This document shows, one piece after another, positions 1-64,000 of a stretch of DNA of 64,000 nt. Made by a program: the position numbers and the translations under genes. The stretch comes from Methylococcaceae bacterium. Lineage in GTDB: Bacteria > Pseudomonadota > Gammaproteobacteria > Methylococcales > Methylomonadaceae. The notes beneath the pieces are model-generated. The model was not told the origin of the DNA, ran no database searches, and worked only from the letters and a program-made list of their open reading frames with translations. How positions within the stretch are numbered: position 1 is the stretch's first letter; every line of letters starts with the position of its first letter. The stretch is from NCBI GenBank assembly GCA_013140705.1, contig JABFSH010000009.1:1-64000 (forward strand). Reading direction: 5' to 3'.

Positions 1-120
1 CTGATCGATGCCGAAAGTAATCTTAAGTCGGCTTTGGACGGTTTTAACAATAGTGGCCCGGATAACATCGGTGGGACAGTGCCCGAAGAAACATCGTTAT
101 CTCAACGGGGAGGCCATTAG
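1..120 (+). CDS. cusB: Efflux RND periplasmic adaptor CusB, C-terminal end (partial)
   Basis: Reading frame 1 is open from the window edge to a TAG at 118-120 and encodes 39 residues starting LIDAESNLKSAL. A leucine-isoleucine-aspartate-alanine/serine-glutamate segment of this kind is typical of the last strand of CusB-type membrane fusion proteins. The stop lies two bases before the cusA start, as expected for a cusBA operon. CusB links the inner-membrane pump to an outer-membrane channel in the periplasm. Only the tail is visible, so the family call rests on the short motif and on the neighbour. Confidence 0.75.
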   Translation: MIDAESNLKSALDGFNNSGPDNIGGTVPEETSLSQRGGH

Positions 121-122
121 CC

Positions 123-3100
123 ATGTTGAATTATGTGATTGCCTGGTCGCTGAGAAATGTATTTCTGGTTCTTTTAGCAACCGGGGCGATTATTTGCGGT
201 GGGATTTATGCATTAACAAAGATGCCTCTGGATGCTTTGCCCGATCTGTCCGATGCGCAGGTGATTGTTTACACCGAATATCCGGGTCAGGCGCCGCAAG
301 TTGTTGAGGATCAGGTCACTTATCCTTTAACGACGTCGATGCTGAGCGTGCCTCGTTCGAAAGTAGTTCGAGGTTTTTCCTTTTTTGGGGTTTCGTTTGT
401 CTATATCATTTTTGAAGATGGCACCGATATTTACTGGGCCCGATCGCGGGTTTTGGAATATCTCACTTCATTGAGTGGACGCCTGCCGCGTGGCGTTGCG
501 CCCCAATTGGGGCCGGATGCCACTGGCATCGGCTGGGTCTATCAGTATGCCTTATTGGCAAAAAATCATACGCTGGCAGAATTGCGTACGTTGCAAGACT
601 GGTTTGTGCGCTACCAATTGACCAAGGCTAAAGGCATCGCTGAAGTTGCCAGCATTGGCGGCTTTGTACAACAGTATCAAGTGACGGTAGATCCACACAA
701 ACTGCAGGCCTACGGTGTTTCACTGCGAACCTTGAGTGAAGCCATCCGCAATGGCAATCGCGATGTGGGCGGCCGCGTGATTGAGTTGGCTGAAACCGAG
801 TACATGGTGCGTGGGCAGGGATATCTTCGCGGCAAGTCAGATCTGGAGCGGCTGGTGTTGAAAGCCGTGAACGGTATTCCGGTGTTGGTGCGGGATGTGG
901 CGCGTGTAGAGTTGGTACCCGATGAACGGCGGGGTCTCACGGAATGGAATGGAGAAGGCGAGGCGGTTTCCGGCATCGCATTGGCTCGCTATGGCCAGAA
1001 TGCTTTGGAAGTGATCAGTAATGTCAAAGCGCGACTACAGGAAATTACGGCCGGTTTACCCAGTGGTGTGCGCGTACAAACAGTGTATGACCGATCCGAG
1101 TTGATTCATCGAGCTATCGATAATTTACGCCATACCTTGCTGGAGGAAAGTGCGGTGGTGGCCTTGGTCTGTGCGTTATTCCTGCTGCATCTACGCAGTG
1201 CCTTGGTTGCGATCATCATGCTGCCTGTGGGCGTGCTGATTGCATTTATCGTCATGCAGATGCTGGGCATGAATTCCAACATCATGAGTCTGGGCGGTAT
1301 TGCCATTGCCATTGGCGCAATGGTTGACGCGGCCATCGTAATGATTGAAAACGTCCATAAGCATCTGGAGCGCGATGCGGGCCGCTTATCGAGAGAGCAG
1401 TGTTTGCTCAATGCCTGCAGGGAAGTGGGGCCGCCACTGTTTTTCAGCTTGCTGATCATCACAGTTTCCTTTCTGCCGGTGTTTGCACTGGAGGCACAGG
1501 AAGGTCGCTTGTTTCAGCCCTTGGCCTTTACCAAAACCTTTGCAATGGCCGGTGCGGCGCTGTTGTCGGTGACGTTGGTGCCGGTCCTGATGTCACTGTT
1601 TGTGCGCGGCAAAATTTTGTCCGAGCATCGTAATCCCATCAATCAGGTTTTGATGTGGATGTATCGCCCTGTCATTGCCTGCGTGATGCAATACAAAAAA
1701 CTGACTCTTGTTTTTGCGATGCTGATACTTGCCGCGTCCTGGTTTCCGGTTACACAGCTGGGCGGGGAATTCATGCCGACGCTCAATGAAGGTACGTTGC
1801 TCTTTATGCCGCAAACATTGCCTGGGCTATCTGTGACCAAGGCCGCCGAATTGCTGCAGACTCAGGATCGCATTATCAAGCGCTTTCCCGAAGTCGAGTC
1901 AGTGTTCGGTAAAGCCGGGCGGGCGCTGACGGCTACGGATCCGGCACCGCTTGAAATGTCCGAAACGCTGGTCAATCTCAAGCCCGAATCGGCCTGGCGT
2001 CCTGGAATGACTGTCGATAAACTCATTGCAGCTTTGGATGAAGCGTTGCAAATTCCGGGTGTCAGCAACGCCTGGACGATGCCGATCAAAAACCGCATCG
2101 ATATGCTGGCGACGGGTATACGGACACCCATCGGAATAAAGCTGTTTGGCAAAGATCTGGCGGAAATGGAACGTTTGGCTCAACAGATCGAGCAGGCCGT
2201 CAAGACGGTTCCAGGCACGAGCAGTGCCTATGCCGAGCGAGTTACCGGCGGCTTTTATCTGAATATCACGCCTGATTTTGAAGCGCTGGCGCGCTATGGA
2301 CTGTTCATCGGCGATCTGCAGGATATTATCTCCACGGCTATCGGCGGTGAAACTGTGACCACCATGGTGGAAGGACGTGAGCGTTTTGCGGTGATTGTGC
2401 GTTATCCACGTGAATTACGTGACAATCCGGAAGCCATCGCTGCCCATGTGCTGGTTCCGGCTCCCGGTGGAGCCATGATCCCGCTGGGACAACTTGCACA
2501 ATTGAGTCTCAGTAAAGGACCACCGGCTATCCGTACTGAAAATGCCTTGTTATCTGTGTATATCTATGTCGATATGCGTGGACGAGATATCGAAGGTTTT
2601 GTGCAGGATGCCAAGGTGGTGGTTGAAAAAGCGGTTAAATTTCCGGCGGGATACTATATCACCTGGAGTGGGCAATTCGAATATATGGAACGGGCCAAAC
2701 AGCGTTTGCAAGTGGTTGTGCCGTTGACGATGGGAATTATCTTTGTATTGCTTTATCTTAATTTCCGGCGGTTGACCGAGACATTGATTGTTATGCTCTC
2801 CGTGCCGTTTGCGCTGGTTGGCGGCGCCTGGCTGTTATGGATTTTGGACTATAACGTGAGCGTGGCGGTGGGTGTCGGTTTTATTGCTTTGGCTGGCGTT
2901 GCCGCAGAAACGGGAGTCGTCATGCTGATCTATCTGGATCAGGCCTATCGGGAAAAACAGTTGCAATGTCTGGAAGAAGGTCGTCATTGCAGCGAAAAAG
3001 ATCTTTATGACGCGTTAATGACGGGCGCAGCCGAACGCCTGCGGCCCAAAATCATGACGGTAACGGCTATTATGGCCGGGCTTTTGCCCATTCTGTGGGG

Positions 3101-3248
3101 ATCCGGGACAGGTTCGGAAGTCATGCGTCGTATTGCTGCGCCGATGGTGGGCGGCATGGTGTCATCGACGCTTTTGACACTCATTGTGATTCCGGCGCTT
3201 TATGCCCTGTGCAAGCAATATTCGATAAAAAAATTAGACATAAATTAA
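123..3248 (+). CDS. cusA: CusA-type heavy-metal efflux RND transporter
   Basis: This is a full-length (1041 aa) inner-membrane RND pump that exports metal ions in exchange for protons. It has the RND plan: an N-terminal helix, a large periplasmic loop, helices near 340-540, a second loop and a C-terminal helix block. The TM4 proton-relay segment reads GAMVDAAIVMIEN, the form of the Cu(I)/Ag(I) subclass rather than the CzcA form DFGIIVDGAV. Periplasmic segments TATDPAPLEM and NRIDML match the regions that carry the methionine ligands of E. coli CusA, so monovalent copper or silver is the likely substrate. It follows cusB by two bases. No cusC or cusF is seen downstream, so any outer-membrane partner lies outside the window. 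Confidence 0.95.
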   Translation: MLNYVIAWSLRNVFLVLLATGAIICGGIYALTKMPLDALPDLSDAQVIVYTEYPGQAPQVVEDQVTYPLTTSMLSVPRSKVVRGFSFFGVSFVYIIFEDGTDIYWARSRVLEYLTSLSGRLPRGVAPQLGPDATGIGWVYQYALLAKNHTLAELRTLQDWFVRYQLTKAKGIAEVASIGGFVQQYQVTVDPHKLQAYGVSLRTLSEAIRNGNRDVGGRVIELAETEYMVRGQGYLRGKSDLERLVLKAVNGIPVLVRDVARVELVPDERRGLTEWNGEGEAVSGIALARYGQNALEVISNVKARLQEITAGLPSGVRVQTVYDRSELIHRAIDNLRHTLLEESAVVALVCALFLLHLRSALVAIIMLPVGVLIAFIVMQMLGMNSNIMSLGGIAIAIGAMVDAAIVMIENVHKHLERDAGRLSREQCLLNACREVGPPLFFSLLIITVSFLPVFALEAQEGRLFQPLAFTKTFAMAGAALLSVTLVPVLMSLFVRGKILSEHRNPINQVLMWMYRPVIACVMQYKKLTLVFAMLILAASWFPVTQLGGEFMPTLNEGTLLFMPQTLPGLSVTKAAELLQTQDRIIKRFPEVESVFGKAGRALTATDPAPLEMSETLVNLKPESAWRPGMTVDKLIAALDEALQIPGVSNAWTMPIKNRIDMLATGIRTPIGIKLFGKDLAEMERLAQQIEQAVKTVPGTSSAYAERVTGGFYLNITPDFEALARYGLFIGDLQDIISTAIGGETVTTMVEGRERFAVIVRYPRELRDNPEAIAAHVLVPAPGGAMIPLGQLAQLSLSKGPPAIRTENALLSVYIYVDMRGRDIEGFVQDAKVVVEKAVKFPAGYYITWSGQFEYMERAKQRLQVVVPLTMGIIFVLLYLNFRRLTETLIVMLSVPFALVGGAWLLWILDYNVSVAVGVGFIALAGVAAETGVVMLIYLDQAYREKQLQCLEEGRHCSEKDLYDALMTGAAERLRPKIMTVTAIMAGLLPILWGSGTGSEVMRRIAAPMVGGMVSSTLLTLIVIPALYALCKQYSIKKLDIN

Positions 3249-3302
3249 GACAAGGTTTGCAGACTTTGGTGCGGAGGAAGCTTTGTTGATTGATCTGTAA
3301 CG

Positions 3303-3854
3303 CTAATTTTGCGCCTTAAGGTATTCCAGTGTCATGAACAAGGCTGCGATTGACCGTGCCTCCGTGCATTCGCCCGTTGCCAGCAATTGATTGATCTGAC
3401 TTAATCTCCAGGGAATAATTTCGAGTTCTTCGGGTTCATCGCCACTTAGTTTTTCTTCATACAAGTCCTGAGCGATGATGATTTCCGTCATGTGCTCAAG
3501 ATAGGACGGTGCTATGGAGAAGGAACTCAGGTGATGCAGTTTTCTTGCACCATAACCGACTTCTTCCTTCAATTCGCGGTTTGCCGCTTCCAGAAACGAT
3601 TCGCCGGCATCGGTTTTGCCTTTGGGCAAGCCGACTTCATAGCGATGGACGCCGGCTGAATATTCTCTTACCAGTAACACGGTCTGTTCGTCCAGCATGG
3701 GAACTATAAGAACGGCGCCCCCCGGTTTTCCTCGGGCCAATCGTTCAAAATTACGCTTTTCGCCATTACTGAATTCAATGTCGATGGATTCAATCCGGAA
3801 CAGGCGGCTTTTGGCAATTGTTGTTTTGCTAAGGATGGTCGGTATGTCAGCCAT
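3303..3854 (-). CDS. nudE: ADP compounds hydrolase NudE (Nudix)
   Basis: A 183-aa cytoplasmic Nudix hydrolase. The Nudix box is intact: G-x5-E-x7-REL-x-EE-x-GY around residues 80-102 (KTDAGES then RELKEEVGY), preceded by the VGLPKG segment. NudE-type enzymes split ADP-ribose, Ap3A, NADH and related compounds into AMP plus a phosphorylated partner. The gene is divergent from the yrfG-like HAD gene 44 bp away, and the same nudE/yrfG pairing is found in enterobacteria, which supports the specific name over a generic Nudix call. Overall length is right for the family. Confidence 0.88.
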   Translation of the reverse strand: MADIPTILSKTTIAKSRLFRIESIDIEFSNGEKRNFERLARGKPGGAVLIVPMLDEQTVLLVREYSAGVHRYEVGLPKGKTDAGESFLEAANRELKEEVGYGARKLHHLSSFSIAPSYLEHMTEIIIAQDLYEEKLSGDEPEELEIIPWRLSQINQLLATGECTEARSIAALFMTLEYLKAQN

Positions 3855-3898
3855 TGTGCTATCTTATCGGGTCATTTCAATTACTATAACGTACTCTG

Positions 3899-4555
3899 AT
3901 GGTTGATTGGGAAAATATTAATACGGTTTTGCTGGACATGGATGGAACCTTGCTGGATTTAAATTTCGACAATCATTTCTGGAAGGAATTTGTTCCCCGT
4001 CGATTTGCAGAAAAAAACAATTTTTCCTTCGAACAGGCAAAACAGCAGTTGGAACCGCGTTTTAAACGTATGGAGGGTCAGCTGGAATGGTATTGTCTGG
4101 ATTACTGGAGTCGGGAGTTGGCGCTGGATATCGTCGGATTAAAGGCTGAAATATCAGGACTCATTGCTGTGTTGCCGCATGTATTGGATTTTCTCGAAAA
4201 GATCAAGCATTCGCCTAAAAGGGTGCTTCTGGTAACGAATGCACATCGTGACAGTCTGGGCTTAAAAATGGAAAAAACCTGTCTGCACTCATTTTTTGAC
4301 GAGATAATTAGTTCGCATGATTATGGGCTGCCTAAGGAAAACCCTGGATTTTGGCAGCGTTTACTGGAACAACATCCGTTCGATAAGCAAACCACGTTGT
4401 TGGTCGATGACAGTCTGGCAGTACTGAATTCGGCCAGGCAATTTGGTATTACACAGTTAATTTCTGTCAGTAAACCGGATACAAATATGCCCAAAAAACT
4501 GATTGCCGATTATCCTGCTATTGAGGACTTCCGGGAACTGATGACGGGACTTTAG
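3899..4555 (+). CDS. yrfG: GMP/IMP nucleotidase YrfG-like HAD hydrolase
   Basis: A 218-aa soluble HAD-superfamily phosphatase. Motif I is LLDMDGTLLDL with both catalytic aspartates (residues about 13 and 15); motif II is LLVTNAH; the motif III lysine lies in GLPKENPGFW; motif IV is LLVDDSLAVL. The helical cap lies between motifs I and II. E. coli YrfG dephosphorylates purine mononucleotides (GMP, IMP), and its location beside nudE fits a nucleotide-housekeeping pair. The 3' end overlaps the convergent rhlB gene by 38 bp on opposite strands. Substrate is inferred from homology and context. Confidence 0.85.
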   Translation: MVDWENINTVLLDMDGTLLDLNFDNHFWKEFVPRRFAEKNNFSFEQAKQQLEPRFKRMEGQLEWYCLDYWSRELALDIVGLKAEISGLIAVLPHVLDFLEKIKHSPKRVLLVTNAHRDSLGLKMEKTCLHSFFDEIISSHDYGLPKENPGFWQRLLEQHPFDKQTTLLVDDSLAVLNSARQFGITQLISVSKPDTNMPKKLIADYPAIEDFRELMTGL

Positions 4556-5879
4556 GTTTTCTGAATTTACTCTTGTCATGCATTCTATTTCTTTCGGGTC
4601 TTGTTTCCGGTTTATTGACCTCGGCCAATAAATCAGTGGTAATGGGCTGAACGGGAATCTTTTGGCCAATATAGTCTTCTATGTCCGGCATCGAATACGC
4701 ATATTCTTCGCAGATAAAGCTGATGGCCTGGCCACTGGCGCCAAAACGCGCGGTTCGACCGATTCTATGCACATAATCTTCGACATCCTGCGGTAAATCA
4801 TAGTTAATGACATGTGAGACATCTGGAATATGCAGGCCTCTGGCAGCAACATCGGTAGCAATCAACAGCTTGATTTTATTTTCCTGAAAATCATTCAATA
4901 AGCGTTGACGCTTTTCTTGCGGCACATCGCCGCTGAGTGCAGCGGTTTTATAGCCATTATGGTTGAGGGTGTGATCAAGTTGCTCGGCACAGCGTTTGGT
5001 ATTGACAAAAATAATGCTGCGTTGGGGCTGATGATGATTGAGTAATCCCAACAACAACGGCAGTTTTTGTGCGTTTGATGGACAAAATGCACTTTGTTGG
5101 ATGGCTTTGGAAGTGACTTCTTCGGTTTCGATGCGAATCAGTATCGGATTATTCATGTGTTCATAAGCCAGTTCAGTGACCTTGTAGGATAAGGTCGCTG
5201 AAAACAGCATGTTCAAACGTGTGTCCGGAGACGGCATTCGGCGCAATAAATAGCGGATGTCTTTAATGAAACCTAAATCGAACATGCGATCGGCTTCATC
5301 CATTACGGTGACCTGAACATGTGCGAGGGTAAAGGCATTTTGTCTATAAAAATCGATAATTCTGCCGGGCGTGCCGATGATGATGTCGACGTTGGATTTG
5401 ACTTGGTCCAATTGCTTTTGATAATCGGTGCCTCCATAAATCAGCGCGAACCTCAGATTAAGATGCTTGCCTAAAAGTAAAGCATCTTTATGAATTTGTA
5501 TGGCGAGTTCCCGCGTTGGCGCAAGAATAATGGCTCTCGGGTTTTGGTTGCCTTTGGGGGCAATAATCTTCTCTTTGATGGTTTTAGGGGGGCTTTCGAT
5601 ATCCTGTTCAAGATAATCCGCCCATGGATCCGGGTCATCTTCTTCCGAATAGTCGCCATCATTAAGCAGGTGCTGAAAAGTGGCCAATAAAAAAGCTGCT
5701 GTTTTGCCGGTTCCGGTTTGTGCCTGTCCGGCAATATCTTTGCCCCGAAGAGACAACGGCAAGGCTTTGTCCTGTATTGGGGTGCAATGGCTAAATCCGG
5801 CTTCTTTTAAGCCTCGCAGGATGGAATCAGACAGTTCGAGATTACTGAAACGCGTATGAGTGAGATGTGTATTATTCAT
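4518..5879 (-). CDS. rhlB: ATP-dependent RNA helicase RhlB
   Basis: A 453-aa DEAD-box RNA helicase. Visible motifs: a Q-motif region (HCTPIQDKALP), Walker A AQTGTGKT, PTRELA, GTPGR, DEAD as MDEADRMF, SAT, and C-terminal motifs DVAARG and HRIGRTAR. An acidic insert (about residues 75-95) follows motif I and a basic tail closes the protein. RhlB unwinds structured RNA for RNase E/PNPase in the degradosome. Placement divergent from trxA and rho is the conserved rhlB / trxA / rho arrangement, which supports RhlB over RhlE or SrmB. About 100 bp separate it from trxA, so divergent promoters are expected there. Confidence 0.92.
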   Translation of the reverse strand: MNNTHLTHTRFSNLELSDSILRGLKEAGFSHCTPIQDKALPLSLRGKDIAGQAQTGTGKTAAFLLATFQHLLNDGDYSEEDDPDPWADYLEQDIESPPKTIKEKIIAPKGNQNPRAIILAPTRELAIQIHKDALLLGKHLNLRFALIYGGTDYQKQLDQVKSNVDIIIGTPGRIIDFYRQNAFTLAHVQVTVMDEADRMFDLGFIKDIRYLLRRMPSPDTRLNMLFSATLSYKVTELAYEHMNNPILIRIETEEVTSKAIQQSAFCPSNAQKLPLLLGLLNHHQPQRSIIFVNTKRCAEQLDHTLNHNGYKTAALSGDVPQEKRQRLLNDFQENKIKLLIATDVAARGLHIPDVSHVINYDLPQDVEDYVHRIGRTARFGASGQAISFICEEYAYSMPDIEDYIGQKIPVQPITTDLLAEVNKPETRPERNRMHDKSKFRKPKVPSSVPGSPQ

Positions 5880-5978
5880 GGCGTATAGAATAACTTAAAA
5901 ATTAAAATCCGTTGAAATTGATTGACTACTAACGATATCCCTCCTATAGTTTTAGTTTTTAATTTTTGGAGATTTAAT

Positions 5979-6305
5979 GTGAGTGATACAGTCCTTCAAA
6001 TAAGCGATAGTGACTTTAACGAAAAGGTTCTTAAAGCTGACGGTCCGGTGTTGGTTGACTATTGGGCACCTTGGTGTGGTCCTTGCAAAATGATCTCTCC
6101 ATTGCTTGATGATGTTTCTAAAGAATATGCGGGTAAACTGACGGTAGTTAAACTCAACATAGACGATAATCCACAAACGCCACAGCACTACGGTGTTCGT
6201 GGTATACCCACGCTGATGATTTTTAAAGGTGGTGAAGTGGAAGGCACCAAGGTTGGTGCGATTACCAAATCCCAATTGGCAGATTTCATCAATACAAACA
6301 TTTAA
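5979..6305 (+). CDS. trxA: Thioredoxin TrxA
   Basis: Thioredoxin-1, a 108-aa cytoplasmic disulfide reductase recharged by thioredoxin reductase. The active site WAPWCGPCK and the cis-proline loop RGIPTLMIFK are both present. I place the start at the GTG at 5979 (VSDTVLQISD...) because it is preceded by a TGGAG ribosome-binding site at about 5967-5971 and gives the usual thioredoxin length. The frame stays open upstream to an ATG at 5922, but that would add 19 residues not typical of the family. It lies upstream of rho in the conserved order and has its own region between it and the divergent rhlB. Confidence 0.95.
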   Translation: MSDTVLQISDSDFNEKVLKADGPVLVDYWAPWCGPCKMISPLLDDVSKEYAGKLTVVKLNIDDNPQTPQHYGVRGIPTLMIFKGGEVEGTKVGAITKSQLADFINTNI

Positions 6306-6350
6306 AAGTCCATCACTGTTAAGTTACTTTCCTGCGTTTCCGAGTAAACC

Positions 6351-6379
6351 TGGACAGAGCCGTGTGATTAGGCTACACT
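6351..6379 (+). promoter_or_regulatory. Predicted sigma-70 promoter for rho
   Basis: TGGACA at 6351-6356 (5 of 6 to the -35 consensus) and TACACT at 6374-6379 (4 of 6 to the -10) are separated by exactly 17 bp, upstream of rho. Transcription would start near 6386 and give a leader of about 120 nt. A rho promoter with a long leader is normal because Rho autoregulates by terminating in its own leader. Pattern match only. Confidence 0.5.
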
Positions 6380-6383
6380 ACAT

Positions 6384-6406
6384 GAGCGCGACAATCATGC
6401 GCGCTC
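6384..6406 (+). other. Hairpin at the 5' end of the predicted rho leader
   Basis: GAGCGCG (6384-6390) pairs perfectly with CGCGCTC (6400-6406) around a 9-nt loop. It lies at the predicted transcript start of rho and is not followed by a U-tract, so it is more likely a leader stem than a terminator. It could stabilise the 5' end or take part in Rho autoregulation; that is inference. Confidence 0.35.
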
Positions 6407-6505
6407 AATATATCGTCCGATAAACTATACCCCTGAATTCTAAATCCTATCCGGCTAGTACGGTTATATTGCCGTATCTACATTTCTGCGAGTCGCCTTT
6501 TTCCT

Positions 6506-7762
6506 ATGAATCTTACCGAGTTAAAACTAAAACAAATAAGCGAAGTTATTGATATTGCTGAATCTCTTGGCCTCGAAAATGTGGCGCGATCGCGCAAACA
6601 GGATTTGATTTTTGCCATCCTTAAAAAGCAGGCTAAAGCAGGTGATGACATTTATGGCGATGGTGTTCTGGAAATATTACAGGACGGTTTTGGCTTTTTA
6701 CGTACGCCGGGTTGCTCCTATCTGGCAGGTCCGGATGACATTTATGTGTCTCCAAGTCAAATTAGGCGTTTTGCATTAAAAACCGGCGACACTATCAGCG
6801 GAAAAATCAGGCCCCCAAAAGATAACGAACGTTATTTTGCCATGCTCAAGGTTGAGCAGATTAACTTTGAACCTCCCGAAAATACAAAAAATAAAATCAC
6901 TTTCTCCAACCTGACGCCTCTTTTTGCCAAACAACGATTTGTTCTCGAGCAGGGTAATGGCACCAGTGAAGATTTGACGGGTCGCATAATCGATCTGATT
7001 GCACCCATAGGTAAAGGCCAGAGGGGCTTGATCGTATCACCACCCAAGGCTGGAAAGACCATGATTTTGCAAAGCCTTGCCCAAGCGGTTGCTGAAAAAA
7101 ATCCTGAATGTTACCTGATTGTTTTGCTCATCGACGAACGTCCTGAGGAAGTCACGGAAATGGAACGTTGCGTGCGTGGCGAGGTGATCTCCAGTACCTT
7201 TGATGAGCCGGCAACCCGCCATGTTCAGGTTGCTGAGATGGTTATCGAAAAAGCCCGTCGTTTGGTTGAACATAAACATGATGTAGTTATTTTGTTAGAC
7301 TCCATTACCCGATTGGCAAGAGCCTATAACACCGTGGTGCCGTCTTCAGGCAAAATTTTGACGGGTGGTGTTGATGCGAATGCGCTCGAGAAGCCCAAAC
7401 GTTTCTTTGGTGCCGCGCGAAACATCGAGGAAGGTGGAAGTCTCACCATTATTGCGACCGCCCTGGTCGATACCGGTTCGCGAATGGATGAGGTGATCTA
7501 CGAAGAATTCAAGGGTACCGGTAATATGGAACTGCATCTTGATCGTAAAATCGCCGAAAAACGAATATATCCGGCCATCAACATCAATCGCTCAGGTACA
7601 CGCAGAGAAGAATATCTGATTGATCCTGAGACTCTGCAAAAAACCTGGATTTTACGCAAAATTTTGCAGCCCATGGATGAAACGGCAGCTTCAGAATTCC
7701 TGATAGGCAAACTCAAAGACTTCAAAACGAATGCTGAATTTTTTGATTCCATGAAGCGGTAA
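6506..7762 (+). CDS. rho: Transcription termination factor Rho
   Basis: Rho, the hexameric RNA-dependent ATPase that terminates transcripts (418 aa, the usual proteobacterial size). The N-terminal helical domain is followed by the cold-shock-like RNA-binding domain (DGFGFLRTP near residue 70) and the ATPase core with Walker A PPKAGKT (about residue 178), Walker [17 protein letters not shown] and the Q/R-loop region ([14 protein letters not shown]). The start [10 protein letters not shown] matches the conserved Rho N-terminus. It follows trxA after a 200-bp leader that holds a predicted promoter and hairpin. Confidence 0.97.
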
Positions 7763-7774
7763 CGCTTTAGAGAG

Positions 7775-7905
7775 CCACTAAAAATGGCACTTCGACAAGC
7801 TTGGTACTCACAGGACATCATTGCGATCCGGATTCAGCCGCTTAGCTGTTCGTGTTGGGCCCGTCCTGTGGGCATCGAAGGGCAGAAGAGGAGAATTTTT
7901 GAAGG
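7775..7905. repeat. Degenerate family-B interspersed repeat
   Basis: The first 27 bases (7775-7801) match the left end of the copy at 59155 at about 24 of 27 positions, including the block CACTTCGACAAGCT. AATTTTTGAAGG at 7894-7905 resembles the opposite end. The interior has diverged. It lies in the 288-bp gap between rho and uppP. The rest of that gap (7906-8050) shows no gene, terminator or riboswitch I can name. Confidence 0.4.
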
Positions 7906-8050
7906 CCTCCCTGAGGAGTCTGTTTTATTCGGTAAGTCGGACCAAGTTGGTACCCGTCCCCCTTCACAATGATGCAGAACCCTGCAGGCGGTTTTCCTGG
8001 GTAGCCGGCATTAAAGTTTTATTCATTCAAATGATGGCGCTATCTCCGTT

Positions 8051-8878
8051 ATGACAGATTATATTTTATTATTTCATGCGTTTATTCTCGGCATTGTAGA
8101 GGGCTTGACCGAGTTTCTTCCGGTTTCATCCACTGGTCATTTGATTCTGGTTGGACAGTTACTCGGTTTTAACGATGACAAAGGCAAGGTGTTTGAAATT
8201 GCCATACAGTTTGCAGCTATTCTGGCGGTGGTTTGGGAATATCGTGCACGCCTTGGCCATGCCCTGGTGAGCATGACGTCAGAGCCGGCCTCGCAACGAT
8301 TGGCAATTAATCTGATTGTTTCGTTTTTACCGGCTGCAATACTGGGGTTTTTGTTCCTCAAGCAGATCAAGGCCTACTTATTCAATCCTTTTGTTGTGGC
8401 TGCAGCGTTTATTATTGGCGGTTTACTGATTTTATGGGTCGAGCGTCGCCAACATGAGGTGCGCGCCGAGTCCATTGATGATATGACTTGGCAGGACGCA
8501 TTGAAGGTCGGTTTTGCCCAGGCATTGGCGATGATACCAGGCACTTCGCGTTCAGGCGCCACCATTATTGGCGGGCTATTTTTTGGTCTTTCTCGCCGTG
8601 CGGCAACCGAATTTTCATTTTTCCTCGCTATCCCGACCATGTTCGTTGCAACATTGTATGATGTTTACAAGCATCGTGATCTGTTCAGTGCTGCAGACCT
8701 CGGTCTATTTGTAGTTGGCGGCACCGTATCGTTTATAAGTGCATTCATTGCTGTTCGTGGTTTGATACGGTTTATCAGTCGACACGATTTCACGGTGTTT
8801 GCCTGGTATCGGATTATTTTTGGCTTGTTAGTGCTGGCTTCAGCTGAAATGGGCTGGGTTGACTGGGGCAACCACTAG
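8051..8878 (+). CDS. uppP: Undecaprenyl-diphosphatase UppP (BacA)
   Basis: A 275-aa polytopic inner-membrane enzyme that dephosphorylates undecaprenyl pyrophosphate to recycle the lipid carrier of peptidoglycan and other envelope polymers. Both signature segments are present: [17 protein letters not shown] near residues 18-34 with the catalytic glutamate, and [13 protein letters not shown] near residue 163. About eight hydrophobic helices are visible. Length fits BacA. It stands alone between rho and the convergent yggX. Confidence 0.96.
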
Positions 8879-8931
8879 TCTAAGGTTTCTCGGGAAGTTT
8901 TTTTAGACAATAGACTTTTTAAAGCGAGTTA

Positions 8932-9204
8932 TCAGGATTTTGGAGGCACATAACCGGATGGCATCTCGTTATTGCCTTCAAACAAAAACTTACTCCTTTC
9001 TTCTGCCAGAAAGGCTCTTGATTTAGGATCATAGCTGGCTAATTTATATTCATTGATAAGCATGGTTTGTTTGGCAAGCCATTGTTGCCAAGCCTGCTTG
9101 GATACTTTTTCAAATATTTCCTGACCTTTGGGGCCGGGAAATGGCGGTTCATCAAAGCCTTCAGACTCGATACCCAATTTTACGCATTTAACCATTCTGG
9201 TCAC
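8932..9204 (-). CDS. yggX: Fe(2+)-trafficking protein YggX
   Basis: A 90-aa cytoplasmic protein of the YggX family, linked to iron handling and protection of Fe-S clusters from oxidation. It has the family features: an N-terminal MxRxxxC, a GPKGQEIFE segment, and the core W-x2-W-x3-QTMLINE, ending LFEGNNE...GY. The GTG start at 9204 is chosen because GAGGA lies 7 nt upstream and the translation MTRMVKC aligns with known YggX N-termini. It starts 13 bp after mutY; mutY-yggX is a classic operon, and MutY is itself an Fe-S enzyme. Confidence 0.93.
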   Translation of the reverse strand: MTRMVKCVKLGIESEGFDEPPFPGPKGQEIFEKVSKQAWQQWLAKQTMLINEYKLASYDPKSRAFLAEERSKFLFEGNNEMPSGYVPPKS

Positions 9205-9217
9205 GATAGTTTCCTCT

Positions 9218-10249
9218 TTATTGTTGTAACAGCTGTTTAATCGGCGCCGGTAAGCCGAGATCCTGGATTTGCTCAGCTTTATACCAGACAGTTCGATTGG
9301 CTTCCATCACTTTATTTGTGGGGTTATCTGTTTTGACAACTAAAGGCGTGAAGTCAAGATGGTAGTGGGAAAATGAATGGCGTTGAGTCGTTAGGACTTG
9401 CTGATGAATGACAGGCATGTCGTGAGTATTGCACCACTGGGTAGCTGCGTCAATTTTATCAAATTCCGGTAAACTCCAAAGACCTCCCCAAATGCCGGTT
9501 GGGGGTCTTTTTTCCAGCAAGATACGGTTGTCCTCATCACGGATGATTAAAAACACAACTTGCCTATGAGGCAAAACTTTTGTGGGTTTGGGGCTGGGAA
9601 ACGCGGCAACATTTTCCGTGATTCTGGCCTGGCAATTGGCAAAGAGCGGGCAGACCGCACAGGCAGGTTTCGTGCGAGTGCAAAGGGTCGCTCCTAAATC
9701 CATGATGGCCTGGGTATAATCGGCGACGCGAGTTTTGGGGGTCAACTGAGTGCTCAACCTCCAAAGTTCATTGTTGACCTTGCTTGATCCGGGCCATCCG
9801 TCGATTGCGCTAAACCGGGATAACACCCTTTTGACATTGCCATCCAGTATGGGATGACTTTCATTAAACGCGATGCTTAATATGGCGCCTGCTGTTGAGC
9901 GTCCTATGCCCGGCAATTCAACAAGTTCGTGTAGAGTATTTGGAAAATACCCATGTGCAACTATGGCTTGAGCGGCTTTATGTAAATTGCGTGCTCTGGC
10001 GTAATAGCCTAATCCCGACCAAAAATACAATACGTCATCAAGCGCTGCATGAGCCAGGGATTCAGCATCGGGAAAGCGTTCAATAAAGCGATTGTAATAA
10101 GGTATGACCGTTGCAACTTGCGTCTGTTGGAGCATTGTTTCGGAAATCCATACACGATAGGGCGTAGTGTTTTTTTGCCAGGGCAGATCTTTGCGTCCGT
10201 GTTGATCAAACCAGGCGAGGAGTTTTTTCTGAAACTTTTCAGGGCGCAT
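9218..10249 (-). CDS. mutY: A/G-specific adenine DNA glycosylase MutY
   Basis: MutY (343 aa) removes adenine mispaired with 8-oxoguanine. It shows the helix-hairpin-helix ELPGIGRSTAGAIL, the catalytic glutamate in ETMLQQTQV, the catalytic aspartate in LDGNVKRVL, and a [4Fe-4S] motif C-x6-C-x2-C-x5-C (CTRTKPACAVCPLFANC). The C-terminal third is the Nudix-like domain that reads 8-oxoG. The gene sits between asmA (33 bp upstream) and yggX (13 bp downstream), so asmA-mutY-yggX is probably one transcript. Confidence 0.96.
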   Translation of the reverse strand: MRPEKFQKKLLAWFDQHGRKDLPWQKNTTPYRVWISETMLQQTQVATVIPYYNRFIERFPDAESLAHAALDDVLYFWSGLGYYARARNLHKAAQAIVAHGYFPNTLHELVELPGIGRSTAGAILSIAFNESHPILDGNVKRVLSRFSAIDGWPGSSKVNNELWRLSTQLTPKTRVADYTQAIMDLGATLCTRTKPACAVCPLFANCQARITENVAAFPSPKPTKVLPHRQVVFLIIRDEDNRILLEKRPPTGIWGGLWSLPEFDKIDAATQWCNTHDMPVIHQQVLTTQRHSFSHYHLDFTPLVVKTDNPTNKVMEANRTVWYKAEQIQDLGLPAPIKQLLQQ

Positions 10250-10282
10250 TGATTGCTATTTTCCGGGCAGATTGTGAGTCAA

Positions 10283-12415
10283 TTAGAACAAGCGCTTTAA
10301 AAAATCACTGGCGCCAGGTCCAATTTTCTTGTCGAGTTTGTTCATCAATTTATCGATTTTATTTTTGTTCTTGTCGATGATCTTTTCGATTTTGGCTTTG
10401 TTTTGTTCAGTTAAAATCGATGCCATATCTATAGTAAAGGTAGGGTCATCAAATGTGCCGCCCACATGCACCACGATGGGGGTATTTTGAAATTGTTTTA
10501 GTTCCGTGTCCGCTGTCTCTAGCAGTTTGGCGGTTAGTTGATAGTCCAGTTTTTCTGTGTTGAGGTTCGCCTGACCCTTGCCATTGACATGTAATTTGGA
10601 TGATTTGGCTACCAAATCATCGTTTTGGATAAGCCCCTGCTTGACGGTCGCCGTGCCGGTCAGGTCGGAAAACAGCGTTTGATCATTTTTATGATCATTG
10701 GGCATGGAAGTGCCTTCCACCAGCGATTTGCCGCTATCAATAATTTTCTGCAGATTGAAGCCCTTAATAACGCCGTTTTGACATTGAAATGTTAGTTGAC
10801 CATTTAGCGATGATTTAATGCTGTCGGTATTCTTTCCCTGTCCTTTAAGCTTGGCCGTTGCGGTGACAATGCCGCTAAATTTCGCCTTGCCCTGATAATC
10901 GGTCAGTAAGGGTTCGATCTGCACATGCTCGAAGGTTTCGTCAAGCGATAATGCAGGCTGGTTTCCTGGTGTATCAATGTTTAAATGGCCGCTATAGATG
11001 CCTTGATAAAAGTGATTGATGGATTGTTGCGTATTTATTGAGCCATCTTTCGCATTCAGTTTGAGATGAACAGCCTGCATTTTGAGATCACTGATTTTAA
11101 GGTTTTGCACGGAAAGCTCACCGTTGAAATTAAGATTTTTCAGTGTTTCGACTGGCAGGCTGGATGCAGCTATCGCGAGAGCCGAGGCGGGGCTTGATAG
11201 CGGTTTGTCCTTTTTGTCTGTTGGCGGTAAATAGCGGTCGACATCAATGGAATCAATGGCTAAATTAAAGCCAATGGCCGGTTGCAGAAAGTCTGTTATG
11301 TCGATGGACCCCTTCATTTGGCTGTTGTCAAGGCTAAGCGACAGGTTTTTCAGGGTCGCCGAATCGGCGCTTGCCTGGAGATCAGCGTTGAAGGCCAATT
11401 TTTTGAATGCGAGACCATCCTGCATAACGGGAAGTGTAATTCCCCATTCATGCAAGACCTTGGCAGGGTTAAATGAGGCGACGCTAACAGGGCCTTCGAA
11501 CAGGGCATGTTCTGAAATGTGGGTGCCATTTAGTTCGGCAGCGATTTTTAAATCACCTGATTCAACCTGTAAGCCGGAAATTTTGACAGACTGGCTGGGC
11601 AGGTCCAGTGTTAATCCCGCTTTACCGGTTGTCGTTAATGCTTTGTCTGCAAAACCGCCTTCTGTGATGGAATGAAGTTCAATCGAATTTAAGACAAAGT
11701 GATCCAGTTTTTCATTGATGATGAGCGCTGTGGTCAATTGAATGGACTCGATTAGTTTGGCTTCGTTACTGGCCACAAATGAAAGGTCGATGGCAATTGG
11801 CTCATTAATGACCAAACGCCCCGTGTCGAGATTTATGGATTTTATTACCAGTTGTTTGCCGGTTTGCTGGTTTTGCCAATTGATCTGAGCATTCTCAATG
11901 TTGATGCCGCCTATCGCAAAGGTTTTGAGTAAATCATTTTCCGTTTGTGATGCAGTGGCAGGTGTTGAACTGGACGGTGTGGTCGTTGGATCGGTTCGGA
12001 ATAAATCATCCCAGTTATTAACACCTTGGGTGTTTCTGGCCAAATTGAGGACAAGATTTTTCAGGACAATGCCACTGGTTTCAATTTTTTTTGTGAATAG
12101 CGACAACAGTTTGATTTTGATGATGCTTTCCTCCAAAGAAGCAAAGGGTTTTTCATCAAAGCCTGGCGCGTTACTGAATACGATTCGGCCTGTTGAAATA
12201 CCAAGCCATGGAAAAAATGAGAATTTTAATACGCCTTGTAAATCCAGATTACGTCCGGTTTGTTCTTTCACAACCTCCGCTATTTGCGGTTTGAAGTCAT
12301 TAGGATTAAAGAAATAGGGCAATGTGATGATGGCAACTATCAGCAGCGTCATCGCCAGTGCAATGATGGATACAATGCGTTTAATGGGTATTCTCACAAG
12401 ATTCTCCCTGTGCAA
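10283..12415 (-). CDS. asmA: AsmA family envelope protein
   Basis: A 710-aa AsmA-like protein. One N-terminal transmembrane helix (about residues 12-32) is followed by the AsmA domain (NPNDFKPQIAEVVKEQTGRNL, LQGVLKFSFFPWLGI) and a long beta-strand-rich periplasmic region, ending in the C-terminal AsmA block and a lysine-rich tail. AsmA-like proteins are bridge-like lipid-transfer proteins that affect phospholipid and LPS distribution between membranes. It precedes mutY by 33 bp. Family assignment is firm; its exact lipid role is inferred. Confidence 0.9.
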   Translation of the reverse strand: MHRENLVRIPIKRIVSIIALAMTLLIVAIITLPYFFNPNDFKPQIAEVVKEQTGRNLDLQGVLKFSFFPWLGISTGRIVFSNAPGFDEKPFASLEESIIKIKLLSLFTKKIETSGIVLKNLVLNLARNTQGVNNWDDLFRTDPTTTPSSSTPATASQTENDLLKTFAIGGINIENAQINWQNQQTGKQLVIKSINLDTGRLVINEPIAIDLSFVASNEAKLIESIQLTTALIINEKLDHFVLNSIELHSITEGGFADKALTTTGKAGLTLDLPSQSVKISGLQVESGDLKIAAELNGTHISEHALFEGPVSVASFNPAKVLHEWGITLPVMQDGLAFKKLAFNADLQASADSATLKNLSLSLDNSQMKGSIDITDFLQPAIGFNLAIDSIDVDRYLPPTDKKDKPLSSPASALAIAASSLPVETLKNLNFNGELSVQNLKISDLKMQAVHLKLNAKDGSINTQQSINHFYQGIYSGHLNIDTPGNQPALSLDETFEHVQIEPLLTDYQGKAKFSGIVTATAKLKGQGKNTDSIKSSLNGQLTFQCQNGVIKGFNLQKIIDSGKSLVEGTSMPNDHKNDQTLFSDLTGTATVKQGLIQNDDLVAKSSKLHVNGKGQANLNTEKLDYQLTAKLLETADTELKQFQNTPIVVHVGGTFDDPTFTIDMASILTEQNKAKIEKIIDKNKNKIDKLMNKLDKKIGPGASDFLKRLF

Positions 12416-12598
12416 TGATTGAGTTCGTGATGATCGGATGAAGTATTTCGATTGTCAAATCAAGATTGTATGAAAGGTTATCAAGAAATATCGTTAACGC
12501 CATCATCAAAATTATCAATACAATAGGCTTGCTGAACTGGTCTGCTACCAGAACAGTTGAAAAAAGCGTGTATAACTAAAATTGAAGGGGCTGAGACG

Positions 12599-12898
12599 AT
12601 GTTGTATTTAGCAAAATTTGCCGGAATTGCTGTACTGGTATGGTTTTATTTAACAGCAAAAGATAAGGGTGAGTCGGGCGTTCAGTGGGCCATTATAGGA
12701 CTTATTGGTTATTGGGTGACATGGTGGCTCGTGAAACTGACCGTGCTCTCCGCATTAGTGGGGATGGTATCCAAAACCGTGACAATGGTTTTTCTGGTTA
12801 CACAAATTCCGGCGTTCTGTGCTATCGCTGCGGCGGTAGTGATCAGAAAAAAATTGCTGACCGATGCTGCAGGGAAAAAACTCACGAGCGAACAATAA
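12599..12898 (+). CDS. Small membrane protein of unknown function
   Basis: A 99-aa protein with a strongly hydrophobic body: about three transmembrane stretches (near residues 2-18, 28-50 and 58-80), then a charged tail ending KKLTSEQ. The ATG at 12599 is preferred over an in-frame TTG at 12557 because AAGGGG lies about 8 nt upstream of the ATG. No catalytic motif is visible and I do not recognise the family. It is convergent with the peroxiredoxin gene, whose terminator lies between them. Confidence 0.7.
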   Translation: MLYLAKFAGIAVLVWFYLTAKDKGESGVQWAIIGLIGYWVTWWLVKLTVLSALVGMVSKTVTMVFLVTQIPAFCAIAAAVVIRKKLLTDAAGKKLTSEQ

Positions 12899-12905
12899 CG
12901 AGCAT

Positions 12906-12944
12906 ATATAAAAAAGGCGCATTGTCTGCGGAACAATGCGCCTT
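12906..12944 (-). terminator. Rho-independent terminator of the peroxiredoxin gene
   Basis: A 12-bp perfect stem (12914-12925 with 12933-12944, core GGCGCATTGT) and 7-nt loop. Read on the minus strand it is followed by a T-tract (A-run 12908-12915 on the plus strand). It lies 20 bp past the peroxiredoxin stop codon. On the plus strand it lacks a T-tract, so it mainly serves the minus-strand gene. Confidence 0.85.
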
Positions 12945-12963
12945 GGAACCGAATCAATCGAAA

Positions 12964-13569
12964 TTATAATTTTTCGGCGTTTTTGTCCAGGTATTCAGCC
13001 ACACCTGCAGGGCTTGCATTCATGCCGGCATCACCTTTATTCCATCCGGCCGGGCAAACTTCGCCATGCTCTTCATGGAATTGTAATGCATCAATGATGC
13101 GAATTAATTCGTCCATGTTTCGGCCCAATGGCAGATCGTTGACAACCTGGTGGCGAACCAGACCACTACGATCAATCAGGAAAGTGCCGCGAAAGGCCAC
13201 CGCTGGTGCGGCCGCTTCAACATCGTAATCCTTGCAGATTGAGTGGGAAAGATCCGCTGCCATTGTATAGCGGACAGGGCCAATTCCACCTTTATTAACG
13301 GGTGTATTGCGCCATGCATTGTGGGTGAAGTGAGAGTCTATAGAGACGGCCACTACTTCAACGTTACGTTTTTTAAATTCCTCTATACGGTGATCCAATG
13401 CAATTAATTCGCTCGGGCAAACAAATGTGAAATCTAGCGGATAGAAAAATACAACTGCATATTTACCCTTGGTGGCATCTGAAAAGCTGAATGAATCAAC
13501 TATTTGGCCATCGCCTAATACAGCAGGAACTGTGAAATCGGGTGCTTGTTTACCGACTAGTACGCTCAT
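12964..13569 (-). CDS. 2-Cys peroxiredoxin (AhpC/Prx1 type)
   Basis: A 201-aa cytoplasmic peroxiredoxin that reduces H2O2 and organic peroxides. The peroxidatic cysteine is in FYPLDFTFVCPSE (about residue 50) and the resolving cysteine in EVCPAGW (about residue 171), the typical 2-Cys arrangement; the conserved arginine lies near DLPLGRN. The sequence is of the eukaryotic-like Prx1 group (GGIGP loop, C-terminal tail ending YLDKNAEKL). A GGAG site lies 7 nt upstream of the start, and a strong terminator follows, so it is probably monocistronic. The likely reductant is thioredoxin, but no partner gene is adjacent. Confidence 0.95.
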   Translation of the reverse strand: MSVLVGKQAPDFTVPAVLGDGQIVDSFSFSDATKGKYAVVFFYPLDFTFVCPSELIALDHRIEEFKKRNVEVVAVSIDSHFTHNAWRNTPVNKGGIGPVRYTMAADLSHSICKDYDVEAAAPAVAFRGTFLIDRSGLVRHQVVNDLPLGRNMDELIRIIDALQFHEEHGEVCPAGWNKGDAGMNASPAGVAEYLDKNAEKL

Positions 13570-13722
13570 CGATTATCTCCAAAAATATAGAAAAAGCAAA
13601 AGTTTATAGAGTTAGTATCGGCCACAGACAGATCGTGGATTGGCTGTATTCTACACTAAATGGGTAGGAAACTGTCCATTGCAGTTTTTTTTACTTGCTT
13701 TTCTTCAAACTTCAGCGATAAT

Positions 13723-13742
13723 TTGTAATCGTAGGATTACAA
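13723..13742. promoter_or_regulatory. Inverted repeat upstream of the AP2-like gene
   Basis: TTGTAATC (13723-13730) and GATTACAA (13735-13742) form a perfect 8-bp inverted repeat with a 4-bp spacer, in AT-rich DNA about 100 bp before the AP2-like gene and 150 bp before the divergent peroxiredoxin gene. It has the size of an operator for a dimeric regulator. Which gene it serves is unknown. Confidence 0.35.
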
Positions 13743-13838
13743 TAATAATTATAAATTCGTTTTTCAAGGTCTAGTTGTGTTTTGGCAGCATACCCTTGCT
13801 GTTAAATGAATAATTGAATCGTTTGGGGGAAGCAATCC

Positions 13839-14357
13839 ATGGCAAAAAACAAACATATTACAGAGCCCGATGTTTTCGGATTCCAGGTACGAATTGTGAG
13901 GCGCGGCAAAGAAAGTAGTCGTTATTTTTCGCATAAATTGTGGGGTAACAAAGGTAAATCTTTGCAGGCTGCAATTACCTGGCGTGATCAGATGTTGGTC
14001 GTTCTGAAAGGGAGTAGGACGCGTTTTCTGAAACCGCCAAAAAATAAAACGACTACCGGTATCACAGGTGTTTCCAGGACCATTAAATATGATCATCGTA
14101 AAGACAAGAGCTATTTGTGCTATACGGTGTTTTGGGTCAGTAGAGGTAAATCAAGAAATAAAACTTTCCAGGTCGGCAATATTGAAAAAGTAACCGCCGA
14201 TGATGAATTACATGCCTTTAGGACAGCAAGACTGTTCAGAAGCTGTTATGAATATGCGATTGATAACGACATTGAGTTTAACGATGTCAAGTTTACTGGC
14301 TGGAAGAAAGCCAGACTGTATGATCAAGAGAATCTTCGAGCAGTATCCACACATTGA
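13839..14357 (+). CDS. AP2-like DNA-binding domain protein
   Basis: A 172-aa basic protein. The segment GITGVSRTIKYD...YTVFWVSRGKSRNKTFQVG...AFRTARLFRSCYEYA resembles the three-strand plus helix AP2/integrase-type fold: G-[IV]-x-GV, then x-W-x-V, then K-x-F-x-V, then A-x-x-A. The N-terminal half (FQVRIVRRGKESSRYFSHKLWGN...SLQAAITWRDQML) follows the same pattern, so the protein looks like two tandem copies, a layout seen in phage-related and bacterial AP2 proteins. No nuclease or recombinase catalytic motif is visible, so it may be a stand-alone DNA-binding protein. The family call is by eye and moderate; it stands alone. Confidence 0.6.
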   Translation: MAKNKHITEPDVFGFQVRIVRRGKESSRYFSHKLWGNKGKSLQAAITWRDQMLVVLKGSRTRFLKPPKNKTTTGITGVSRTIKYDHRKDKSYLCYTVFWVSRGKSRNKTFQVGNIEKVTADDELHAFRTARLFRSCYEYAIDNDIEFNDVKFTGWKKARLYDQENLRAVSTH

Positions 14358-14385
14358 ACGGCTTTCTGCGATGTTACTATAGTCT

Positions 14386-14598
14386 TCATTTGATCGTGCC
14401 GGAGCATAGGTATAAGGGTTTGAGTTTAACCGGTTGAACAACACTTTGTTCAACCGGTTGAGAAACCGGCAAAAAACCTGTTAATTGCCATTCGGCAGGG
14501 CGAACGGTAAGTCTGCAAGGTTTATCACTTTTTTCGTTCACGGAGAGTCTGTCGCACCACATAGTAGCTTTTTTCAAGTACCTGGGGTTGTTCAGCAT
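14386..14598 (-). CDS. Small protein translationally coupled to exbD
   Basis: A 70-aa protein whose ATG overlaps the exbD stop in a TAATG junction, the usual sign of translational coupling; that is the main reason I accept it. It has a basic, tryptophan- and cysteine-containing N-terminal half (MWCDRLSV..., RLTVRPAEWQLTG) and a low-complexity QPVEQSVVQPVK stretch encoded by a perfect DNA palindrome. No signal peptide or transmembrane helix is evident. I do not recognise the family; its position suggests a role with the TonB-ExbBD system. It could also be a chance frame beyond exbD. Confidence 0.5.
   Translation of the reverse strand: MLNNPRYLKKATMWCDRLSVNEKSDKPCRLTVRPAEWQLTGFLPVSQPVEQSVVQPVKLKPLYLCSGTIK
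14428..14459. repeat. Perfect 14-bp inverted repeat
   Basis: AACCGGTTGAACAA at 14428-14441 and its exact complement at 14446-14459 are separated by four bases. It lies inside the 3' part of the small frame after exbD. There is no following T-tract on either strand, so it is not a classic terminator, though as RNA it would form a very stable stem that could protect the 3' end of the exbBD message. Confidence 0.7.
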
Positions 14599-15008
14599 TA
14601 TTTTTCCACCGTTACAAACGCTAATTTTGCTATCCCCGCGTGCTGAACGGCTGCCATCACCTCCGCGACTTTTGCATAAGTCACGCTTTGATCAGCATAC
14701 AGATGAACACCAATCTCAGGATTTGTTGCCAATTTGGTTTTTAAAGTAGTCTCAAGCGTAACCAGATCAACTATTGGAGTTTTGTTAATGCTAATTGCGC
14801 CTTGCGCGTCGATACTGATTTGCAAGGGCTGTTCATTGATATCAGCGGTTGTTTCAGCGGTTTTCGGTAAGGTAACGTGAACCGACTGCGTAAGAAGTGG
14901 TGCGGTCACTAATAAAATAATTACCAGAACCAGCATGACATCAACGAGTGGCGTGACGTTTATCTCGCTTATCGAGTCCTGATCTTCCGAATGTGGTTTA
15001 AAAGCCAT
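14598..15008 (-). CDS. exbD: Biopolymer transport protein ExbD
   Basis: A 136-aa ExbD/TolR-family protein: a short cytoplasmic N-terminus, one transmembrane helix with the essential aspartate in TPLVDVMLVLVIILLV (about residue 25), and a periplasmic domain. With ExbB it uses the proton gradient to energise TonB. The motif ISEINVTPLVDVMLV is characteristic. It begins two bases after exbB and overlaps the next small frame. Distinguished from TolR by the nearby tonB and absence of tol genes. Confidence 0.93.
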   Translation of the reverse strand: MAFKPHSEDQDSISEINVTPLVDVMLVLVIILLVTAPLLTQSVHVTLPKTAETTADINEQPLQISIDAQGAISINKTPIVDLVTLETTLKTKLATNPEIGVHLYADQSVTYAKVAEVMAAVQHAGIAKLAFVTVEK

Positions 15009-15010
15009 GC

Positions 15011-15676
15011 TTATTCCTTATTGTCGTTATTCTGATCTAATGCCACATGCATAAAGCTGGCAACAAAGTTTTCCAGGCCACTGCGCTGCTGTTTTGCACT
15101 CCGTAAAAAGAAATTATAAGCGAGTACCGCTGGAACGGCTACTGCAATGCCCACGGCGGTGGCAATCAATGCGTCGCCGATGGGGCCGGCAACAACATCC
15201 AGGCTGGAGGAGCCACTTTCCGTAATTTCATGCATCGCGTGCATAATGCCTAAAACGGTACCAAATAAACCTACAAACGGAGCTGTACTTCCAATGCTGG
15301 CCATAACAACCAAACCGCTTTCCATGGAATGCTGTTCCTTTTGCATTTGTACGTACAGCGCATGCTCCAATAAATCAGTTGGTTCCCCACGATATTTCAG
15401 ACTGTATTTAACCGGTTGCTGACTTTCATTTATCCACGAAAATCCTTGATTGGCAATTCTTGCCTGCGGACCTCGGGCGATTGATTCTGGAAGTTCCTTG
15501 GCTTCGGTCAAGTTGGAGGCGTCCCAAAAGGCTTTGTCAAACTGCCTGTTATAGTAACTGTTTTTGCCAAATTGCCAGATTTTAAAAAGAATCAGGGTCC
15601 AGGTCAGTACCGAAAATAGGACCAAAGTATATAAAGTGCCGTCGATAATGATCTCGGGGCTAATTTGATAGGGCAT
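15011..15676 (-). CDS. exbB: Proton channel ExbB (MotA/TolQ/ExbB family)
   Basis: A 221-aa inner-membrane protein with three transmembrane helices: near residues 13-33, 120-140 (ASIGSTAPFVGLFGTVLGIMHAM) and 160-185 (IGDALIATAVGIAVAVPAVLAYN). These are the MotA_ExbB domain helices lining the proton channel. A large cytoplasmic loop separates helices 1 and 2. It forms a pentamer around ExbD. AGGAGAG precedes the start, and a Fur-box-like site lies about 24 bp upstream, so iron repression is likely. Confidence 0.93.
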   Translation of the reverse strand: MPYQISPEIIIDGTLYTLVLFSVLTWTLILFKIWQFGKNSYYNRQFDKAFWDASNLTEAKELPESIARGPQARIANQGFSWINESQQPVKYSLKYRGEPTDLLEHALYVQMQKEQHSMESGLVVMASIGSTAPFVGLFGTVLGIMHAMHEITESGSSSLDVVAGPIGDALIATAVGIAVAVPAVLAYNFFLRSAKQQRSGLENFVASFMHVALDQNNDNKE

Positions 15677-15697
15677 TACCCTCTCCTGTAATGTTAG

Positions 15698-15712
15698 AAA
15701 TAATGATTATGG
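15698..15712. promoter_or_regulatory. Fur-box-like operator before exbB
   Basis: ATAATGATTAT (15700-15710) is a perfect 5-1-5 palindrome that equals the core of the Fur 7-1-7 consensus TGATAATnATTATCA. It lies between tonB and exbB, just upstream of the exbB ribosome-binding site. TonB/ExbBD systems are commonly repressed by Fur with iron, so a Fur site here is expected. The outer bases match less well. Confidence 0.6.
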
Positions 15713-15798
15713 TTAACGCGTGCTAAATAGTGAGCGACATATGAAGACTCTTTATTTTTCACCTGCGTGGACTTAGTAATTAGTTCGGCATTCTGAAT

Positions 15799-16593
15799 TT
15801 ATTGAGTTAATTTAAACTGTAGCGTTTGAATAGCACGCTGCTCGACTGCTACCCCGTTTACTATTTTTTCTTTGAACTTCCATTTTTTTAGAGCTTTTAG
15901 GGCCTCATAGTCAAAAATTTCAGCAGGCTCTGCAGCAACAACTGCAGCATCCGTTACAGTACCCGATGTAGAAATGGTAAATTCAATTTTAACCCAGCCT
16001 TCAATATGCCGGTTGACTGCTCGACTGGGATATTTGGGTTGAACACGAATCAAAGGCACAACACCGGAAACTACAGTCTTTGCATTGGTTCGTTCCGTGC
16101 TGGCCTTATTTACTGCTGTGGTCACAGGCTTTGCTTCGGAAGTTGAGGGTTTAACCGGTAAATCAGAAGGCAAGGATGAAGGCATTTCTTCGCTAACAGG
16201 TTCCGGTTTTGGTAGTTCTACAACTTTTTTAATCACTGGTATTTTTTTCTTCGCTACTTTCTTTACCGGCGGTTTTTGGGGCGGAATTGGTTTCGGCGGG
16301 GGCGGAAGCGGAGGAGAGGGATTTTCGGTATGCGAGGCAAGCAGAGCCACCTCCATTACTTTCAATGGCTTAATTTCGGTCGGCGGTTCTGTCGGTTTAA
16401 GTAGCCAAAGCCCCAGCCATAAATGCAATAACATCACTAAAATTAGCAATAACACGGCCATGGAGCGTGGCCGCTCTTCTCTCGTTAATATTTCAAACAA
16501 AGTTGGGTTATTTTGTTGCAATGGCATTGCAACACCACCCAAAGGTGTTACCCCCCTTTGGGGATCGACGAATAAAGACATAAAGAATGTCAT
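15799..16593 (-). CDS. tonB: Energy transducer TonB
   Basis: TonB (up to 264 aa) spans the periplasm and passes energy from ExbBD to outer-membrane receptors. It has one N-terminal transmembrane helix (MAVLLLILVMLLHLWLGLWL), a proline-rich PPLPPPPKPIPPQKPP linker with a lysine-rich stretch, and a C-terminal TonB_C domain (YPSRAVNRHIEGWVKIEFTI, ...FDYEALKALKKWKF). Start is uncertain: ATG at 16593 has its SD too close, ATG at 16581 has AAGGA about 11 nt upstream, and ATG at 16527 lies inside a perfect palindrome after GGTGGTG. The helix lies downstream of all three, so function does not depend on the choice. exbB follows after 122 bp. Confidence 0.92.
   Translation of the reverse strand: MTFFMSLFVDPQRGVTPLGGVAMPLQQNNPTLFEILTREERPRSMAVLLLILVMLLHLWLGLWLLKPTEPPTEIKPLKVMEVALLASHTENPSPPLPPPPKPIPPQKPPVKKVAKKKIPVIKKVVELPKPEPVSEEMPSSLPSDLPVKPSTSEAKPVTTAVNKASTERTNAKTVVSGVVPLIRVQPKYPSRAVNRHIEGWVKIEFTISTSGTVTDAAVVAAEPAEIFDYEALKALKKWKFKEKIVNGVAVEQRAIQTLQFKLTQ
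16514..16534. repeat. Perfect 21-bp palindrome at the tonB 5' end
   Basis: TGTTGCAATG-G-CATTGCAACA is a 10-1-10 palindrome covering the third possible tonB start (16527). Next to it are AACACC/GGTGTT (16531-16550) and CCCC/GGGG inverted repeats, so the first ~70 bases of tonB are dense in secondary structure. It may be an operator or a leader hairpin. Confidence 0.6.
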
Positions 16594-16722
16594 CCTTTGT
16601 TAACTTCAACTGTGCGTTTAACGCTATGAAACAGGATTCGAACGCGCCGGATGGGACTGAGTGTTTTCAAATAGGTACCTTACGTTCATGAAAATGCAAA
16701 GCCAATTGTAACCGCATCACAT

Positions 16723-16758
16723 CTTATACTCAGCATGATTGCCCTTGCTGGGTATAAG
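16723..16758. repeat. Inverted repeat between apaH and tonB
   Basis: CTTATACTCAGCA (16723-16735) pairs with TGCTGGGTATAAG (16746-16758), 12 of 13 plus one G-T, around a 10-nt loop. The gap 16594-16856 holds no gene. The stem lacks a T-tract, so it may be an operator or a small palindromic repeat rather than a terminator. Confidence 0.4.
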
Positions 16759-16856
16759 ACGAGGACTGCATAACAGTTTGAACGCCGCCATAGGGAAGTT
16801 AATTTTTCATCTAATCCTTTGTCATGTACTCGCCCGGCTTCTAAAAGCCATCCCCT

Positions 16857-17723
16857 TCAATGGGGAGCGAGATGGACGGGGATGTCAATGGTTTCGAAGG
16901 CCTTGCCCGGCTTTTTAAAACCTGGACAATCGATGCTGATGCGCTGTACAGGATCGCTTAGTTTTAATGCCGTTAGTTGGCCACCCCAAAGGCAACCGGT
17001 GTCGATGGCATAACAATTGGCGCCTTCGTAATAGCCCAGTGAAGACCAGTGCCCGAAGATGACGCGCATATCGGCGTTTTTTCGGTTAGGTGCTTCAAAC
17101 CACGGAAATAAATGATTGGGTTGTGAGCCCAGGGGGCCATTCTGGGCAAAATCCAGGCGGCCGTCAGCATCACAGTAGCGCATGCGAGTGAAGCAATTGA
17201 TAATAAAACGCTGTTTCCTGATGCCCTTCAGACTGGTTGACCACAGATTCGGTTTGTCGCCATACATTTGCTTGAGAAAGAATTGATAGTTCGGACTTTT
17301 TAACGTGTCTTCCGCCAGCAAGGCCATTTTTTTTGTGGTCTTAAAATCCCATTGTGGCGGAAGTCCGGCATGTACCAAACAAAAATCGTCATTAAAATGA
17401 AACAGTGGCTGATGTCTTAGCCAGTCGACAAGTTCATCTCTATCTGACGCTTCCAGCACCTGGCTAAGCGTGTCCTTTCGATGGGATGCCTGATCATTAC
17501 ATGAAGCGGCCAATAAATGCATGTCGTGGTTGCCGAGCACCGTGATCGCTGCATTTCCCAGGGACTTTACGAAACGTAAGGTCTCCAGTGATTTTGGACC
17601 GCGGTTAACCAAGTCGCCGGCAAACCACAGTTGATCGGAATGTTCATTAAAGGCGATGGTATCAAGCAGCTTTAATAAATCATCAAAACAACCCTGGATA
17701 TCGCCGATCGCATAAATGGCCAT
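16857..17723 (-). CDS. apaH: Bis(5'-nucleosyl)-tetraphosphatase, symmetrical (ApaH)
   Basis: A 288-aa calcineurin-like metallophosphatase that splits Ap4A into two ADP. Metal-binding motifs are all present: GDIQGC (residues 7-12), GDLVNRGPKS, GNHDMHLLA, and HAGLPPQWD, plus the C-terminal FGHWSSLG. I start at the ATG at 17723 (MAIYAIGDIQG), four bases after the apaG stop; the frame is open further upstream, but that part overlaps apaG and is not family-like. apaG-apaH is a conserved pair linked to rRNA methylation and stress genes in enterobacteria. Confidence 0.95.
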   Translation of the reverse strand: MAIYAIGDIQGCFDDLLKLLDTIAFNEHSDQLWFAGDLVNRGPKSLETLRFVKSLGNAAITVLGNHDMHLLAASCNDQASHRKDTLSQVLEASDRDELVDWLRHQPLFHFNDDFCLVHAGLPPQWDFKTTKKMALLAEDTLKSPNYQFFLKQMYGDKPNLWSTSLKGIRKQRFIINCFTRMRYCDADGRLDFAQNGPLGSQPNHLFPWFEAPNRKNADMRVIFGHWSSLGYYEGANCYAIDTGCLWGGQLTALKLSDPVQRISIDCPGFKKPGKAFETIDIPVHLAPH

Positions 17724-17727
17724 GGGT

Positions 17728-18105
17728 CTAGTGGAGTGTTCTTGGTATTGACAGGGTGAATTTGGGAATCGTGGCGCTGAAATCATCGCCATCATCCGAA
17801 TGCATTAAATATTGACCCTGCATGGTGCCGACCGGGGTTTCAATCATGGCTCCACTGGTATATCGGAAAAACTCGCCGGGTTTAATATGTGGTTGTTCAC
17901 CAATCACGCCATCACCTCTGACTTCCTGGATTTTTCCGTTGGAATCGGTAATCAGCCAGTGGCGACTTAATAATTTTGCGGGCACGGCGCCTACATTGGT
18001 AATGGTTATGGTATAGGCGAAAACATAGCGACCTTGTTCGGGAGCTGATTGCGCTTCAATAAATTGGGGCAGTGCATCAACTAAAATTTTGTTTTTTTCG
18101 TTCAT
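17728..18105 (-). CDS. apaG: ApaG domain protein
   Basis: A 125-aa protein of the ApaG/DUF525 family with a beta-sandwich (fibronectin-III-like) fold. Family features: YVFAYTITITNVG near residue 27, LLSRHWLITDSNGKIQEVRGDGVIGEQP, and PGEFFRYTSGAMIETPVGTMQGQY (shortened here in description) in the second half. ApaG affects cobalt and magnesium efflux in Salmonella; its biochemical role is unsettled. It is directly upstream of apaH. Confidence 0.95.
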   Translation of the reverse strand: MNEKNKILVDALPQFIEAQSAPEQGRYVFAYTITITNVGAVPAKLLSRHWLITDSNGKIQEVRGDGVIGEQPHIKPGEFFRYTSGAMIETPVGTMQGQYLMHSDDGDDFSATIPKFTLSIPRTLH

Positions 18106-18177
18106 TATCGGATCATATAGCTTATATACTGATTATTTCATCTTAACTCTTCGCTAAACGCAAGCACCTAATCCTGA

Positions 18178-18723
18178 ATGAAACTAATTGTTTGTATTTT
18201 AAGTGTCGTCTCGGCATTGTTCGCACCTGCCCATGCGGAGGATTCCAAAGATTTGTTTGCGGCTGCCATGCTCGGTAAAGTAGAACGCATAGAGACCTTG
18301 TTAGGGCAAGGTATTGATGTCAACAGTAAAACCGCGACGGGCAGAACGCCGTTGATGGCCGCTAGCTTTAACGGCAATGCTCGAATCGTCAAGGCATTGC
18401 TTGGCTATGGAGCGGATGTTAATCTGGCTGATAATTGGGGTACCACTGCGCTGATGGATGCGGTAGTTTTCGGAAACGAAGACATTGTTGGCTTGTTAAT
18501 TACGGCGGGAGCGGATGTTAATGCCGTCGATAAGAAAAATGTCAAAGTGATGGCAAGAGCGAAAATGGCGGCGCACGAAAAAATAATTAAAATTCTGGAA
18601 AAAGCGGGCGCAAAAGATGCCGAGCCACCACCTGCTGAAGAAGGTGCAGCCAATGAAGGCGAAGAGGGTGACGCTAAAAATCCGGACGAAAAGTCTGGCG
18701 AAAAACCGGAAGAGAAAAAGTGA
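18178..18723 (+). CDS. Secreted ankyrin-repeat protein
   Basis: A 181-aa protein with a Sec signal peptide (MKLIVCILSVVSALFAPAHA, cleavage after AHA) and about four ankyrin repeats (residues 25-145; e.g. GRTPLMAASFNGNARIVKAL, GTTALMDAVVFGNEDIVGLL). The last 35 residues are a highly acidic, E/P/G/K-rich low-complexity tail. Ankyrin repeats mediate protein binding, so it is probably a periplasmic adaptor or inhibitor; the partner is unknown. It is divergent from apaG and lies 98 bp before mpl. Confidence 0.85.
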   Translation: MKLIVCILSVVSALFAPAHAEDSKDLFAAAMLGKVERIETLLGQGIDVNSKTATGRTPLMAASFNGNARIVKALLGYGADVNLADNWGTTALMDAVVFGNEDIVGLLITAGADVNAVDKKNVKVMARAKMAAHEKIIKILEKAGAKDAEPPPAEEGAANEGEEGDAKNPDEKSGEKPEEKK

Positions 18724-18821
18724 AGGTATAAAAAGGCTAACGGCGCAAGGCGAAAAATCCACTCTTTTAAAACTGGCGGCCCTTTCGCCTATGATTAATT
18801 AGAAACTATCAGGACAAGACA

Positions 18822-20174
18822 TTGCATATTCATATTTTAGGCATTTGCGGGACCTTCATGGGCGGCTTGGCAGTTATTGCCAGGCAGTTGGGTTATCAGG
18901 TTAGCGGTTCGGACCAAAATGTTTACCCACCGATGAGCATTCAATTGGCAGAGCAGGGTATAGAGTTGATGGAGGGTTATCGCGCTGAAAATCTGGCCAA
19001 CAATCCTGATCTTGTCATTATTGGTAATGCGTTATCGCGAGGGAATCCTGAAGTTGAGGCGGTGTTGAACAGGGGCTTGAAATATGTTTCCGGGCCGCAG
19101 TGGTTGGCAGAGCATGTGCTGCAGGATAAATGGGTGCTGGGTGTTGCAGGCACGCACGGAAAGACAACGACCACCAGTATGTTGTGCTGGATATTGGAGC
19201 ATGAGGGCTTGAAGCCGGGCTTTTTAATCGGTGGTATTCCGTTAAATTTTGGTATTTCCGCACGTTTGGGAGATTCCAGCTTTTTTGTAATTGAAGCCGA
19301 CGAGTACGATTCGGCTTTCTTCGACAAGCGTTCCAAATTTGTCCACTACCGGCCAAAAACAGCCGTATTGAATAATCTCGAATACGACCATGCTGACATT
19401 TTCCCGGATTTGGACGCCATAAAAAAACAGTTTCATCATCTGGTTAGAACCATTCCCGGTGAAGGTTTGATTATCAGCCCTGAACGTGATTCGAATGTCA
19501 ATGACGTTTTAGCGATGGGATGCTGGACGCAGACGGTAAAGACTTCAATAAATGCTGAAGCATCCTGGAATGCCAAATTACTAAAAGAAGATGGCAGCCA
19601 GTTCAATGTACAATTGGATAACAAGGAGCAAGGCTGTGTGGAATGGTCGCTCACAGGCGACCATAACGTTTACAATGCCTTATCGGCAATTGTAGCCGCA
19701 CATCATGTGGGTATTGAGCCTGCGGACGCCATATCGGCTTTGGGCAAATTTCAAAATGTTAAACGTCGTATGGAAGTCATTGCCAGACTCAATGGCGTTA
19801 CCATCTACGATGACTTTGCCCACCATCCTACTGCGATTGAAACCACATTAGCGGGTTTGCGCAAGCAAGTCGGGCGGGATCGAATCATCGCCATCGTGGA
19901 ACCACGATCCAACACCATGCGCTTGGGCGTGCATACGGAAACTTTGGCGCTTTCATTAAAAGACGCCGATCTGGCGCTGATCTTCCAGCCGGAAACTATG
20001 AATTGGGATTTAAGCGGTTTAAAGAAATACGCCGGAAATATCGAAATCTGCTTGTCGCTCGAAGCCATTATTGCCAAGTTGAAATTTGAAGCCCGCTACG
20101 GTGGGCATTTCGTGCTGATGAGTAACGGCAGTTTTGGTGGAATTTATCAGCAGTTGCTGAAAGAATTGGCGTAG
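18822..20174 (+). CDS. mpl: Murein tripeptide ligase Mpl
   Basis: A 450-aa Mur ligase that joins UDP-N-acetylmuramate to the recycled tripeptide L-Ala-gamma-D-Glu-meso-DAP. N-terminal Rossmann motif HILGICGTFMGG, ATP loop GVAGTHGKTTTTSM (about residue 108), central motif EADEYDSAFFDKRSKFVHY, and C-terminal VEPRSNTMRLG are all diagnostic of Mpl rather than MurC. The start is TTG (MHIHILG) with AGGAC a short way upstream. It implies that this cell recycles peptidoglycan. Confidence 0.96.
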   Translation: MHIHILGICGTFMGGLAVIARQLGYQVSGSDQNVYPPMSIQLAEQGIELMEGYRAENLANNPDLVIIGNALSRGNPEVEAVLNRGLKYVSGPQWLAEHVLQDKWVLGVAGTHGKTTTTSMLCWILEHEGLKPGFLIGGIPLNFGISARLGDSSFFVIEADEYDSAFFDKRSKFVHYRPKTAVLNNLEYDHADIFPDLDAIKKQFHHLVRTIPGEGLIISPERDSNVNDVLAMGCWTQTVKTSINAEASWNAKLLKEDGSQFNVQLDNKEQGCVEWSLTGDHNVYNALSAIVAAHHVGIEPADAISALGKFQNVKRRMEVIARLNGVTIYDDFAHHPTAIETTLAGLRKQVGRDRIIAIVEPRSNTMRLGVHTETLALSLKDADLALIFQPETMNWDLSGLKKYAGNIEICLSLEAIIAKLKFEARYGGHFVLMSNGSFGGIYQQLLKELA

Positions 20175-20235
20175 TGTCAGCACCACGCCATTAGTTAATA
20201 GCATTTTCCACGATCGTCACAAATCAGAACGTTAG

Positions 20236-20339
20236 GGATCCTCAAAAGTTATCCGTTCATGTTTCGGCAAACGGATAAGTTACTAACTGGATACCCACTC
20301 GTTCTGAGCTTGCTGAAGCGCAATTTTTAGCCGTCCCCT
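20236..20339. repeat. Family-B repeat, short diverged copy
   Basis: The left end GGGATCCTCAAAAGTTATCCGTTCATG resembles the end of the copy at 59155-59313 (AGAG-AATTTTTA-TTATCCGTTCATG on its complement), and the right end CGCAATTTTTAGCCG resembles the other terminus. The interior is shortened. It occupies the mpl to HD-GYP gap. Confidence 0.5.
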
Positions 20340-20346
20340 GACATTT

Positions 20347-20393
20347 GGAATTAGCCAATCCTGAATTTGGGAAAATTATTTTTGGCTAATTCC
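20347..20393. repeat. Inverted repeat after the HD-GYP gene
   Basis: GGAATTAGCCA (20347-20357) and TGGCTAATTCC (20383-20393) are exact complements separated by 25 bp. The pair lies just past the minus-strand HD-GYP stop and may act as an imperfect terminator or transcript-end stem. Confidence 0.4.
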
Positions 20394-20401
20394 TCCTTGG
20401 A

Positions 20402-21553
20402 TTATTTAGCGCTGCTGATCGCCCAGATTTGGTTAAGATCGACCTTAAAGTTTTCGGGGCGTGAGATGACTTTTTCAATCGCAAAAATTTGCTCCTGTTC
20501 AGTATCCCGCTTTCTGGGAAATTCATAGGGCAGACCCCGCGGACTGATAACACTGAGTACTATAGGGCAATTAGCCTGGCTGATATTGTGTTTCAACACA
20601 ATGGCAATTTCACCATTGTTAAGCATGACAAAAGCGCCAGGTGGATAAATGCCGATTTCCTTTATTAATAGTTGCGTAATATTTTCATCGACTGTGCTGC
20701 CGCGTTGCATAAAAATATCACGCAAGGCTTTTTTAACATAAAGGCCATCCCGGTACTGACGCGGCAGGATCATGGCGCTGTAAATATCAGCTATTGCCAG
20801 AATGCGGGCCGATTCGGGAATGGCATCACCGACCAGGCCGGAAGGATAGCCCTTGCCGTCAATGCGTTCATGATGAAAAAATATCGTGTCAAGCCAGTCC
20901 TTGTTATCGATGTTCGCAGCCTTCATGATTTCACGGCTTTTGTAGGGGTGTTCGATGATCACCTTTCGTTGTTTGTCGGTGAGAGGTGTCGTCTGAGTGC
21001 TCAAGATATCCTGCTCATGCCACATGCCGATATTTTGAGTTAATGCCGCAGCAATAAATGGTATTCGATCCTGCTCAGGAATTTTTCTTCTCTTGTTCAA
21101 AATTTCCGTAAGAATGCCACAAAGTACGGGATGTAAATCAATATAAGGCGAATCTTGATCGAGAATGAGTGCGCCCATGGCAGGATCAACGTGTTCCCGG
21201 CAAAGATTTTGTACAATTAAGGCGAGGTTTAGAATAGTCTGGTTGTGGTCTGCTTTAGAATTTTTATAGATATCGGTAACGACAGATCTTAAAATGCTTT
21301 TTATGGAAGAGAGTGTTTCAAAAGGGCAAATGGCAGGCAGTTTATTGGTAAAGAATCCTGTATTTTGTTGCTCTATTTCTTCTTCCAACGTTGGATTTCG
21401 ATACAAATCCTGAGAAAGCAGCATTTTTTTTTGATTTTCGGTTTTAAGTACATAGCCTTCACTAAGCAACAGTTGTCCCGTCACACTGAAAACCGGCCAG
21501 GCAAGCGGATCACCTATGACAATATCGCTGTCTTGAATTTTTATCTTTTCCAC
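20402..21553 (-). CDS. HD-GYP domain protein with degenerate HD motif
   Basis: A 383-aa cytoplasmic protein. Residues about 130-290 align with the HD-GYP phosphodiesterase domain: LLTDKQ-like linker, EHPYKSREIM, and the signature HHERIDGKGYPSG (227-239), then DIYSAM. The HD dyad, normally HDIGK, reads TQNIGM (172-177), so key metal ligands are missing. HD-GYP enzymes hydrolyse c-di-GMP; here binding without catalysis is more likely. The N-terminal 120 residues are not a known sensor domain to me. GTG start at 21553. It stands alone. Confidence 0.85.
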   Translation of the reverse strand: MEKIKIQDSDIVIGDPLAWPVFSVTGQLLLSEGYVLKTENQKKMLLSQDLYRNPTLEEEIEQQNTGFFTNKLPAICPFETLSSIKSILRSVVTDIYKNSKADHNQTILNLALIVQNLCREHVDPAMGALILDQDSPYIDLHPVLCGILTEILNKRRKIPEQDRIPFIAAALTQNIGMWHEQDILSTQTTPLTDKQRKVIIEHPYKSREIMKAANIDNKDWLDTIFFHHERIDGKGYPSGLVGDAIPESARILAIADIYSAMILPRQYRDGLYVKKALRDIFMQRGSTVDENITQLLIKEIGIYPPGAFVMLNNGEIAIVLKHNISQANCPIVLSVISPRGLPYEFPRKRDTEQEQIFAIEKVISRPENFKVDLNQIWAISSAK

Positions 21554-21780
21554 GGTTATTTAAACCCAGCATAAATAATCAGTAGGATTAATCCATGACG
21601 AGCAAGTTCACTCGTCCGAGAAAAAAACGGTTGATGATAGCATAGACCAGTTGATTGGTTTATTCGTGGTGATTTTTGTATGGATATGGTATGAATCAAC
21701 CTGAATTGCTGAATAATAAACCGGGTCACTCTTTTAACGATTCGGTTTCTCCATTGCCTAAAAATCTAACAGGTCTGACT

Positions 21781-24700
21781 ATGCATCGCATTATCTGGTT
21801 GTTATTACTGGTTTCGTTTTTGAATGTGCCGTACATAAATGCCAAACCTCTGGCCCGTGATCAAGTCCCTGAGCCACTGAAGCCCTGGGTTGATTGGGTC
21901 TTGCAGGACCATCCGGATCTTGCCTGCCCCTACAGTTATAACAGCTTTGAGCAGAAGCGTTGCAGCTGGCCGAGTCAATTGCATATGGAATTATCAACGG
22001 CCGCCGGTCAGTATACAGCAAGCTGGAAGGTCTACCGGGAAAGCTGGGTACGATTGCCGGGCGATAGTAAACACTGGCCACTCAATGTGTCGGTTAATGG
22101 TAAACCGGCAGTCGTCATGGATAAAAATGGCGTGCCTTTCATTCAACTGGCTGCGGGGAATTACCAGATCAAAGGTGAGTTTGTCTGGGATGGCATACCC
22201 GATACTTTGAGTATCCCGGATGATAGCGGTTTGATTGAACTTTCCATCAATGGGGTCACAATAGTGAGTCCAGCCATCAGGGACGGGCAGCTTTGGTTGA
22301 AAGAAAGTGAGATTGGCCAAAAGAAACCGGAAAATATTCAAAATAATCTTGATCTGCAAGTGTTCAGACAAATTACTGATGATGTGCCGTTGCAAGTATT
22401 GACGCATTTGGATCTGGAGGTCTCAGGAGAGCAACGCGAAGTCAGGCTGACATTACCGATGCTGCCGGGATTCCAGCCATTGCAGGTGCAAAGCCAGATT
22501 CCGGCGCGACTTGAGGCTGATGGAGCATTGCTGGTGCAGGTTCGTCCAGGCCGATGGCAGATCGACGTTCTGTCCAGAGCGCTAACTGATTTACAAACCA
22601 TTCCGTTTAATGTCATCGCACCCGGTCCAACGAATGAATCAACAGCCTATCCATGGCCGCAATCAGAAATTTGGGTGTTTGATGCCCGTCCGCACTTACG
22701 AGTAGTTGAAATTGAGCAACTAAGCGCCATTGATCCCAGCCAAACCAATTTGCCGGATCATTGGAAATCCATGCCAGCCTATAAAATTAATCAGGGGCAG
22801 ACTATGGCGTTTAAAGTTATCCGGCGTGGCGACCCTGAGCCGGAACCCAATCAATTGACCTTAACACGTCAGCTCTGGCTTGATTTTAACGGCAAGGGCT
22901 ATACCGTTAACGATAAAATATCCGGCAAAATGACCCATGGCTGGCGCTTGAATGTGTTAGCGGCCATGCAACTGGGTAAAGTCACGCTGGACGGCATTAA
23001 CCAACTGATCACCGAGCAGGCCAACACAGGCAAACAAGGCGTGGAAGTCAGAAAAGGTATGATAGCGCTGGATGCCGACAGCCGGATTATCGGCACTATC
23101 GGTGCAATCAGCGCAGTCGGCTGGGAACAGAACTTTCATGCTGTCAGTGCCGAATTGAATCTGCCGCCCGGTTGGCGTTTACTGCTTGCTACCGGTGTGG
23201 ATAACGTGCCGGATAGCTGGGTTTCGCGCTGGACATTACTCGATATTTTTATTGTTTTAATCGCAGCTCTGGCGATCGGCAGACTCTGGAATGTTTACTG
23301 GGGTCTGTTTACCTTGTTGACGCTGACCCTCACCTGGCATGAGCCGGGATTTCCCCATTTTGTTTGGCTGAATATCTTGGTGGCGACTGCTTTAATCAAG
23401 GTTTTGCCCGCAAACATATTTCTAACTTTTATGACATGGTTTCGTAATGCATGCTGGTTGGCATTAGTCATCATGGTTCTTCCATTTATGGTTGATCAGG
23501 TTCGAATGGGGCTATACCCGCAACTGGAGAAGCCCTGGCAAGCAGTCATGCAGTCGGATACTGTTGTTTCAAAATCGGCGCCTCCAAACGTTGCGGATAT
23601 GGCGGCTGTAGAAGGTGCGTCAGATTCTGATGAGTTGATGGCGACTCCGATGAGTCAGGAATACCAGTATTTTTCATCCGTTGGCGACATGGCAAAAATA
23701 AGTCGGCCAGGTTCTGGTAATTCCGATTTTGAACGTATCGATCCCAAGGCCAAAGTCCAGACCGGCCCCGGATTGCCGCAATGGCAATGGACGAAGATCC
23801 TGTTGTCATGGAATGGTTCGGTGGATGCGCAACAACAGCTGAATTTATGGTACCAGTCGCCGAAACTGACAATGGTGCTGAATTTTAGTCGTGTTGTTTT
23901 GGTGAGTATTCTCAGTTTGTTGTTGTTTGGTGTTGCTGAAAAACTGACCTTCAAGATGACATCGATGCTCCCGCTGTTTTTGGTATTTGTTTTGATGCCG
24001 ATGCTGTCTTTGAAGTCAAACAATGCGTACGCCGATTTCCCTGATCAGGTCATGCTGGATAATCTGCGTAACAAACTGCTGGCGGCGCCTGATTGTTTGC
24101 CGGATTGTGCCCAGATTGCCCAGATGAATTTGGAGATTACCGATAAGGAATTAAGCATCACCCTGCAGATCCATGCGCAACAATCGGTTGCCGTGCCGTT
24201 ACCCGCCAATTATGAACAATGGTTTCCCAGTCAGGTGTCTGTGGATGGTGTGCCGGCGCAGGGGTTATTTCGTAATATCAATGGTTTATGGATCAATCTG
24301 GGTGCCGGCGAGCATGCGGTCGTGCTTAGAGGCGTTACGCCTTTGCTGGGTAAATTCACGTTGCCTTTACCGTTAAAACCGCACCGGGCTACTGTTGAGA
24401 GTACGGGTTGGCAAGTAACGGGAACACAAGAAAACGGGCTGGTTGACAATAATGTGCAGTTTATCAGGGCTCAAACCGATCAACAGGAAAGCAAAAAAAT
24501 GCTGGATACAGGGAGTCTGCCGCCGTTTGTCAGAATTGAGCGAACTTTACAATTGGGTCTTGATTGGCGCGTCATGACGCAGGTGATCCGGGTTTCACCG
24601 CCTGATAGCGCTATCGTACTGGCTGTGCCGTTGTTGACCGGTGAGTCGGTTTCCAGTGAGGGCATTCGCGTCAAGGATGGACGGGTGGAAGTCAACATGC

Positions 24701-25863
24701 CTGGCAATCAAGCGACAGTGACATGGGCATCGACCCTGGAAAAGTCAGAAAAAATTGATTTGCTTGCCGCTTCATCGGAGCAATGGGTTGAAGTCTGGAA
24801 AGTCGATGTCAGTCCGATTTGGCATATGGCATCCGAAGGCCTCGCCGTGATTCATCTGACGGATGAATCGCAATGGCTTCCGGAATGGCATCCCTGGCCC
24901 GGTGAAAAAGTAACATTGCATCTGAGCCGTCCCGAACCGGTGGACGGACAGAGCCTGACCATTGATGGTAGCCGCCTGACTATCAGGCCGGGCCAACGCA
25001 CTGAAGAGGCTGAATTGAAATTGAGTTTGAGAAGCGCCCAAGGCATGCAGCATACGCTGGTATTGCCCGAGCATGCGAAATTGCAATCCGTAATTATTGA
25101 TGGGCAGGCAAGGCCGATACGGCAAGAGGGGCAAAAACTGACCTTGCCGCTTAATCCTGGCAAGCAGGAGGTGACGATAAGCTGGCAGGAAGCGGTGGCC
25201 ATGAGTACCGTATTGACGACACCACCTGTTAATTTGGGCGTAAACAGCGTTAATGTCAGTCTGAATATCGGTCTGGGTCAAGATCGCTGGGTGTTATTCA
25301 CGATGGGACCTCAATTCGGACCGGCGGTTTTATTTTGGGGAGTGTTAATCGTTATCACCCTTGTTTCGATAGGGCTGGGTAAAGTGAGAATGACACCGTT
25401 AAAAAGCTGGCAGTGGTTTTTATTGCTGGTCGGACTGAGTCAGATTCCCATTGAGTCAGCAGTTTTGGTTGTCGGCTGGTTAGTGCTTCTGGGTTGGAGG
25501 GCGAGTTTAACCAGCAAAGCGCGCTATTTTAATGCAGTACAAATTATTCTTGTTTGTTTAACGATTGCATCGCTCGGGCAATTATTTTTTGCGGTCTCGC
25601 AAGGTTTGTTGGGTTCGCCTGACATGCAGATAGTGGGCAACCAGTCTAACGCGTATTCGTTACGCTGGTATCAGGATATAAGCGCTTCGATAGTGCCAAC
25701 GGCCACCGTCATTTCTTTGCCATTGATGGCGTATCGTCTGTTGATGCTGGCCTGGTCACTCTGGCTTGCTGTCGCGCTACTCAATTGGCTTAAGTGGGGG
25801 TGGAAATGTTTTTCTAGCGATGGCTTGTGGATTAAAAAGGCCACTGAGGGTAAATCGCGATAA
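21781..25863 (+). CDS. Large internally duplicated envelope membrane protein
   Basis: About 1360 aa with a signal peptide (MHRIIWLLLLVSFLNVPYINA), which is why I choose the ATG at 21781; an in-frame ATG also occurs at 21676 and 21691. Two long periplasmic beta-rich halves are each followed by hydrophobic helices: one block around residues 480-580, another near 705-760, and a C-terminal block from about 1200. The halves look like diverged copies: first ...WPLNVSVNGKPAVV...QLAAGNYQIKG, second ...QWFPSQVSVDGVPAQG...NLGAGEHAVVLRG. No enzyme motif is visible and I do not recognise the family. It is the longest gene here without a named function. Confidence 0.85.
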   Translation: MHRIIWLLLLVSFLNVPYINAKPLARDQVPEPLKPWVDWVLQDHPDLACPYSYNSFEQKRCSWPSQLHMELSTAAGQYTASWKVYRESWVRLPGDSKHWPLNVSVNGKPAVVMDKNGVPFIQLAAGNYQIKGEFVWDGIPDTLSIPDDSGLIELSINGVTIVSPAIRDGQLWLKESEIGQKKPENIQNNLDLQVFRQITDDVPLQVLTHLDLEVSGEQREVRLTLPMLPGFQPLQVQSQIPARLEADGALLVQVRPGRWQIDVLSRALTDLQTIPFNVIAPGPTNESTAYPWPQSEIWVFDARPHLRVVEIEQLSAIDPSQTNLPDHWKSMPAYKINQGQTMAFKVIRRGDPEPEPNQLTLTRQLWLDFNGKGYTVNDKISGKMTHGWRLNVLAAMQLGKVTLDGINQLITEQANTGKQGVEVRKGMIALDADSRIIGTIGAISAVGWEQNFHAVSAELNLPPGWRLLLATGVDNVPDSWVSRWTLLDIFIVLIAALAIGRLWNVYWGLFTLLTLTLTWHEPGFPHFVWLNILVATALIKVLPANIFLTFMTWFRNACWLALVIMVLPFMVDQVRMGLYPQLEKPWQAVMQSDTVVSKSAPPNVADMAAVEGASDSDELMATPMSQEYQYFSSVGDMAKISRPGSGNSDFERIDPKAKVQTGPGLPQWQWTKILLSWNGSVDAQQQLNLWYQSPKLTMVLNFSRVVLVSILSLLLFGVAEKLTFKMTSMLPLFLVFVLMPMLSLKSNNAYADFPDQVMLDNLRNKLLAAPDCLPDCAQIAQMNLEITDKELSITLQIHAQQSVAVPLPANYEQWFPSQVSVDGVPAQGLFRNINGLWINLGAGEHAVVLRGVTPLLGKFTLPLPLKPHRATVESTGWQVTGTQENGLVDNNVQFIRAQTDQQESKKMLDTGSLPPFVRIERTLQLGLDWRVMTQVIRVSPPDSAIVLAVPLLTGESVSSEGIRVKDGRVEVNMPGNQATVTWASTLEKSEKIDLLAASSEQWVEVWKVDVSPIWHMASEGLAVIHLTDESQWLPEWHPWPGEKVTLHLSRPEPVDGQSLTIDGSRLTIRPGQRTEEAELKLSLRSAQGMQHTLVLPEHAKLQSVIIDGQARPIRQEGQKLTLPLNPGKQEVTISWQEAVAMSTVLTTPPVNLGVNSVNVSLNIGLGQDRWVLFTMGPQFGPAVLFWGVLIVITLVSIGLGKVRMTPLKSWQWFLLLVGLSQIPIESAVLVVGWLVLLGWRASLTSKARYFNAVQIILVCLTIASLGQLFFAVSQGLLGSPDMQIVGNQSNAYSLRWYQDISASIVPTATVISLPLMAYRLLMLAWSLWLAVALLNWLKWGWKCFSSDGLWIKKATEGKSR

Positions 25864-25910
25864 TATTTGGACAACGCCTTTAACCGGCTATGCCTGAAAG
25901 GGTTAACGAA

Positions 25911-27818
25911 TTATAGGGAATTAATGTCACGAGGCAGGTCATATGAAATGGACTTGCCGGTCCATTTTACGCTGCCAATGGTAGTCCATTCAGAGGAAAA
26001 ATTTTTGTGCAGCTGGTCATAGACCCAGTGTGATGGCGCATCGATACGTTTTAGCTTGATATGAAATTCGGTTTTATCGAGATCCAGGCCGATTTTTTTG
26101 CCCCAGAAAGCGGTGACTTTCATAATAAATTTATTAAGGCGGGCGTTATCGATAGTGGGTGTAACTGCAATATTGGCCCACATGGAATGAACGCGGCCCC
26201 AATTAGGCGCGACTAGTCGGCCCTGTTCGTTAACAAACGGCAGCCAGCGTTCATTGCCGTTTTGGTCGGTGTAAGTAATGGCTAGAATGTGGTCATACCC
26301 TGCAAAATGATCGTGCAAATACAACGCATGCGGTGTAATGCCGAAAAATGTCAGTGATACCATGAGCAGGGAGTTGCTCGCTTCAGCAAGCGGTGCGCTG
26401 ATCGGGTAGTGTTTTGCATCGAATTTCAGTCGATAAATTAGGCCGTAATGTACCGAGCTGTTTATCTGCAAAATGATCATTACAACGATAATATTTGTAA
26501 GTTTTCTCGAAAATGCCTTGGGCTTGGCACCGGCAAAGACTTCAAAAGTACGATGATAAAAGCTGTTGTCTTGCAGTTTAGCGGGGATAGGGCAATCCGT
26601 AGCGCACGAGATGCGGATACGTGAATCTGCGATGGTGCGGTATTTTTTTGTCGCCAATGATCGAATTACGGGCAGGCCCAGAATAAATCCAAGCGGTGCT
26701 AAATAGCGCATCTTTAAAAATATCTGGATATAGGTATCAAGTCCTGAGAAGATTTGTGTTGATTGAGTATCCAGGGCATACAAATCGGTTAACAGGATTT
26801 CAGGGCTGATGGCTGATAAAGCCGGATAATTCGCTGCATATTGTTGGGCGCTTTTAAAGTCGATACAGCTAAACAGATCAAAATGATTCAGTATCAGAAC
26901 TGTTCGATTGCATAATGGACATTGTTGATCAAAAAAAACGGTTAATAAGGGCCTTTTGGTAGTTAACAGTTGGCTCAGACAGTGCCACCAGCTAAAAGGT
27001 ATCAGCAGTATATAAAAGACCAGCATTCCCAGTCCAAAGGGATAAATATTCAATGACAGCGTAATGCCGAGATGTAAACCAATTCCAACAAACAAATAGA
27101 TAGGGCGAAGTTTGCGGTCTGAAAAAAAGAAAAGAAAGCTGAATTGAAAGACCAGAATGGTGTAGCCAATACTTTTTTGTAGTAGCTCGATATTCAATAA
27201 AGCCGACATGTCGATTGCCGAAACATAGTATGGCTGAGTGGATGGTAGCCAGGAGCCAAGGCCGTTGCGCCAGTGTTCAGCGAAAAGCTTATGAATGGCA
27301 GAGTCAAAATAGAGGAAGCCGAGGCAGATCCAGACGGGTATGGTGTAAGCCAGTCTTGAAACGGTTGGTTTCGGATAGCTTGAATAGTGAATAAACGGTG
27401 TGCTGAGTTTATATCTCAGGCTATCTATCGAGAATGCTCGATCACCGGGCATAAAAAGCAGAAAAAATCCTGCGCCAGTCATGAATGAGTCAAACCCGCC
27501 ATCAAAATCACGTTGCATCGTTGTGAAATTGACGAAGACGATCCAAAATATGTAGTTGCAGATGACGGCGAACTGATAACGATAGCCAACGGTAATGAAG
27601 CAGGCAATAATTCCCCACAAACAGAGGAAAAAAGGAATCATGGGAAATTCGATGTCCATGAAAGGTATGGGATCGAAAATCAGATGATTGAAAAACAGCA
27701 AGAAAATGATCTCCTGCAATGTGACTATTCCATAAAACAAGCGGAACAGCCCGATGCCTGTGACAGGCGACTTTAGTGAATGCAGGTAGGAAATTTTGTT
27801 GCGAAAAGACTTATACAC
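25911..27818 (-). CDS. HTTM domain membrane protein fused to DCC thiol-redox domain
   Basis: A 635-aa fusion. Residues 15-275 form the HTTM (horizontally transferred transmembrane) domain, related to vitamin-K-dependent gamma-carboxylase: GLFRLFYGIV, then several helices, FDSAIHKLF and FLFFFSDRKLRPIYLFVGIGLHLG. Residues about 293-400 are a DCC/DUF393 thioredoxin-like domain with FFDQQCPLC. The rest (about 400-635) has one helix and a soluble part. The combination suggests a membrane oxidoreductase or carboxylase-like enzyme working on cysteine-containing substrates; that role is inference. It is convergent with the large membrane protein gene. Confidence 0.85.
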   Translation of the reverse strand: MYKSFRNKISYLHSLKSPVTGIGLFRLFYGIVTLQEIIFLLFFNHLIFDPIPFMDIEFPMIPFFLCLWGIIACFITVGYRYQFAVICNYIFWIVFVNFTTMQRDFDGGFDSFMTGAGFFLLFMPGDRAFSIDSLRYKLSTPFIHYSSYPKPTVSRLAYTIPVWICLGFLYFDSAIHKLFAEHWRNGLGSWLPSTQPYYVSAIDMSALLNIELLQKSIGYTILVFQFSFLFFFSDRKLRPIYLFVGIGLHLGITLSLNIYPFGLGMLVFYILLIPFSWWHCLSQLLTTKRPLLTVFFDQQCPLCNRTVLILNHFDLFSCIDFKSAQQYAANYPALSAISPEILLTDLYALDTQSTQIFSGLDTYIQIFLKMRYLAPLGFILGLPVIRSLATKKYRTIADSRIRISCATDCPIPAKLQDNSFYHRTFEVFAGAKPKAFSRKLTNIIVVMIILQINSSVHYGLIYRLKFDAKHYPISAPLAEASNSLLMVSLTFFGITPHALYLHDHFAGYDHILAITYTDQNGNERWLPFVNEQGRLVAPNWGRVHSMWANIAVTPTIDNARLNKFIMKVTAFWGKKIGLDLDKTEFHIKLKRIDAPSHWVYDQLHKNFSSEWTTIGSVKWTGKSISYDLPRDINSL

Positions 27819-27959
27819 TTCGGTTTTGAAATGGTGTATAGGCTGTTACAAGCTGGAATCTGCAGCTAGGCTGCAAAAAATAAGGCGGCTATCAACTTGA
27901 ATAAAGATTAGATAGACGCCTAAGTATTTGAATTTTTTTACAGAGTATTGACTTGATTC

Positions 27960-28088
27960 TTACTCGTCATCTGGGTGTGGAGCGAATACCCATTTTACGA
28001 GTAGAACAACAGCGCTGACAACAACAATCAGACCGACAATACCGGCTGGTGTTTTTAAAGTTTCAGTTAGATCTAAGATAAACCCCAT
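27960..28088 (-). CDS. Single-helix membrane microprotein (42 aa)
   Basis: A 42-aa frame that starts MGFILDLTETLK, continues with one transmembrane helix (PAGIVGLIVVVSAVVLLVKWVF) and ends HPDDE. AGGTAGGA lies about 6 nt upstream of the ATG, an excellent ribosome-binding site. The proline-glycine start of the helix recalls small DUF3149-like membrane proteins, but I cannot assign it. It is isolated in a 480-bp gap between the HTTM gene and the next plus-strand gene. Confidence 0.6.
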   Translation of the reverse strand: MGFILDLTETLKTPAGIVGLIVVVSAVVLLVKWVFAPHPDDE

Positions 28089-28312
28089 GTCTGTCCTACC
28101 TATATTTTTGTATTTTAAAAAATGCTAAATGCATAGCAAACGGAAGCATCATGATACTTTAGGCGGCGTTAATGTCAAGGCTTAATTGTTGCCTTTTAGC
28201 CAAAATGGAAATCGAATAAATAATTTTTCACGTGCATAATTAATGCTCGATAGCCAATGTGGTATAGTTTAAACTCTGCTTTTTAAATGTTGGTGGAGTG
28301 GGGCTACGAATT

Positions 28313-28702
28313 ATGATAAAAAAATATGTGAAATTATTGCCATTGATGGCTATTTTTTCGATACCGCTGGCCAATGCCGGGGTTGCACTCAAGGATGATG
28401 CTGAAATAGCCGGTAAGTGGAAACTTTATGCTGAAGCCGCAAAATTGGATGGTGAAAAAAAATCGCTTATCGTTGAATGGGAATTTAAGCCTGGAGGTGT
28501 TCTGCAGACAACCGGAACGGATCCGGGTGGTCGAACCAAGGAGATGGTCATTGATTTAAAATATTCGGTAGAAAATGGCGACATAAAGAAACAGACATCA
28601 CCCGGCCGGGAAAAATATGAAACATGTAAGGTTGTTGAAAAAGACAACTCCGGTATGGTGTTAAAATGCATGTATCTTTACTATTTCTTAACAAAACTAT
28701 GA
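28313..28702 (+). CDS. Secreted lipocalin-like protein, unknown function
   Basis: A 129-aa protein with a Sec signal peptide (MIKKYVKLLPLMAIFSIPLANA). The mature part reads like a small beta barrel: IAGKWKLY near the start, then alternating strands (VEWEFKPGGVLQTTG, DLKYSVENGDIKKQ) and two cysteines (CKVVEK, LKCMYLYYF) that may form a disulfide. The GxW motif and strand pattern resemble lipocalin-like domains of about this size. The ATG at 28313 is chosen for the signal peptide and the GGAGTGGGG upstream. It is followed 22 bp later by a membrane protein gene. Confidence 0.75.
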   Translation: MIKKYVKLLPLMAIFSIPLANAGVALKDDAEIAGKWKLYAEAAKLDGEKKSLIVEWEFKPGGVLQTTGTDPGGRTKEMVIDLKYSVENGDIKKQTSPGREKYETCKVVEKDNSGMVLKCMYLYYFLTKL

Positions 28703-28724
28703 TAATTAAAATAAGGGTATAACT

Positions 28725-29150
28725 ATGATTGGCGGAATAATTATGATTTTTGTGGCTCTCTGGATCTATCAGTCGGCCATGAAAGCGAAAGTAGACAATG
28801 TATTGATGTGGGTTGGAATTGGCGTGGTTGCTTTTTTCATTGTTCAGACCTTACTGGTACAGGCGAATGTGTTTATCCTGGAGGCTGTCAGAGGTGGTGG
28901 TGCCGATGCCAATTATGAACGTGATTTGACCAGTATTGGCGATAGAAAAAATGCCGGTGGCTTTCAAGGTATAGGCGGATATTTATTGTCCCTGTTTTTT
29001 GAGTTAGTGCCTCCGTTTGCAGGTTTTTTGGCTGCAGCAATCGTTCGTCTTAAATTTATCACTAAAGAAAGTTTCTCTGTAGGCAACTTATTCAGTGGCA
29101 TAAAAGAAATGTTTGTCAGCATCAAGGACAGCTTTAAAAACGCCCAATAA
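28725..29150 (+). CDS. Membrane protein of unknown function
   Basis: A 141-aa protein with three hydrophobic stretches: residues 1-17, 25-50 (VLMWVGIGVVAFFIVQTLLV) and 82-108 (GGYLLSLFFELVPPFAGFLAAAIV). A glycine-rich polar loop (RGGGADANYERD) lies between the second and third. No known domain recognised. It is co-directional with the upstream lipocalin-like gene (22 bp gap) and is followed at once by a strong terminator, so the pair is probably one operon. Confidence 0.8.
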   Translation: MIGGIIMIFVALWIYQSAMKAKVDNVLMWVGIGVVAFFIVQTLLVQANVFILEAVRGGGADANYERDLTSIGDRKNAGGFQGIGGYLLSLFFELVPPFAGFLAAAIVRLKFITKESFSVGNLFSGIKEMFVSIKDSFKNAQ

Positions 29151-29164
29151 TTTTGGGCTGTAAT

Positions 29165-29202
29165 CCAAAAAAGCTCAAGCAGCCATGCTTGGGCTTTTTT
29201 TA
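29165..29202. terminator. Bidirectional Rho-independent terminator
   Basis: AAAAAAGCTCAAGCA (29167-29181) pairs with TGCTTGGGCTTTTTT (29186-29200) with one G-T pair and a 4-nt loop. A-tract and T-tract flank the stem, so it can terminate both the plus-strand gene ending at 29150 and the minus-strand DUF2970 gene ending at 29248. Confidence 0.85.
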
Positions 29203-29247
29203 TGGAGCCAGGTTGCCGGAAAGGCTGATTGGAGAGACCGGACAACG

Positions 29248-29436
29248 CTAGCCTAAAATGGTGGATACCAAAAAAATGAGAGAAACAACAAACAGTACAG
29301 TGAATATCAAGCCCGCTATCAGATAAGTTGAAATAGTCCCCTCTTCAAAATCTTTTTTTCTGTTTTTATCGCTTTGCACACCGATTGCGGCAGACACGAC
29401 ACTCTTGATTATTTCAATAATGGTTGGTTTCGACAT
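29248..29436 (-). CDS. DUF2970 small membrane protein
   Basis: A 62-aa protein that fits DUF2970: soluble N-terminal part with IIKSVVSAAIGVQSDKNRKKDFEEG, then one helix (LIAGLIFTVLFVVSLIFLVSTIL). AGGAG lies about 7 nt upstream of the ATG. The family is common in gamma- and betaproteobacteria and its function is unknown. Divergent from metH with 92 bp between them. Confidence 0.85.
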   Translation of the reverse strand: MSKPTIIEIIKSVVSAAIGVQSDKNRKKDFEEGTISTYLIAGLIFTVLFVVSLIFLVSTILG

Positions 29437-29528
29437 CGTTAACTCCTAAAATGTAAAAAAATAATATAGTCAGCAAAATCACTTCGCAATCTCTTTCTTA
29501 AAATAAATCGTATAAACTGGCAGACTTC

Positions 29529-32500
29529 ATGAGCAAAACCGAATTAATTAAGCAGCTTATGTCTGAGAAAATTCTTTTTCTCGATGGGGCAATGGGCACA
29601 ATGATTCAGGGCTATAAACTGGAAGAAAAGGATTATCGCGGTATACGATTTGCCGATTGGGACGTCGATCTTAAGGGGAATAACGATTTATTGTCACTGA
29701 CACAGCCAGACATCATCAAGGCAATCCATACGGCCTATTTTGAAGCGGGCTCAGACATAGTAGAAACCAACACATTCAATGCGACCCGCGTTGCCATGGC
29801 CGATTACCAGATGGAGGCACTGGCCTATGAGATCAATTTCGAATCAGCGCGCTTAGCCAGACAGGCGGCTGACGAATACAGTGAAAAAACGCCGGGAAAG
29901 CCACGCTTTGTCGCAGGTGTATTGGGGCCCACCAATCGCACAGCGTCGATGTCACCCGATGTGAACGATCCGGGCTTTCGTAACATAAACTTTGATGAAC
30001 TGGTTGAAGCTTATACGGATGCATCGCATGGGTTGATCGATGGTGGAGCGGATATTATGCTAATTGAAACCATTTTCGATACCTTAAATGCAAAAGCCGC
30101 CATTTTTGCAGTTGAACAGGTTTTTGAAAAGATCGGATATAAATTGCCCGTGATGATTTCCGGTACGATTACCGATGCGTCTGGCAGAACTTTGTCAGGG
30201 CAGACGGTTGCGGCTTTCTGGTATTCGCTGAAACATGTCAAACCGATCTCGTTTGGTTTTAATTGTGCCTTAGGCGCTAAAGAATTGCGCCAATACATCG
30301 CGGAATTAGCGGTTATTGCGGACACGCATGTATCGGCACACCCCAATGCCGGTTTGCCGAATGAATTTGGTGAATACGATGAAACGCCCGAAGCCATGGC
30401 GCAGGAATTGGCCGATTGGGCAAGCAACGGCTATCTCAATATTATCGGCGGTTGTTGCGGAACATCACCTGCTCACATCAAAGCCATTGTCGATGCTGTG
30501 CAGGGTATGGGGCCTCGTGTAGTCCCGGACATTGAAAAACAGTGTCGACTGGCAGGGCTTGAGCCCTTGTCGATAGGTCCTGCCTCCTTATTCGTCAATG
30601 TTGGTGAGCGTACCAACGTCACTGGGTCAGCGGCATTTAAGCGATTGATCGTGGAGGGCAATTTCGAAGCAGCTCTGGATGTGGCCAGACAACAGGTTGA
30701 AAACGGTGCTCAAATTATCGATATCAACATGGACGAAGGCATGCTGGAGTCCAAGGAAGCCATGGTGCGGTTTTTGATGCTGGTTGCGTCAGAGCCCGAT
30801 ATTGCCAAGGTACCGATTATGCTGGACTCATCAAAATGGGACATTATTGAGGCCGGTTTGAAATGCATTCAAGGCAAAGGGGTTGTTAATTCCATCTCAC
30901 TCAAGGAAGGCGAAGAAGCATTCATCAAACACGCCAGGTTGGTGCATCGCTATGGCGCTGCGGTCATCGTTATGGCTTTCGACGAAGACGGTCAAGCGGA
31001 TACCCAGGCAAGGAAAGTCGAAATCTGTCAGCGCGCCTATAAAATTTTGACGGAACAGGTCGGCTTTCCGGCTGAGGACATTATTTTTGACCCCAATATC
31101 TTTGCCATTGCTACCGGCATCGATGAACACAATAATTACGGTCTGGATTTTATTGAGGCAACCCGTGAGATCAGGCGAACGCTGCCTTATGCATTGATTT
31201 CCGGCGGTGTTTCCAATGTTTCCTTTTCGTTTCGGGGCAATAATCCCGTGCGCGAAGCCATTCATGCGGTGTTTTTATACCATGCCATTCAGGCGGGTAT
31301 GTCTATGGGCATTGTCAATGCCGGTCAGTTGGCAATTTATGCCGATATTCCTGACGATTTGCGTGATACGGTTGAGGCCGTTGTTCTCAACCGGCACGAT
31401 GGAAGCGGTACAGAGCGCTTACTGGAACTCGCTGAAAAATACCGTGGCGACGGCAGCAGCAGCAGCGAAGCCAAGCCGGAAGATCAGGAATGGCGTGGCT
31501 GGCCGGTCAATAAACGCCTGGAACACGCACTCGTAAAAGGCATTACCGACTATATCGAAGAAGATACCGAACAGGCACGTCTGGAAGCCGAAAGACCCTT
31601 GCATGTTATCGAAGGGGCCTTGATGGACGGCATGAATGTGGTCGGCGACCTGTTTGGATCAGGGAAAATGTTTTTGCCGCAAGTCGTCAAGTCAGCGAGG
31701 GTGATGAAAAAGGCCGTGGCTTATCTGATGCCCTTTATGGAAGCTGATAAAGCCGCCGGTGAAAGACAAACCAACGGCAAAATCCTGATGGCTACCGTTA
31801 AAGGTGATGTGCATGATATCGGCAAAAACATCGTTGGCGTGGTTCTGCAATGCAATAACTATGATGTCATCGATCTGGGCGTTATGGTGCCCGCTGAAAA
31901 AATATTGCAAACTGCGCGACTGGAAAATGTCGATATTATCGGTTTAAGCGGACTTATTACGCCATCGCTGGATGAAATGGTCCATATTGCCAAAGAAATG
32001 CAGCGTCAGGGTTTTACCATTCCGCTGATGATTGGCGGCGCGACGACGTCAAGAGCGCATACGGCTGTCAAAATTGAACCAAATTATCAGGGTACTACCG
32101 TTTATGTGACAGACGCCTCTCGCAGTGTCGGTGTGGCCAGCAATCTGCTGAGCGCGGATTTAAAAAATGACTTTATCAAAACAGTGCGTGAAGAATATGC
32201 CGAAGTCAGGGATCGGCACAAGGGGCGGGAAGCTAAAACCAAGCAGCATACTTTGGAGGATGCGCGCCGCAACAAATTTAATTGGGGTAATTATAAGCCG
32301 GTTAAACCTTTATTTCTGGGGCAGAAAGTGATTTCCGATTTTCCACTGGCTACCTTGAAAAACTACATTGACTGGTCGCCGTTTTTTCAAACCTGGGAAA
32401 TGGCGGGCAGTTATCCGAAAATTCTGGAAGATAAAGTGATCGGTGTCGAAGCCAGAAAACTGTTTCATGATGCGCAATTGATGCTGGATAAAATCATTGC

Positions 32501-33212
32501 AGAACACTGGCTGACGGCTCATGCCGTGATTGGCTTTTTTCCGGCCAATTCGGACGGGGATGATGTGATAGTCTATGTTGACGAATCGCGCCAGCAAAAT
32601 CGAGAAACCTTGCATCACCTCCGACAACAGAATGTTAAAGCGCCAGGGCGTCCCAATTACTGTCTGTCTGATTTTATTGCTCCCAAGAGCAGTGGAATTG
32701 CCGATTATATTGGCGCATTTGCGGTAACGACCGGTGTTGGTATTGAAACGAAATTATATGAATTTGAGCAGGATCATGATGATTACAGTGCCATCATGCT
32801 CAAGGCTTTAGCCGATCGACTGGCAGAAGCCTTTGCTGAATATATGCACGAAGTAACCCGAAAGAACTACTGGGGTTATGCTGAAGACGAAACTCATGAT
32901 GCGCAACAGTTAATCAATGAAGCCTATCAGGGTATACGGCCCGCGCCTGGCTATCCGGCCTGTCCTGATCATACCGAAAAGGGCAAGTTATTTGAGTTGC
33001 TGGATGTTACCCAGCATACCAGCATTGAACTAACGGAGAGTTATGCGATGTTTCCGGCATCTGCGGTGAGCGGCTGGTATTTTTCGCATCCGGAAGCTCA
33101 GTATTTTAATGTCGGCAAAATTGATAGAGATCAATTACACGATTACGCTCGGCGTAAAGGCATAGCGGAAGACGTAGCCGAACGCTGGTTAGCCGCTCAT
33201 TTGCATCATTAG
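29529..33212 (+). CDS. metH: Cobalamin-dependent methionine synthase MetH
   Basis: A full-length 1227-aa MetH, which moves a methyl group from methyl-tetrahydrofolate to homocysteine through cobalamin. Modules in order: homocysteine-binding barrel (about 1-335) with zinc ligands in FNCALGA and GGCCGTSP; folate-binding barrel (about 350-620; [10 protein letters not shown]); B12 cap and B12-binding domains (about 650-900) with [13 protein letters not shown], whose His binds cobalt; and the SAM-dependent activation domain (about 920-1227; [11 protein letters not shown]). No cobalamin riboswitch is visible in the 92-bp leader. Confidence 0.98.
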
Positions 33213-33250
33213 CAAATCAACAATCGTTTTCATTTAAACTGACCAGACAC

Positions 33251-33757
33251 ATGACAAAACAAGAAAAAATAGCGCAACTCATGGAAAGAATGATGTACGC
33301 CAGCCGGTGGTTTTTGGCGCCGATCTATATGGGCCTGAGTCTGGCCTTAATGGCCTTGACGGTAAAATTCTTTCAGGAACTTCTGCATTTTTTGCCTCAT
33401 GTTCTGGAACTGGGTGAGGCAGACATGATTCTGACTTTATTGAGCCTGATCGACCTAACCCTGGTGGGGAGTTTGATTGTCATCGTCATGTTCAGCGGCT
33501 ACGAAAATTTTGTATCGCAAATGGATATCTGCGCTTCTGCAGAAAAACTGGAATGGCTGGGCAAGCATGATTATGGTTCTTTGAAAATGAAAGTGGCCGC
33601 TTCGATTGTGGCTATTTCCTCAATCCATCTGTTAAAAATTTTCATGAACATCGACGCGACAGCCAATGACAAATTGTTGTGGTATGTTCTGATTCATTTA
33701 ACCTTGGTTATGTCCGCGCTATTTATGGGCTATCTGGATAAACTGGCCAAACACTAG
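33251..33757 (+). CDS. UPF0114 / YqhA-family membrane protein
   Basis: A 168-aa inner-membrane protein of the UPF0114 (YqhA, TIGR00645) family: N-terminal [19 protein letters not shown], a second helix block with [26 protein letters not shown], and a C-terminal pair of helices. Four transmembrane helices in all. Function is unknown. It starts 38 bp after metH and is 2 bp before the glutaredoxin-like gene, so metH through fumC may be cotranscribed. Confidence 0.9.
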
Positions 33758-33759
33758 CG

Positions 33760-34011
33760 ATGCAATTGTTACTGTTAGGGACAGCCGGTTGTCACCTGTG
33801 TGAACTGGCGGATGCCATTGTCGAACACTGCGCTCAAAGCCGCGGTGAGCTGACGATTGAACGCATCGATATTGCTGAATTTGTGCATTGGCAGACACAA
33901 TATGCGACCCGCATACCTGTTTTATATCATCCCGAAACCGGACAGGATATGGGATGGCCTTTCGATTACAACGACCTTGAACAATTTATTAGCGAGTTAA
34001 ACCATGTCTGA
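33760..34011 (+). CDS. Glutaredoxin-like protein (DUF836)
   Basis: An 83-aa thioredoxin-fold protein of the DUF836 family. The redox motif GTAGCHLCELA (CxxC near residue 11) and the cis-proline RIPVLYHP are visible. The C-terminus WPFDYNDLEQFI is typical. It may act as a small thiol oxidoreductase; substrate unknown. The last eight bases overlap the fumC start, so the two are translationally coupled. Confidence 0.9.
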   Translation: MQLLLLGTAGCHLCELADAIVEHCAQSRGELTIERIDIAEFVHWQTQYATRIPVLYHPETGQDMGWPFDYNDLEQFISELNHV

Positions 34012-35389
34012 AAATTACCGAATTGAAAAAGACAGTATGGGCGAGTTGAACGTTGCCGCAGATGCTCTGTATGGCGCCCAGACACAGCGAGCAGTGAACA
34101 ATTTTCCGGTCAGTGGTTTAGTTCTGCCATCGGCATTCATTAAAACGATTGCGCTGATTAAAAAAGCGGCCGCCCAAGTCAACATGGATTTAGGTGAGTT
34201 GGACGCAGTTAAAGGCAATGCCATTGCGCAGGCCGCTGAACAAATCCTGCAGGGACAGCATCAACCGCAGTTCCCGATTGATGTGTTTCAGACCGGATCC
34301 GGAACCAGCACCAATATGAATGTCAATGAAGTAATGGCAAATCTTGCTTCCGGCCTCGCAGGGCAGACAGTGAGTGCGAATGATGACGTCAATATGGGGC
34401 AAAGCAGTAATGATGTCATTCCGACCGCCATTCATGTCAGTGCGGCACTTGAATGCCGGAACAGTTTGCTGCCTGCATTGCTGCATTTGGCCAAGGTAAT
34501 TGAAGAAAAAGCGGTTTCTTTGGATCATGTCACTAAAACCGGACGCACCCATCTGATGGATGCCATGCCGGTACGCATGAGCCAGGAACTGGGCGGCTGG
34601 GCCTTGCAGATTCGTAACGGCATCGATCGAATTAATGCCTCATTGCCCAGAGTTTACAAATTAGCCCAGGGAGGCACAGCGGTGGGAACCGGCATCAATG
34701 CGCATCCCGACTTTGCCATTAAATTTGCTGAAGTTTTAAGCAATGATACCGGCTTACCCTTTAAAGTAAATGAATCGTTATTTGAAAGCCTCAGTAGCCA
34801 GGATGCCATCGTTGAATTATCCGGACAGCTTAAAGTCATCGCTGTCAGCCTGATGAAAATCGCCAATGACTTACGCTGGATGAACAGCGGTCCTTTAGCC
34901 GGTTTAGGTGAAATTGAATTACCCGCCTTACAGCCGGGCAGCAGCATCATGCCTGGGAAAGTCAACCCGGTGATTCCTGAAGCAACGGCGATGGTGGCGG
35001 CACAGGTGATCGGCAATGATACGACGATTACCATCGCAGGTCAGTCAGGTAATTTTCAGCTGAATGTCATGTTGCCGGTGATTGCCTACAATATCCTGCA
35101 AAGCATCGAATTACTCGGCAATGTCAGCCGATTATTGGCGGATAAGGCGATTGCCGGGTTTACTGTAAGAAATGACAATCTTCAGCAGGCGCTGGCCAGA
35201 AATCCCATTCTGGTAACCGCGCTGAATCCCATCATCGGTTATGCCAAGGCGGCAGAAGTTGCCAAGGCGGCTTATAAACAGGGTCGTCCCATTATTGATG
35301 TGGCTACCGAAATGACCGATTTAAGCCGGGAAAACCTGGAAAAACTTCTGGAACCTGCGCATTTGACACAGGGGGGGATCAACGAATAA
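34004..35389 (+). CDS. fumC: Fumarate hydratase, class II (FumC)
   Basis: A 461-aa class II fumarase that interconverts fumarate and malate in the TCA cycle without an Fe-S cluster. Family signatures: TGSGTSTNMNVNEV, GRTHLMDAMP, and the catalytic SS loop GSSIMPGKVNPVIPE. The PVIPE ending differs from the PTQCE of E. coli FumC and resembles aspartate-ammonia lyases and many gammaproteobacterial fumarases, so aspartase is an alternative; length and general similarity favour fumarase. It overlaps the glutaredoxin-like gene by 8 bp. Confidence 0.88.
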   Translation: MSENYRIEKDSMGELNVAADALYGAQTQRAVNNFPVSGLVLPSAFIKTIALIKKAAAQVNMDLGELDAVKGNAIAQAAEQILQGQHQPQFPIDVFQTGSGTSTNMNVNEVMANLASGLAGQTVSANDDVNMGQSSNDVIPTAIHVSAALECRNSLLPALLHLAKVIEEKAVSLDHVTKTGRTHLMDAMPVRMSQELGGWALQIRNGIDRINASLPRVYKLAQGGTAVGTGINAHPDFAIKFAEVLSNDTGLPFKVNESLFESLSSQDAIVELSGQLKVIAVSLMKIANDLRWMNSGPLAGLGEIELPALQPGSSIMPGKVNPVIPEATAMVAAQVIGNDTTITIAGQSGNFQLNVMLPVIAYNILQSIELLGNVSRLLADKAIAGFTVRNDNLQQALARNPILVTALNPIIGYAKAAEVAKAAYKQGRPIIDVATEMTDLSRENLEKLLEPAHLTQGGINE

Positions 35390-35527
35390 CAAGCCTCGAT
35401 GAAGTGTATCGTTCTCGATGGCAATGGCTTCCTCATTGATTTTGATTGAGGTGCACAGTTGCCAACTGGTGTTTTCTTATACGAAGGGTATACTGACACT
35501 CTCTTAATGATTTGATGGAGGGGCACC

Positions 35528-37012
35528 ATGATCGCACTAAGCTCAAAAACTGCTGATTTCATTAGTAAACCTAAACAGCTTCTGATTAACGGCCGTTGGG
35601 AACATGCGGTGTCCGGAATGACTTTTCCTGTGATCAATCCTGCAACAGCCGAAACCATTGCTTATGCAGCAGAAGGTGATGCGGCAGATATCGATAAGGC
35701 TGTGAAAGCCGCTCGTCAGGCGCTGGAACATAAAGCCTGGGCCAATATAACACCGTCCGAACGAGGCAAACTGGTTTGGCGTATTGGCGATTTAATACTC
35801 AAATACGCAGATGAATTGGCGGAACTGGAGGCGCTTGATAACGGTAAACCGGTGTCAGTTGCCCGTATTGCCGATGTTGCTTTGGCCGCCGACATATTTC
35901 ATTACATGGCAGGCTGGGCGACAAAATTACACGGGCTGACGATTCCTTTATCGATACCCAATGCAAATTTCCATGCTTATACCAGCAGGGAGCCTGTTGG
36001 CGTCGTCGGGCAAATTATCCCCTGGAATTTTCCATTACTGATGGCGGCCTGGAAATTATCACCGGCCTTATCAACAGGCTGTACGGTTGTGCTAAAAGTG
36101 GCGGAAGAAACACCCTTATCGGCGCTTCGCCTGGGTGAAATCATGTTGGAAGCCGGTGTGCCTGATGGTGTGGTAAACATCATCACCGGTTTTGGTGAAA
36201 CAGCCGGCGCCGCGCTTGCGGCGCATCCTTTGGTCGATAAAATTGCTTTCACCGGCTCGACGGAAGTGGGCCGATTGGTTGTCAAGGCGGCTGCCGGCAA
36301 TCTAAAAAAAGTGACGCTGGAGCTGGGCGGAAAATCGCCCAATATCGTGCTGAAGGATGCCGATCTGGAGATGGCGATTCCCGGTGCGGCCAATGCGATT
36401 TTTTTCAATCATGGCCAATGCTGCGTAGCCGGTTCGAGACTATATGTTGACCAAGCTATCTTTGATGAAGTGGCTGAAGGGGTGGCCAGTTGTGCTAAAA
36501 AAATTAAACTGGGCAACGGCCTGGATCCGCAAACCGAAATGGGCCCATTGGTATCCAGTACACAGTTGAACCGGGTCTGCGGATTTTTGGAGTCCGGTTT
36601 TCAGGAAGGCGCTAAAGCTCTCAGCGGGGGAAAAAAACGCGACGGCGCCGGATATTTTGTTGAGCCCACCGTACTGGTTGATACGACGCAGCAGATGAAA
36701 GTGGTTCAGGAAGAAATCTTTGGACCCGTAGTGGTCGCCATGCCGTTTAAAGACATGGATGAGCAATTGATCAGACAGGCTAACGACTCAATATATGGCT
36801 TGGCTGCCGGTATCTGGACGCGAGATGTTGGCAAAGCGCATACGCTTGCGAGACAGTTAAAAGCCGGTACCGTTTGGGTGAATTGCTACAATGTTTTTGA
36901 TGCAGCACTACCCTTCGGTGGATACAAACAATCTGGCTGGGGCAGGGAAATGGGTGCCGCTGTGCTGGAGCATTACACCGAGAGCAAGGCCGTCACCGTT
37001 AATATCGGATAA
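35528..37012 (+). CDS. NAD(P)-dependent aldehyde dehydrogenase
   Basis: A 494-aa aldehyde dehydrogenase. It has the cofactor-binding PWNFPLLMAAWKLSPAL and FTGSTEVGR, the catalytic glutamate in VTLELGGKSPN (about residue 265) and the catalytic cysteine in FFNHGQCCVAGSRLYV (about residue 299), plus the C-terminal ALPFGGYKQSGWGRE. It resembles the ALDH1/2 and betaine-aldehyde group, which oxidise short-chain or aromatic aldehydes. Substrate cannot be read from sequence. GGAGG precedes the ATG and a clear terminator follows, so it is a single-gene unit. Confidence 0.93.
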   Translation: MIALSSKTADFISKPKQLLINGRWEHAVSGMTFPVINPATAETIAYAAEGDAADIDKAVKAARQALEHKAWANITPSERGKLVWRIGDLILKYADELAELEALDNGKPVSVARIADVALAADIFHYMAGWATKLHGLTIPLSIPNANFHAYTSREPVGVVGQIIPWNFPLLMAAWKLSPALSTGCTVVLKVAEETPLSALRLGEIMLEAGVPDGVVNIITGFGETAGAALAAHPLVDKIAFTGSTEVGRLVVKAAAGNLKKVTLELGGKSPNIVLKDADLEMAIPGAANAIFFNHGQCCVAGSRLYVDQAIFDEVAEGVASCAKKIKLGNGLDPQTEMGPLVSSTQLNRVCGFLESGFQEGAKALSGGKKRDGAGYFVEPTVLVDTTQQMKVVQEEIFGPVVVAMPFKDMDEQLIRQANDSIYGLAAGIWTRDVGKAHTLARQLKAGTVWVNCYNVFDAALPFGGYKQSGWGREMGAAVLEHYTESKAVTVNIG

Positions 37013-37027
37013 GAAAATTCTGGATGG

Positions 37028-37067
37028 CCTGTCGAAAGTAGCGGGTGTTTCGACAGGTTTTAGATTT
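37028..37067 (+). terminator. Rho-independent terminator of the aldehyde dehydrogenase gene
   Basis: CCTGTCGAAA (37028-37037) pairs perfectly with TTTCGACAGG (37048-37057) over a 10-nt loop and is followed by TTTTAGATTTAT. It lies 16 bp after the stop codon. Confidence 0.85.
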
Positions 37068-37083
37068 ATCTAACGTAGCAGAA

Positions 37084-38136
37084 TCAGGCTGACTTGCCTG
37101 CATCGGCTATCCAGTCGCGCCAGATTGACATCAGCACGGCCATCAGCGTGGGCCCTAAAAAAACGCCCAGCAAACCAAAATTCTCCATACCGCCGAAAAT
37201 ACCCAGCAAGGTCCACAGAAAGGGTAGTTGAACGGCACCGCCAATCAACCACGGGCGCACATAATTGTCGGCTATCAGCGTAATAATAAAGCCATACACA
37301 AATAAGGCGCTGCCTTCTGCGATATGGCCCTCGGCAATCAACACCAGCGAGCAACTTCCGAAAATCAACTTGGCCGCATAAGGTATCATCGCAAAAATAC
37401 CGGTCAGCGCTCCCAGAATGGCGGAATGGCTTAATCCGGCCAGCGCATAGCCGGCACCCAGTAACAGCCCTTTGCCAATACCTACTAACAGCATGCCATT
37501 GACGGTTGCGCGCACGGCAGCGGTGGCATGGTTGGTATAGCGAACGCCGTTTTCGCCGAAGAGTTTTCGACAGCTTGTCAATACCTGGCGACCCAGACCA
37601 TCACCGTGCCAATACACGAAAAACAGCACTAGTAATGTGGTCAGAAAACCAAAGAATCTTTGCACTAATTGGCTGGCAAATTCCTTGGTGAATTTGATGG
37701 CTCCACCACTTCCTATCATATGAAGCGATTCTTTGGCGGCTTCCGAACTGCCCAAAAAATCCATCCAGGCATCTTTTGCCCAATGGCCGATAGCTGGTAT
37801 TGTCTCCAACCATGCCGGCGGAGGAATGCCAACTTTTTGGGCATCGGTTATCATTTGCCCTAGCGATTCGGATTCCTGTAAAAGCCGGCTTAAGCCATAA
37901 CCCAAAGGCACCAGTATCACGGCGCCGATGAGCAAGGTCAGACAGACCGCTGCCATTGTTAGATGCCCGTGTAATTTGCTGTTGCTCAAAAGCCGCAAAT
38001 AAAGCGGCCAGGTCGTAATTGCCAACACCACCGCCCAAGCCAACAATGCCAGATAGCTGTGTAAGACCCAGCCACCTAATAATAGCAACAAAAAACCAGC
38101 AATCAGACGAGCACGAGTTTCAAGTTTATTGATCAT
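37084..38136 (-). CDS. AI-2E family transporter (UPF0118 permease)
   Basis: A 350-aa polytopic inner-membrane protein of the AI-2 exporter/UPF0118 family (YdiK, TqsA, PerM relatives). About seven to eight helices are visible, with a central polar region (residues 65-140), the FVYWHGDG segment and the C-terminal block GSALFVYGFIITLIADNYVRPWLIGG, which is diagnostic. Members move diverse substrates, including AI-2 and, in some cases, Na+ or H+; the substrate here is unknown. Convergent with the aldehyde dehydrogenase gene. Confidence 0.9.
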   Translation of the reverse strand: MINKLETRARLIAGFLLLLLGGWVLHSYLALLAWAVVLAITTWPLYLRLLSNSKLHGHLTMAAVCLTLLIGAVILVPLGYGLSRLLQESESLGQMITDAQKVGIPPPAWLETIPAIGHWAKDAWMDFLGSSEAAKESLHMIGSGGAIKFTKEFASQLVQRFFGFLTTLLVLFFVYWHGDGLGRQVLTSCRKLFGENGVRYTNHATAAVRATVNGMLLVGIGKGLLLGAGYALAGLSHSAILGALTGIFAMIPYAAKLIFGSCSLVLIAEGHIAEGSALFVYGFIITLIADNYVRPWLIGGAVQLPFLWTLLGIFGGMENFGLLGVFLGPTLMAVLMSIWRDWIADAGKSA

Positions 38137-38213
38137 AAAAGACGAAAGCAGGTTAAGGGTGGTTTGGTTTCGTAGGTAATGGCAGACGGAGAAACCAACG
38201 AGTAGTTATTATG

Positions 38214-39329
38214 TTAGCCAGCCCACAGGATAACGGCTGATCGTAACCGGTTTTTACCAAAACAGGACATACGATCAAAATCGTCTCGGGCAATCGGGAT
38301 ATACTGACAATCGAGTTCGTTTTGGCGCGGCTCGTCGGGGTCGGAATCGTGCATGTAAAGACAGTCGTCATCGAAACCGCTCATGACGACCCAGTGCGGC
38401 ACCTTTTTTCGATCCATCAAATAGGTGCTGATCAAAATCAACGGTATTGCTCCGGCTTTAAAGGCTTCAATCAGCTCTTTCTGCGTGATATTAGCATAAT
38501 GTATCTGAATGCCCTGTTCCATGGCCTCTCGCTTAAAGCAATTATCAACTAATTCAACGACCTGCTTTTTTTCGTCATTGCGAACGCCGTCGATAAATAA
38601 AGGCCCTGACTGATTAATCCAGACTTCGACTTTGAACTGACGTCTTTTTGCCGCCAGCGCCAAACCAATGGGGTGACAGCCGCCATGGCCCGAGGTCATG
38701 AAGATAGTGGTTGCTTCTCGCCATAAGTTGATTTCTTCATCGGCCGAGGGCAGATAAGCCGGGTTGAGGCCATGCATCGCCATCATTAATGCGGTCGGGC
38801 CACAGGTGAAATTCGTGGTTTGCCGTAACCAATGTACCGAGCGGTATTCAAAGGTGTCCTGATAGCGTCGGATACGCTTTTGATAACGAATGGCATCTTT
38901 GTGATCTTCATAGTAATCACGGTAAATGCCGAATTTCTGAAAGCCCAGGGTTTCATAGAGTTTAATGGCAGGGACATTATCAACACTGACCTCCAGACGC
39001 AGATACAGGCGACCGTCATCTTTTGCGGCTTGCTCACCCGCCAGCATCAAGGTCTTGGCAATTCCGGAACCTCTTTGTTCAGGCGAGACCGCCAGTGAAT
39101 AAATTCGCGCCAGACGAGTACCTGGATGATAAATGATCAGAATATAGCCACTCACAGTTGCATCGTTGACGGCCACCAGAAGCGATCGATGCTCTGTAGT
39201 AATCCAGTGCCTGAAACTGCGCCGGCTTAGTCGGTCAGTGGCAAAGCTGGCGTTTTCAAGGGCGACCAAGCCGTCCAGGTCGGCCAACTGGGCGTGTCGA
39301 ATTTGCACTGAAGGGCCAGACATCAGCAA
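38214..39329 (-). CDS. GNAT acetyltransferase fused to C39-like cysteine peptidase
   Basis: A 371-aa two-domain protein. Residues 8-155 are a RimI-like GNAT domain with motif A SLAVSPEQRGSGIAKTLM. Residues 160-371 are a papain-fold peptidase of the C39-like/DUF3335 type: catalytic cysteine in TTNFTCGPTALMMAM (about residue 173) and catalytic histidine-aspartate in HWVVMSGFDDDCLYMHDSDP. The product would acetylate an amine and cleave or ligate a peptide. It overlaps the DUF2817 gene, which in turn is divergent from a RimK-like ATP-grasp gene; this gene trio recurs in predicted peptide-modifying clusters. Confidence 0.9.
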   Translation of the reverse strand: MLMSGPSVQIRHAQLADLDGLVALENASFATDRLSRRSFRHWITTEHRSLLVAVNDATVSGYILIIYHPGTRLARIYSLAVSPEQRGSGIAKTLMLAGEQAAKDDGRLYLRLEVSVDNVPAIKLYETLGFQKFGIYRDYYEDHKDAIRYQKRIRRYQDTFEYRSVHWLRQTTNFTCGPTALMMAMHGLNPAYLPSADEEINLWREATTIFMTSGHGGCHPIGLALAAKRRQFKVEVWINQSGPLFIDGVRNDEKKQVVELVDNCFKREAMEQGIQIHYANITQKELIEAFKAGAIPLILISTYLMDRKKVPHWVVMSGFDDDCLYMHDSDPDEPRQNELDCQYIPIARDDFDRMSCFGKNRLRSAVILWAG

Positions 39330-40423
39330 GATAATCCTCGTAATGCTTGAGCGATGACCTGTCGGGCACGGAACAGCACGAGTTCCTTCCAGGCCTGATC
39401 GTCAGGGCAAAAATGATGACGCATGAGGGTTCTGTGCTCCAATCGGGCCTGCAGGTTATTCTGTTGAGCCCAAAGCTGATGATCGTGTAATAAAATGTCG
39501 AACAGCTGATTAGTGCTGAACGTGCCGAATTCCAGGGTAATATAACAGCTTTTCGAATTCATGATGGTGTGCCAGGCATAATCCAGCAAACCGGTTTTAG
39601 GTACGGAACTGGATGTTCCTAAAGCCGGCAAAGTAACCGATTCACCATACCATTGACAGGCAACTGCGGTGGCAGGGCTGTTGGGTGCATGGTCGCAGAT
39701 GATTTCACCATAACCGAATGAACCCAAGCCGCTGTGTAAGTCGATAACGGCCAAATCCCGTTGCTTCATCGAATAATGCTGCATCAACGCTTCGGTTACC
39801 GTTCGTCCATGGCTTGGCATGTTGCCGCCAAAAAACGGTCCGGACGGGTCCGAATATTGTCCGCCACTGAGTGCGCATTCCAATGCGATTCGGCCATGCT
39901 GGCGTTCAAAGGCTTCCAGTGCTGTTTTTCTCCGTTGGCCATCGTCTAAAAACAGAACCGAGCGGAGTTCGTCGTATCCAGGATTGTCGGGCAGGGGCTG
40001 ACTAAAATCAACAATGTTACGATTCAGATCCACGCCATCCTGATCACAGCGGCGTTGCCAGGCGTAGCCCCACGGAGTGAGGGCATGAATGAACAATACA
40101 GCGGTGTCGACTGGGAGAGTTAGATGCCTGCAGGCAAGCAAATTCAAATGATCAATCTGGACAGCACTTCCGACAAAGCCTTCAATACCATGCGTTCCAC
40201 CAATTAGTACCAACACGCGTGATGCGTCTTCAGCGCCTATCCAGACAGTATCGGTTACCAATTCCTCGCCATCAGGTCCTGAGACGCCAATACAGGGGTA
40301 AGGGCGGTGATGGCTATGGCCAGATTGTTCGGATAGCTTTTTTAGCCAGTGTTCTCTTGCTGACGAGTAGTTTGCAGGAAAAACAGTGGTATCAATAGCC
40401 ACAGCAGAAAAATTGCAAGACAT
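39323..40423 (-). CDS. DUF2817 zinc carboxypeptidase-like protein
   Basis: About 366 aa, an M14-family-like metallopeptidase of the DUF2817 type. Zinc ligands are plausible in GGTHGIEGFVGS (H-x-x-E) and VIDLHSGLGSFG (later His), with a catalytic glutamate in YITLEFGTF. The frame extends to 40549, but the family-like sequence begins at MSCNFSAVAIDTT (ATG at 40423); the ribosome site is weak at either start, so the N-terminus is uncertain. It overlaps the GNAT-peptidase gene by 7 bp, so they form an operon. Confidence 0.85.
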   Translation of the reverse strand: MSCNFSAVAIDTTVFPANYSSAREHWLKKLSEQSGHSHHRPYPCIGVSGPDGEELVTDTVWIGAEDASRVLVLIGGTHGIEGFVGSAVQIDHLNLLACRHLTLPVDTAVLFIHALTPWGYAWQRRCDQDGVDLNRNIVDFSQPLPDNPGYDELRSVLFLDDGQRRKTALEAFERQHGRIALECALSGGQYSDPSGPFFGGNMPSHGRTVTEALMQHYSMKQRDLAVIDLHSGLGSFGYGEIICDHAPNSPATAVACQWYGESVTLPALGTSSSVPKTGLLDYAWHTIMNSKSCYITLEFGTFSTNQLFDILLHDHQLWAQQNNLQARLEHRTLMRHHFCPDDQAWKELVLFRARQVIAQALRGLSC

Positions 40424-40612
40424 AAGGTAGCGAATATTTTTAGGTGAATGGCGCCTATCAAAAGCGATCATGCCAGAATTATCCAGATTAAAGTCAGCAT
40501 AACCTGAGTGCAGCCGTTTCTGTATATTTAGTTGGCGCTTAAGAAACATCTTGTATAAATATGGTTCTGACTACAAAATTATAACCTACTTCATTTCAGG
40601 ATTGCTTTTGCT

Positions 40613-42088
40613 ATGGCGCGTACCCTTCTGGTTGTTGATGATCTTTCCGACTGGAACCCTTATTATCCCAGTGATCAGGTGATCACTTTTGAAACATATC
40701 TTGCCACAGAGCAGGCAGCACCAGAGCAGCGGGTTCGCGTTATCAATCTTTGTGCCAGCTATCGCTATTTATCTGATGGTTATTATTGCTCCTTGCTGGC
40801 CGAGGCGCGCGGGCACCATGTTATTCCTTCAGTCAAGGTTTTAAACGATCTTGGCAGAAAAGCCTTGTACCAGCTACAGATTGAGGATTTGTCGCCAACG
40901 CTGGCGCGAGCGTTTAAAAGCCATGACAAGGACACCGACATCATTTTGCAGAGTTATTTTGGCACAACGTCGGATCCGGCCTTTCAGGAACTGGCAAGAT
41001 TATTATTTGAAAGGTTTCCTTGTCCGGTGCTGGAAGTTACACTCAATTATCGACAGCAATGGCAGATCAAAGGCTTGAAACCAGTCTCACATCGACACTT
41101 GAATGATGCCATGCAAACGGTGTTTGCCGAAGCACTGGATAAGTTCAGCAAAAAAGTGTGGCGCAAAGGACGGGCCCGAAAAGCGGCGCGCTACGATCTC
41201 GCCATGCTCATTAATCCGGAAGAAAAACTGCCGCCAAGTAATCGAGGCGCACTGAAAAAGTTTATAAGCATGGGCAGGCAACTGGGGATAGAGGTTGAAT
41301 TGATAACGGCCCAGCATTATGTGCGGCTACCCGAGTTTGACGGCTTGTTTATTCGCGAGACAACAGCGATTGATCATCACACCTATCGCTTTGCCAAAAA
41401 GGCAGAGGCTGAAGGCTTGATTGTCATTGACGATCCTACCTCCATGTTGCGCTGTACCAATAAAGTCTATTTGGCGGATTTGTTCAGAACCCACAAGGTG
41501 CCTTCGCCCAAGACCTGGATTTTGCATCGGGGTAATGGTATACATTTGGATAAACTGGAAGTAGAAGCCGGATTTCCTGTCGTTATCAAAATCCCGGACG
41601 GTTCGTTTTCGCGTGGCATTGTCAAAGTCAACAACCGAAAGGAGCTGGATCTTAAGGTGGCAGAGTTGTTCCAGCAATCGGCATTATTACTGGCCCAGGA
41701 ATTTCTGTACACGGATTTTGACTGGCGCATCGGTGTATTTAACAACAAGGCCTTGTATGCCTGTCGTTATTATATGGTCAAGAATCACTGGCAAATTTAT
41801 CGCCATGGTTCAAGCAAAACCGATAGCGGCAATTTCGAGACCCTGCCCACCTTCGAAGTGCCCAAAGCCGTCATTGATGCTGCGTTAAAAGCCACGCAAC
41901 CCATAGGCAACGGCTTTTATGGCGTTGATGTCAAGCAGAAGGATGGCAAAGGCTATGTGATAGAAGTCAATGATAACCCCAATATCGACAGCGGCATCGA
42001 AGACAAATATTTGGGAGATGAACTCTATCGCCTGATCATGTCAGAGTTTTTAAGACGTCTGGAAGATCGAAGCAAAGGTTTAAACTAG
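40613..42088 (+). CDS. RimK-like ATP-grasp ligase with RLAN N-terminal domain
   Basis: A 491-aa ATP-grasp enzyme. The N-terminal ~155 residues match the RLAN (RimK-like ATP-grasp N-terminal) domain. The ATP-grasp core follows: KVYLADLFRTHKVPSPKTWI, VVIKIPDGSFSRGIVKV, EFLYTDFDWRIGVF, and GYVIEVNDNPNIDSG with the metal-binding glutamate and asparagine. RimK itself adds glutamates to ribosomal protein S6; RLAN proteins are predicted to join amino acids or peptides to an unknown acceptor. It is divergent from the DUF2817 and GNAT-peptidase genes. Confidence 0.92.
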   Translation: MARTLLVVDDLSDWNPYYPSDQVITFETYLATEQAAPEQRVRVINLCASYRYLSDGYYCSLLAEARGHHVIPSVKVLNDLGRKALYQLQIEDLSPTLARAFKSHDKDTDIILQSYFGTTSDPAFQELARLLFERFPCPVLEVTLNYRQQWQIKGLKPVSHRHLNDAMQTVFAEALDKFSKKVWRKGRARKAARYDLAMLINPEEKLPPSNRGALKKFISMGRQLGIEVELITAQHYVRLPEFDGLFIRETTAIDHHTYRFAKKAEAEGLIVIDDPTSMLRCTNKVYLADLFRTHKVPSPKTWILHRGNGIHLDKLEVEAGFPVVIKIPDGSFSRGIVKVNNRKELDLKVAELFQQSALLLAQEFLYTDFDWRIGVFNNKALYACRYYMVKNHWQIYRHGSSKTDSGNFETLPTFEVPKAVIDAALKATQPIGNGFYGVDVKQKDGKGYVIEVNDNPNIDSGIEDKYLGDELYRLIMSEFLRRLEDRSKGLN

Positions 42089-42159
42089 AAAATCTAGTAA
42101 TACGCCGATTTTGTTTTGACGGTAAATTAATTGAAATCTTTCAAAACCTTATGAAAGGG

Positions 42160-42322
42160 GACCTCTAAAAATTATCCATTCATGCTTCGATTAGCTCAGC
42201 ACGAACGGATAAGTCAATGATTTAAAAAGACTACCGTTCGCACTCGACTGCATGGATGCAGGAGGTAGAGCAACGCATGGAGCAGTTGCCGAGAGCTTGT
42301 CGAGGTGCAATTTTTAGAGGTC
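42160..42322. repeat. Family-B repeat (163 bp, complete)
   Basis: The ends GACCTCTAAAAATT (42160) and AATTTTTAGAGGTC (to 42322) are exact inverted repeats of 14 bp. The interior is nearly the reverse complement of the copy at 59155-59313 (shared blocks ACGGATAAG, CATGGATGCAGGAGGTAGAGCAACGCATGGAGCAGTTGCCGA in description, GAGCTTGTCGA). No target duplication is obvious. It has no coding capacity of its own and is probably a non-autonomous mobile element. Confidence 0.8.
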
Positions 42323-42498
42323 GCCTGAAGTTAATAAGATTAGCCAGTGCAGGCAAAAAAGGCCGCGTTAGACTGAGCGAAGATGAGCGGAATGATAAGA
42401 TCAAATCTCAAGTCGAAAGAAAACAAAAGTCCGCTAACGGGTCTTGGAACAACGGCAGGAGGTTAGGAAAATCAGCCGTTAAAATTTTCGATTGGCAT

Positions 42499-42523
42499 AA
42501 AAAAGCCCACGTTATGTGGGCTT
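42499..42523 (-). terminator. Orphan minus-strand Rho-independent terminator
   Basis: AAGCCCAC (42503-42510) and GTGGGCTT (42516-42523) form a perfect 8-bp stem with a 5-nt loop, and the minus strand reads on into TTTTTT. No annotated minus-strand gene ends here: the nearest upstream DNA on that strand is the non-coding stretch 42524-42808. It therefore points to an unannotated minus-strand transcript. Confidence 0.65.
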
Positions 42524-42602
42524 CATCCTGTTTTATTGTTCTTATGTGGATGCCTGCCACTATTCATGGCAGGTTAAGTTCTTGCGATTTTTATTATTTT
42601 TG

Positions 42603-42687
42603 TTGTACCTTCCTTTCAACCTTGAAAGGTTTCGATTCTTTCGAATCTGATCTGCCTTATTCAAGGAAGGTAAATTCTATTGTACAA
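42603..42687 (-). ncRNA. Candidate structured small RNA (unassigned)
   Basis: TTGTAC ... GTACAA (42603-42608 / 42682-42687) and CCTTCCTT / AAGGAAGG enclose three nested hairpins: CCTTTCAA/TTGAAAGG, GATTC/GAATC and another pair nearby. Another perfect stem, TGCGAC/GTCGCA, lies at about 42709-42726, and CCTGCC...GGCAGG at 42552-42573. With the minus-strand terminator at 42499-42523 this could be one transcript of about 200-280 nt. No match to tRNA, 6S, tmRNA or RNase P RNA. Strand is inferred from the terminator only. Confidence 0.35.
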
Positions 42688-42808
42688 AAACCCATTTGTC
42701 CAGAAAAAGTGCGACATTTTGTCGCATATAAAAAATCTGTATCCCTACGACTTGTAGACGAAAGTAAAAACCGATTATGATTCAAGTACATTAATTCAGA
42801 GTCTAATT

Positions 42809-43267
42809 ATGTCCCGACCAGAAACGCCAGCCATCGCCGCCGATATCATTGTCGAATTAATTGACTACCCCGGCCGCCCCATCGTGCTTATTGAACGGGC
42901 ATTTCCTCCTTACGGGTGGGCGATACCGGGCGGTTTTGTCGATGTTGGCGAGAGAATGGAAATCGCTGCGGTCCGTGAAGCCAAAGAAGAAGTCAGCCTG
43001 AATGTGCGGCTGCTTGTTTTGTTAGGCATCTACTCCGATCCAGGTCGTGATTTACGAGGTCACACCGTTACTGCCTGTTACGTCGCAGAAGCACGTGGAA
43101 AACCGGCAGCGTCTGACGACGCCAAAAACTGCCAGATTTTCAGTCTGGACGCTTTGCCTGAACTATTAGCCTTCGACCATGCGCAAGTGTTGGCAGATTA
43201 TAAAGTTTACCGAGAGACAGGACAGGTAACGCCTCTTCCAGAAATTTCGGTGTTACCAACGTTATAA
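42809..43267 (+). CDS. Nudix hydrolase (ADP-ribose pyrophosphatase-like)
   Basis: A 152-aa Nudix hydrolase. The box is G-x5-E-x7-REAKEEVS (GGFVDVGERMEIAAVREAKEEV), preceded by GWAIPGG. The middle contains the RGHTVTACYVAEA pattern typical of NUDT/ADP-ribose-type enzymes. Its substrate is probably a nucleoside diphosphate derivative. It starts a small plus-strand cluster with the deaminase (59 bp later) and a GyrI-like gene. Confidence 0.9.
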   Translation: MSRPETPAIAADIIVELIDYPGRPIVLIERAFPPYGWAIPGGFVDVGERMEIAAVREAKEEVSLNVRLLVLLGIYSDPGRDLRGHTVTACYVAEARGKPAASDDAKNCQIFSLDALPELLAFDHAQVLADYKVYRETGQVTPLPEISVLPTL

Positions 43268-43325
43268 ATGTCATTTTGCATTCAACGCATAAGTACAATC
43301 CATACCCTAATCGCAACGAGATCCA

Positions 43326-43790
43326 ATGATAAATTACCTCAATATGTTAGCCGTGGCGTTTGAAGAAGCACAAATCGGCTTTGACGAAGGTGGAGTTCCC
43401 GTGGGCGCGGCCTTATTCGATAGCAATTGCCGGTTACTTGGTCGCGGACGCAATCGTCGTGTTCAGGACAACGATCCCTCCCTACACGGCGAAACCGACG
43501 CTTTCCGGAAAGCTGGTCGCCAGAAAAACTATCGTGATAAAATTTTGGTAACGACGCTTGCTCCCTGCTGGTATTGTTCCGGGCTGATCCGTCAATTTAA
43601 TATTGGCACCGTGGTTGTAGGCGAATCAGTCAATTTTGCGGGCCATTTAAACTGGCTCAGAGAATCAGGAGTTAACGTGATTGAATTGAATGATGCCGGT
43701 TGCAGGATGTTGATGCGAAAATTTATTGAACAGTCGCCGCAGATCTGGTTTGAGGATATCGGGGAATGCGAATCTGCTGGCAACATTTGA
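43326..43790 (+). CDS. Nucleoside/cytosine deaminase
   Basis: A 154-aa zinc deaminase of the CMP/dCMP type. Zinc and catalytic motifs: HGETDAFRKAGR (H-x-E, near residue 55) and TLAPCWYCSGLI (P-C-x2-C, near residue 82). The serine-rich loop and size resemble yeast-type cytosine deaminase and guanine deaminase rather than cytidine deaminase. It probably removes an amino group from a free pyrimidine or purine base. It lies between a Nudix gene and a GyrI-like gene. Confidence 0.9.
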   Translation: MINYLNMLAVAFEEAQIGFDEGGVPVGAALFDSNCRLLGRGRNRRVQDNDPSLHGETDAFRKAGRQKNYRDKILVTTLAPCWYCSGLIRQFNIGTVVVGESVNFAGHLNWLRESGVNVIELNDAGCRMLMRKFIEQSPQIWFEDIGECESAGNI

Positions 43791-43838
43791 CCCCTTGGCA
43801 TCCAGCCAACTGTCCCTGGACTCCACTTGGAGGTTTAT

Positions 43839-44294
43839 ATGCTTGATGCGCCACAAGTCATTCTAACGGATGAACTGCTAACAGTGGTCATTCATCTCAC
43901 TATTCCCCGAGCTGAAATCAGCCATGTTATGGGCCCAGCTATCGCCGAAGTAATGTCCACCATTACCGCCCAGGGAGTCGATATTGTCGGACCCTGTTTT
44001 TCTTTCCACCCCCAAAGGCCAACGGAGACCTTTGATTTCGAGGTAGGTTTCCCGGTTAACATACCAATTACTCCCGCCGGACGCGTGAAGATGAGCAAAT
44101 TACCCGCCGCAAAAATAGTCCGCACCATCTATCGGGGTGGCTATGAAGGACTTGGCGTAGCCTGGGGTGAGTTTTATACGTGGAAGGGATTCTCTGTGCA
44201 AGACAGTCTTTGGGAATGTTATCTTTCAGGCCCTGAGTCCAGCCCTGACCCCGATAAATGGTGCACTGAACTTAATTGTCAGTTGACGGAATGA
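43839..44294 (+). CDS. GyrI-like small-molecule-binding protein
   Basis: A 151-aa protein that fits the GyrI-like/AraC-effector-binding (SOUL-like) fold: two repeats of beta-alpha-beta, with AIAEVMSTITAQGVDIVGPCFSFH near residues 35-60 and the closing LAAKIVRTIYRGGYEGLGVAWGEF (shortened in description) in the second repeat. GGAGG precedes the ATG at 43839; a TTG at 43827 is possible. Members bind hydrophobic drugs or act as GyrI-like inhibitors. It ends the small plus-strand cluster. Confidence 0.85.
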   Translation: MLDAPQVILTDELLTVVIHLTIPRAEISHVMGPAIAEVMSTITAQGVDIVGPCFSFHPQRPTETFDFEVGFPVNIPITPAGRVKMSKLPAAKIVRTIYRGGYEGLGVAWGEFYTWKGFSVQDSLWECYLSGPESSPDPDKWCTELNCQLTE

Positions 44295-44375
44295 GTGCTC
44301 CACAACTAATTATTTGAATGCCCGGTACGAGGAATTTTTTAGGTCAGGATTAGGTCGCCTGGGCGGGTCAATTTT

Positions 44376-44510
44376 CTTCCTGATTACGTATAACTTTCAG
44401 TTGAAATGGTAAATCCTCAAGTAGCTGCCATATCGGCAATCCATACCGGGTGACGTTCCTTGGGAAACTTATCGTTTCGATATGTGCTGGAGCTCATATG
44501 TAATCAGAAA
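44376..44510. repeat. Family-A repeat, diverged copy
   Basis: Starts CTTCCTGATTAC and ends GTAATCAG. The interior (TCAGTTGAAATGG, CTCAAGTAGC, GGGTGACGTTC..., GGAAACTTAT) follows the order of the better copy at 44545-44663 but with many substitutions, and it also keeps a trace of the extra internal element of the 56.6-kb copy (CGGCAATCCATACCGG). No target duplication is found. It lies tail-to-head with the next copy. Confidence 0.65.
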
Positions 44511-44535
44511 TAATTCCTATGAATTCGGACCAGTA

Positions 44536-44672
44536 AAGATTTAACTGATTACCCACAAGTTTCAGCTGAAATAGCAAACACTCAAGTAGCCGTCATGCCG
44601 GGGCGACGTTTTTTTGGAAACTTATGGCTCTTTGATATTGGCTGAAGCTTGTGGGTAATCAGGAAGATTTAA
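44536..44672. mobile_element. Family-A MITE-like element with 9-bp target duplication
   Basis: Core 44545-44663. Terminal inverted repeats of 22 bp (CTGATTACCCACAAG[T/C]TTCAGC) match at 21 of 22. AAGATTTAA stands directly left (44536-44544) and right (44664-44672) of the element, a perfect 9-bp target-site duplication, which shows that it moved by transposition. At about 119 bp it has no gene, so a transposase elsewhere must have mobilised it. The same sequence recurs inverted at 56622-56838. Confidence 0.85.
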
Positions 44673-44727
44673 CTTCGTTCGCCTTGAATTTGTCGAAAGG
44701 CCAGAAAGCTTCGAATCTCGGGAGGCA

Positions 44728-45378
44728 TTAGCGTATACCCTCCATAATTTTTTTAATTTCGTTCAGTGCTTGCCCTTGCTGCTCCGGAGTTAGCTTTGCA
44801 AAGTCCCTTTCAAATTCGGCCAGACTATAAACCTGTTGAACTGATGTTTTGTCTCGCACGATGCCGCAGTCGGCCAAGACCCGAGATAGGGGTTCTGCAG
44901 CATCTTTTAATGTAATATTGGCTGATAGCACAGTGCTGATTATGGTATTGATGCGGATAAAGATAGACTCCCCGGACAAAAGCTCCCTGATTATTCGGTC
45001 AATTTGTATATCCGAATAACCACGGCGTTTGTTATCCCTAAAGGTTCTCAATTTAATGATTACCGGAAGCTGTTTATCGATTTGATATTCGACCTCAAAT
45101 TCCCTGTCCTGGGAAGTAATCAAGCTGCTGGACTCGGCAACCAATTGCAATTTATTATTCTTGCAAAGGATTTCAAGTCTGATGTTGTCGTAAAGACCCC
45201 GTTTCGGCATGGGTGACCGCACAAAGCTAAAATTGAGATTGTTTAAATTGTCCCATTCTTTGTGATACGTCCAGGTTTCCATTTCTTGCTCGGCTATCGC
45301 ATGCACATTCGCCGGAAATAAAATCAACTGCATAAAAATACAACTGGCAATAATCCAGCATTTCAAACCGTAACACAT
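44728..45378 (-). CDS. Secreted protein of unknown function
   Basis: About 216 aa with a signal peptide (MCYGLKCWIIASCIFMQLILFPANVHA), so I start at the ATG at 45378; the frame extends to 45417. The mature protein is mixed alpha/beta with two cysteines (LEILCKNNK, LADCGIV), and ends in a helical, charged segment (FAKLTPEQQGQALNEIKKIM). No known domain recognised. It is a single gene downstream of the histidine-kinase cluster, separated by 196 bp, and next to the two family-A elements. Confidence 0.75.
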   Translation of the reverse strand: MCYGLKCWIIASCIFMQLILFPANVHAIAEQEMETWTYHKEWDNLNNLNFSFVRSPMPKRGLYDNIRLEILCKNNKLQLVAESSSLITSQDREFEVEYQIDKQLPVIIKLRTFRDNKRRGYSDIQIDRIIRELLSGESIFIRINTIISTVLSANITLKDAAEPLSRVLADCGIVRDKTSVQQVYSLAEFERDFAKLTPEQQGQALNEIKKIMEGIR

Positions 45379-45573
45379 AGATAGCAGTCCTGAACACACA
45401 AAAAAGGGTTGTAACACGGGTTTAAGATTATAACCTTATTGTTTTGAACATTGACGCTATATAGATGTTTCTCTCCCTGGAGAAGGGATAGTTTGCGAAT
45501 TTATTGGGATTGGTATGGGTTTCAGTTGGCGGGTTTGGGGTAAAACATGCTCTGAAATTTAGGTACATTTTCA

Positions 45574-47076
45574 TCAGGTCAGGTTTTTCGGAAAACAAAG
45601 AGTAAAGCATGTTCCAAAGCCCGGCTCAGATTCAACGGATACGGCGCCTTGCATGGCAACGGTAACCATGTTGTTGACGATGGCCAAACCCAGGCCGGTG
45701 CCGCCTTTGCCGCGGCCCGTCGTAAAAAAGGGATCGAAAATTTTACCGATGTGTTCCGGGTTGATGCCAGCGCCATAATCCCGGACTGTCAAAACAAACT
45801 GGGGAGCTTTAGCCGGCAGAACTCTATCCGAAACCGCAATGTCCACCTGGCCACCGATGCCGTTCGGGTAAGCATAGCGTTCTATATTCTGAAGAAAATT
45901 CATCATGATTTGTGTCAAGTAGCCGGGGTAGCCATGCCATTCCCGTGCTTTAAGGATGCCTGACGCATCAAGCCGGATATCCAGCCTGGCCTGTCTGGCA
46001 CTGATTTTAAAAAGGTCGACTGTATCTTTCAGCAATGCCGGCAGGTCGACGGTATCCTGATGTTCCAGCAACTGATCCACAGCAATTTTTTTAAAGTTCT
46101 CAATTAAACGGTGGGCGATATCGACGTTTTTTATTGTTAAGCCGGAAGACTCCAGCATGTCCTGAAGCAACGCTTCGGTTTCCGAATTTTCTCTAAACAA
46201 GGCCTGGATGTTCGGTAACGACAAACGATTCCGGATGATGCTCAGCCCCGTCTTGACAATACCCAAGGGTGTATTGATTTCATGCGCTACACCGGCCACG
46301 GCTTGTGTAAGAGCCCGGTGTCTTTCCAGTGCCGCTTCCGTTTGCATGGCCTGACTGGCATAACGGCGTTCCTGTTCACACAGCCGTTTCTTTTCCAGCG
46401 TCGCACTGATTCGGGCTTTTAACAACGTTGAATTAAAGGGTTTGGGTAAATAATCTTCGGCGCCTGCTTCAATGCACAATATAACCTGGCCCATATCCGA
46501 GCAAGCAGAAATCATGATGACCGGAATATTGCGTAAAACGGTATCGGCTTTCATGCGTTGAAGCACTTCATAGCCACCCATGTCCGGCATCATGACATCT
46601 AACAACACTAAGTCAAAGCGGTTGCTGGTCAGTTTTTCCAGGGCTTCAACGCCACTACCCGCCATTGCGATCTGATATCCCTGATTTTCCAGACGTCTGG
46701 ATAGAATTTCCTGGTTGGCTGGGTTGTCGTCAACGACCAATAAGCTTCCACGGCCGTTGCATTCCGTGTCGACCGGGTTAAAGTGGTGGGCGACCTGATC
46801 CGGAGATGCGGTTTGTTTGTGTGAGTCATTTGTATTGATAGCCGAATGGCATGAAGGGCTACACGTCAGCGGTGTTTGCAATTGCACCAACATTTGTTGA
46901 GCCGCGCAGGTGATTTTGCCTAAATCACCGATTAAGTTTTCCTGACCGCTACCGTCAGCCTCCTCGATCAGCATTTCAGAATAACCGATGATTTGATTCA
47001 ACCAGTTCAGCAGTTCATGGCGTGTAAGCGCATCAATGATCAGAGAGCTTTCCGATAACTTTTCGCAATGAGACAT
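45574..47076 (-). CDS. Hybrid histidine kinase with internal receiver
   Basis: A 500-aa cytoplasmic signalling protein. Order: a HisKA-like fragment (residues 18-45, RHELLNWLNQIIGYSEML), a receiver domain (about 110-225; LVVDDNPAN, phospho-acceptor in LVLLDVMMPDMGG), a coiled linker, a HisKA with VAGVAHEINTPLG (about residue 270), and HATPase_c (N-box MMNFLQNIERYAYP, G-box VRDYGAGI, GGTGLGLAIV). There is no membrane helix or sensor domain, so it must be driven by the neighbouring MHYT kinase or by a partner. Last gene of the hypX operon; two bases follow the preceding receiver gene. Confidence 0.93.
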   Translation of the reverse strand: MSHCEKLSESSLIIDALTRHELLNWLNQIIGYSEMLIEEADGSGQENLIGDLGKITCAAQQMLVQLQTPLTCSPSCHSAINTNDSHKQTASPDQVAHHFNPVDTECNGRGSLLVVDDNPANQEILSRRLENQGYQIAMAGSGVEALEKLTSNRFDLVLLDVMMPDMGGYEVLQRMKADTVLRNIPVIMISACSDMGQVILCIEAGAEDYLPKPFNSTLLKARISATLEKKRLCEQERRYASQAMQTEAALERHRALTQAVAGVAHEINTPLGIVKTGLSIIRNRLSLPNIQALFRENSETEALLQDMLESSGLTIKNVDIAHRLIENFKKIAVDQLLEHQDTVDLPALLKDTVDLFKISARQARLDIRLDASGILKAREWHGYPGYLTQIMMNFLQNIERYAYPNGIGGQVDIAVSDRVLPAKAPQFVLTVRDYGAGINPEHIGKIFDPFFTTGRGKGGTGLGLAIVNNMVTVAMQGAVSVESEPGFGTCFTLCFPKNLT

Positions 47077-47078
47077 GA

Positions 47079-47444
47079 TTAGACCAGAAGTTTATAAATT
47101 TTTGATAACAATCTCGATAAGTCGATAGGTTTAGTATCGTAATCATCGCACCCTACGTTCAATGCTTTTTGCCGATCTTCGCCCATAGCGTGTGCGGTTA
47201 GAGCAATGATGGGAATAATTCGTGTCACAGGATCGGATTTCAGCTGCAGGGTGGCTTCCCATCCGTCCATGATGGGAAGACTCATGTCCATCAGTATCAA
47301 ATCCGGTTGTGAGGTTCTTGCGAACTGAATGCTTTCGAGACCGTCAACGGCCAGGATGATCTGAAAGCCGTTTTTGATCAGTCGGCGCGATAACATATCA
47401 CGGTTGAGTTCATTATCTTCAACGAGCAACAGTTTGTTCATCAA
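47079..47444 (-). CDS. Stand-alone receiver (response regulator)
   Basis: A 121-aa CheY-like single-domain receiver. Acidic pair VEDNELNRD, phospho-acceptor aspartate in LILMDMSLPIMDGW (about residue 54), threonine in IPIIALTAHAMG and lysine in YDTKPID. No output domain, so it probably shuttles phosphate or binds a partner. It overlaps the end of the MHYT kinase gene by 26 bp and is 2 bp from the hybrid kinase gene. Confidence 0.95.
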   Translation of the reverse strand: MMNKLLLVEDNELNRDMLSRRLIKNGFQIILAVDGLESIQFARTSQPDLILMDMSLPIMDGWEATLQLKSDPVTRIIPIIALTAHAMGEDRQKALNVGCDDYDTKPIDLSRLLSKIYKLLV

Positions 47445-49368
47445 TGCATGACCAAGGGAGTTTTACTGTAAATATGGAACCCACGTCCGGGGTGCTTTCA
47501 ATCGCTATGCTGCCACCCATCATTTCGCAAAACTTTTTGGTGATGGTCAAGCCAAGACCGGTGCCGCCGTATTTGCGTGTTGTCGAATTATCCGCCTGAG
47601 TAAAGGCATCGAATACCTTATCGACCTGCGCTTTGGACATACCGATACCGGTATCGCGAACTTCAAAAATAATCCAGCCGGATTCAGATGAATGGTCGAC
47701 CGAAACCGTGAAATGAATGTCGCCTGCATGGGTAAATTTTCCGGCATTACTGAGCAAGTTCAACAAAATCTGCCGCAGCTTAATGGAATCGGCACTGATC
47801 GCAGGTAACCAGTCAGGGCGTTCGATGGATAACCTATTGGCATTTTTATCGATGATGGGCTGAACCGTATGGGTAATTTCATTGATCACCGAGGGTAAAT
47901 GAATGTCCTCGAGAAATAATTCCATTTTGCCGGCTTCAATCTTGGATAAATCCAGAATTTCATTGATTAAAGTCAGCAAGTGTACGGCGGATGAATGGAT
48001 TTTTAACAAATCACTAATATAACCATCCTGTTTTGAAGCCTGTGCTTCTTCCAGTAACATTTCACTGTAACCAATGATGGCATTCATGGGTGTTCTTAAC
48101 TCATGAGACATGTTGGCTAAAAACGCGCTTTTGGCGTTATTGGCTTCTTCGGCAACTGCACGTGCCTTTTGTGCTTCCGCGATGGCCTTCGATAATTCGA
48201 TTTCGGTTTGCTTGAGTTCGGTAATATCGGTGCGGATGGCAACCGTGCCGGTATTCCAGACCCGTCGCTCGCTGACGCGCATCCAGCGATCTCCCCTGAA
48301 ATGCTCGACAAAGTTTTCTCGAGGCGTGCGATGCCGGGTCATGCGTTCGGTCAGCCAGTCCTCAAGACAATTTTCGGCATCAAGAATCAAACCGGACTGG
48401 GCGGCCCTTCGCATGATCGTCTCGAAGGCCATGCCCGGTACGATTGGAGTACCAAAATTCATGATTTCCCGATAACGCTGATTGCATTCTACCAAGCGAT
48501 CCTGCATGTCAAATAAACAGAAGCCATCGGCGATACTTTCTATGGCTTCCCGCATGCGTGAGCGGCTGACGGCTTCCTCCCGTGTGGCTTGTTGAATGCG
48601 GCTGTCGACAATGGTAATGAAAATAGCCAGTGAAGCGATCAATACCGAGGTAAAGGAAACCCAAAATACCAGCGCTAACGGATTTAAGGAGCTTTCTGCC
48701 CAGGTCGGTGATGCATCGCCTGCAAAAAAATAAGTAGCCGCCATACCGGAGTAATGCATACCGGAAATCGCAAAGCCCATGATCAGTGCCGCACCGACCT
48801 TTCCCCACACGGCGCTATTGATCCTGGTCTTTTGAGCAAGTAAATAATCGATTGTCAAGGCGACGCCGGACAGCACCAAGCCGATCAGCACCGAAACGAC
48901 CACCAGTTTGGGTTCGAACATCATGATCAGGTGCCGGGAAATGCCCTGCATGGCGGCCATGCCGATATAATGCATGGTGCCTATGCCGCCGCCCATCACG
49001 ACGCTGACCAAAAAGGTCAACGTACTGATTTTGGGTCGACTGATTAATTCCAGCATGACATAGCTGGCCAACACTGCGGGCACCGTTGACACTAACGTGA
49101 TAAATACGTCGTAACTCACCGCGATCGGCAGTTGGAGCGCCAGCATGGCGATAAAATGCATTGCCCAGATGCCGCCGCCCATGGTTAATGAACCGGCCAG
49201 CAGCCAAATGCGACGTCTATTGCCCGAATCGGCGGCCCGGATCCGGCCTGCAACACTTAAGGCTGCATAGGATGCCAAACTGGCTATGGATAAGACCACT
49301 AATCCGGCATCATAATGGCTCTGTAATGCCAGGCTCAGATCTCTGCCATCGTAAAAATAATGGTTCAT
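47419..49368 (-). CDS. MHYT-domain sensor histidine kinase
   Basis: A 649-aa membrane kinase. Residues 1-250 form an MHYT domain with three copies of the motif: WAMHFIAML, GTMHYIGMAA and SGMHYSGMAA, between six or seven helices. MHYT is proposed to bind copper and sense O2, CO or NO at the membrane. A PAS domain (about 270-380; DGFCLFDMQDRLVECN), HisKA (FLANMSHELRTPMNAIIGYSEML, shortened) and HATPase_c (NLLSNAGKFTH, DTGIGM, GGTGLGL) follow. It lies 27 bp after the REC gene and overlaps the next receiver. Confidence 0.95.
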   Translation of the reverse strand: MNHYFYDGRDLSLALQSHYDAGLVVLSIASLASYAALSVAGRIRAADSGNRRRIWLLAGSLTMGGGIWAMHFIAMLALQLPIAVSYDVFITLVSTVPAVLASYVMLELISRPKISTLTFLVSVVMGGGIGTMHYIGMAAMQGISRHLIMMFEPKLVVVSVLIGLVLSGVALTIDYLLAQKTRINSAVWGKVGAALIMGFAISGMHYSGMAATYFFAGDASPTWAESSLNPLALVFWVSFTSVLIASLAIFITIVDSRIQQATREEAVSRSRMREAIESIADGFCLFDMQDRLVECNQRYREIMNFGTPIVPGMAFETIMRRAAQSGLILDAENCLEDWLTERMTRHRTPRENFVEHFRGDRWMRVSERRVWNTGTVAIRTDITELKQTEIELSKAIAEAQKARAVAEEANNAKSAFLANMSHELRTPMNAIIGYSEMLLEEAQASKQDGYISDLLKIHSSAVHLLTLINEILDLSKIEAGKMELFLEDIHLPSVINEITHTVQPIIDKNANRLSIERPDWLPAISADSIKLRQILLNLLSNAGKFTHAGDIHFTVSVDHSSESGWIIFEVRDTGIGMSKAQVDKVFDAFTQADNSTTRKYGGTGLGLTITKKFCEMMGGSIAIESTPDVGSIFTVKLPWSCIDEQTVAR

Positions 49369-49395
49369 GACGGCTAGTGTTGCCTCAATTGCCTG

Positions 49396-50244
49396 CTATG
49401 AATCTACTCGACTTTGTTTCCAGATGACGGCCAGTTGTTTAACAAAGCCATGCATCAGCGTCACCACAAGATCCGGTGGCGTAAACCGGCTTTTAAACAA
49501 AAATGACACCTGCGACTGGGCAGTAGTGGCGATAACCTCGATCAGCCGATAGCCTTGATTATCCATCACATAGCGGTCGCCGCCCGGATTGAGTGGCATG
49601 CCTTCGAGGGCCCGAAGCCGGTTTAGCAATTGCAAGCCACGCTCGGCATCAATCTCGTCGGCAAACAGCACGTCACCGTCAATAATCAGCCATCGTGGCG
49701 TTTCTGCCTGTTCCGGACTCAAGCCGCCGATGGGCGACAGCGTGTAAAGCAGTTTTCGTCTCGAACCCGCCGCCTCAATGAGGTTATTTGACAATTCGAT
49801 GGTCGAGAGCGCCATGCCATACGCCAGGTATTGTCTGATACTGCTTTTTATCAACGAATACAACTTATCTTCAGTAGCTTCAACTTTCGTGAAGTAACCG
49901 TTGATATCGTATTTGTCGATGACGTCACGTTCCGGCGCGATGCCTGGCTGCCCGGTACGGATATAGATTTGAGTCAGTTTATTGCCCAGGTTGTTGCGGA
50001 TATAATCGCACAGCTCAAGACCGGCATACTCGGTTTCCATGACCACGTCAAGAAACGCAACGGCCAGCGAACAGCCCACTTCAACATCATCATTGATCAG
50101 GGCAATGGCTTCGATGGTACTGTTGGCCGTGTAAATTTTTAGCGGCAAGCCATATACTTCGATATTTTTCATGGCCAAACGTGAAATAGCCAGGACATCC
50201 GGTTCGTCATCAACCAGCAGAACCGGCCAGTATTTAAAAAACAT
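49396..50244 (-). CDS. REC-domain protein with unknown C-terminal domain
   Basis: A 282-aa protein. Residues 8-150 are a receiver domain (LLVDDEPDVL, phospho-acceptor in AFLDVVMETEYAGLEL near residue 67) of the variant found next to DUF3369 in RpfG-like proteins: KYDINGYFTKVE, TEDKLYSLIKSSIRQYLAYG. The C-terminal 120 residues (from about 160) are not a known DNA-binding or HD-GYP output to me. It starts 12 bp after hypX, so it is the first signalling gene of that operon. Confidence 0.85.
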   Translation of the reverse strand: MFFKYWPVLLVDDEPDVLAISRLAMKNIEVYGLPLKIYTANSTIEAIALINDDVEVGCSLAVAFLDVVMETEYAGLELCDYIRNNLGNKLTQIYIRTGQPGIAPERDVIDKYDINGYFTKVEATEDKLYSLIKSSIRQYLAYGMALSTIELSNNLIEAAGSRRKLLYTLSPIGGLSPEQAETPRWLIIDGDVLFADEIDAERGLQLLNRLRALEGMPLNPGGDRYVMDNQGYRLIEVIATTAQSQVSFLFKSRFTPPDLVVTLMHGFVKQLAVIWKQSRVDS

Positions 50245-50256
50245 GGCACACTCCTT

Positions 50257-52050
50257 TTAGTAAGCCAGAGGCTGTCTTAATTCACTGAGCTTGGTGGCAT
50301 CAAGACGCATGTGTTTGGCAAGATAAGCGGCAGTCTCCTTAGGCCTGACTTTATGGACAAAGTTATAGCGGGCCTCATGATAATTCACTTCGCCACCGTA
50401 AAATTTACCGGAGAAATTGATTTTCATTTTTTGCAGTTCAGCTGCGCGATAGGCCGCCAAGGGTTTTACACGCTCGTCTTTATGCCGGATTTGTTGTTTT
50501 TCTTCGAGCAATATTTGATACTGCGGGCTTGAGGCCAACGCTTCTGCCTTTAGTCTGACCTGTTGCAGGTAGATGTCGTAATGGTCCGACAGGATTTCAT
50601 CGATGTAGCCGATCGCCTTGGCTTTTTTCGTACCGATGGGCAGCGGCGTTTCGGTGAGTTCCAGAGCTTTAACGGGACCAACCCGTTTGGGGAGTGAATA
50701 CGTCCAATACTCTGAGCCGTATAGGCCCATGGTTTTATAATGCGGATTAAAAATGACGCCTTCGCGAGCCCAAACCTGGTCGGCTGCCAGAATCGCCATT
50801 GCGCCACCTGCGCCGCAGCCGCCCCAGACAGCCGATAGGGTTAATTTGGATTCCGTGGTCAGAATAGCGTGAATTATATCGTCAATGGCGTTGATATTGC
50901 GCCAGGACTCATTGGCCGGATTTTCCGCCGCTTCAATCATATTCAGATGAATGCCGTTTGACCAAAAATCGCGTCCTCCCATCAGGACAAGCACTTTAGT
51001 GGGCCGCGCCAATGCCAGACGATAGGACTCCAGTAGACGCCGGCATTGGGTAGTGCTCATCGCACCATTATGAAAATCAAAGTACAGAAAACCGACGTTG
51101 TTTTTTTCTTCATACCAAATTTCCTTGAAGGTCAGCTCTGCTCCCATATACAACGGATCGATAGAGGCTTCGGGAGTATCATCAAGAAGGCTGCCTAATA
51201 CTTTTGCAGCCGGTAATTTGAAATCAAATTGCTTGTTGTGCGAGAGAAAGCGCTTATAAAACGGAATCTTGACAATGTTTTTGCGTTTCAGGTGCGATAT
51301 CCAGACGGCACCGTCTATGGCGGCACGACAAATGGCGCCATGGCGCTGGGCAATGATCGCTCCGGGTTGCCAGCCTTGCAGCGAACTTTCTTCATGGGCG
51401 CCGTATAAATAATATTCCTGATTGTCGATAACATCTAACACGCCAGGTGCGCTGTCACTGGCATTTATTTTTTTGATGATGGTTGCGACATGGTCATTTT
51501 CCCAGTCAATTTTTCGTTCCTGCTGTTTCATCAAGGGCCGAAGCTGACCCCGTACTTCGGGCTTCGAATAATCGAGCGGAATGGGTTTGAACGTTTTGGA
51601 TTCGACCCGTTTGACAGCGTTCAGCATCGCTTTAATGGCTGCCTGGCTGACTTCGCGCCGGTAAATGCCGGCTTTACTGGCTTGTCGCATGGAAAATGTT
51701 TCTGTTGCCCAAATATCACCGGCATCCATTTCTTCAACAGCCTGCAACACAGTTACCCCCCACTCCTGTTCTCCGCTCATGATGGCCCAGTCCAGTGATG
51801 AGGGGCCTCTATCGCCAACAATACCGGGATGAATGATTAAACAGTGGTGCTTGCTCCAGACATCTTCGGGTATTTTTTCCTTTAAAAACGGACAAATGAT
51901 CAAATCGGGTTGAAAAAAGGTAACACCTTTCCTGATGTCGTCGGGATTGAGCGCCAGGGTGATCGAGATATCATGGCCCAAGGCTTCAAGCTCTACATGC
52001 GCTCGTTGACACAGGCCGTTATAAGACGAAGAAATGAGTAAAATTCGCAC
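50257..52050 (-). CDS. hypX: HypX/HoxX, formyl-to-CO hydrogenase-maturation enzyme
   Basis: A 597-aa two-domain cytoplasmic enzyme. The N-terminal ~270 residues are a 10-formyl-tetrahydrofolate transferase (LLISSSYNGLCQR..., the catalytic HPGIVGDRGPSSLDWAI); the rest is a crotonase-like domain (GGRDFWSNGIHLN, GGCGAGGAMAILAADQVWARE, FNPHYKTMGLYGSEYWT). HypX moves a formyl group to CoA and releases CO, the active-site ligand of [NiFe]-hydrogenases under oxic conditions. No hydrogenase or other hyp gene is in the window. It heads a five-gene operon with an MHYT kinase; alternatives are another formyl-dependent carbonyl role. Confidence 0.9.
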   Translation of the reverse strand: MRILLISSSYNGLCQRAHVELEALGHDISITLALNPDDIRKGVTFFQPDLIICPFLKEKIPEDVWSKHHCLIIHPGIVGDRGPSSLDWAIMSGEQEWGVTVLQAVEEMDAGDIWATETFSMRQASKAGIYRREVSQAAIKAMLNAVKRVESKTFKPIPLDYSKPEVRGQLRPLMKQQERKIDWENDHVATIIKKINASDSAPGVLDVIDNQEYYLYGAHEESSLQGWQPGAIIAQRHGAICRAAIDGAVWISHLKRKNIVKIPFYKRFLSHNKQFDFKLPAAKVLGSLLDDTPEASIDPLYMGAELTFKEIWYEEKNNVGFLYFDFHNGAMSTTQCRRLLESYRLALARPTKVLVLMGGRDFWSNGIHLNMIEAAENPANESWRNINAIDDIIHAILTTESKLTLSAVWGGCGAGGAMAILAADQVWAREGVIFNPHYKTMGLYGSEYWTYSLPKRVGPVKALELTETPLPIGTKKAKAIGYIDEILSDHYDIYLQQVRLKAEALASSPQYQILLEEKQQIRHKDERVKPLAAYRAAELQKMKINFSGKFYGGEVNYHEARYNFVHKVRPKETAAYLAKHMRLDATKLSELRQPLAY

Positions 52051-52125
52051 GGAGGTTCTCCTTTGTTTTTTTTATTGTGTTCGGATGTATGGGCTACGGG
52101 CTAAATTGCATTTATTCTTGTGCAA

Positions 52126-52157
52126 GGGTAGAGACGCAAAACCTTGCGTTTCTACCC
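52126..52157. repeat. Palindromic repeat before hypX
   Basis: GGGTAGAGACGCAA (52126-52139) and TTGCGTTTCTACCC (52144-52157) form a 14-bp stem with one G-T pair and a 4-nt loop, between the GlxA gene and hypX. Neither strand has a T-tract. GTAGAGACGCAA palindromes are common small dispersed repeats in bacterial genomes, so this could be a REP-like unit or a transcript-end stem. Confidence 0.6.
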
Positions 52158-52178
52158 GCTTTTCTGACATTTCATTTT

Positions 52179-53192
52179 CTATTTAAAGTTTGATCGATAC
52201 TCCTGGGGGGTAATTTTTAAAAATCGTTGAAAGGTTCGCCGCATTTGTTCGGCGGTATTGAATCCACACTTGTTGGCGACGCTTTCCATCGGTAAGTCGG
52301 TGCGTAACAACATGTTGCGTGCTGATTCCAGACGAATACGTTCAATAAATTTGGCAGGCGTCATGCCAATTTCCTGGCAAAACAGCCTGGAAAAATTACG
52401 CGGGCTCATGGCCATGCGATCAGCCAGGATATTTACATTCAATTCGGCATCGGGATGACTGACAATCCAGGCCTGTAATTCGCGAAAATCCTTGCGATTC
52501 TTGGCTTCATTGAATACATAGGAACTGAACTGCGACTGACCGCCGGGACGGCGCATGAAGATCAGCATTCCGCGGGCAACCGCTGATGCAACTTCCCAGC
52601 CCCAATCTTCCTCAACCAGACTCAAGGCCAGATCAATTCCGGCGGTAACGCCGCCCGAGGTATACACATTGCCATCGCGAACAAATATTTTATCGGGCTG
52701 AATTTGAAGGCCCTGAAATTCATTCGCCATCTGATCGCAATATAACCAATGTGTAGTTGCCTTACGATTGTTCAGCAAACCGCTTTCGGCTAATAAAAAG
52801 GCGCCGGTACAAATTGATACCATACGTCTAACTTTAGGCATCATCTGTACAAGCCACTGCTTCGATTTTTCATCCCTCAGACCGTCGACAATGTAAGGGG
52901 CTCCTGCCACCAATAAAGTATCAATGTTTTCGGTGGCATCCTGATAAGCCATATCAGCAACAATGCTCAGTCCTGAAGACGTTTTAACCGGTCCTGCTTC
53001 TTCTGCAACCAGTGACAGTGAGTAGACGCATTCGGTTGGGCCAATTTTACCTTCCAACCGTAATGCGATATTGGCGAAACAAAACACATCCATAGGCCCC
53101 GAAACATCGACTAATTCGCAGCCCGGATAAATCAGCATGGCAACATGGCGATGCTGCAATGTTTGCGAAGGACGATTCGGACTCATGGGCAC
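52179..53192 (-). CDS. GlxA/FtrA-type AraC-family regulator
   Basis: A 337-aa regulator. Residues 10-190 form a DJ-1/PfpI-like domain (VAMLIYPGCELVDVSGPMDVF, nucleophile-elbow cysteine in VSICTGAFLLAESGLL), which usually binds a ligand. Residues about 235-337 are the AraC helix-turn-helix pair (LADRMAMSPRNFSRLFCQE and ESVANKCGFNTAEQMRRTF). AraC-type dimers bind direct repeats, and two such repeats lie upstream of the genes at 53486 and 56208. It probably controls those and possibly hypX. 63 bp separate it from the coiled-coil gene upstream. Confidence 0.93.
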   Translation of the reverse strand: MPMSPNRPSQTLQHRHVAMLIYPGCELVDVSGPMDVFCFANIALRLEGKIGPTECVYSLSLVAEEAGPVKTSSGLSIVADMAYQDATENIDTLLVAGAPYIVDGLRDEKSKQWLVQMMPKVRRMVSICTGAFLLAESGLLNNRKATTHWLYCDQMANEFQGLQIQPDKIFVRDGNVYTSGGVTAGIDLALSLVEEDWGWEVASAVARGMLIFMRRPGGQSQFSSYVFNEAKNRKDFRELQAWIVSHPDAELNVNILADRMAMSPRNFSRLFCQEIGMTPAKFIERIRLESARNMLLRTDLPMESVANKCGFNTAEQMRRTFQRFLKITPQEYRSNFK

Positions 53193-53255
53193 CTGCCTTT
53201 TGCTGACAATTACTTTCCGGTTATTTAAACAAACTCAGTAATGTACGCTTAAATT

Positions 53256-53486
53256 TCAGCCGCCATTTCCAATGTTTTCCCAGGTATTGCTGCCGGATTC
53301 TTCCGAAGCATGCAGTTGCCTGGTGATTTCTCGTTGTTTGGCCCGTAAATCTTCAAGGTCACGGTAATACTCGAATTTGGATTCTGTCGATTGTTGACGG
53401 GACAGCACGACTAATTGATCAATTTGAGCGCTGTGCTCTATTAATTCCGCTACCAATTGTTGTCTGCTTTCATGCGTGGCTAACAT
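53256..53486 (-). CDS. Small coiled-coil protein
   Basis: A 76-aa highly charged helical protein (MLATHESRQQLVAELIEHSAQIDQ..., ...LEDLRAKQREITRQLHA), probably one coiled coil with a flexible tail. The ATG at 53486 is chosen because GGAGG lies 8 nt upstream; the frame is open to 53609. No known family recognised. It is the first gene below operator 2 and precedes the GlxA-type regulator by 63 bp, so it may be cotranscribed with it. Confidence 0.75.
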   Translation of the reverse strand: MLATHESRQQLVAELIEHSAQIDQLVVLSRQQSTESKFEYYRDLEDLRAKQREITRQLHASEESGSNTWENIGNGG

Positions 53487-53715
53487 AATTAAATCCTCCG
53501 ACTTGTTGGACCTGCTATTGGGAAAACATAGGTCCGGGTTGCTTGATAAATACCTTGTATTTTTTATTCTAAACATCAAGTTCACATGCAGGAAAAGCCA
53601 GCTTGGCAAGGTCGATGCTGAAAAGCAGCGAATGCCTCAAGTTATTTTGTTCCCCTCTATAGGTTTCGTTGGGATTTACCTTGTGATATAGATTGCCTCT
53701 ATTCCTTGCAAGGTA

Positions 53716-53750
53716 AATGACAAAAATACTGCATAATCGGACAAAATTTG
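53716..53750. promoter_or_regulatory. Direct-repeat operator 2 (TTTGTC, 21-bp period)
   Basis: Two half-sites, TTTGTC on the minus strand (53719-53724 and 53740-53745 as GACAAA), are exactly 21 bp apart. The whole 35-bp block matches that at 56383-56417 at about 24 positions, including AATGACAAA, GCAT and TCGGACAAA. It lies about 230 bp upstream of the coiled-coil gene. Confidence 0.65.
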
Positions 53751-53800
53751 TAAATGCGATAGCGTGACGGCAAGTACCTTTAAATCATGTCATCGCTGCA

Positions 53801-54817
53801 TTAATCGTGATCTTTTCTTGCTAAATTCGCCAGAAGTTTGGCAATCTCGTGTTCGGGCACATTCAGTTCAATCAGTGCATTCTTAAGATGCCACAGTGCG
53901 GTATTCAGATAAATGTCGCTTAAGTGTGGGGTGATCTGTTTTCTATAAAATTCACGCAAATCTTTCGGCTGATTCTGGTCGGTTCCATAAGCGCCAAATA
54001 CGGTTTTTAGAAAATGTCGTTGCTGGTCCAGCAGAGTCTGGAGATTAAGTGCATCCAGAAATGGGCTGAGTTTGGCATCCAGTAATAATTTTCGCACGAC
54101 CGACTCGGTAATTGCCTGAATTGCAGGTTCTCCACCAAGTCTCTGGTAAAGCGGAATGTCTTGCAAAGCAAAAAAATCACTGCGCTTAAGGCCGTCATCG
54201 TCCGTACCCCAAGTAATATTCTTATCCGCTTTTTCAAGCAAGGGAATATGTTTGGAACAATGAATATAGGCTTCTTCAACTTCAACCATGATCCAGCGTT
54301 CAGGACGGTGTTTGCCTTCGGTATTTATTTCATTGATGACATTTTTAGGCAGATCCCGGCGGAATTTCAGCAAATCGTCGTGTTCGACAATTTTAGCTTT
54401 GCCATTTACATGCAGGCCGACCGTGCTGGCAAAAAAATCGACGAAAATCATGCCAATATGGGGGTTTTCAATGATATTGCCCTGACTGGCCAATACACCG
54501 TTACCGCGATATTCGGGATATACGAGATAATTGTCATCCAAAACTCTTACGAAGCCTGGCTTACCGAAGCGAAAAGAGCAATCACATTCGCCGTGTTTAT
54601 CGGACGTTGCGATAAACAGAACTTCCTGCCTGGCGATAAATTCTTTCATGACCGGTGACAAATATTTTAATACCTGTTTGTCATAAAAACGCAAGGCACG
54701 CTGCGTGGTGCCATATTTGAGTTGTAAATAGTGTTCACCCTGCGATCCCGGCAACAAAGTTACCGGCGCCGTGGTCCTCAGAGTGTTTTTGGGTTTGGTT
54801 TTAAATAAACGGAACAT
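53801..54817 (-). CDS. PNPOx-like flavin domain fused to truncated globin
   Basis: A 338-aa two-domain protein. Residues 45-215 resemble a pyridoxamine-5'-phosphate-oxidase-like FMN-binding split barrel (EFIARQEVLFIATSD, GFVRVLDDNYLVYPEYRGNG, RPERWIMVEVEEAYIHCSKHI). Residues 223-335 resemble a truncated hemoglobin (LYQRLGGEPAIQAITESVV, RHFLKTVFG). The proximal heme histidine, expected in an LR-x-x-H pattern, is a tyrosine here (LREFYRKQI). It follows the Fe-S reductase gene by 44 bp, so the two are probably partners. Confidence 0.85.
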   Translation of the reverse strand: MFRLFKTKPKNTLRTTAPVTLLPGSQGEHYLQLKYGTTQRALRFYDKQVLKYLSPVMKEFIARQEVLFIATSDKHGECDCSFRFGKPGFVRVLDDNYLVYPEYRGNGVLASQGNIIENPHIGMIFVDFFASTVGLHVNGKAKIVEHDDLLKFRRDLPKNVINEINTEGKHRPERWIMVEVEEAYIHCSKHIPLLEKADKNITWGTDDDGLKRSDFFALQDIPLYQRLGGEPAIQAITESVVRKLLLDAKLSPFLDALNLQTLLDQQRHFLKTVFGAYGTDQNQPKDLREFYRKQITPHLSDIYLNTALWHLKNALIELNVPEHEIAKLLANLARKDHD

Positions 54818-54861
54818 GTTGTCTCTCCTTTGGTTTTTGATTGATTCCCTACGTGATCTTG

Positions 54862-56208
54862 CTAAACATCCAGTTCGACATTTGAAGCCGGATAGGTGCA
54901 GCAGGCATAAATCCAGCCTTTTTTACTGTCGACCTCATCGATTTCCGCCTGATCCATCATGTCTACCTTGCCCTTCAGGCATTTGGTCATGCATTCGCCG
55001 CACTGGCCGCTACGGCACTCATGACCAATCAGTACGCCGATTCTTTCGGCGAGCTCCAACAGCGTGACACGCCCATCGGAGTCAATGGTTTTGCCCGATT
55101 TGGCAAATTTGACTTGGTAGTTGCCGGTTTCATGCCGCAAGGGCTGGTTGAGACAGGAGTTTTGCGGCTTTATGATGGGACTATTGACGGTGTAACTTTC
55201 ACAAAATAATTTACTTGATGGCAAATTCAGCTTCAGCAAACTTTTTTTACACATTGCCATGAAAGAATCGGGTCCGCATAAATAAACCGTTCGTTCCGGC
55301 AGATCCGGCACGAGGTTTGCGATCATTTTTTCATTAATTCGTCCGGTTAAGCCGAGCCACTGGGAGTAATCAATCGTCTCCGCTGTCAGGGTAATGGCCA
55401 GTTTGATGTTCTGGTGGCGTGCTGCGATTAATTGCAATTCATCACGATAAATAATATCTGCAGGGCTTCGAAAAGACAGCAACAAGCTGACATCCATACG
55501 CGCTTCAGTGTCGACCAGCCAGCGCAGCATGGACATAATGGGGGCTATGCCACTGCCGGCGGCTAGAAACAGCATTTTTTCGGTGGCGTGGGTAACACAA
55601 CTGAATCTTCCGAATGGCCCCTTCAAGTTCAGGGTGTCGCCGATGTTTAGATGATCATTGAGCCAGTTGGAAACAATCCCGCCATTCGGTGCTCGTTTTA
55701 CGGTAAGGTCGATGATTTTGGCCCGGGCAGGGCTTGATGCCAGACTGTACGACCGTTTAAATTCCTGGCCCGAGATAGCCATTGTCAGCGTCATGTATTG
55801 TCCGGACAAATAATCAACGCTTTGACCATCAAGCCGTCCGAGTCGAAACGTTTTGACATCGGGCGTTTCATCATAGCAATTTAGAACAGTGTATTGAGCA
55901 CTCAAGACGGCTTCGTTCGGCACGGGTAGCCTGTTTGAACGGCAAATTTGAACAGCCTCAGGAGAATCAGAACAGTCTGTCAACAGGGGCGATTTCTGCC
56001 CGAAAACTCGCTGATGATTTTCAGCTTCAGAGGGTTTATTGTTTGACTCGGAAAACAGGGTGCTGAACGGGCTGCGGCCTTGGAGCGAGGAGTCGGCAGG
56101 GTAGCATCGGGCAAAATAGATTGTGCTTTCAGGCGTTGCCGATAAAACATTCGACTGCTTGAATAATCGGTGGATCCAGCGATTGGCAGATTTGTCATTA
56201 TTATTCAT
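54862..56208 (-). CDS. FAD/NAD(P) reductase with C-terminal 2Fe-2S ferredoxin
   Basis: A 448-aa electron-transfer protein. Residues about 110-330 form a ferredoxin-NADP reductase module (KRSYSLASSP for FAD, GSGIAPIMSMLRWLV and YLCGPDSFM for NAD(P)). The C-terminal ~90 residues carry a plant-type 2Fe-2S centre: CRSGQCGECM plus a final C at CCTYP. The N-terminal ~100 residues are unrecognised. It resembles Hcr or the reductase half of flavohemoglobin-like systems, and may feed electrons to the PNPOx-globin. ATG at 56208 has GGTGG upstream; the frame extends to 56307. Confidence 0.9.
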   Translation of the reverse strand: MNNNDKSANRWIHRLFKQSNVLSATPESTIYFARCYPADSSLQGRSPFSTLFSESNNKPSEAENHQRVFGQKSPLLTDCSDSPEAVQICRSNRLPVPNEAVLSAQYTVLNCYDETPDVKTFRLGRLDGQSVDYLSGQYMTLTMAISGQEFKRSYSLASSPARAKIIDLTVKRAPNGGIVSNWLNDHLNIGDTLNLKGPFGRFSCVTHATEKMLFLAAGSGIAPIMSMLRWLVDTEARMDVSLLLSFRSPADIIYRDELQLIAARHQNIKLAITLTAETIDYSQWLGLTGRINEKMIANLVPDLPERTVYLCGPDSFMAMCKKSLLKLNLPSSKLFCESYTVNSPIIKPQNSCLNQPLRHETGNYQVKFAKSGKTIDSDGRVTLLELAERIGVLIGHECRSGQCGECMTKCLKGKVDMMDQAEIDEVDSKKGWIYACCTYPASNVELDV

Positions 56209-56382
56209 AATCACCACCCTCGATCGTGTTGTGATGTCACCCAATATTTTCCCAAGGCAAAAACTTAATGGGAGAAAGTGCCGGTGAGCCAGAGTGTCAA
56301 AGTTCAATAGGTCCGTGTTTGGCTTTAATCGTGCACTAACGGCTTACATCTGTCAATAATGGAGGTTAAATTATCCAAGCAC

Positions 56383-56417
56383 AATGACAAATTTCACGCA
56401 TTTTCGGACAAATTGTT
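56383..56417. promoter_or_regulatory. Direct-repeat operator 1 (TTTGTC, 21-bp period)
   Basis: Half-sites GACAAA at 56386-56391 and 56407-56412 (TTTGTC on the minus strand) are 21 bp apart, about 175 bp upstream of the reductase gene. It is near-identical to the block at 53716-53750. Direct repeats two helical turns apart are the usual binding pattern for AraC-family dimers such as the GlxA-type protein in this module. Confidence 0.65.
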
Positions 56418-56621
56418 GACTGAGTGATAGTTGGCCCCGAATTCGGCTTGGGATTCGCTATCGCCCGCTGACTTGTCAGCGGAAAGTCATGTTACAGCTG
56501 TTGTGGCAACATGACCTATGTTATGCCCAATTTAGGTGGATCGTCATTGATCAAATCCTATTCTTACTGAATTTCCGGATTGTCAATAATTAAACCCTGC
56601 AGAGTCAAGGCAAAGTTGTTC

Positions 56622-56838
56622 CTGATTACGTATAAGCTTCAGCCAATATCAAAGAGCCATAAGTTTCCAAAAAAACGTCGCCCCGGCATGGACTGCCGGG
56701 GTCCAGGCTACACGGATGTAAACCCAGTGATGTGTTGTCAGCGAGTCACATCCCTGTGTTCTGGATACCGGCAATCCATGCCGGCATGACGGCTACTTGA
56801 GTGTTTGCTATTTCAGCTGAAGCTTGTGGGTAATCAGG
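56622..56838. mobile_element. Family-A element with nested inverted repeat
   Basis: Terminal repeats CTGATTAC-GTATAAGCTTCAGC and GCTGAAGCTTGTGG-GTAATCAGG pair well. The outer parts are the reverse complement of the element at 44545-44663; the middle carries about 97 extra bases bounded by CCGGCATG and itself an inverted repeat (CCGGCATGGACTGCCGG with CCGGCAATCCATGCCGG). Flanks AAGTTGTT and AAGATGTT are a degraded target duplication. The rest of the 56209-57206 gap has operator 1 and no gene. Confidence 0.8.
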
Positions 56839-57206
56839 AAGATGTTTTCCCCAGCCAGCATTTTCAACCGTTCTTTTTACGGTCAAGGATTTTTTCGGCA
56901 TCCGCTTTTTCAAGTGATCATCGGCTAATCCCGTAGAAGAACGGAAAAAGACGACCCTGATCCGTCATCATTGTTTCGTGCCGATCAGAAAATTATGGCG
57001 TATCGCAAACTTAGTTGTTTTAAACTATGTGGCAGCTTATCCCTTATCGCTGTTGTCGTGCCAGACCGAAGGGCATGATGGGATAATTTTAGCGGCTTCC
57101 TAAACTGCCAGCCATCAGGAGTGGTGCCCACCTTTTTGGGTTAATGTCGGGGCAAAATGTATAAATATCTTTTCGTATCAGTAGTTTAATAAAGATTAGA
57201 AAAAGG

Positions 57207-58991
57207 ATGATAGCCATCATGACACACATACACAATCAGATATTGCCTGAAGGTACGCAACTCGGCGTCTACGAAATCAAAAAAATCTCAAAAGTTGATA
57301 CTTTCGATATCACCTATCGCGCCTGGAATCATCACCTGAAGGAATGGGTGGAAATACAAGAGTATTTTCCTTACGATTTCGCTACTCGCGCACCCGATGG
57401 TTTGGGTGTCGAACCAAAATTCCCAAGCGATAAGGAAAATTTTAACTTTGGCTTAAAGGCATTTTTGGACCAGGCAGAGATTCTCACCCAAATCGAACAT
57501 CCCAATATTGTCAAAGCTGAAAACATTTTGCAATTCAATGAAACAGCTTACCTTATTATGGATTACAAGGAAGGTGTGCCGCTTTCAACGTTGGTAAGGT
57601 CGCCTGCGGCAATTGCCGACACGGAATTAAAATTCATTCTGGTAGCCATGCTGAATGCCTTGCAGAAACTCCACGAATACAATATTGTGCATGGTAATAT
57701 CAAGCCGGCAACTATTATTCTGGGCAAGAATGGCGAACCGCTATTGACCGATTTCGCGGCCGCCCGGTTGGCCATCGCTGGACATACTGCCATGCTCGAG
57801 GGCGAATTAGCCCCTGGTTACGCACCGCCGGAACTTTATGAGCATAATGAGTTCGGCCCCGCCAGCGATTTTTATGCGTTGGGCGCAACGATGCATTATT
57901 GTATTACGCATAAGCAACCCATTGCCGCTCAGAGCCGGATAATGGCTTTAAGCAAAGGCAAACCCGATCCGATGACTCCACTCTCTGAATCTCCGGGCAT
58001 CCCGTATGGTGCGGCGTTGTTGCAGGCAATAGACTGGATGCTACGGCCTGAATATAAAAATCGACCGCATTCAGCAACCGAGATTCTGGTGCTATTAAAG
58101 TCAGAGCTTGTCAACGACCAAGCAGGGCCGATAACATCCAGGCAAGAATCCATGGATGTTGCCCATGGCAGTCCGATAGCCAGGAACCCCGTCTGGGCCG
58201 CTGGCATGGTCGGGATAACAGTATTGATTGTTGCTGGAATATGGTTTGGAAATAAACCTTCAGAATTAAGTGCTGACAAGTCCAGTATAGTCACTGCTCA
58301 GCCTTTATTGCCAGATAAGGCCGGCAAAATCACAGTTACACCAGAGGTAAATGAAGATCAAAGCACCGCGCTTTCCCCCACTCAGGCAAGCCAGGAAGCT
58401 GTCCAGGACAAAATATCCGAGCACACCGATAAAGCAATAAGCGATCCTGCAAACCAGCCAAAGCAAGCCAATGAAGAAAGCGAACTGGAAATAAGTGCTG
58501 ACGACAACCTGCCTCAAAATGGCCTGATAGCGGATGGCACGTCTTCCTCAGCAGGCAAGTCGGAGCTCAGGGATAAATATACTGGCGAACAGGAAACTGA
58601 CAGCACGCAAAAGCTGGCAGTAAATGATGAGTCACTGCATTCGTCCATGAAGCAGAAATTGTTAGAAAAGCCGGCCGACAAAGGTACGATTAATGAATAC
58701 TTGACCGCTGCTAATAAAGCGATGAAAGCCGTGCATTTAACCACCCCATCGAGAGACAATGCCCATAAATACTACCAAATGATTCTAGCCCTGGAGCCAG
58801 ACAATGCTGAAGCGCTTGCCGGGCAGCAGAAAATAGTTGATCGCTATATTTGGTTTATACAGAAAGCAAAGGCTGAAGGTAAACCAAACTCGGCAAAACG
58901 AGCTTTACAAAAGGCTGAATCTGTCTTGCCGGATGACCCCAGACTAAAGAGACTTCGTGCGGAATTAGCTGCTAGTCCGGAGAAGAATTGA
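57207..58991 (+). CDS. Membrane-anchored protein pseudokinase
   Basis: A 594-aa protein. Residues 18-300 have a Hanks-type kinase fold (HPNIVKAENILQFN, IMDYKEGVPLSTLV, GPASDFYALGATMHY). Catalytic residues are lost: the ATP lysine of the usual VAIKE segment is glutamine (VEIQEYFP), the HRD aspartate is asparagine (VHGNIKPATIIL), and the glycine loop is degenerate; DFG reads DFA. One transmembrane helix (MVGITVLIVAGIWFG, about residue 335) leads to a disordered, acidic region and a TPR-like C-terminus (KRALQKAESVLPDDPRL). It is probably a scaffold. The start may be 57207 or 57219. Confidence 0.85.
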   Translation: MIAIMTHIHNQILPEGTQLGVYEIKKISKVDTFDITYRAWNHHLKEWVEIQEYFPYDFATRAPDGLGVEPKFPSDKENFNFGLKAFLDQAEILTQIEHPNIVKAENILQFNETAYLIMDYKEGVPLSTLVRSPAAIADTELKFILVAMLNALQKLHEYNIVHGNIKPATIILGKNGEPLLTDFAAARLAIAGHTAMLEGELAPGYAPPELYEHNEFGPASDFYALGATMHYCITHKQPIAAQSRIMALSKGKPDPMTPLSESPGIPYGAALLQAIDWMLRPEYKNRPHSATEILVLLKSELVNDQAGPITSRQESMDVAHGSPIARNPVWAAGMVGITVLIVAGIWFGNKPSELSADKSSIVTAQPLLPDKAGKITVTPEVNEDQSTALSPTQASQEAVQDKISEHTDKAISDPANQPKQANEESELEISADDNLPQNGLIADGTSSSAGKSELRDKYTGEQETDSTQKLAVNDESLHSSMKQKLLEKPADKGTINEYLTAANKAMKAVHLTTPSRDNAHKYYQMILALEPDNAEALAGQQKIVDRYIWFIQKAKAEGKPNSAKRALQKAESVLPDDPRLKRLRAELAASPEKN

Positions 58992-59009
58992 CTAAAGATA
59001 AATTCCGTA

Positions 59010-59104
59010 GGATGTGCCGACGGCGGGGGGCGCATCGCTCGCGACAGTAATCATCTATAAATGACACTTCGTGTCTTTTATGCCCCAGAGGGTACAGCAC
59101 ATCC
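59010..59104. repeat. GGATGTGC inverted-repeat element
   Basis: GGATGTGC (59010-59017) and GCACATCC (59097-59104) bound a 95-bp stretch. Inside, GACAC-TTC-GTGTC followed by TTTTA (about 59063-59080) could terminate the pseudokinase transcript. GTAGGATGTGC-type elements are common short dispersed repeats. Confidence 0.45.
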
Positions 59105-59154
59105 CACACTCAAATTTCGGGAAGTTATGCTCGTCCCCAAATGTTTTTAGTAAA

Positions 59155-59313
59155 CCTCTAAAAATTGCACTTCGACAAGCTCTCGGCAACTGCTCCATGC
59201 GTTGCTCTACCTCCTGCATCCATGCAGTCGAGTGCGAACGGGTGTTTTGTTAAATCAGCAGCTTATCCGTTCGTGCTGAGCATTTCGACGCATGAACGGA
59301 TAATTTTTAGAGA
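59155..59313. repeat. Family-B repeat (about 159 bp, complete)
   Basis: Ends CCTCTAAAAATT and AATTTTTAGAG form the inverted termini. The interior is the reverse complement of the 42160-42322 copy over nearly its whole length. A further degraded piece (CTTCAACTAGACCC, GCTCCTTCGTTGCTCTAC, CATCCATGTAGGC) follows at 59332-59395. The 58992-59518 gap holds these elements and no gene. Confidence 0.8.
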
Positions 59314-59518
59314 TTCCCTTTAGCTAAATCCCTTCAACTAGACCCTCTTGGCAACAGCTCCTTCGTTGCTCTACTTACCTACATCCATGTAGGCATCCCG
59401 CTGGAGAAGAAAAAAAGCGAGCTTATCGGGAGCGGTATTTTTTTGCCAGGTCCTTTGTGGCATGACGGGCCTCTTACCAGCGGCTCAATGAATTCAGTTA
59501 GAACAACCCGGTTGAGGC

Positions 59519-59968
59519 CTAAAAAGACACCAAAAAAAACAAATAGGCCAGACTCCCGGTAATGGCAATCAATTTTATCTTGTTCACCCAGGACAGGTGA
59601 ATCCAATACACGGCAATGACTTGTTTCTCCCTTTCCCAACGGGCTCGCAGATTATTTTTAGCTCTAAGGTAGAGTGGCACTAGTAATTTCAGCAAACCAT
59701 AGCCCATGCCCAGTGCCATCAACATCAATGTATAAAATACGATCAACTGCGTATCGTGGACTTCGGTGTGAAAAAAATGCTCGACCAGATGGTCTAGTAC
59801 AGATTCGATGCCTTCAAATAAGGTATGCAGTAGTTCGAGAAATAAATCAAAAATGGAATGCAGTATGTCCAGCATTAAGCTGAAGACGACATCGGGAATT
59901 GTAATAATAATGGCAATTCCGATGAGGGCCACACTATAGAATAATTTTCGATTAGTCGGTGGTGCCAT
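59519..59968 (-). CDS. Small inner-membrane protein of unknown function
   Basis: A 149-aa protein: an N-terminal helix (SVALIGIAIIITIPDVVFSLML), an amphipathic stretch rich in His/Glu/Leu (HSIFDLFLELLHTLFEGIES, HFFHTEVHD), a second helix (FYTLMLMALGMGYGLLKLLV) and a third at the C-terminus (IKLIAITGSLAYLFFLVSF). A basic segment (LRAKNNLRARWEREKQV) lies between the last two. No domain recognised. It sits between the family-B repeats and purL on the same strand as purL. Confidence 0.75.
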   Translation of the reverse strand: MAPPTNRKLFYSVALIGIAIIITIPDVVFSLMLDILHSIFDLFLELLHTLFEGIESVLDHLVEHFFHTEVHDTQLIVFYTLMLMALGMGYGLLKLLVPLYLRAKNNLRARWEREKQVIAVYWIHLSWVNKIKLIAITGSLAYLFFLVSF

Positions 59969-60037
59969 TCGTAGCCCTAAGTAGCGAATGAATGAATGGT
60001 ACGGACTTAAGACCGAAGGGACATTGATGCTTTAGTC

Positions 60038-63000
60038 TCAACCAGCGTCTTGAGTCCATGCCTTGGCGTTTCGAAATAAGCGCATCCAGGGTCCATAATC
60101 ACCCCAGTCATCGGGATGCCATGAATTTTGCAAAGTCCTAAAGCAGCGTTCGGGATGCGGCATCATTATAGTAAAGCGCCCGTCGGTTGTGGTCAATCCG
60201 GTAATACCGAGTAGCGAGCCATTGGGGTTGGCCGGAAAGTCGGTCGTAACAACGCCATAGTTATTGACATAGCTTAAAACAACCAGGCCTTCATTCAGTA
60301 CGATAGCCGGATCCATTGAAAATTCGGCGCGGCCTTCACCGTGTGCGATGGCCACAGGCATTCTGGAACCTTCCATGCCGGCCAATAAAACAGATGGCGA
60401 TTTCATCACTTCAACCATGGCGACCCGTGCTTCAAATTGCTCGGATGTATTTCGCATAAATCGTGGCCAGTGTTCTGCGCCTGGAATAATTGCTTTCAGG
60501 CCGGACATCATTTGACAACCGTTACAGACGCCTAAACCAAAGGTATCCTGGCGTTGGAAGAATGCGGAAAACTCATCGCGTGCACGCGTGTTATACAAAA
60601 TGGATTTGGCCCATCCGCCACCGGCTCCCAGGACATCACCATATGAAAAGCCTCCGCAGGCGGCCAGTCCGCTGAAGTTGCTCAAGCTGATGCGACCGTG
60701 AATAATGTCACTCATGTGGACATCGATACAGGTAAACCCGGCACGATCAAAAGCGGCTGCCATTTCGACATGACCATTCACGCCTTGTTCTCTCAAGATG
60801 GCGACTTGGGGGCGAGTCAAGTGAATAAAGGGCGCCGTGATGTCGTCCCTGGTGTCGAAGGTCAAATGAGCGTTCAGGCCCGGATCGTTATCGTCGGTGA
60901 TTTGCCTGAACTGTTGTAACGCGCAATCGGGGTTGTCCCGCAAAGCCTGCATCCGGTAGCTGACTTCCGACCAGATAGCCTGCAATTCTGCGCGGCTGGC
61001 TGAATAGATAATCTGATCGTCAAGGCGGATCGATAGCTGCTGCGATTTAACAACCGTGCCAATACGGTGTGTGCAGTCGACAAGCCCCGCATGTTTTAAG
61101 ACATTGATGACTTCGGCACTATCACTGTTGCGAACCTGTAATACCGCGCCCAACTCTTCATTGAACAATAAGGGCAACAGATCATCGCCCAGGCTGTCAA
61201 GCGCCAGGTTAACCCCTAACCGTCCAGCAAACAGCATTTCAGCGACAGTCGTCAGCAAACCGCCATCAGAGCGGTCGTGATAGGCCAGGATGCAGCCGGA
61301 AGCGTTCAGTGTTTGGATGGCGTCAAAATAGCCTTTCAATAATCCGGGATGATCCAGATCAGGGCAATCATTGCCAAGCTGTTTATAGACTTGCGCCAGC
61401 ACAGAGCCACCAAGCCGATTTTTACCCGCTCCCAGATCAACCAGAATGAGCTCGCTGTTTTCAACATCTTTCAATTGCGGCGTCAGTGTCCGACTGACAT
61501 CGGTTACCGGTGCAAACCCGGTTACGATTAATGACAACGGCGCTGTCATGACTTTTTCACCTTCATGATCCTGCCAGATGGTTTTCATCGACAAGGAATC
61601 CTTACCCACCGGTATGGCGATACCTAAAGCAGGACATAATTCCATGCCGACGGCCTTAACGGTATCGAATAATGCGGCATCTTCACCCGGATAACCGGCT
61701 GCAGCCATCCAGTTGGCCGACAATTTGATTTTTTTCAATGAATCAATACGGGCCGCAGCCAGGTTGGTGATGGTTTCCCCGATAGCCATGCGCCCCGATG
61801 CTGGCGCATCAATAATGGCGATAGGCGCGCGTTCACCCATTGCCATTGCTTCGCCGGTCAGGGCATAAAACCCGGACGCGGTCACGGCGACATCGGCAAC
61901 CGGAACCTGCCAGGGGCCCACCATCTGATCTCTTGCGACAAGACCGGTAATCGAGCGGTCACCGATATGAATCAAAAAGCTTTTATCTGCAACCGCAGGG
62001 AATGACAAGACTCGTTTGACGGCATCATTCAGCCTGATCGCACTCAAGTCCAGAGCAGAAATTCTTGGCAGAACATGCTGTACTTGACGATGCATTTTTG
62101 GCGGTTTGCCGAACAAAATGGACATTGGGATATCGATGGGGTTTGCCCCCAGCCATTCGTCGGTCAGCGATAAATGCTCGGTTTCAGTGGCTTCACCGAT
62201 GACGGCATACAAACAATGCTCGCGTTCGCAAAAAGCCGTGAATAACGCCAGTGCGTCCGGTTTAATGGCGACGACATAGCGTTCCTGCGCTTCATTAGAC
62301 CAGATCTGCATCGGTGACATGCCTACATCGGCATTTTGTACTTTACGCAGTTCAAATCGGCCGCCGCGACCGCAATCATGGATGATTTCGGGTACAGCAT
62401 TCGATAAGCCGCCGGCGCCAATGTCATGGATGGAAATAATGGGCGTCTCATGGCCTAAGGCGTTGCAGTGATTGATGACTTCCTGGCAGCGCCGCTGCAT
62501 TTCAGGGTTTTCACGCTGGACAGACGCAAAGTCGAGTTCTTCAGAACCTGAGCCGGATGCCTGAGAGGATGCGGCGCCACCGCCGAGTCCGATGAGCATG
62601 GCGGGGCCGCCTAGAATGATAATTAATGATCCGGCAGGAATGGCCTGTTTTTCAATCAACATAGGCCGGATTGTGCCCATGCCGCCGGCAATCATGATTG
62701 GTTTATGATAACCACGGAATTCATTGCCGTCACTATTGGCGACAGGTTGTTCGAAGCTGCGGAAATAACCGGCCAGATTGGGGCGGCCAAATTCGTTATT
62801 AAAGGCTGCGCCGCCTAAAGGGCCTTCCAGCATGATATCCAGCGCTGAAGCGATGCGTTCCGGTTTGCCGTTGGCATCCTCCCACGGCTGGGTGAAATCC
62901 GGGATTTTTAAATGGGATACGGAGAACCCGGTCAAACCCGCTTTGGTTGCCGAGCCACGCCCCGTTGCACCTTCATCACGAATTTCTCCGCCAGACCCGG

Positions 63001-63925
63001 TGGCCGCGCCGGGGTAGGGCGAGATGGCGGTAGGATGGTTGTGAGTTTCAACCTTCATTAACAAGTGGGCATCTTCTTCTGTATACGCATATTCACCGGT
63101 CACGGGATTGCGAATGAATACCTGTGCTGGAGAGCCTGTCACTACAGCTGCATTGTCACTATAGGCGGATAGAATGCCATCAGGATGGGTCTGCGCGGTA
63201 TTGCGAATCATGCCGAACAGCGAGATTGCCTGCTCCTGGCTATCAATGGTCCAGTTCGCGTTGAATATTTTATGTCGGCAATGCTCGGAATTGGCCTGCG
63301 CAAACATCATCAATTCAACATCACTTGGGTTTCTACCCAGTTTTTCAAAACTATCGGCCAGATAATCCACCTCATCGTCCGACAAGGCCAGGCCTAACTC
63401 CGTATTCGCCCTGGTTAAGGCTTCACGCCCTTGTTCCATGAGCGCGATGGTTTGTAGCGGTTTAGGATCATGATGACTGAACAGTTCGGGTGTAGCAGCG
63501 CCATCGAAAACTGTTTGGGTCATGCGATCATGCAGGACAGAGCTTAATTGCGTGGTACGGCATGCCGATAGCTCGGATGCGCTGCCGAGAGAATAGGCTA
63601 TCCCGCGCTCAATACGGTTTATCGATAACAATCCACAGCGCTGGGCGATTTCTGTTGCCTTGCTTGACCAGGGGGTCTGGGTTCCGGGTCTGGGTACTAC
63701 GAGAAGTTGCGCATGGTAATCAGGACTTGCAAGGGCATTTGAACCATAGGCCAGCAATTGATTTAAAAGCGCCAGTTCCTCATCATTCAGGGGTTGCTGA
63801 CAGTCGACAAAATGAATGAATTGAGCCTGGACCGAGCTGATGTTGGGCTCAATGGCTTGCAGTTTAGCCAGCAGATTTTGAATACGAAAGTCGGAAAGCG
63901 CAGCGGGTCCAGAAATTGTCAGCAT
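60038..63925 (-). CDS. purL: Phosphoribosylformylglycinamidine synthase PurL
   Basis: A full-length 1295-aa single-chain FGAM synthase for the fourth step of purine synthesis. An N-terminal domain (about 1-150) is followed by two AIRS-type halves with metal/ATP motifs ([37 protein letters not shown]), and a C-terminal class-I glutamine amidotransferase (about 1040-1295) with the nucleophile in [12 protein letters not shown] and the catalytic histidine-glutamate in [10 protein letters not shown]. The long fused form is the normal one in gammaproteobacteria. The final 75 bases of the window beyond its start hold nothing I can identify. Confidence 0.98.
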
Positions 63926-64000
63926 GTAGTTTGTAATACAGTAAGGCAGGTTGGGTTCACCCTAAGGCTAAGCGCGGCGTAACCCAACACAAGCGATTAA

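What the first reader, a model, noticed from the sequence alone, without database searches (positions are those of the whole stretch)
45574..56417. hypX wired to an MHYT gas-sensing phosphorelay and a redox regulon
Nine minus-strand genes run from an Fe-S flavin reductase and PNPOx-globin fusion through a GlxA-type regulator to hypX, a REC protein, an MHYT kinase, a receiver and a hybrid kinase. Gaps inside the last five genes are 12, 27, -26 and 2 bp, which the sequence shows directly. HypX-type enzymes are known to release CO from a formyl group for hydrogenase maturation, and MHYT domains are proposed to sense O2, CO or NO. No hydrogenase is here. Inference: the phosphorelay tunes, or responds to, CO or redox state, and hypX may serve a signalling or non-hydrogenase role.
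Basis: partly seen in the sequence, partly recalled or inferred. Interest (0 to 1): 0.85.

Follow-up and report, generated by a model that had tools for sequence, protein, structure and literature searches.

The report
Hydrogenase-free HypX beside gas-sensing relay
In methane-eating bacteria, the gene for an enzyme that makes carbon monoxide for hydrogenases has moved away from the hydrogenase genes, and in this window it sits in a conserved block beside a membrane sensor of the type shown elsewhere to detect carbon monoxide, which suggests, but does not prove, that these bacteria make and read this gas as an internal signal.

Summary
The nine genes are present with the stated gaps; the host is a Methylococcales methanotroph. 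HypX is a genuine formyl-THF decarbonylase homologue with its five proposed catalytic residues intact in 96 of 98 aligned Methylococcales proteins. REC282, the gene after hypX, occurs in 13 of 301 Methylococcales genomes, always directly after hypX; the MHYT kinase follows in 12 of these 13. Hydrogenase linkage is lost: hyp genes lie near 0 of 106 Methylococcales hypX loci against 19 of 20 in other Gammaproteobacteria. Seven near-complete genomes keep hypX without HypD, HypF or a hydrogenase-type large subunit. Instead hypX has a GlxA/AraC-type regulator upstream (70 of 96), a fused hemerythrin (49 of 106) or formate-THF ligase downstream (4 of 91). An MHYT domain is known to sense CO through copper (PMC11347149). 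Best reading: a CO-forming module taken out of hydrogenase maturation, here wired to a CO/O2-reading relay. CO formation, sensing and output are unproven. Against: the window's genome has a [NiFe]-hydrogenase and hypABCDEF on another contig, and 11 of 13 relay hosts have HypD, so supply in trans stays possible.

The parts
50257..52050 (-). hypX, 597 aa: Formyl_trans_N, Formyl_trans_C and ECH_1 domains; catalytic residues H74, D80, D109, Y438, E447
   Evidence: Pfam; phmmer to 6j0p HoxX E 1.1e-157 over residues 1-584; residues by alignment
49396..50244 (-). REC282: receiver domain (invariant D12, D13, D66, T97, K120) plus a C-terminal domain of unknown family
   Evidence: Response_reg 24.6 bits, under Pfam's cut-off of 30.2, but found in 10 of 10 members; receiver fold Z 12; found only directly after hypX, 13 of 301 genomes
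47419..49368 (-). MHYT-PAS-HisKA-HATPase sensor kinase, 649 aa; MHYT motifs at M70-H71, M132-H133, M204-H205; phosphoacceptor H422
   Evidence: Pfam MHYT 2.3e-32; motifs invariant in 8 kinases; the only MHYT protein found in the genome
47079..47444 (-). single-domain receiver, 121 aa
   Evidence: Response_reg 6.8e-24
45574..47076 (-). hybrid kinase REC-HisKA-HATPase, 500 aa
   Evidence: Pfam
52179..53192 (-). DJ-1/PfpI-AraC (GlxA/FtrA-type) regulator upstream of hypX
   Evidence: Pfam; NCBIfam FtrA and GbdR models below their cut-offs; a relative lies within 1.2 kb upstream of hypX in 70 of 96 Methylococcales loci
53801..54817 (-). PNPOx domain fused to a truncated-globin-like domain
   Evidence: PNPOx_N 8.9e-15, Bac_globin 4e-4 at the cut-off; with the reductase upstream of hypX in 4 of 96 loci
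54862..56307 (-). [2Fe-2S] FAD/NAD oxidoreductase
   Evidence: FAD_binding_6, NAD_binding_1, Fer2; same order FeSred-PNPOx-AraC-HypX in L114, L115, L119
53256..53609 (-). sll1863-family stress protein; probably a bystander, not seen at this place in the other loci read
   Evidence: NCBIfam NF052504 40.6 bits, cut-off 35; no match to it in the locus tables apart from the window's own copy

Best explanation
The block is a CO-forming module taken out of hydrogenase maturation, with its own gas-reading phosphorelay. Shown here: an intact HypX; loss of its linkage to hydrogenase genes across Methylococcales; a fixed block with REC282, an MHYT kinase, a receiver and a hybrid kinase. Established elsewhere: HypX turns 10-formyl-THF by way of formyl-CoA into CO; an MHYT domain (CoxC) responds to CO through copper, with O2 as antagonist. 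Inferred: in a methanotroph with a large one-carbon flux, HypX turns a little formyl-THF into CO; the copper MHYT kinase in the membrane reads CO against O2; phosphate passes through the receiver and the hybrid kinase to REC282, which by its exclusive place next to hypX most likely acts on HypX or a HypX partner and closes a loop. CO would then report formyl-THF supply and O2 together. In sister lineages the same enzyme is coupled instead to a GlxA/AraC regulator, a hemerythrin tail or formate-THF ligase.
For: HypX matches 6j0p over residues 1-584 and keeps the five proposed catalytic residues in 96 of 98 Methylococcales proteins. REC282 in 13 of 301 genomes, each directly after hypX; MHYT kinase in 12 of those 13 loci. 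Relay HypX proteins form one clade of 14 rows in which only L113 lacks the relay (support 1.0; SH-aLRT 100). hyp genes near 0 of 106 Methylococcales loci against 19 of 20 others (Fisher 1.3e-21 with loci taken as independent). Seven near-complete genomes with hypX but no HypD, HypF or hydrogenase-type PF00374, one of them a relay host (G008). Hemerythrin fused to HypX in 49 of 106, formate-THF ligase (PF01268 9.5e-261) within 2.5 kb downstream in 4 of 91. Three Met-His motifs invariant in 8 MHYT kinases. CoxC MHYT responds to CO by way of copper, O2 reverses it (PMC11347149).
Against: No biochemistry. 11 of 13 relay hosts, the window's genome among them, have HypD, and that genome has a HoxH with both CxxC motifs, so supply of CO in trans is not excluded there. 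The block has no DNA-binding output and no shared downstream target gene. The CO specificity of one MHYT regulator need not hold for this kinase; O2 or NO are possible. The relay is confined to one HypX clade; most Methylococcales HypX do without it (13 of 91 loci). REC282's role is inferred from position alone.
Confidence: 0.45

Rival explanations
1. HypX supplies CO in trans for oxic maturation of the NAD-linked HoxH hydrogenase encoded elsewhere; the relay senses O2 or CO and only tunes that supply.
For: The window's genome has HoxH with both CxxC motifs and hypABCDEF without hypX in the 19.5 kb read. 11 of 13 relay hosts have HypD. HypX is more common among genomes with a hydrogenase-type PF00374 match (16 of 43 against 3 of 18), though not significantly (p 0.14).
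Against: 0 of 106 loci with hyp genes nearby; 158 of 230 HypD genomes have no HypX, and 15 of 87 HypX genomes have no HypD; seven near-complete genomes without HypD, HypF and hydrogenase-type PF00374, one of them a relay host. G008 keeps three HypX genes (one, L107, without H74 and D109) and no hydrogenase.
Confidence: 0.25
2. The relay runs the other way: MHYT senses O2 or NO, and REC282 switches HypX activity, so that HypX is the output and CO, or removal of formyl-THF, serves metabolism such as one-carbon overflow or restraint of a haem or copper enzyme.
For: No DNA-binding domain among the five proteins; REC282 exclusive to hypX; formate-THF ligase and hemerythrin partners in sister clades.
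Against: No known use of CO for this in methanotrophs (recalled); the one MHYT regulator tested responds to CO, while O2 only antagonised it (PMC11347149).
Confidence: 0.2
3. hypX and the relay share an operon by descent only and work apart.
For: L113 carries a HypX of the relay clade without the relay, and L112 carries REC282 without the MHYT kinase downstream.
Against: The block is kept down to 62% HypX identity and in two families of the order (f1, f4) while other neighbours change; REC282 was found nowhere else in 301 genomes.
Confidence: 0.1

Closest known systems
HypX/HoxX of Cupriavidus necator and Aquifex aeolicus (10-formyl-THF decarbonylase)
   Same: Domain order, overall similarity (about 45% identity to C. 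necator), catalytic residues
   Different: The known one lies inside hyp/hox clusters (pHG1) and serves hydrogenase; none of 106 Methylococcales loci has hyp genes nearby, and relay HypX proteins form a clade apart from the hyp-linked one
CoxC of Afipia carboxidovorans (MHYT-LytTR repressor, CO sensor; PMC11347149)
   Same: Three-motif MHYT membrane domain; gas chemistry presumed the same
   Different: Kinase and phosphorelay in place of a fused DNA-binding domain; no CO dehydrogenase large subunit over the family cut-off in 13 relay hosts; the neighbour makes CO rather than burns it
NO-sensing NosP/NahK and H-NOX two-component relays (recalled, not tested)
   Same: A diatomic-gas input feeding a multi-component phosphorelay
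   Different: No enzyme in the same operon that makes the gas; haem in place of copper (recalled)
Bacteriohemerythrins of methanotrophs (PMC12607906: abstract and Results part 1 read)
   Same: Hemerythrin domain in Methylococcales
   Different: Here fused to HypX in sister lineages; that paper's main text holds none of the words hydrogenase, formyl, enoyl, fused or fusion

Membership tests
HypX protein family | Formyltransferase N- and C-domains followed by an enoyl-CoA hydratase-like domain | tested here: met
   Pfam PF00551, PF02911, PF00378 over their cut-offs; 6j0p E 1.1e-157
HypX protein family | Catalytic residues His74, Asp80, Asp109, Tyr416, Glu426 (A. aeolicus numbering, PMC6802093) | tested here: met
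   Window H74, D80, D109, Y438, E447; 96 of 98 Methylococcales and 39 of 40 other proteins
HypX protein family | Makes CO from 10-formyl-THF | not testable with these tools
   Needs an enzyme assay
Hydrogenase-maturation HypX (role, not homology) | Encoded with hyp or hox genes | tested here: not met
   0 of 106 Methylococcales loci against 19 of 20 other Gammaproteobacteria, by tblastn at 60 bits or more (short HypA and HypC may fall below this; HypB, D, E, F should not)
Hydrogenase-maturation HypX (role, not homology) | Host has a [NiFe]-hydrogenase and HypD | tested here: inconclusive
   72 of 87 HypX genomes and 11 of 13 relay hosts have HypD; seven near-complete HypX genomes have none of HypD, HypF or hydrogenase-type PF00374
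MHYT sensor domain | Pfam MHYT with three conserved Met-His motifs | tested here: met
   111.2 bits against a cut-off of 21; motifs invariant in 8 kinases
MHYT sensor domain | Copper-dependent CO response | not testable with these tools
   Shown for CoxC only (PMC11347149)
Two-component phosphorelay | HisKA and HATPase kinase with phosphoacceptor His, and receivers | tested here: met
   Pfam on both kinases and on the receivers (REC282 below the cut-off); H422 invariant; D66 invariant in REC282
Roadblock or GAF fold for the REC282 C-terminal domain | Clear structural match | tested here: inconclusive
   Best Z 8.4 (5lly_B, 115 aligned, rmsd 3.6) and MglB Z 7.4 (105 aligned, rmsd 3.8), near background; best Foldseek E 0.011

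The most novel reading that the evidence does not exclude
A dedicated bacterial CO signalling circuit: an enzyme that makes CO on purpose from formyl-THF and a copper MHYT phosphorelay in the same operon that reads it against O2, free of hydrogenases, with HypX-hemerythrin, AraC-HypX and HypX-formate-THF-ligase versions in sister methanotrophs as other wirings of the same endogenous CO signal.
Probability: 0.33. Interest if true: 0.95.

Novelty: new variant of a known kind. Interest (0 to 1): 0.77.

Why it matters
[quoted passage not shown] HypX is described as a hydrogenase factor in the passages of PMC12134894 and the sections of PMC6802093 that I saw. A conserved operon that pairs an enzyme known to make CO from the one-carbon pool with a membrane domain of the kind shown to respond to CO through copper would make that question testable in methanotrophs. 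It would also warn against taking hypX as a marker of an oxygen-tolerant hydrogenase when genomes are annotated.

Tried and rejected
Hydrogenase cluster nearby: rejected for the window and for the 106 Methylococcales loci read. Aerobic CO dehydrogenase as the relay's target: the CoxL model gives no match over its cut-off in 13 of 13 relay hosts; weak matches in 2 of 13, as in 5 of 14 controls. A common downstream output gene: the genes after the block differ (P-type ATPase and CorA in L005, Cas3 after a 134-aa ORF in L007, UPF0182 on the other strand in L009, no family in L003). REC282's C-terminal domain by fold: models of mean pLDDT 71 (whole protein) and 86 (domain alone); the other four domain models had 38-63, and matches to GAF, LuxR-type and roadblock folds are near background. 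REC282 outside Methylococcales: 22 of 369 class genomes matched, the window's own among them; in the 21 others the matches cover the receiver part and reach at most position 194 of 282. Rfam: no family in the window. Tandem repeats at 44000-58000: none. Promoter-like sites: 21, no more than chance (19.8). A recalled palindrome pattern for the hairpin at 52126-52157: no match. Mirror distances of HypX, REC282 and the MHYT kinase correlate (Spearman 0.89-0.96, 55 pairs of 11 loci), but shared descent alone would give this. In one search the hybrid-kinase alignment includes the upstream kinase of L112 and was not used. Five loci were missed by my ORF picker (L193, L196, L227, L231, L235) and recovered by tblastn.

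Limits of the counts. The 106 loci stand for 86 of the 87 HypX genomes: left out were G022's broken gene (held only as the short L047) and a second contig piece of G180. Of the 106, 96 hold at least 1.5 kb upstream and 91 at least 1.5 kb downstream. Nine short or broken proteins (eight Methylococcales, one other) were dropped before the residue counts and trees, and the IQ-TREE run used 80 of the 138 aligned proteins. For G208 and G128 'no hydrogenase-type PF00374' means only a weak match to positions 1-67, like the window genome's C26 protein, which has no CxxC motif; their own sequences were not read. G022 has a HypF match and G117 and G257 have stronger PF00374 matches, so these three HypD-less genomes were not among the seven. 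HypD absence is read from the list of 230 matching genomes; genomes without a match are only partly listed there. Fisher tests treat genomes or loci as independent, which they are not.
Full report
Observation. The nine minus-strand genes are present. The last five are packed with gaps of 12, 27, -26 and 2 bp, and hypX and REC282 have Shine-Dalgarno-like AAAGGAG stretches just upstream (sequence printed). The window's genome (4.28 Mb in 82 contigs, 99.97% complete) is a Methylococcales methanotroph, judged from the named relatives of its HypX and from G003, which is marked as of the same family and whose hypX contig matches a named Methylococcaceae record in length and position.

The enzyme. 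The protein matches the solved HypX of Aquifex aeolicus over residues 1-584 of 597 (6j0p, E 1.1e-157). The residues that PMC6802093 proposes as catalytic (Results parts 1-2 and Discussion part 1 read) are all present in the window and in 96 of 98 aligned Methylococcales proteins; L107 and L153 depart. Among the 40 other proteins 39 have them. An active formyl-THF decarbonylase is therefore the plain expectation, not a result.

Loss of the hydrogenase context. HypX (E at most 1e-40) is in 87 of 301 Methylococcales genomes, HypD in 230 of 301, both in 72. Fisher p is 0.10, so there is no significant association, with genomes taken as independent. In the 61-genome sample HypX shows no significant association with hydrogenase-type PF00374 matches (16 of 43 against 3 of 18, p 0.14) or with group-1-like large subunits (4 of 12 against 15 of 49, p 1.0). 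I read the neighbourhoods of 106 loci: none has a hyp or hox gene in the DNA held (on average 5.7 kb upstream and 5.9 kb downstream), whereas 19 of 20 HypX loci from other Gammaproteobacteria have hyp genes, and 20 of 20 of those genomes have HypD. Fifteen HypX genomes lack HypD. Seven of them are at least 91% complete and also lack HypF and any PF00374 match beyond a short weak one: G008, G017, G128, G204, G208, G211, G223. In the window's own genome the hydrogenase is real: HoxH on contig C38 has LCGICPVSH and DPCLSCATH, with hypA, B, C, D, E, F nearby and no hypX in the stretch read. The second PF00374 protein (C26) has no CxxC motif.

What stands in its place. A DJ-1/AraC regulator related to the window's lies within 1.2 kb upstream of hypX in 70 of 96 loci. 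A hemerythrin domain is fused to HypX in 49 of 106 (Pfam Hemerythrin 1.9e-8 on the one scanned), and the His, Glu and Asp positions of a diiron site are conserved in 43 to 46 of 47 aligned tails (that these are the ligands is recalled). Formate-tetrahydrofolate ligase, which makes the HypX substrate, follows within 2.5 kb in 4 of 91 loci. The window's reductase and PNPOx-globin genes precede AraC-hypX in 4 of 96 loci; the other three are G208, G292 and G204, of which G204 and G208 have no HypD. An AAA_26 ATPase follows in 12 of 91. None of these was found at the 20 control loci.

The relay. REC282 occurs in 13 of 301 Methylococcales genomes, each time directly after hypX. The MHYT kinase follows in 12 of these 13 loci; L112 has hypX-REC282 with a cNMP-binding-domain kinase upstream instead. 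Relay-linked HypX proteins lie in one clade of 14 rows in which only L113 lacks the relay (FastTree support 1.0; IQ-TREE quick, SH-aLRT 100). The relay loci come from two families of the order (f1, f4). The AraC regulator is upstream in 6 of the 12 relay loci that hold enough DNA. The three Met-His motifs of MHYT and the phosphoacceptor H422 are invariant in 8 kinases, and this is the only MHYT protein found in the genome. Of the 13 relay hosts 11 have HypD. G003 lacks it but is 77% complete and has PF00374 matches. That the relay is independent of hydrogenases therefore rests on this one lineage.

Mechanism. PMC11347149 (first part, passages and Discussion part 1 read) shows that the MHYT domain of CoxC responds to CO, that this needs copper, and that O2 reverses it. 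HypX makes CO from 10-formyl-THF (PMC12134894, passages). A CO maker and a sensor of the CO-responding kind in one tight, conserved block is the core of the claim. That CO is the signal, that the phosphate ends on REC282, and that REC282 acts on HypX are inferences. REC282's C-terminal domain is modelled as a mixed alpha-beta domain without a clear structural match. Rivals are supply of CO in trans to the host's own hydrogenase, a relay that controls HypX rather than reads its product, and an operon shared by descent only.

Prior knowledge. Searches of the paper library for HypX with hemerythrin, HypX with methanotroph, and MHYT with methanotroph found no paper. A search for HypX with signalling terms gave 152 papers holding at least three of the four terms, of which 8 were listed, none visibly on this by title and start of abstract. 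PMC2974642 (passages) already tabulates HypX without a hydrogenase in Photobacterium profundum 3TCK, so HypX without hydrogenase is not unheard of. Most subscription papers and all preprints are outside this library.

Verdict.

Noticed in passing
L094:9070-11271 and 48 other Methylococcales loci: HypX proteins of about 720-870 aa end in a hemerythrin domain with conserved diiron-type ligand positions: an O2-binding-type domain fused to a predicted CO-forming enzyme.
   Followed up: partly
L128, L129, L131, L132: Formate-tetrahydrofolate ligase lies just downstream of hypX, which suggests formate as the source of the CO carbon.
   Followed up: partly
L012, L013, L019: In Andreprevotia, Photobacterium and an Oceanospirillaceae genome, hypX is followed by a methyl-accepting chemotaxis protein whose N-terminal membrane region is rich in His by eye; L019 also carries hox genes and hypF.
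   Followed up: no
L192 and L194: hypX on an Acaryochloris plasmid and a Mycetohabitans megaplasmid is annotated as a hydrogenase maturation protein but has no hyp or hox gene within 8 kb in the PLSDB gene tables, which are incomplete.
   Followed up: no
L096:6900-7646 and similar genes in 11 other loci: An AAA_26 (dethiobiotin-synthetase-like) ATPase of unknown role follows AraC-hypX.
   Followed up: no
window 52126-52157: A 14-pair hairpin in the 128-bp gap between the AraC gene and hypX; possible terminator, operator or dispersed palindrome. Terminator-like sites in the region number 23 against a shuffled mean of 14.5.
   Followed up: partly
L107 (G008:C126): A third HypX of Crenothrix polyspora lacks the catalytic His74 and Asp109, possibly a degenerate copy or a changed function.
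   Followed up: no
L002-type broken genes in G002, G022, G126, G143 and G152: hypX appears split or broken in several Methylococcales genomes, which may mark decay or assembly error.
   Followed up: no
L007:11783-14428: A cas3-type gene lies two ORFs after the relay block.
   Followed up: no
window 57207-58991: A divergently transcribed 594-aa ORF upstream of the block reads like a Ser/Thr protein kinase, by eye only.
   Followed up: no
L091:8959-10656 (G000:C26): A PF00374 protein without CxxC motifs in an operon of membrane-complex-sized genes: a hydrogenase-related complex rather than a hydrogenase, so PF00374 counts alone overstate hydrogenases.
   Followed up: partly
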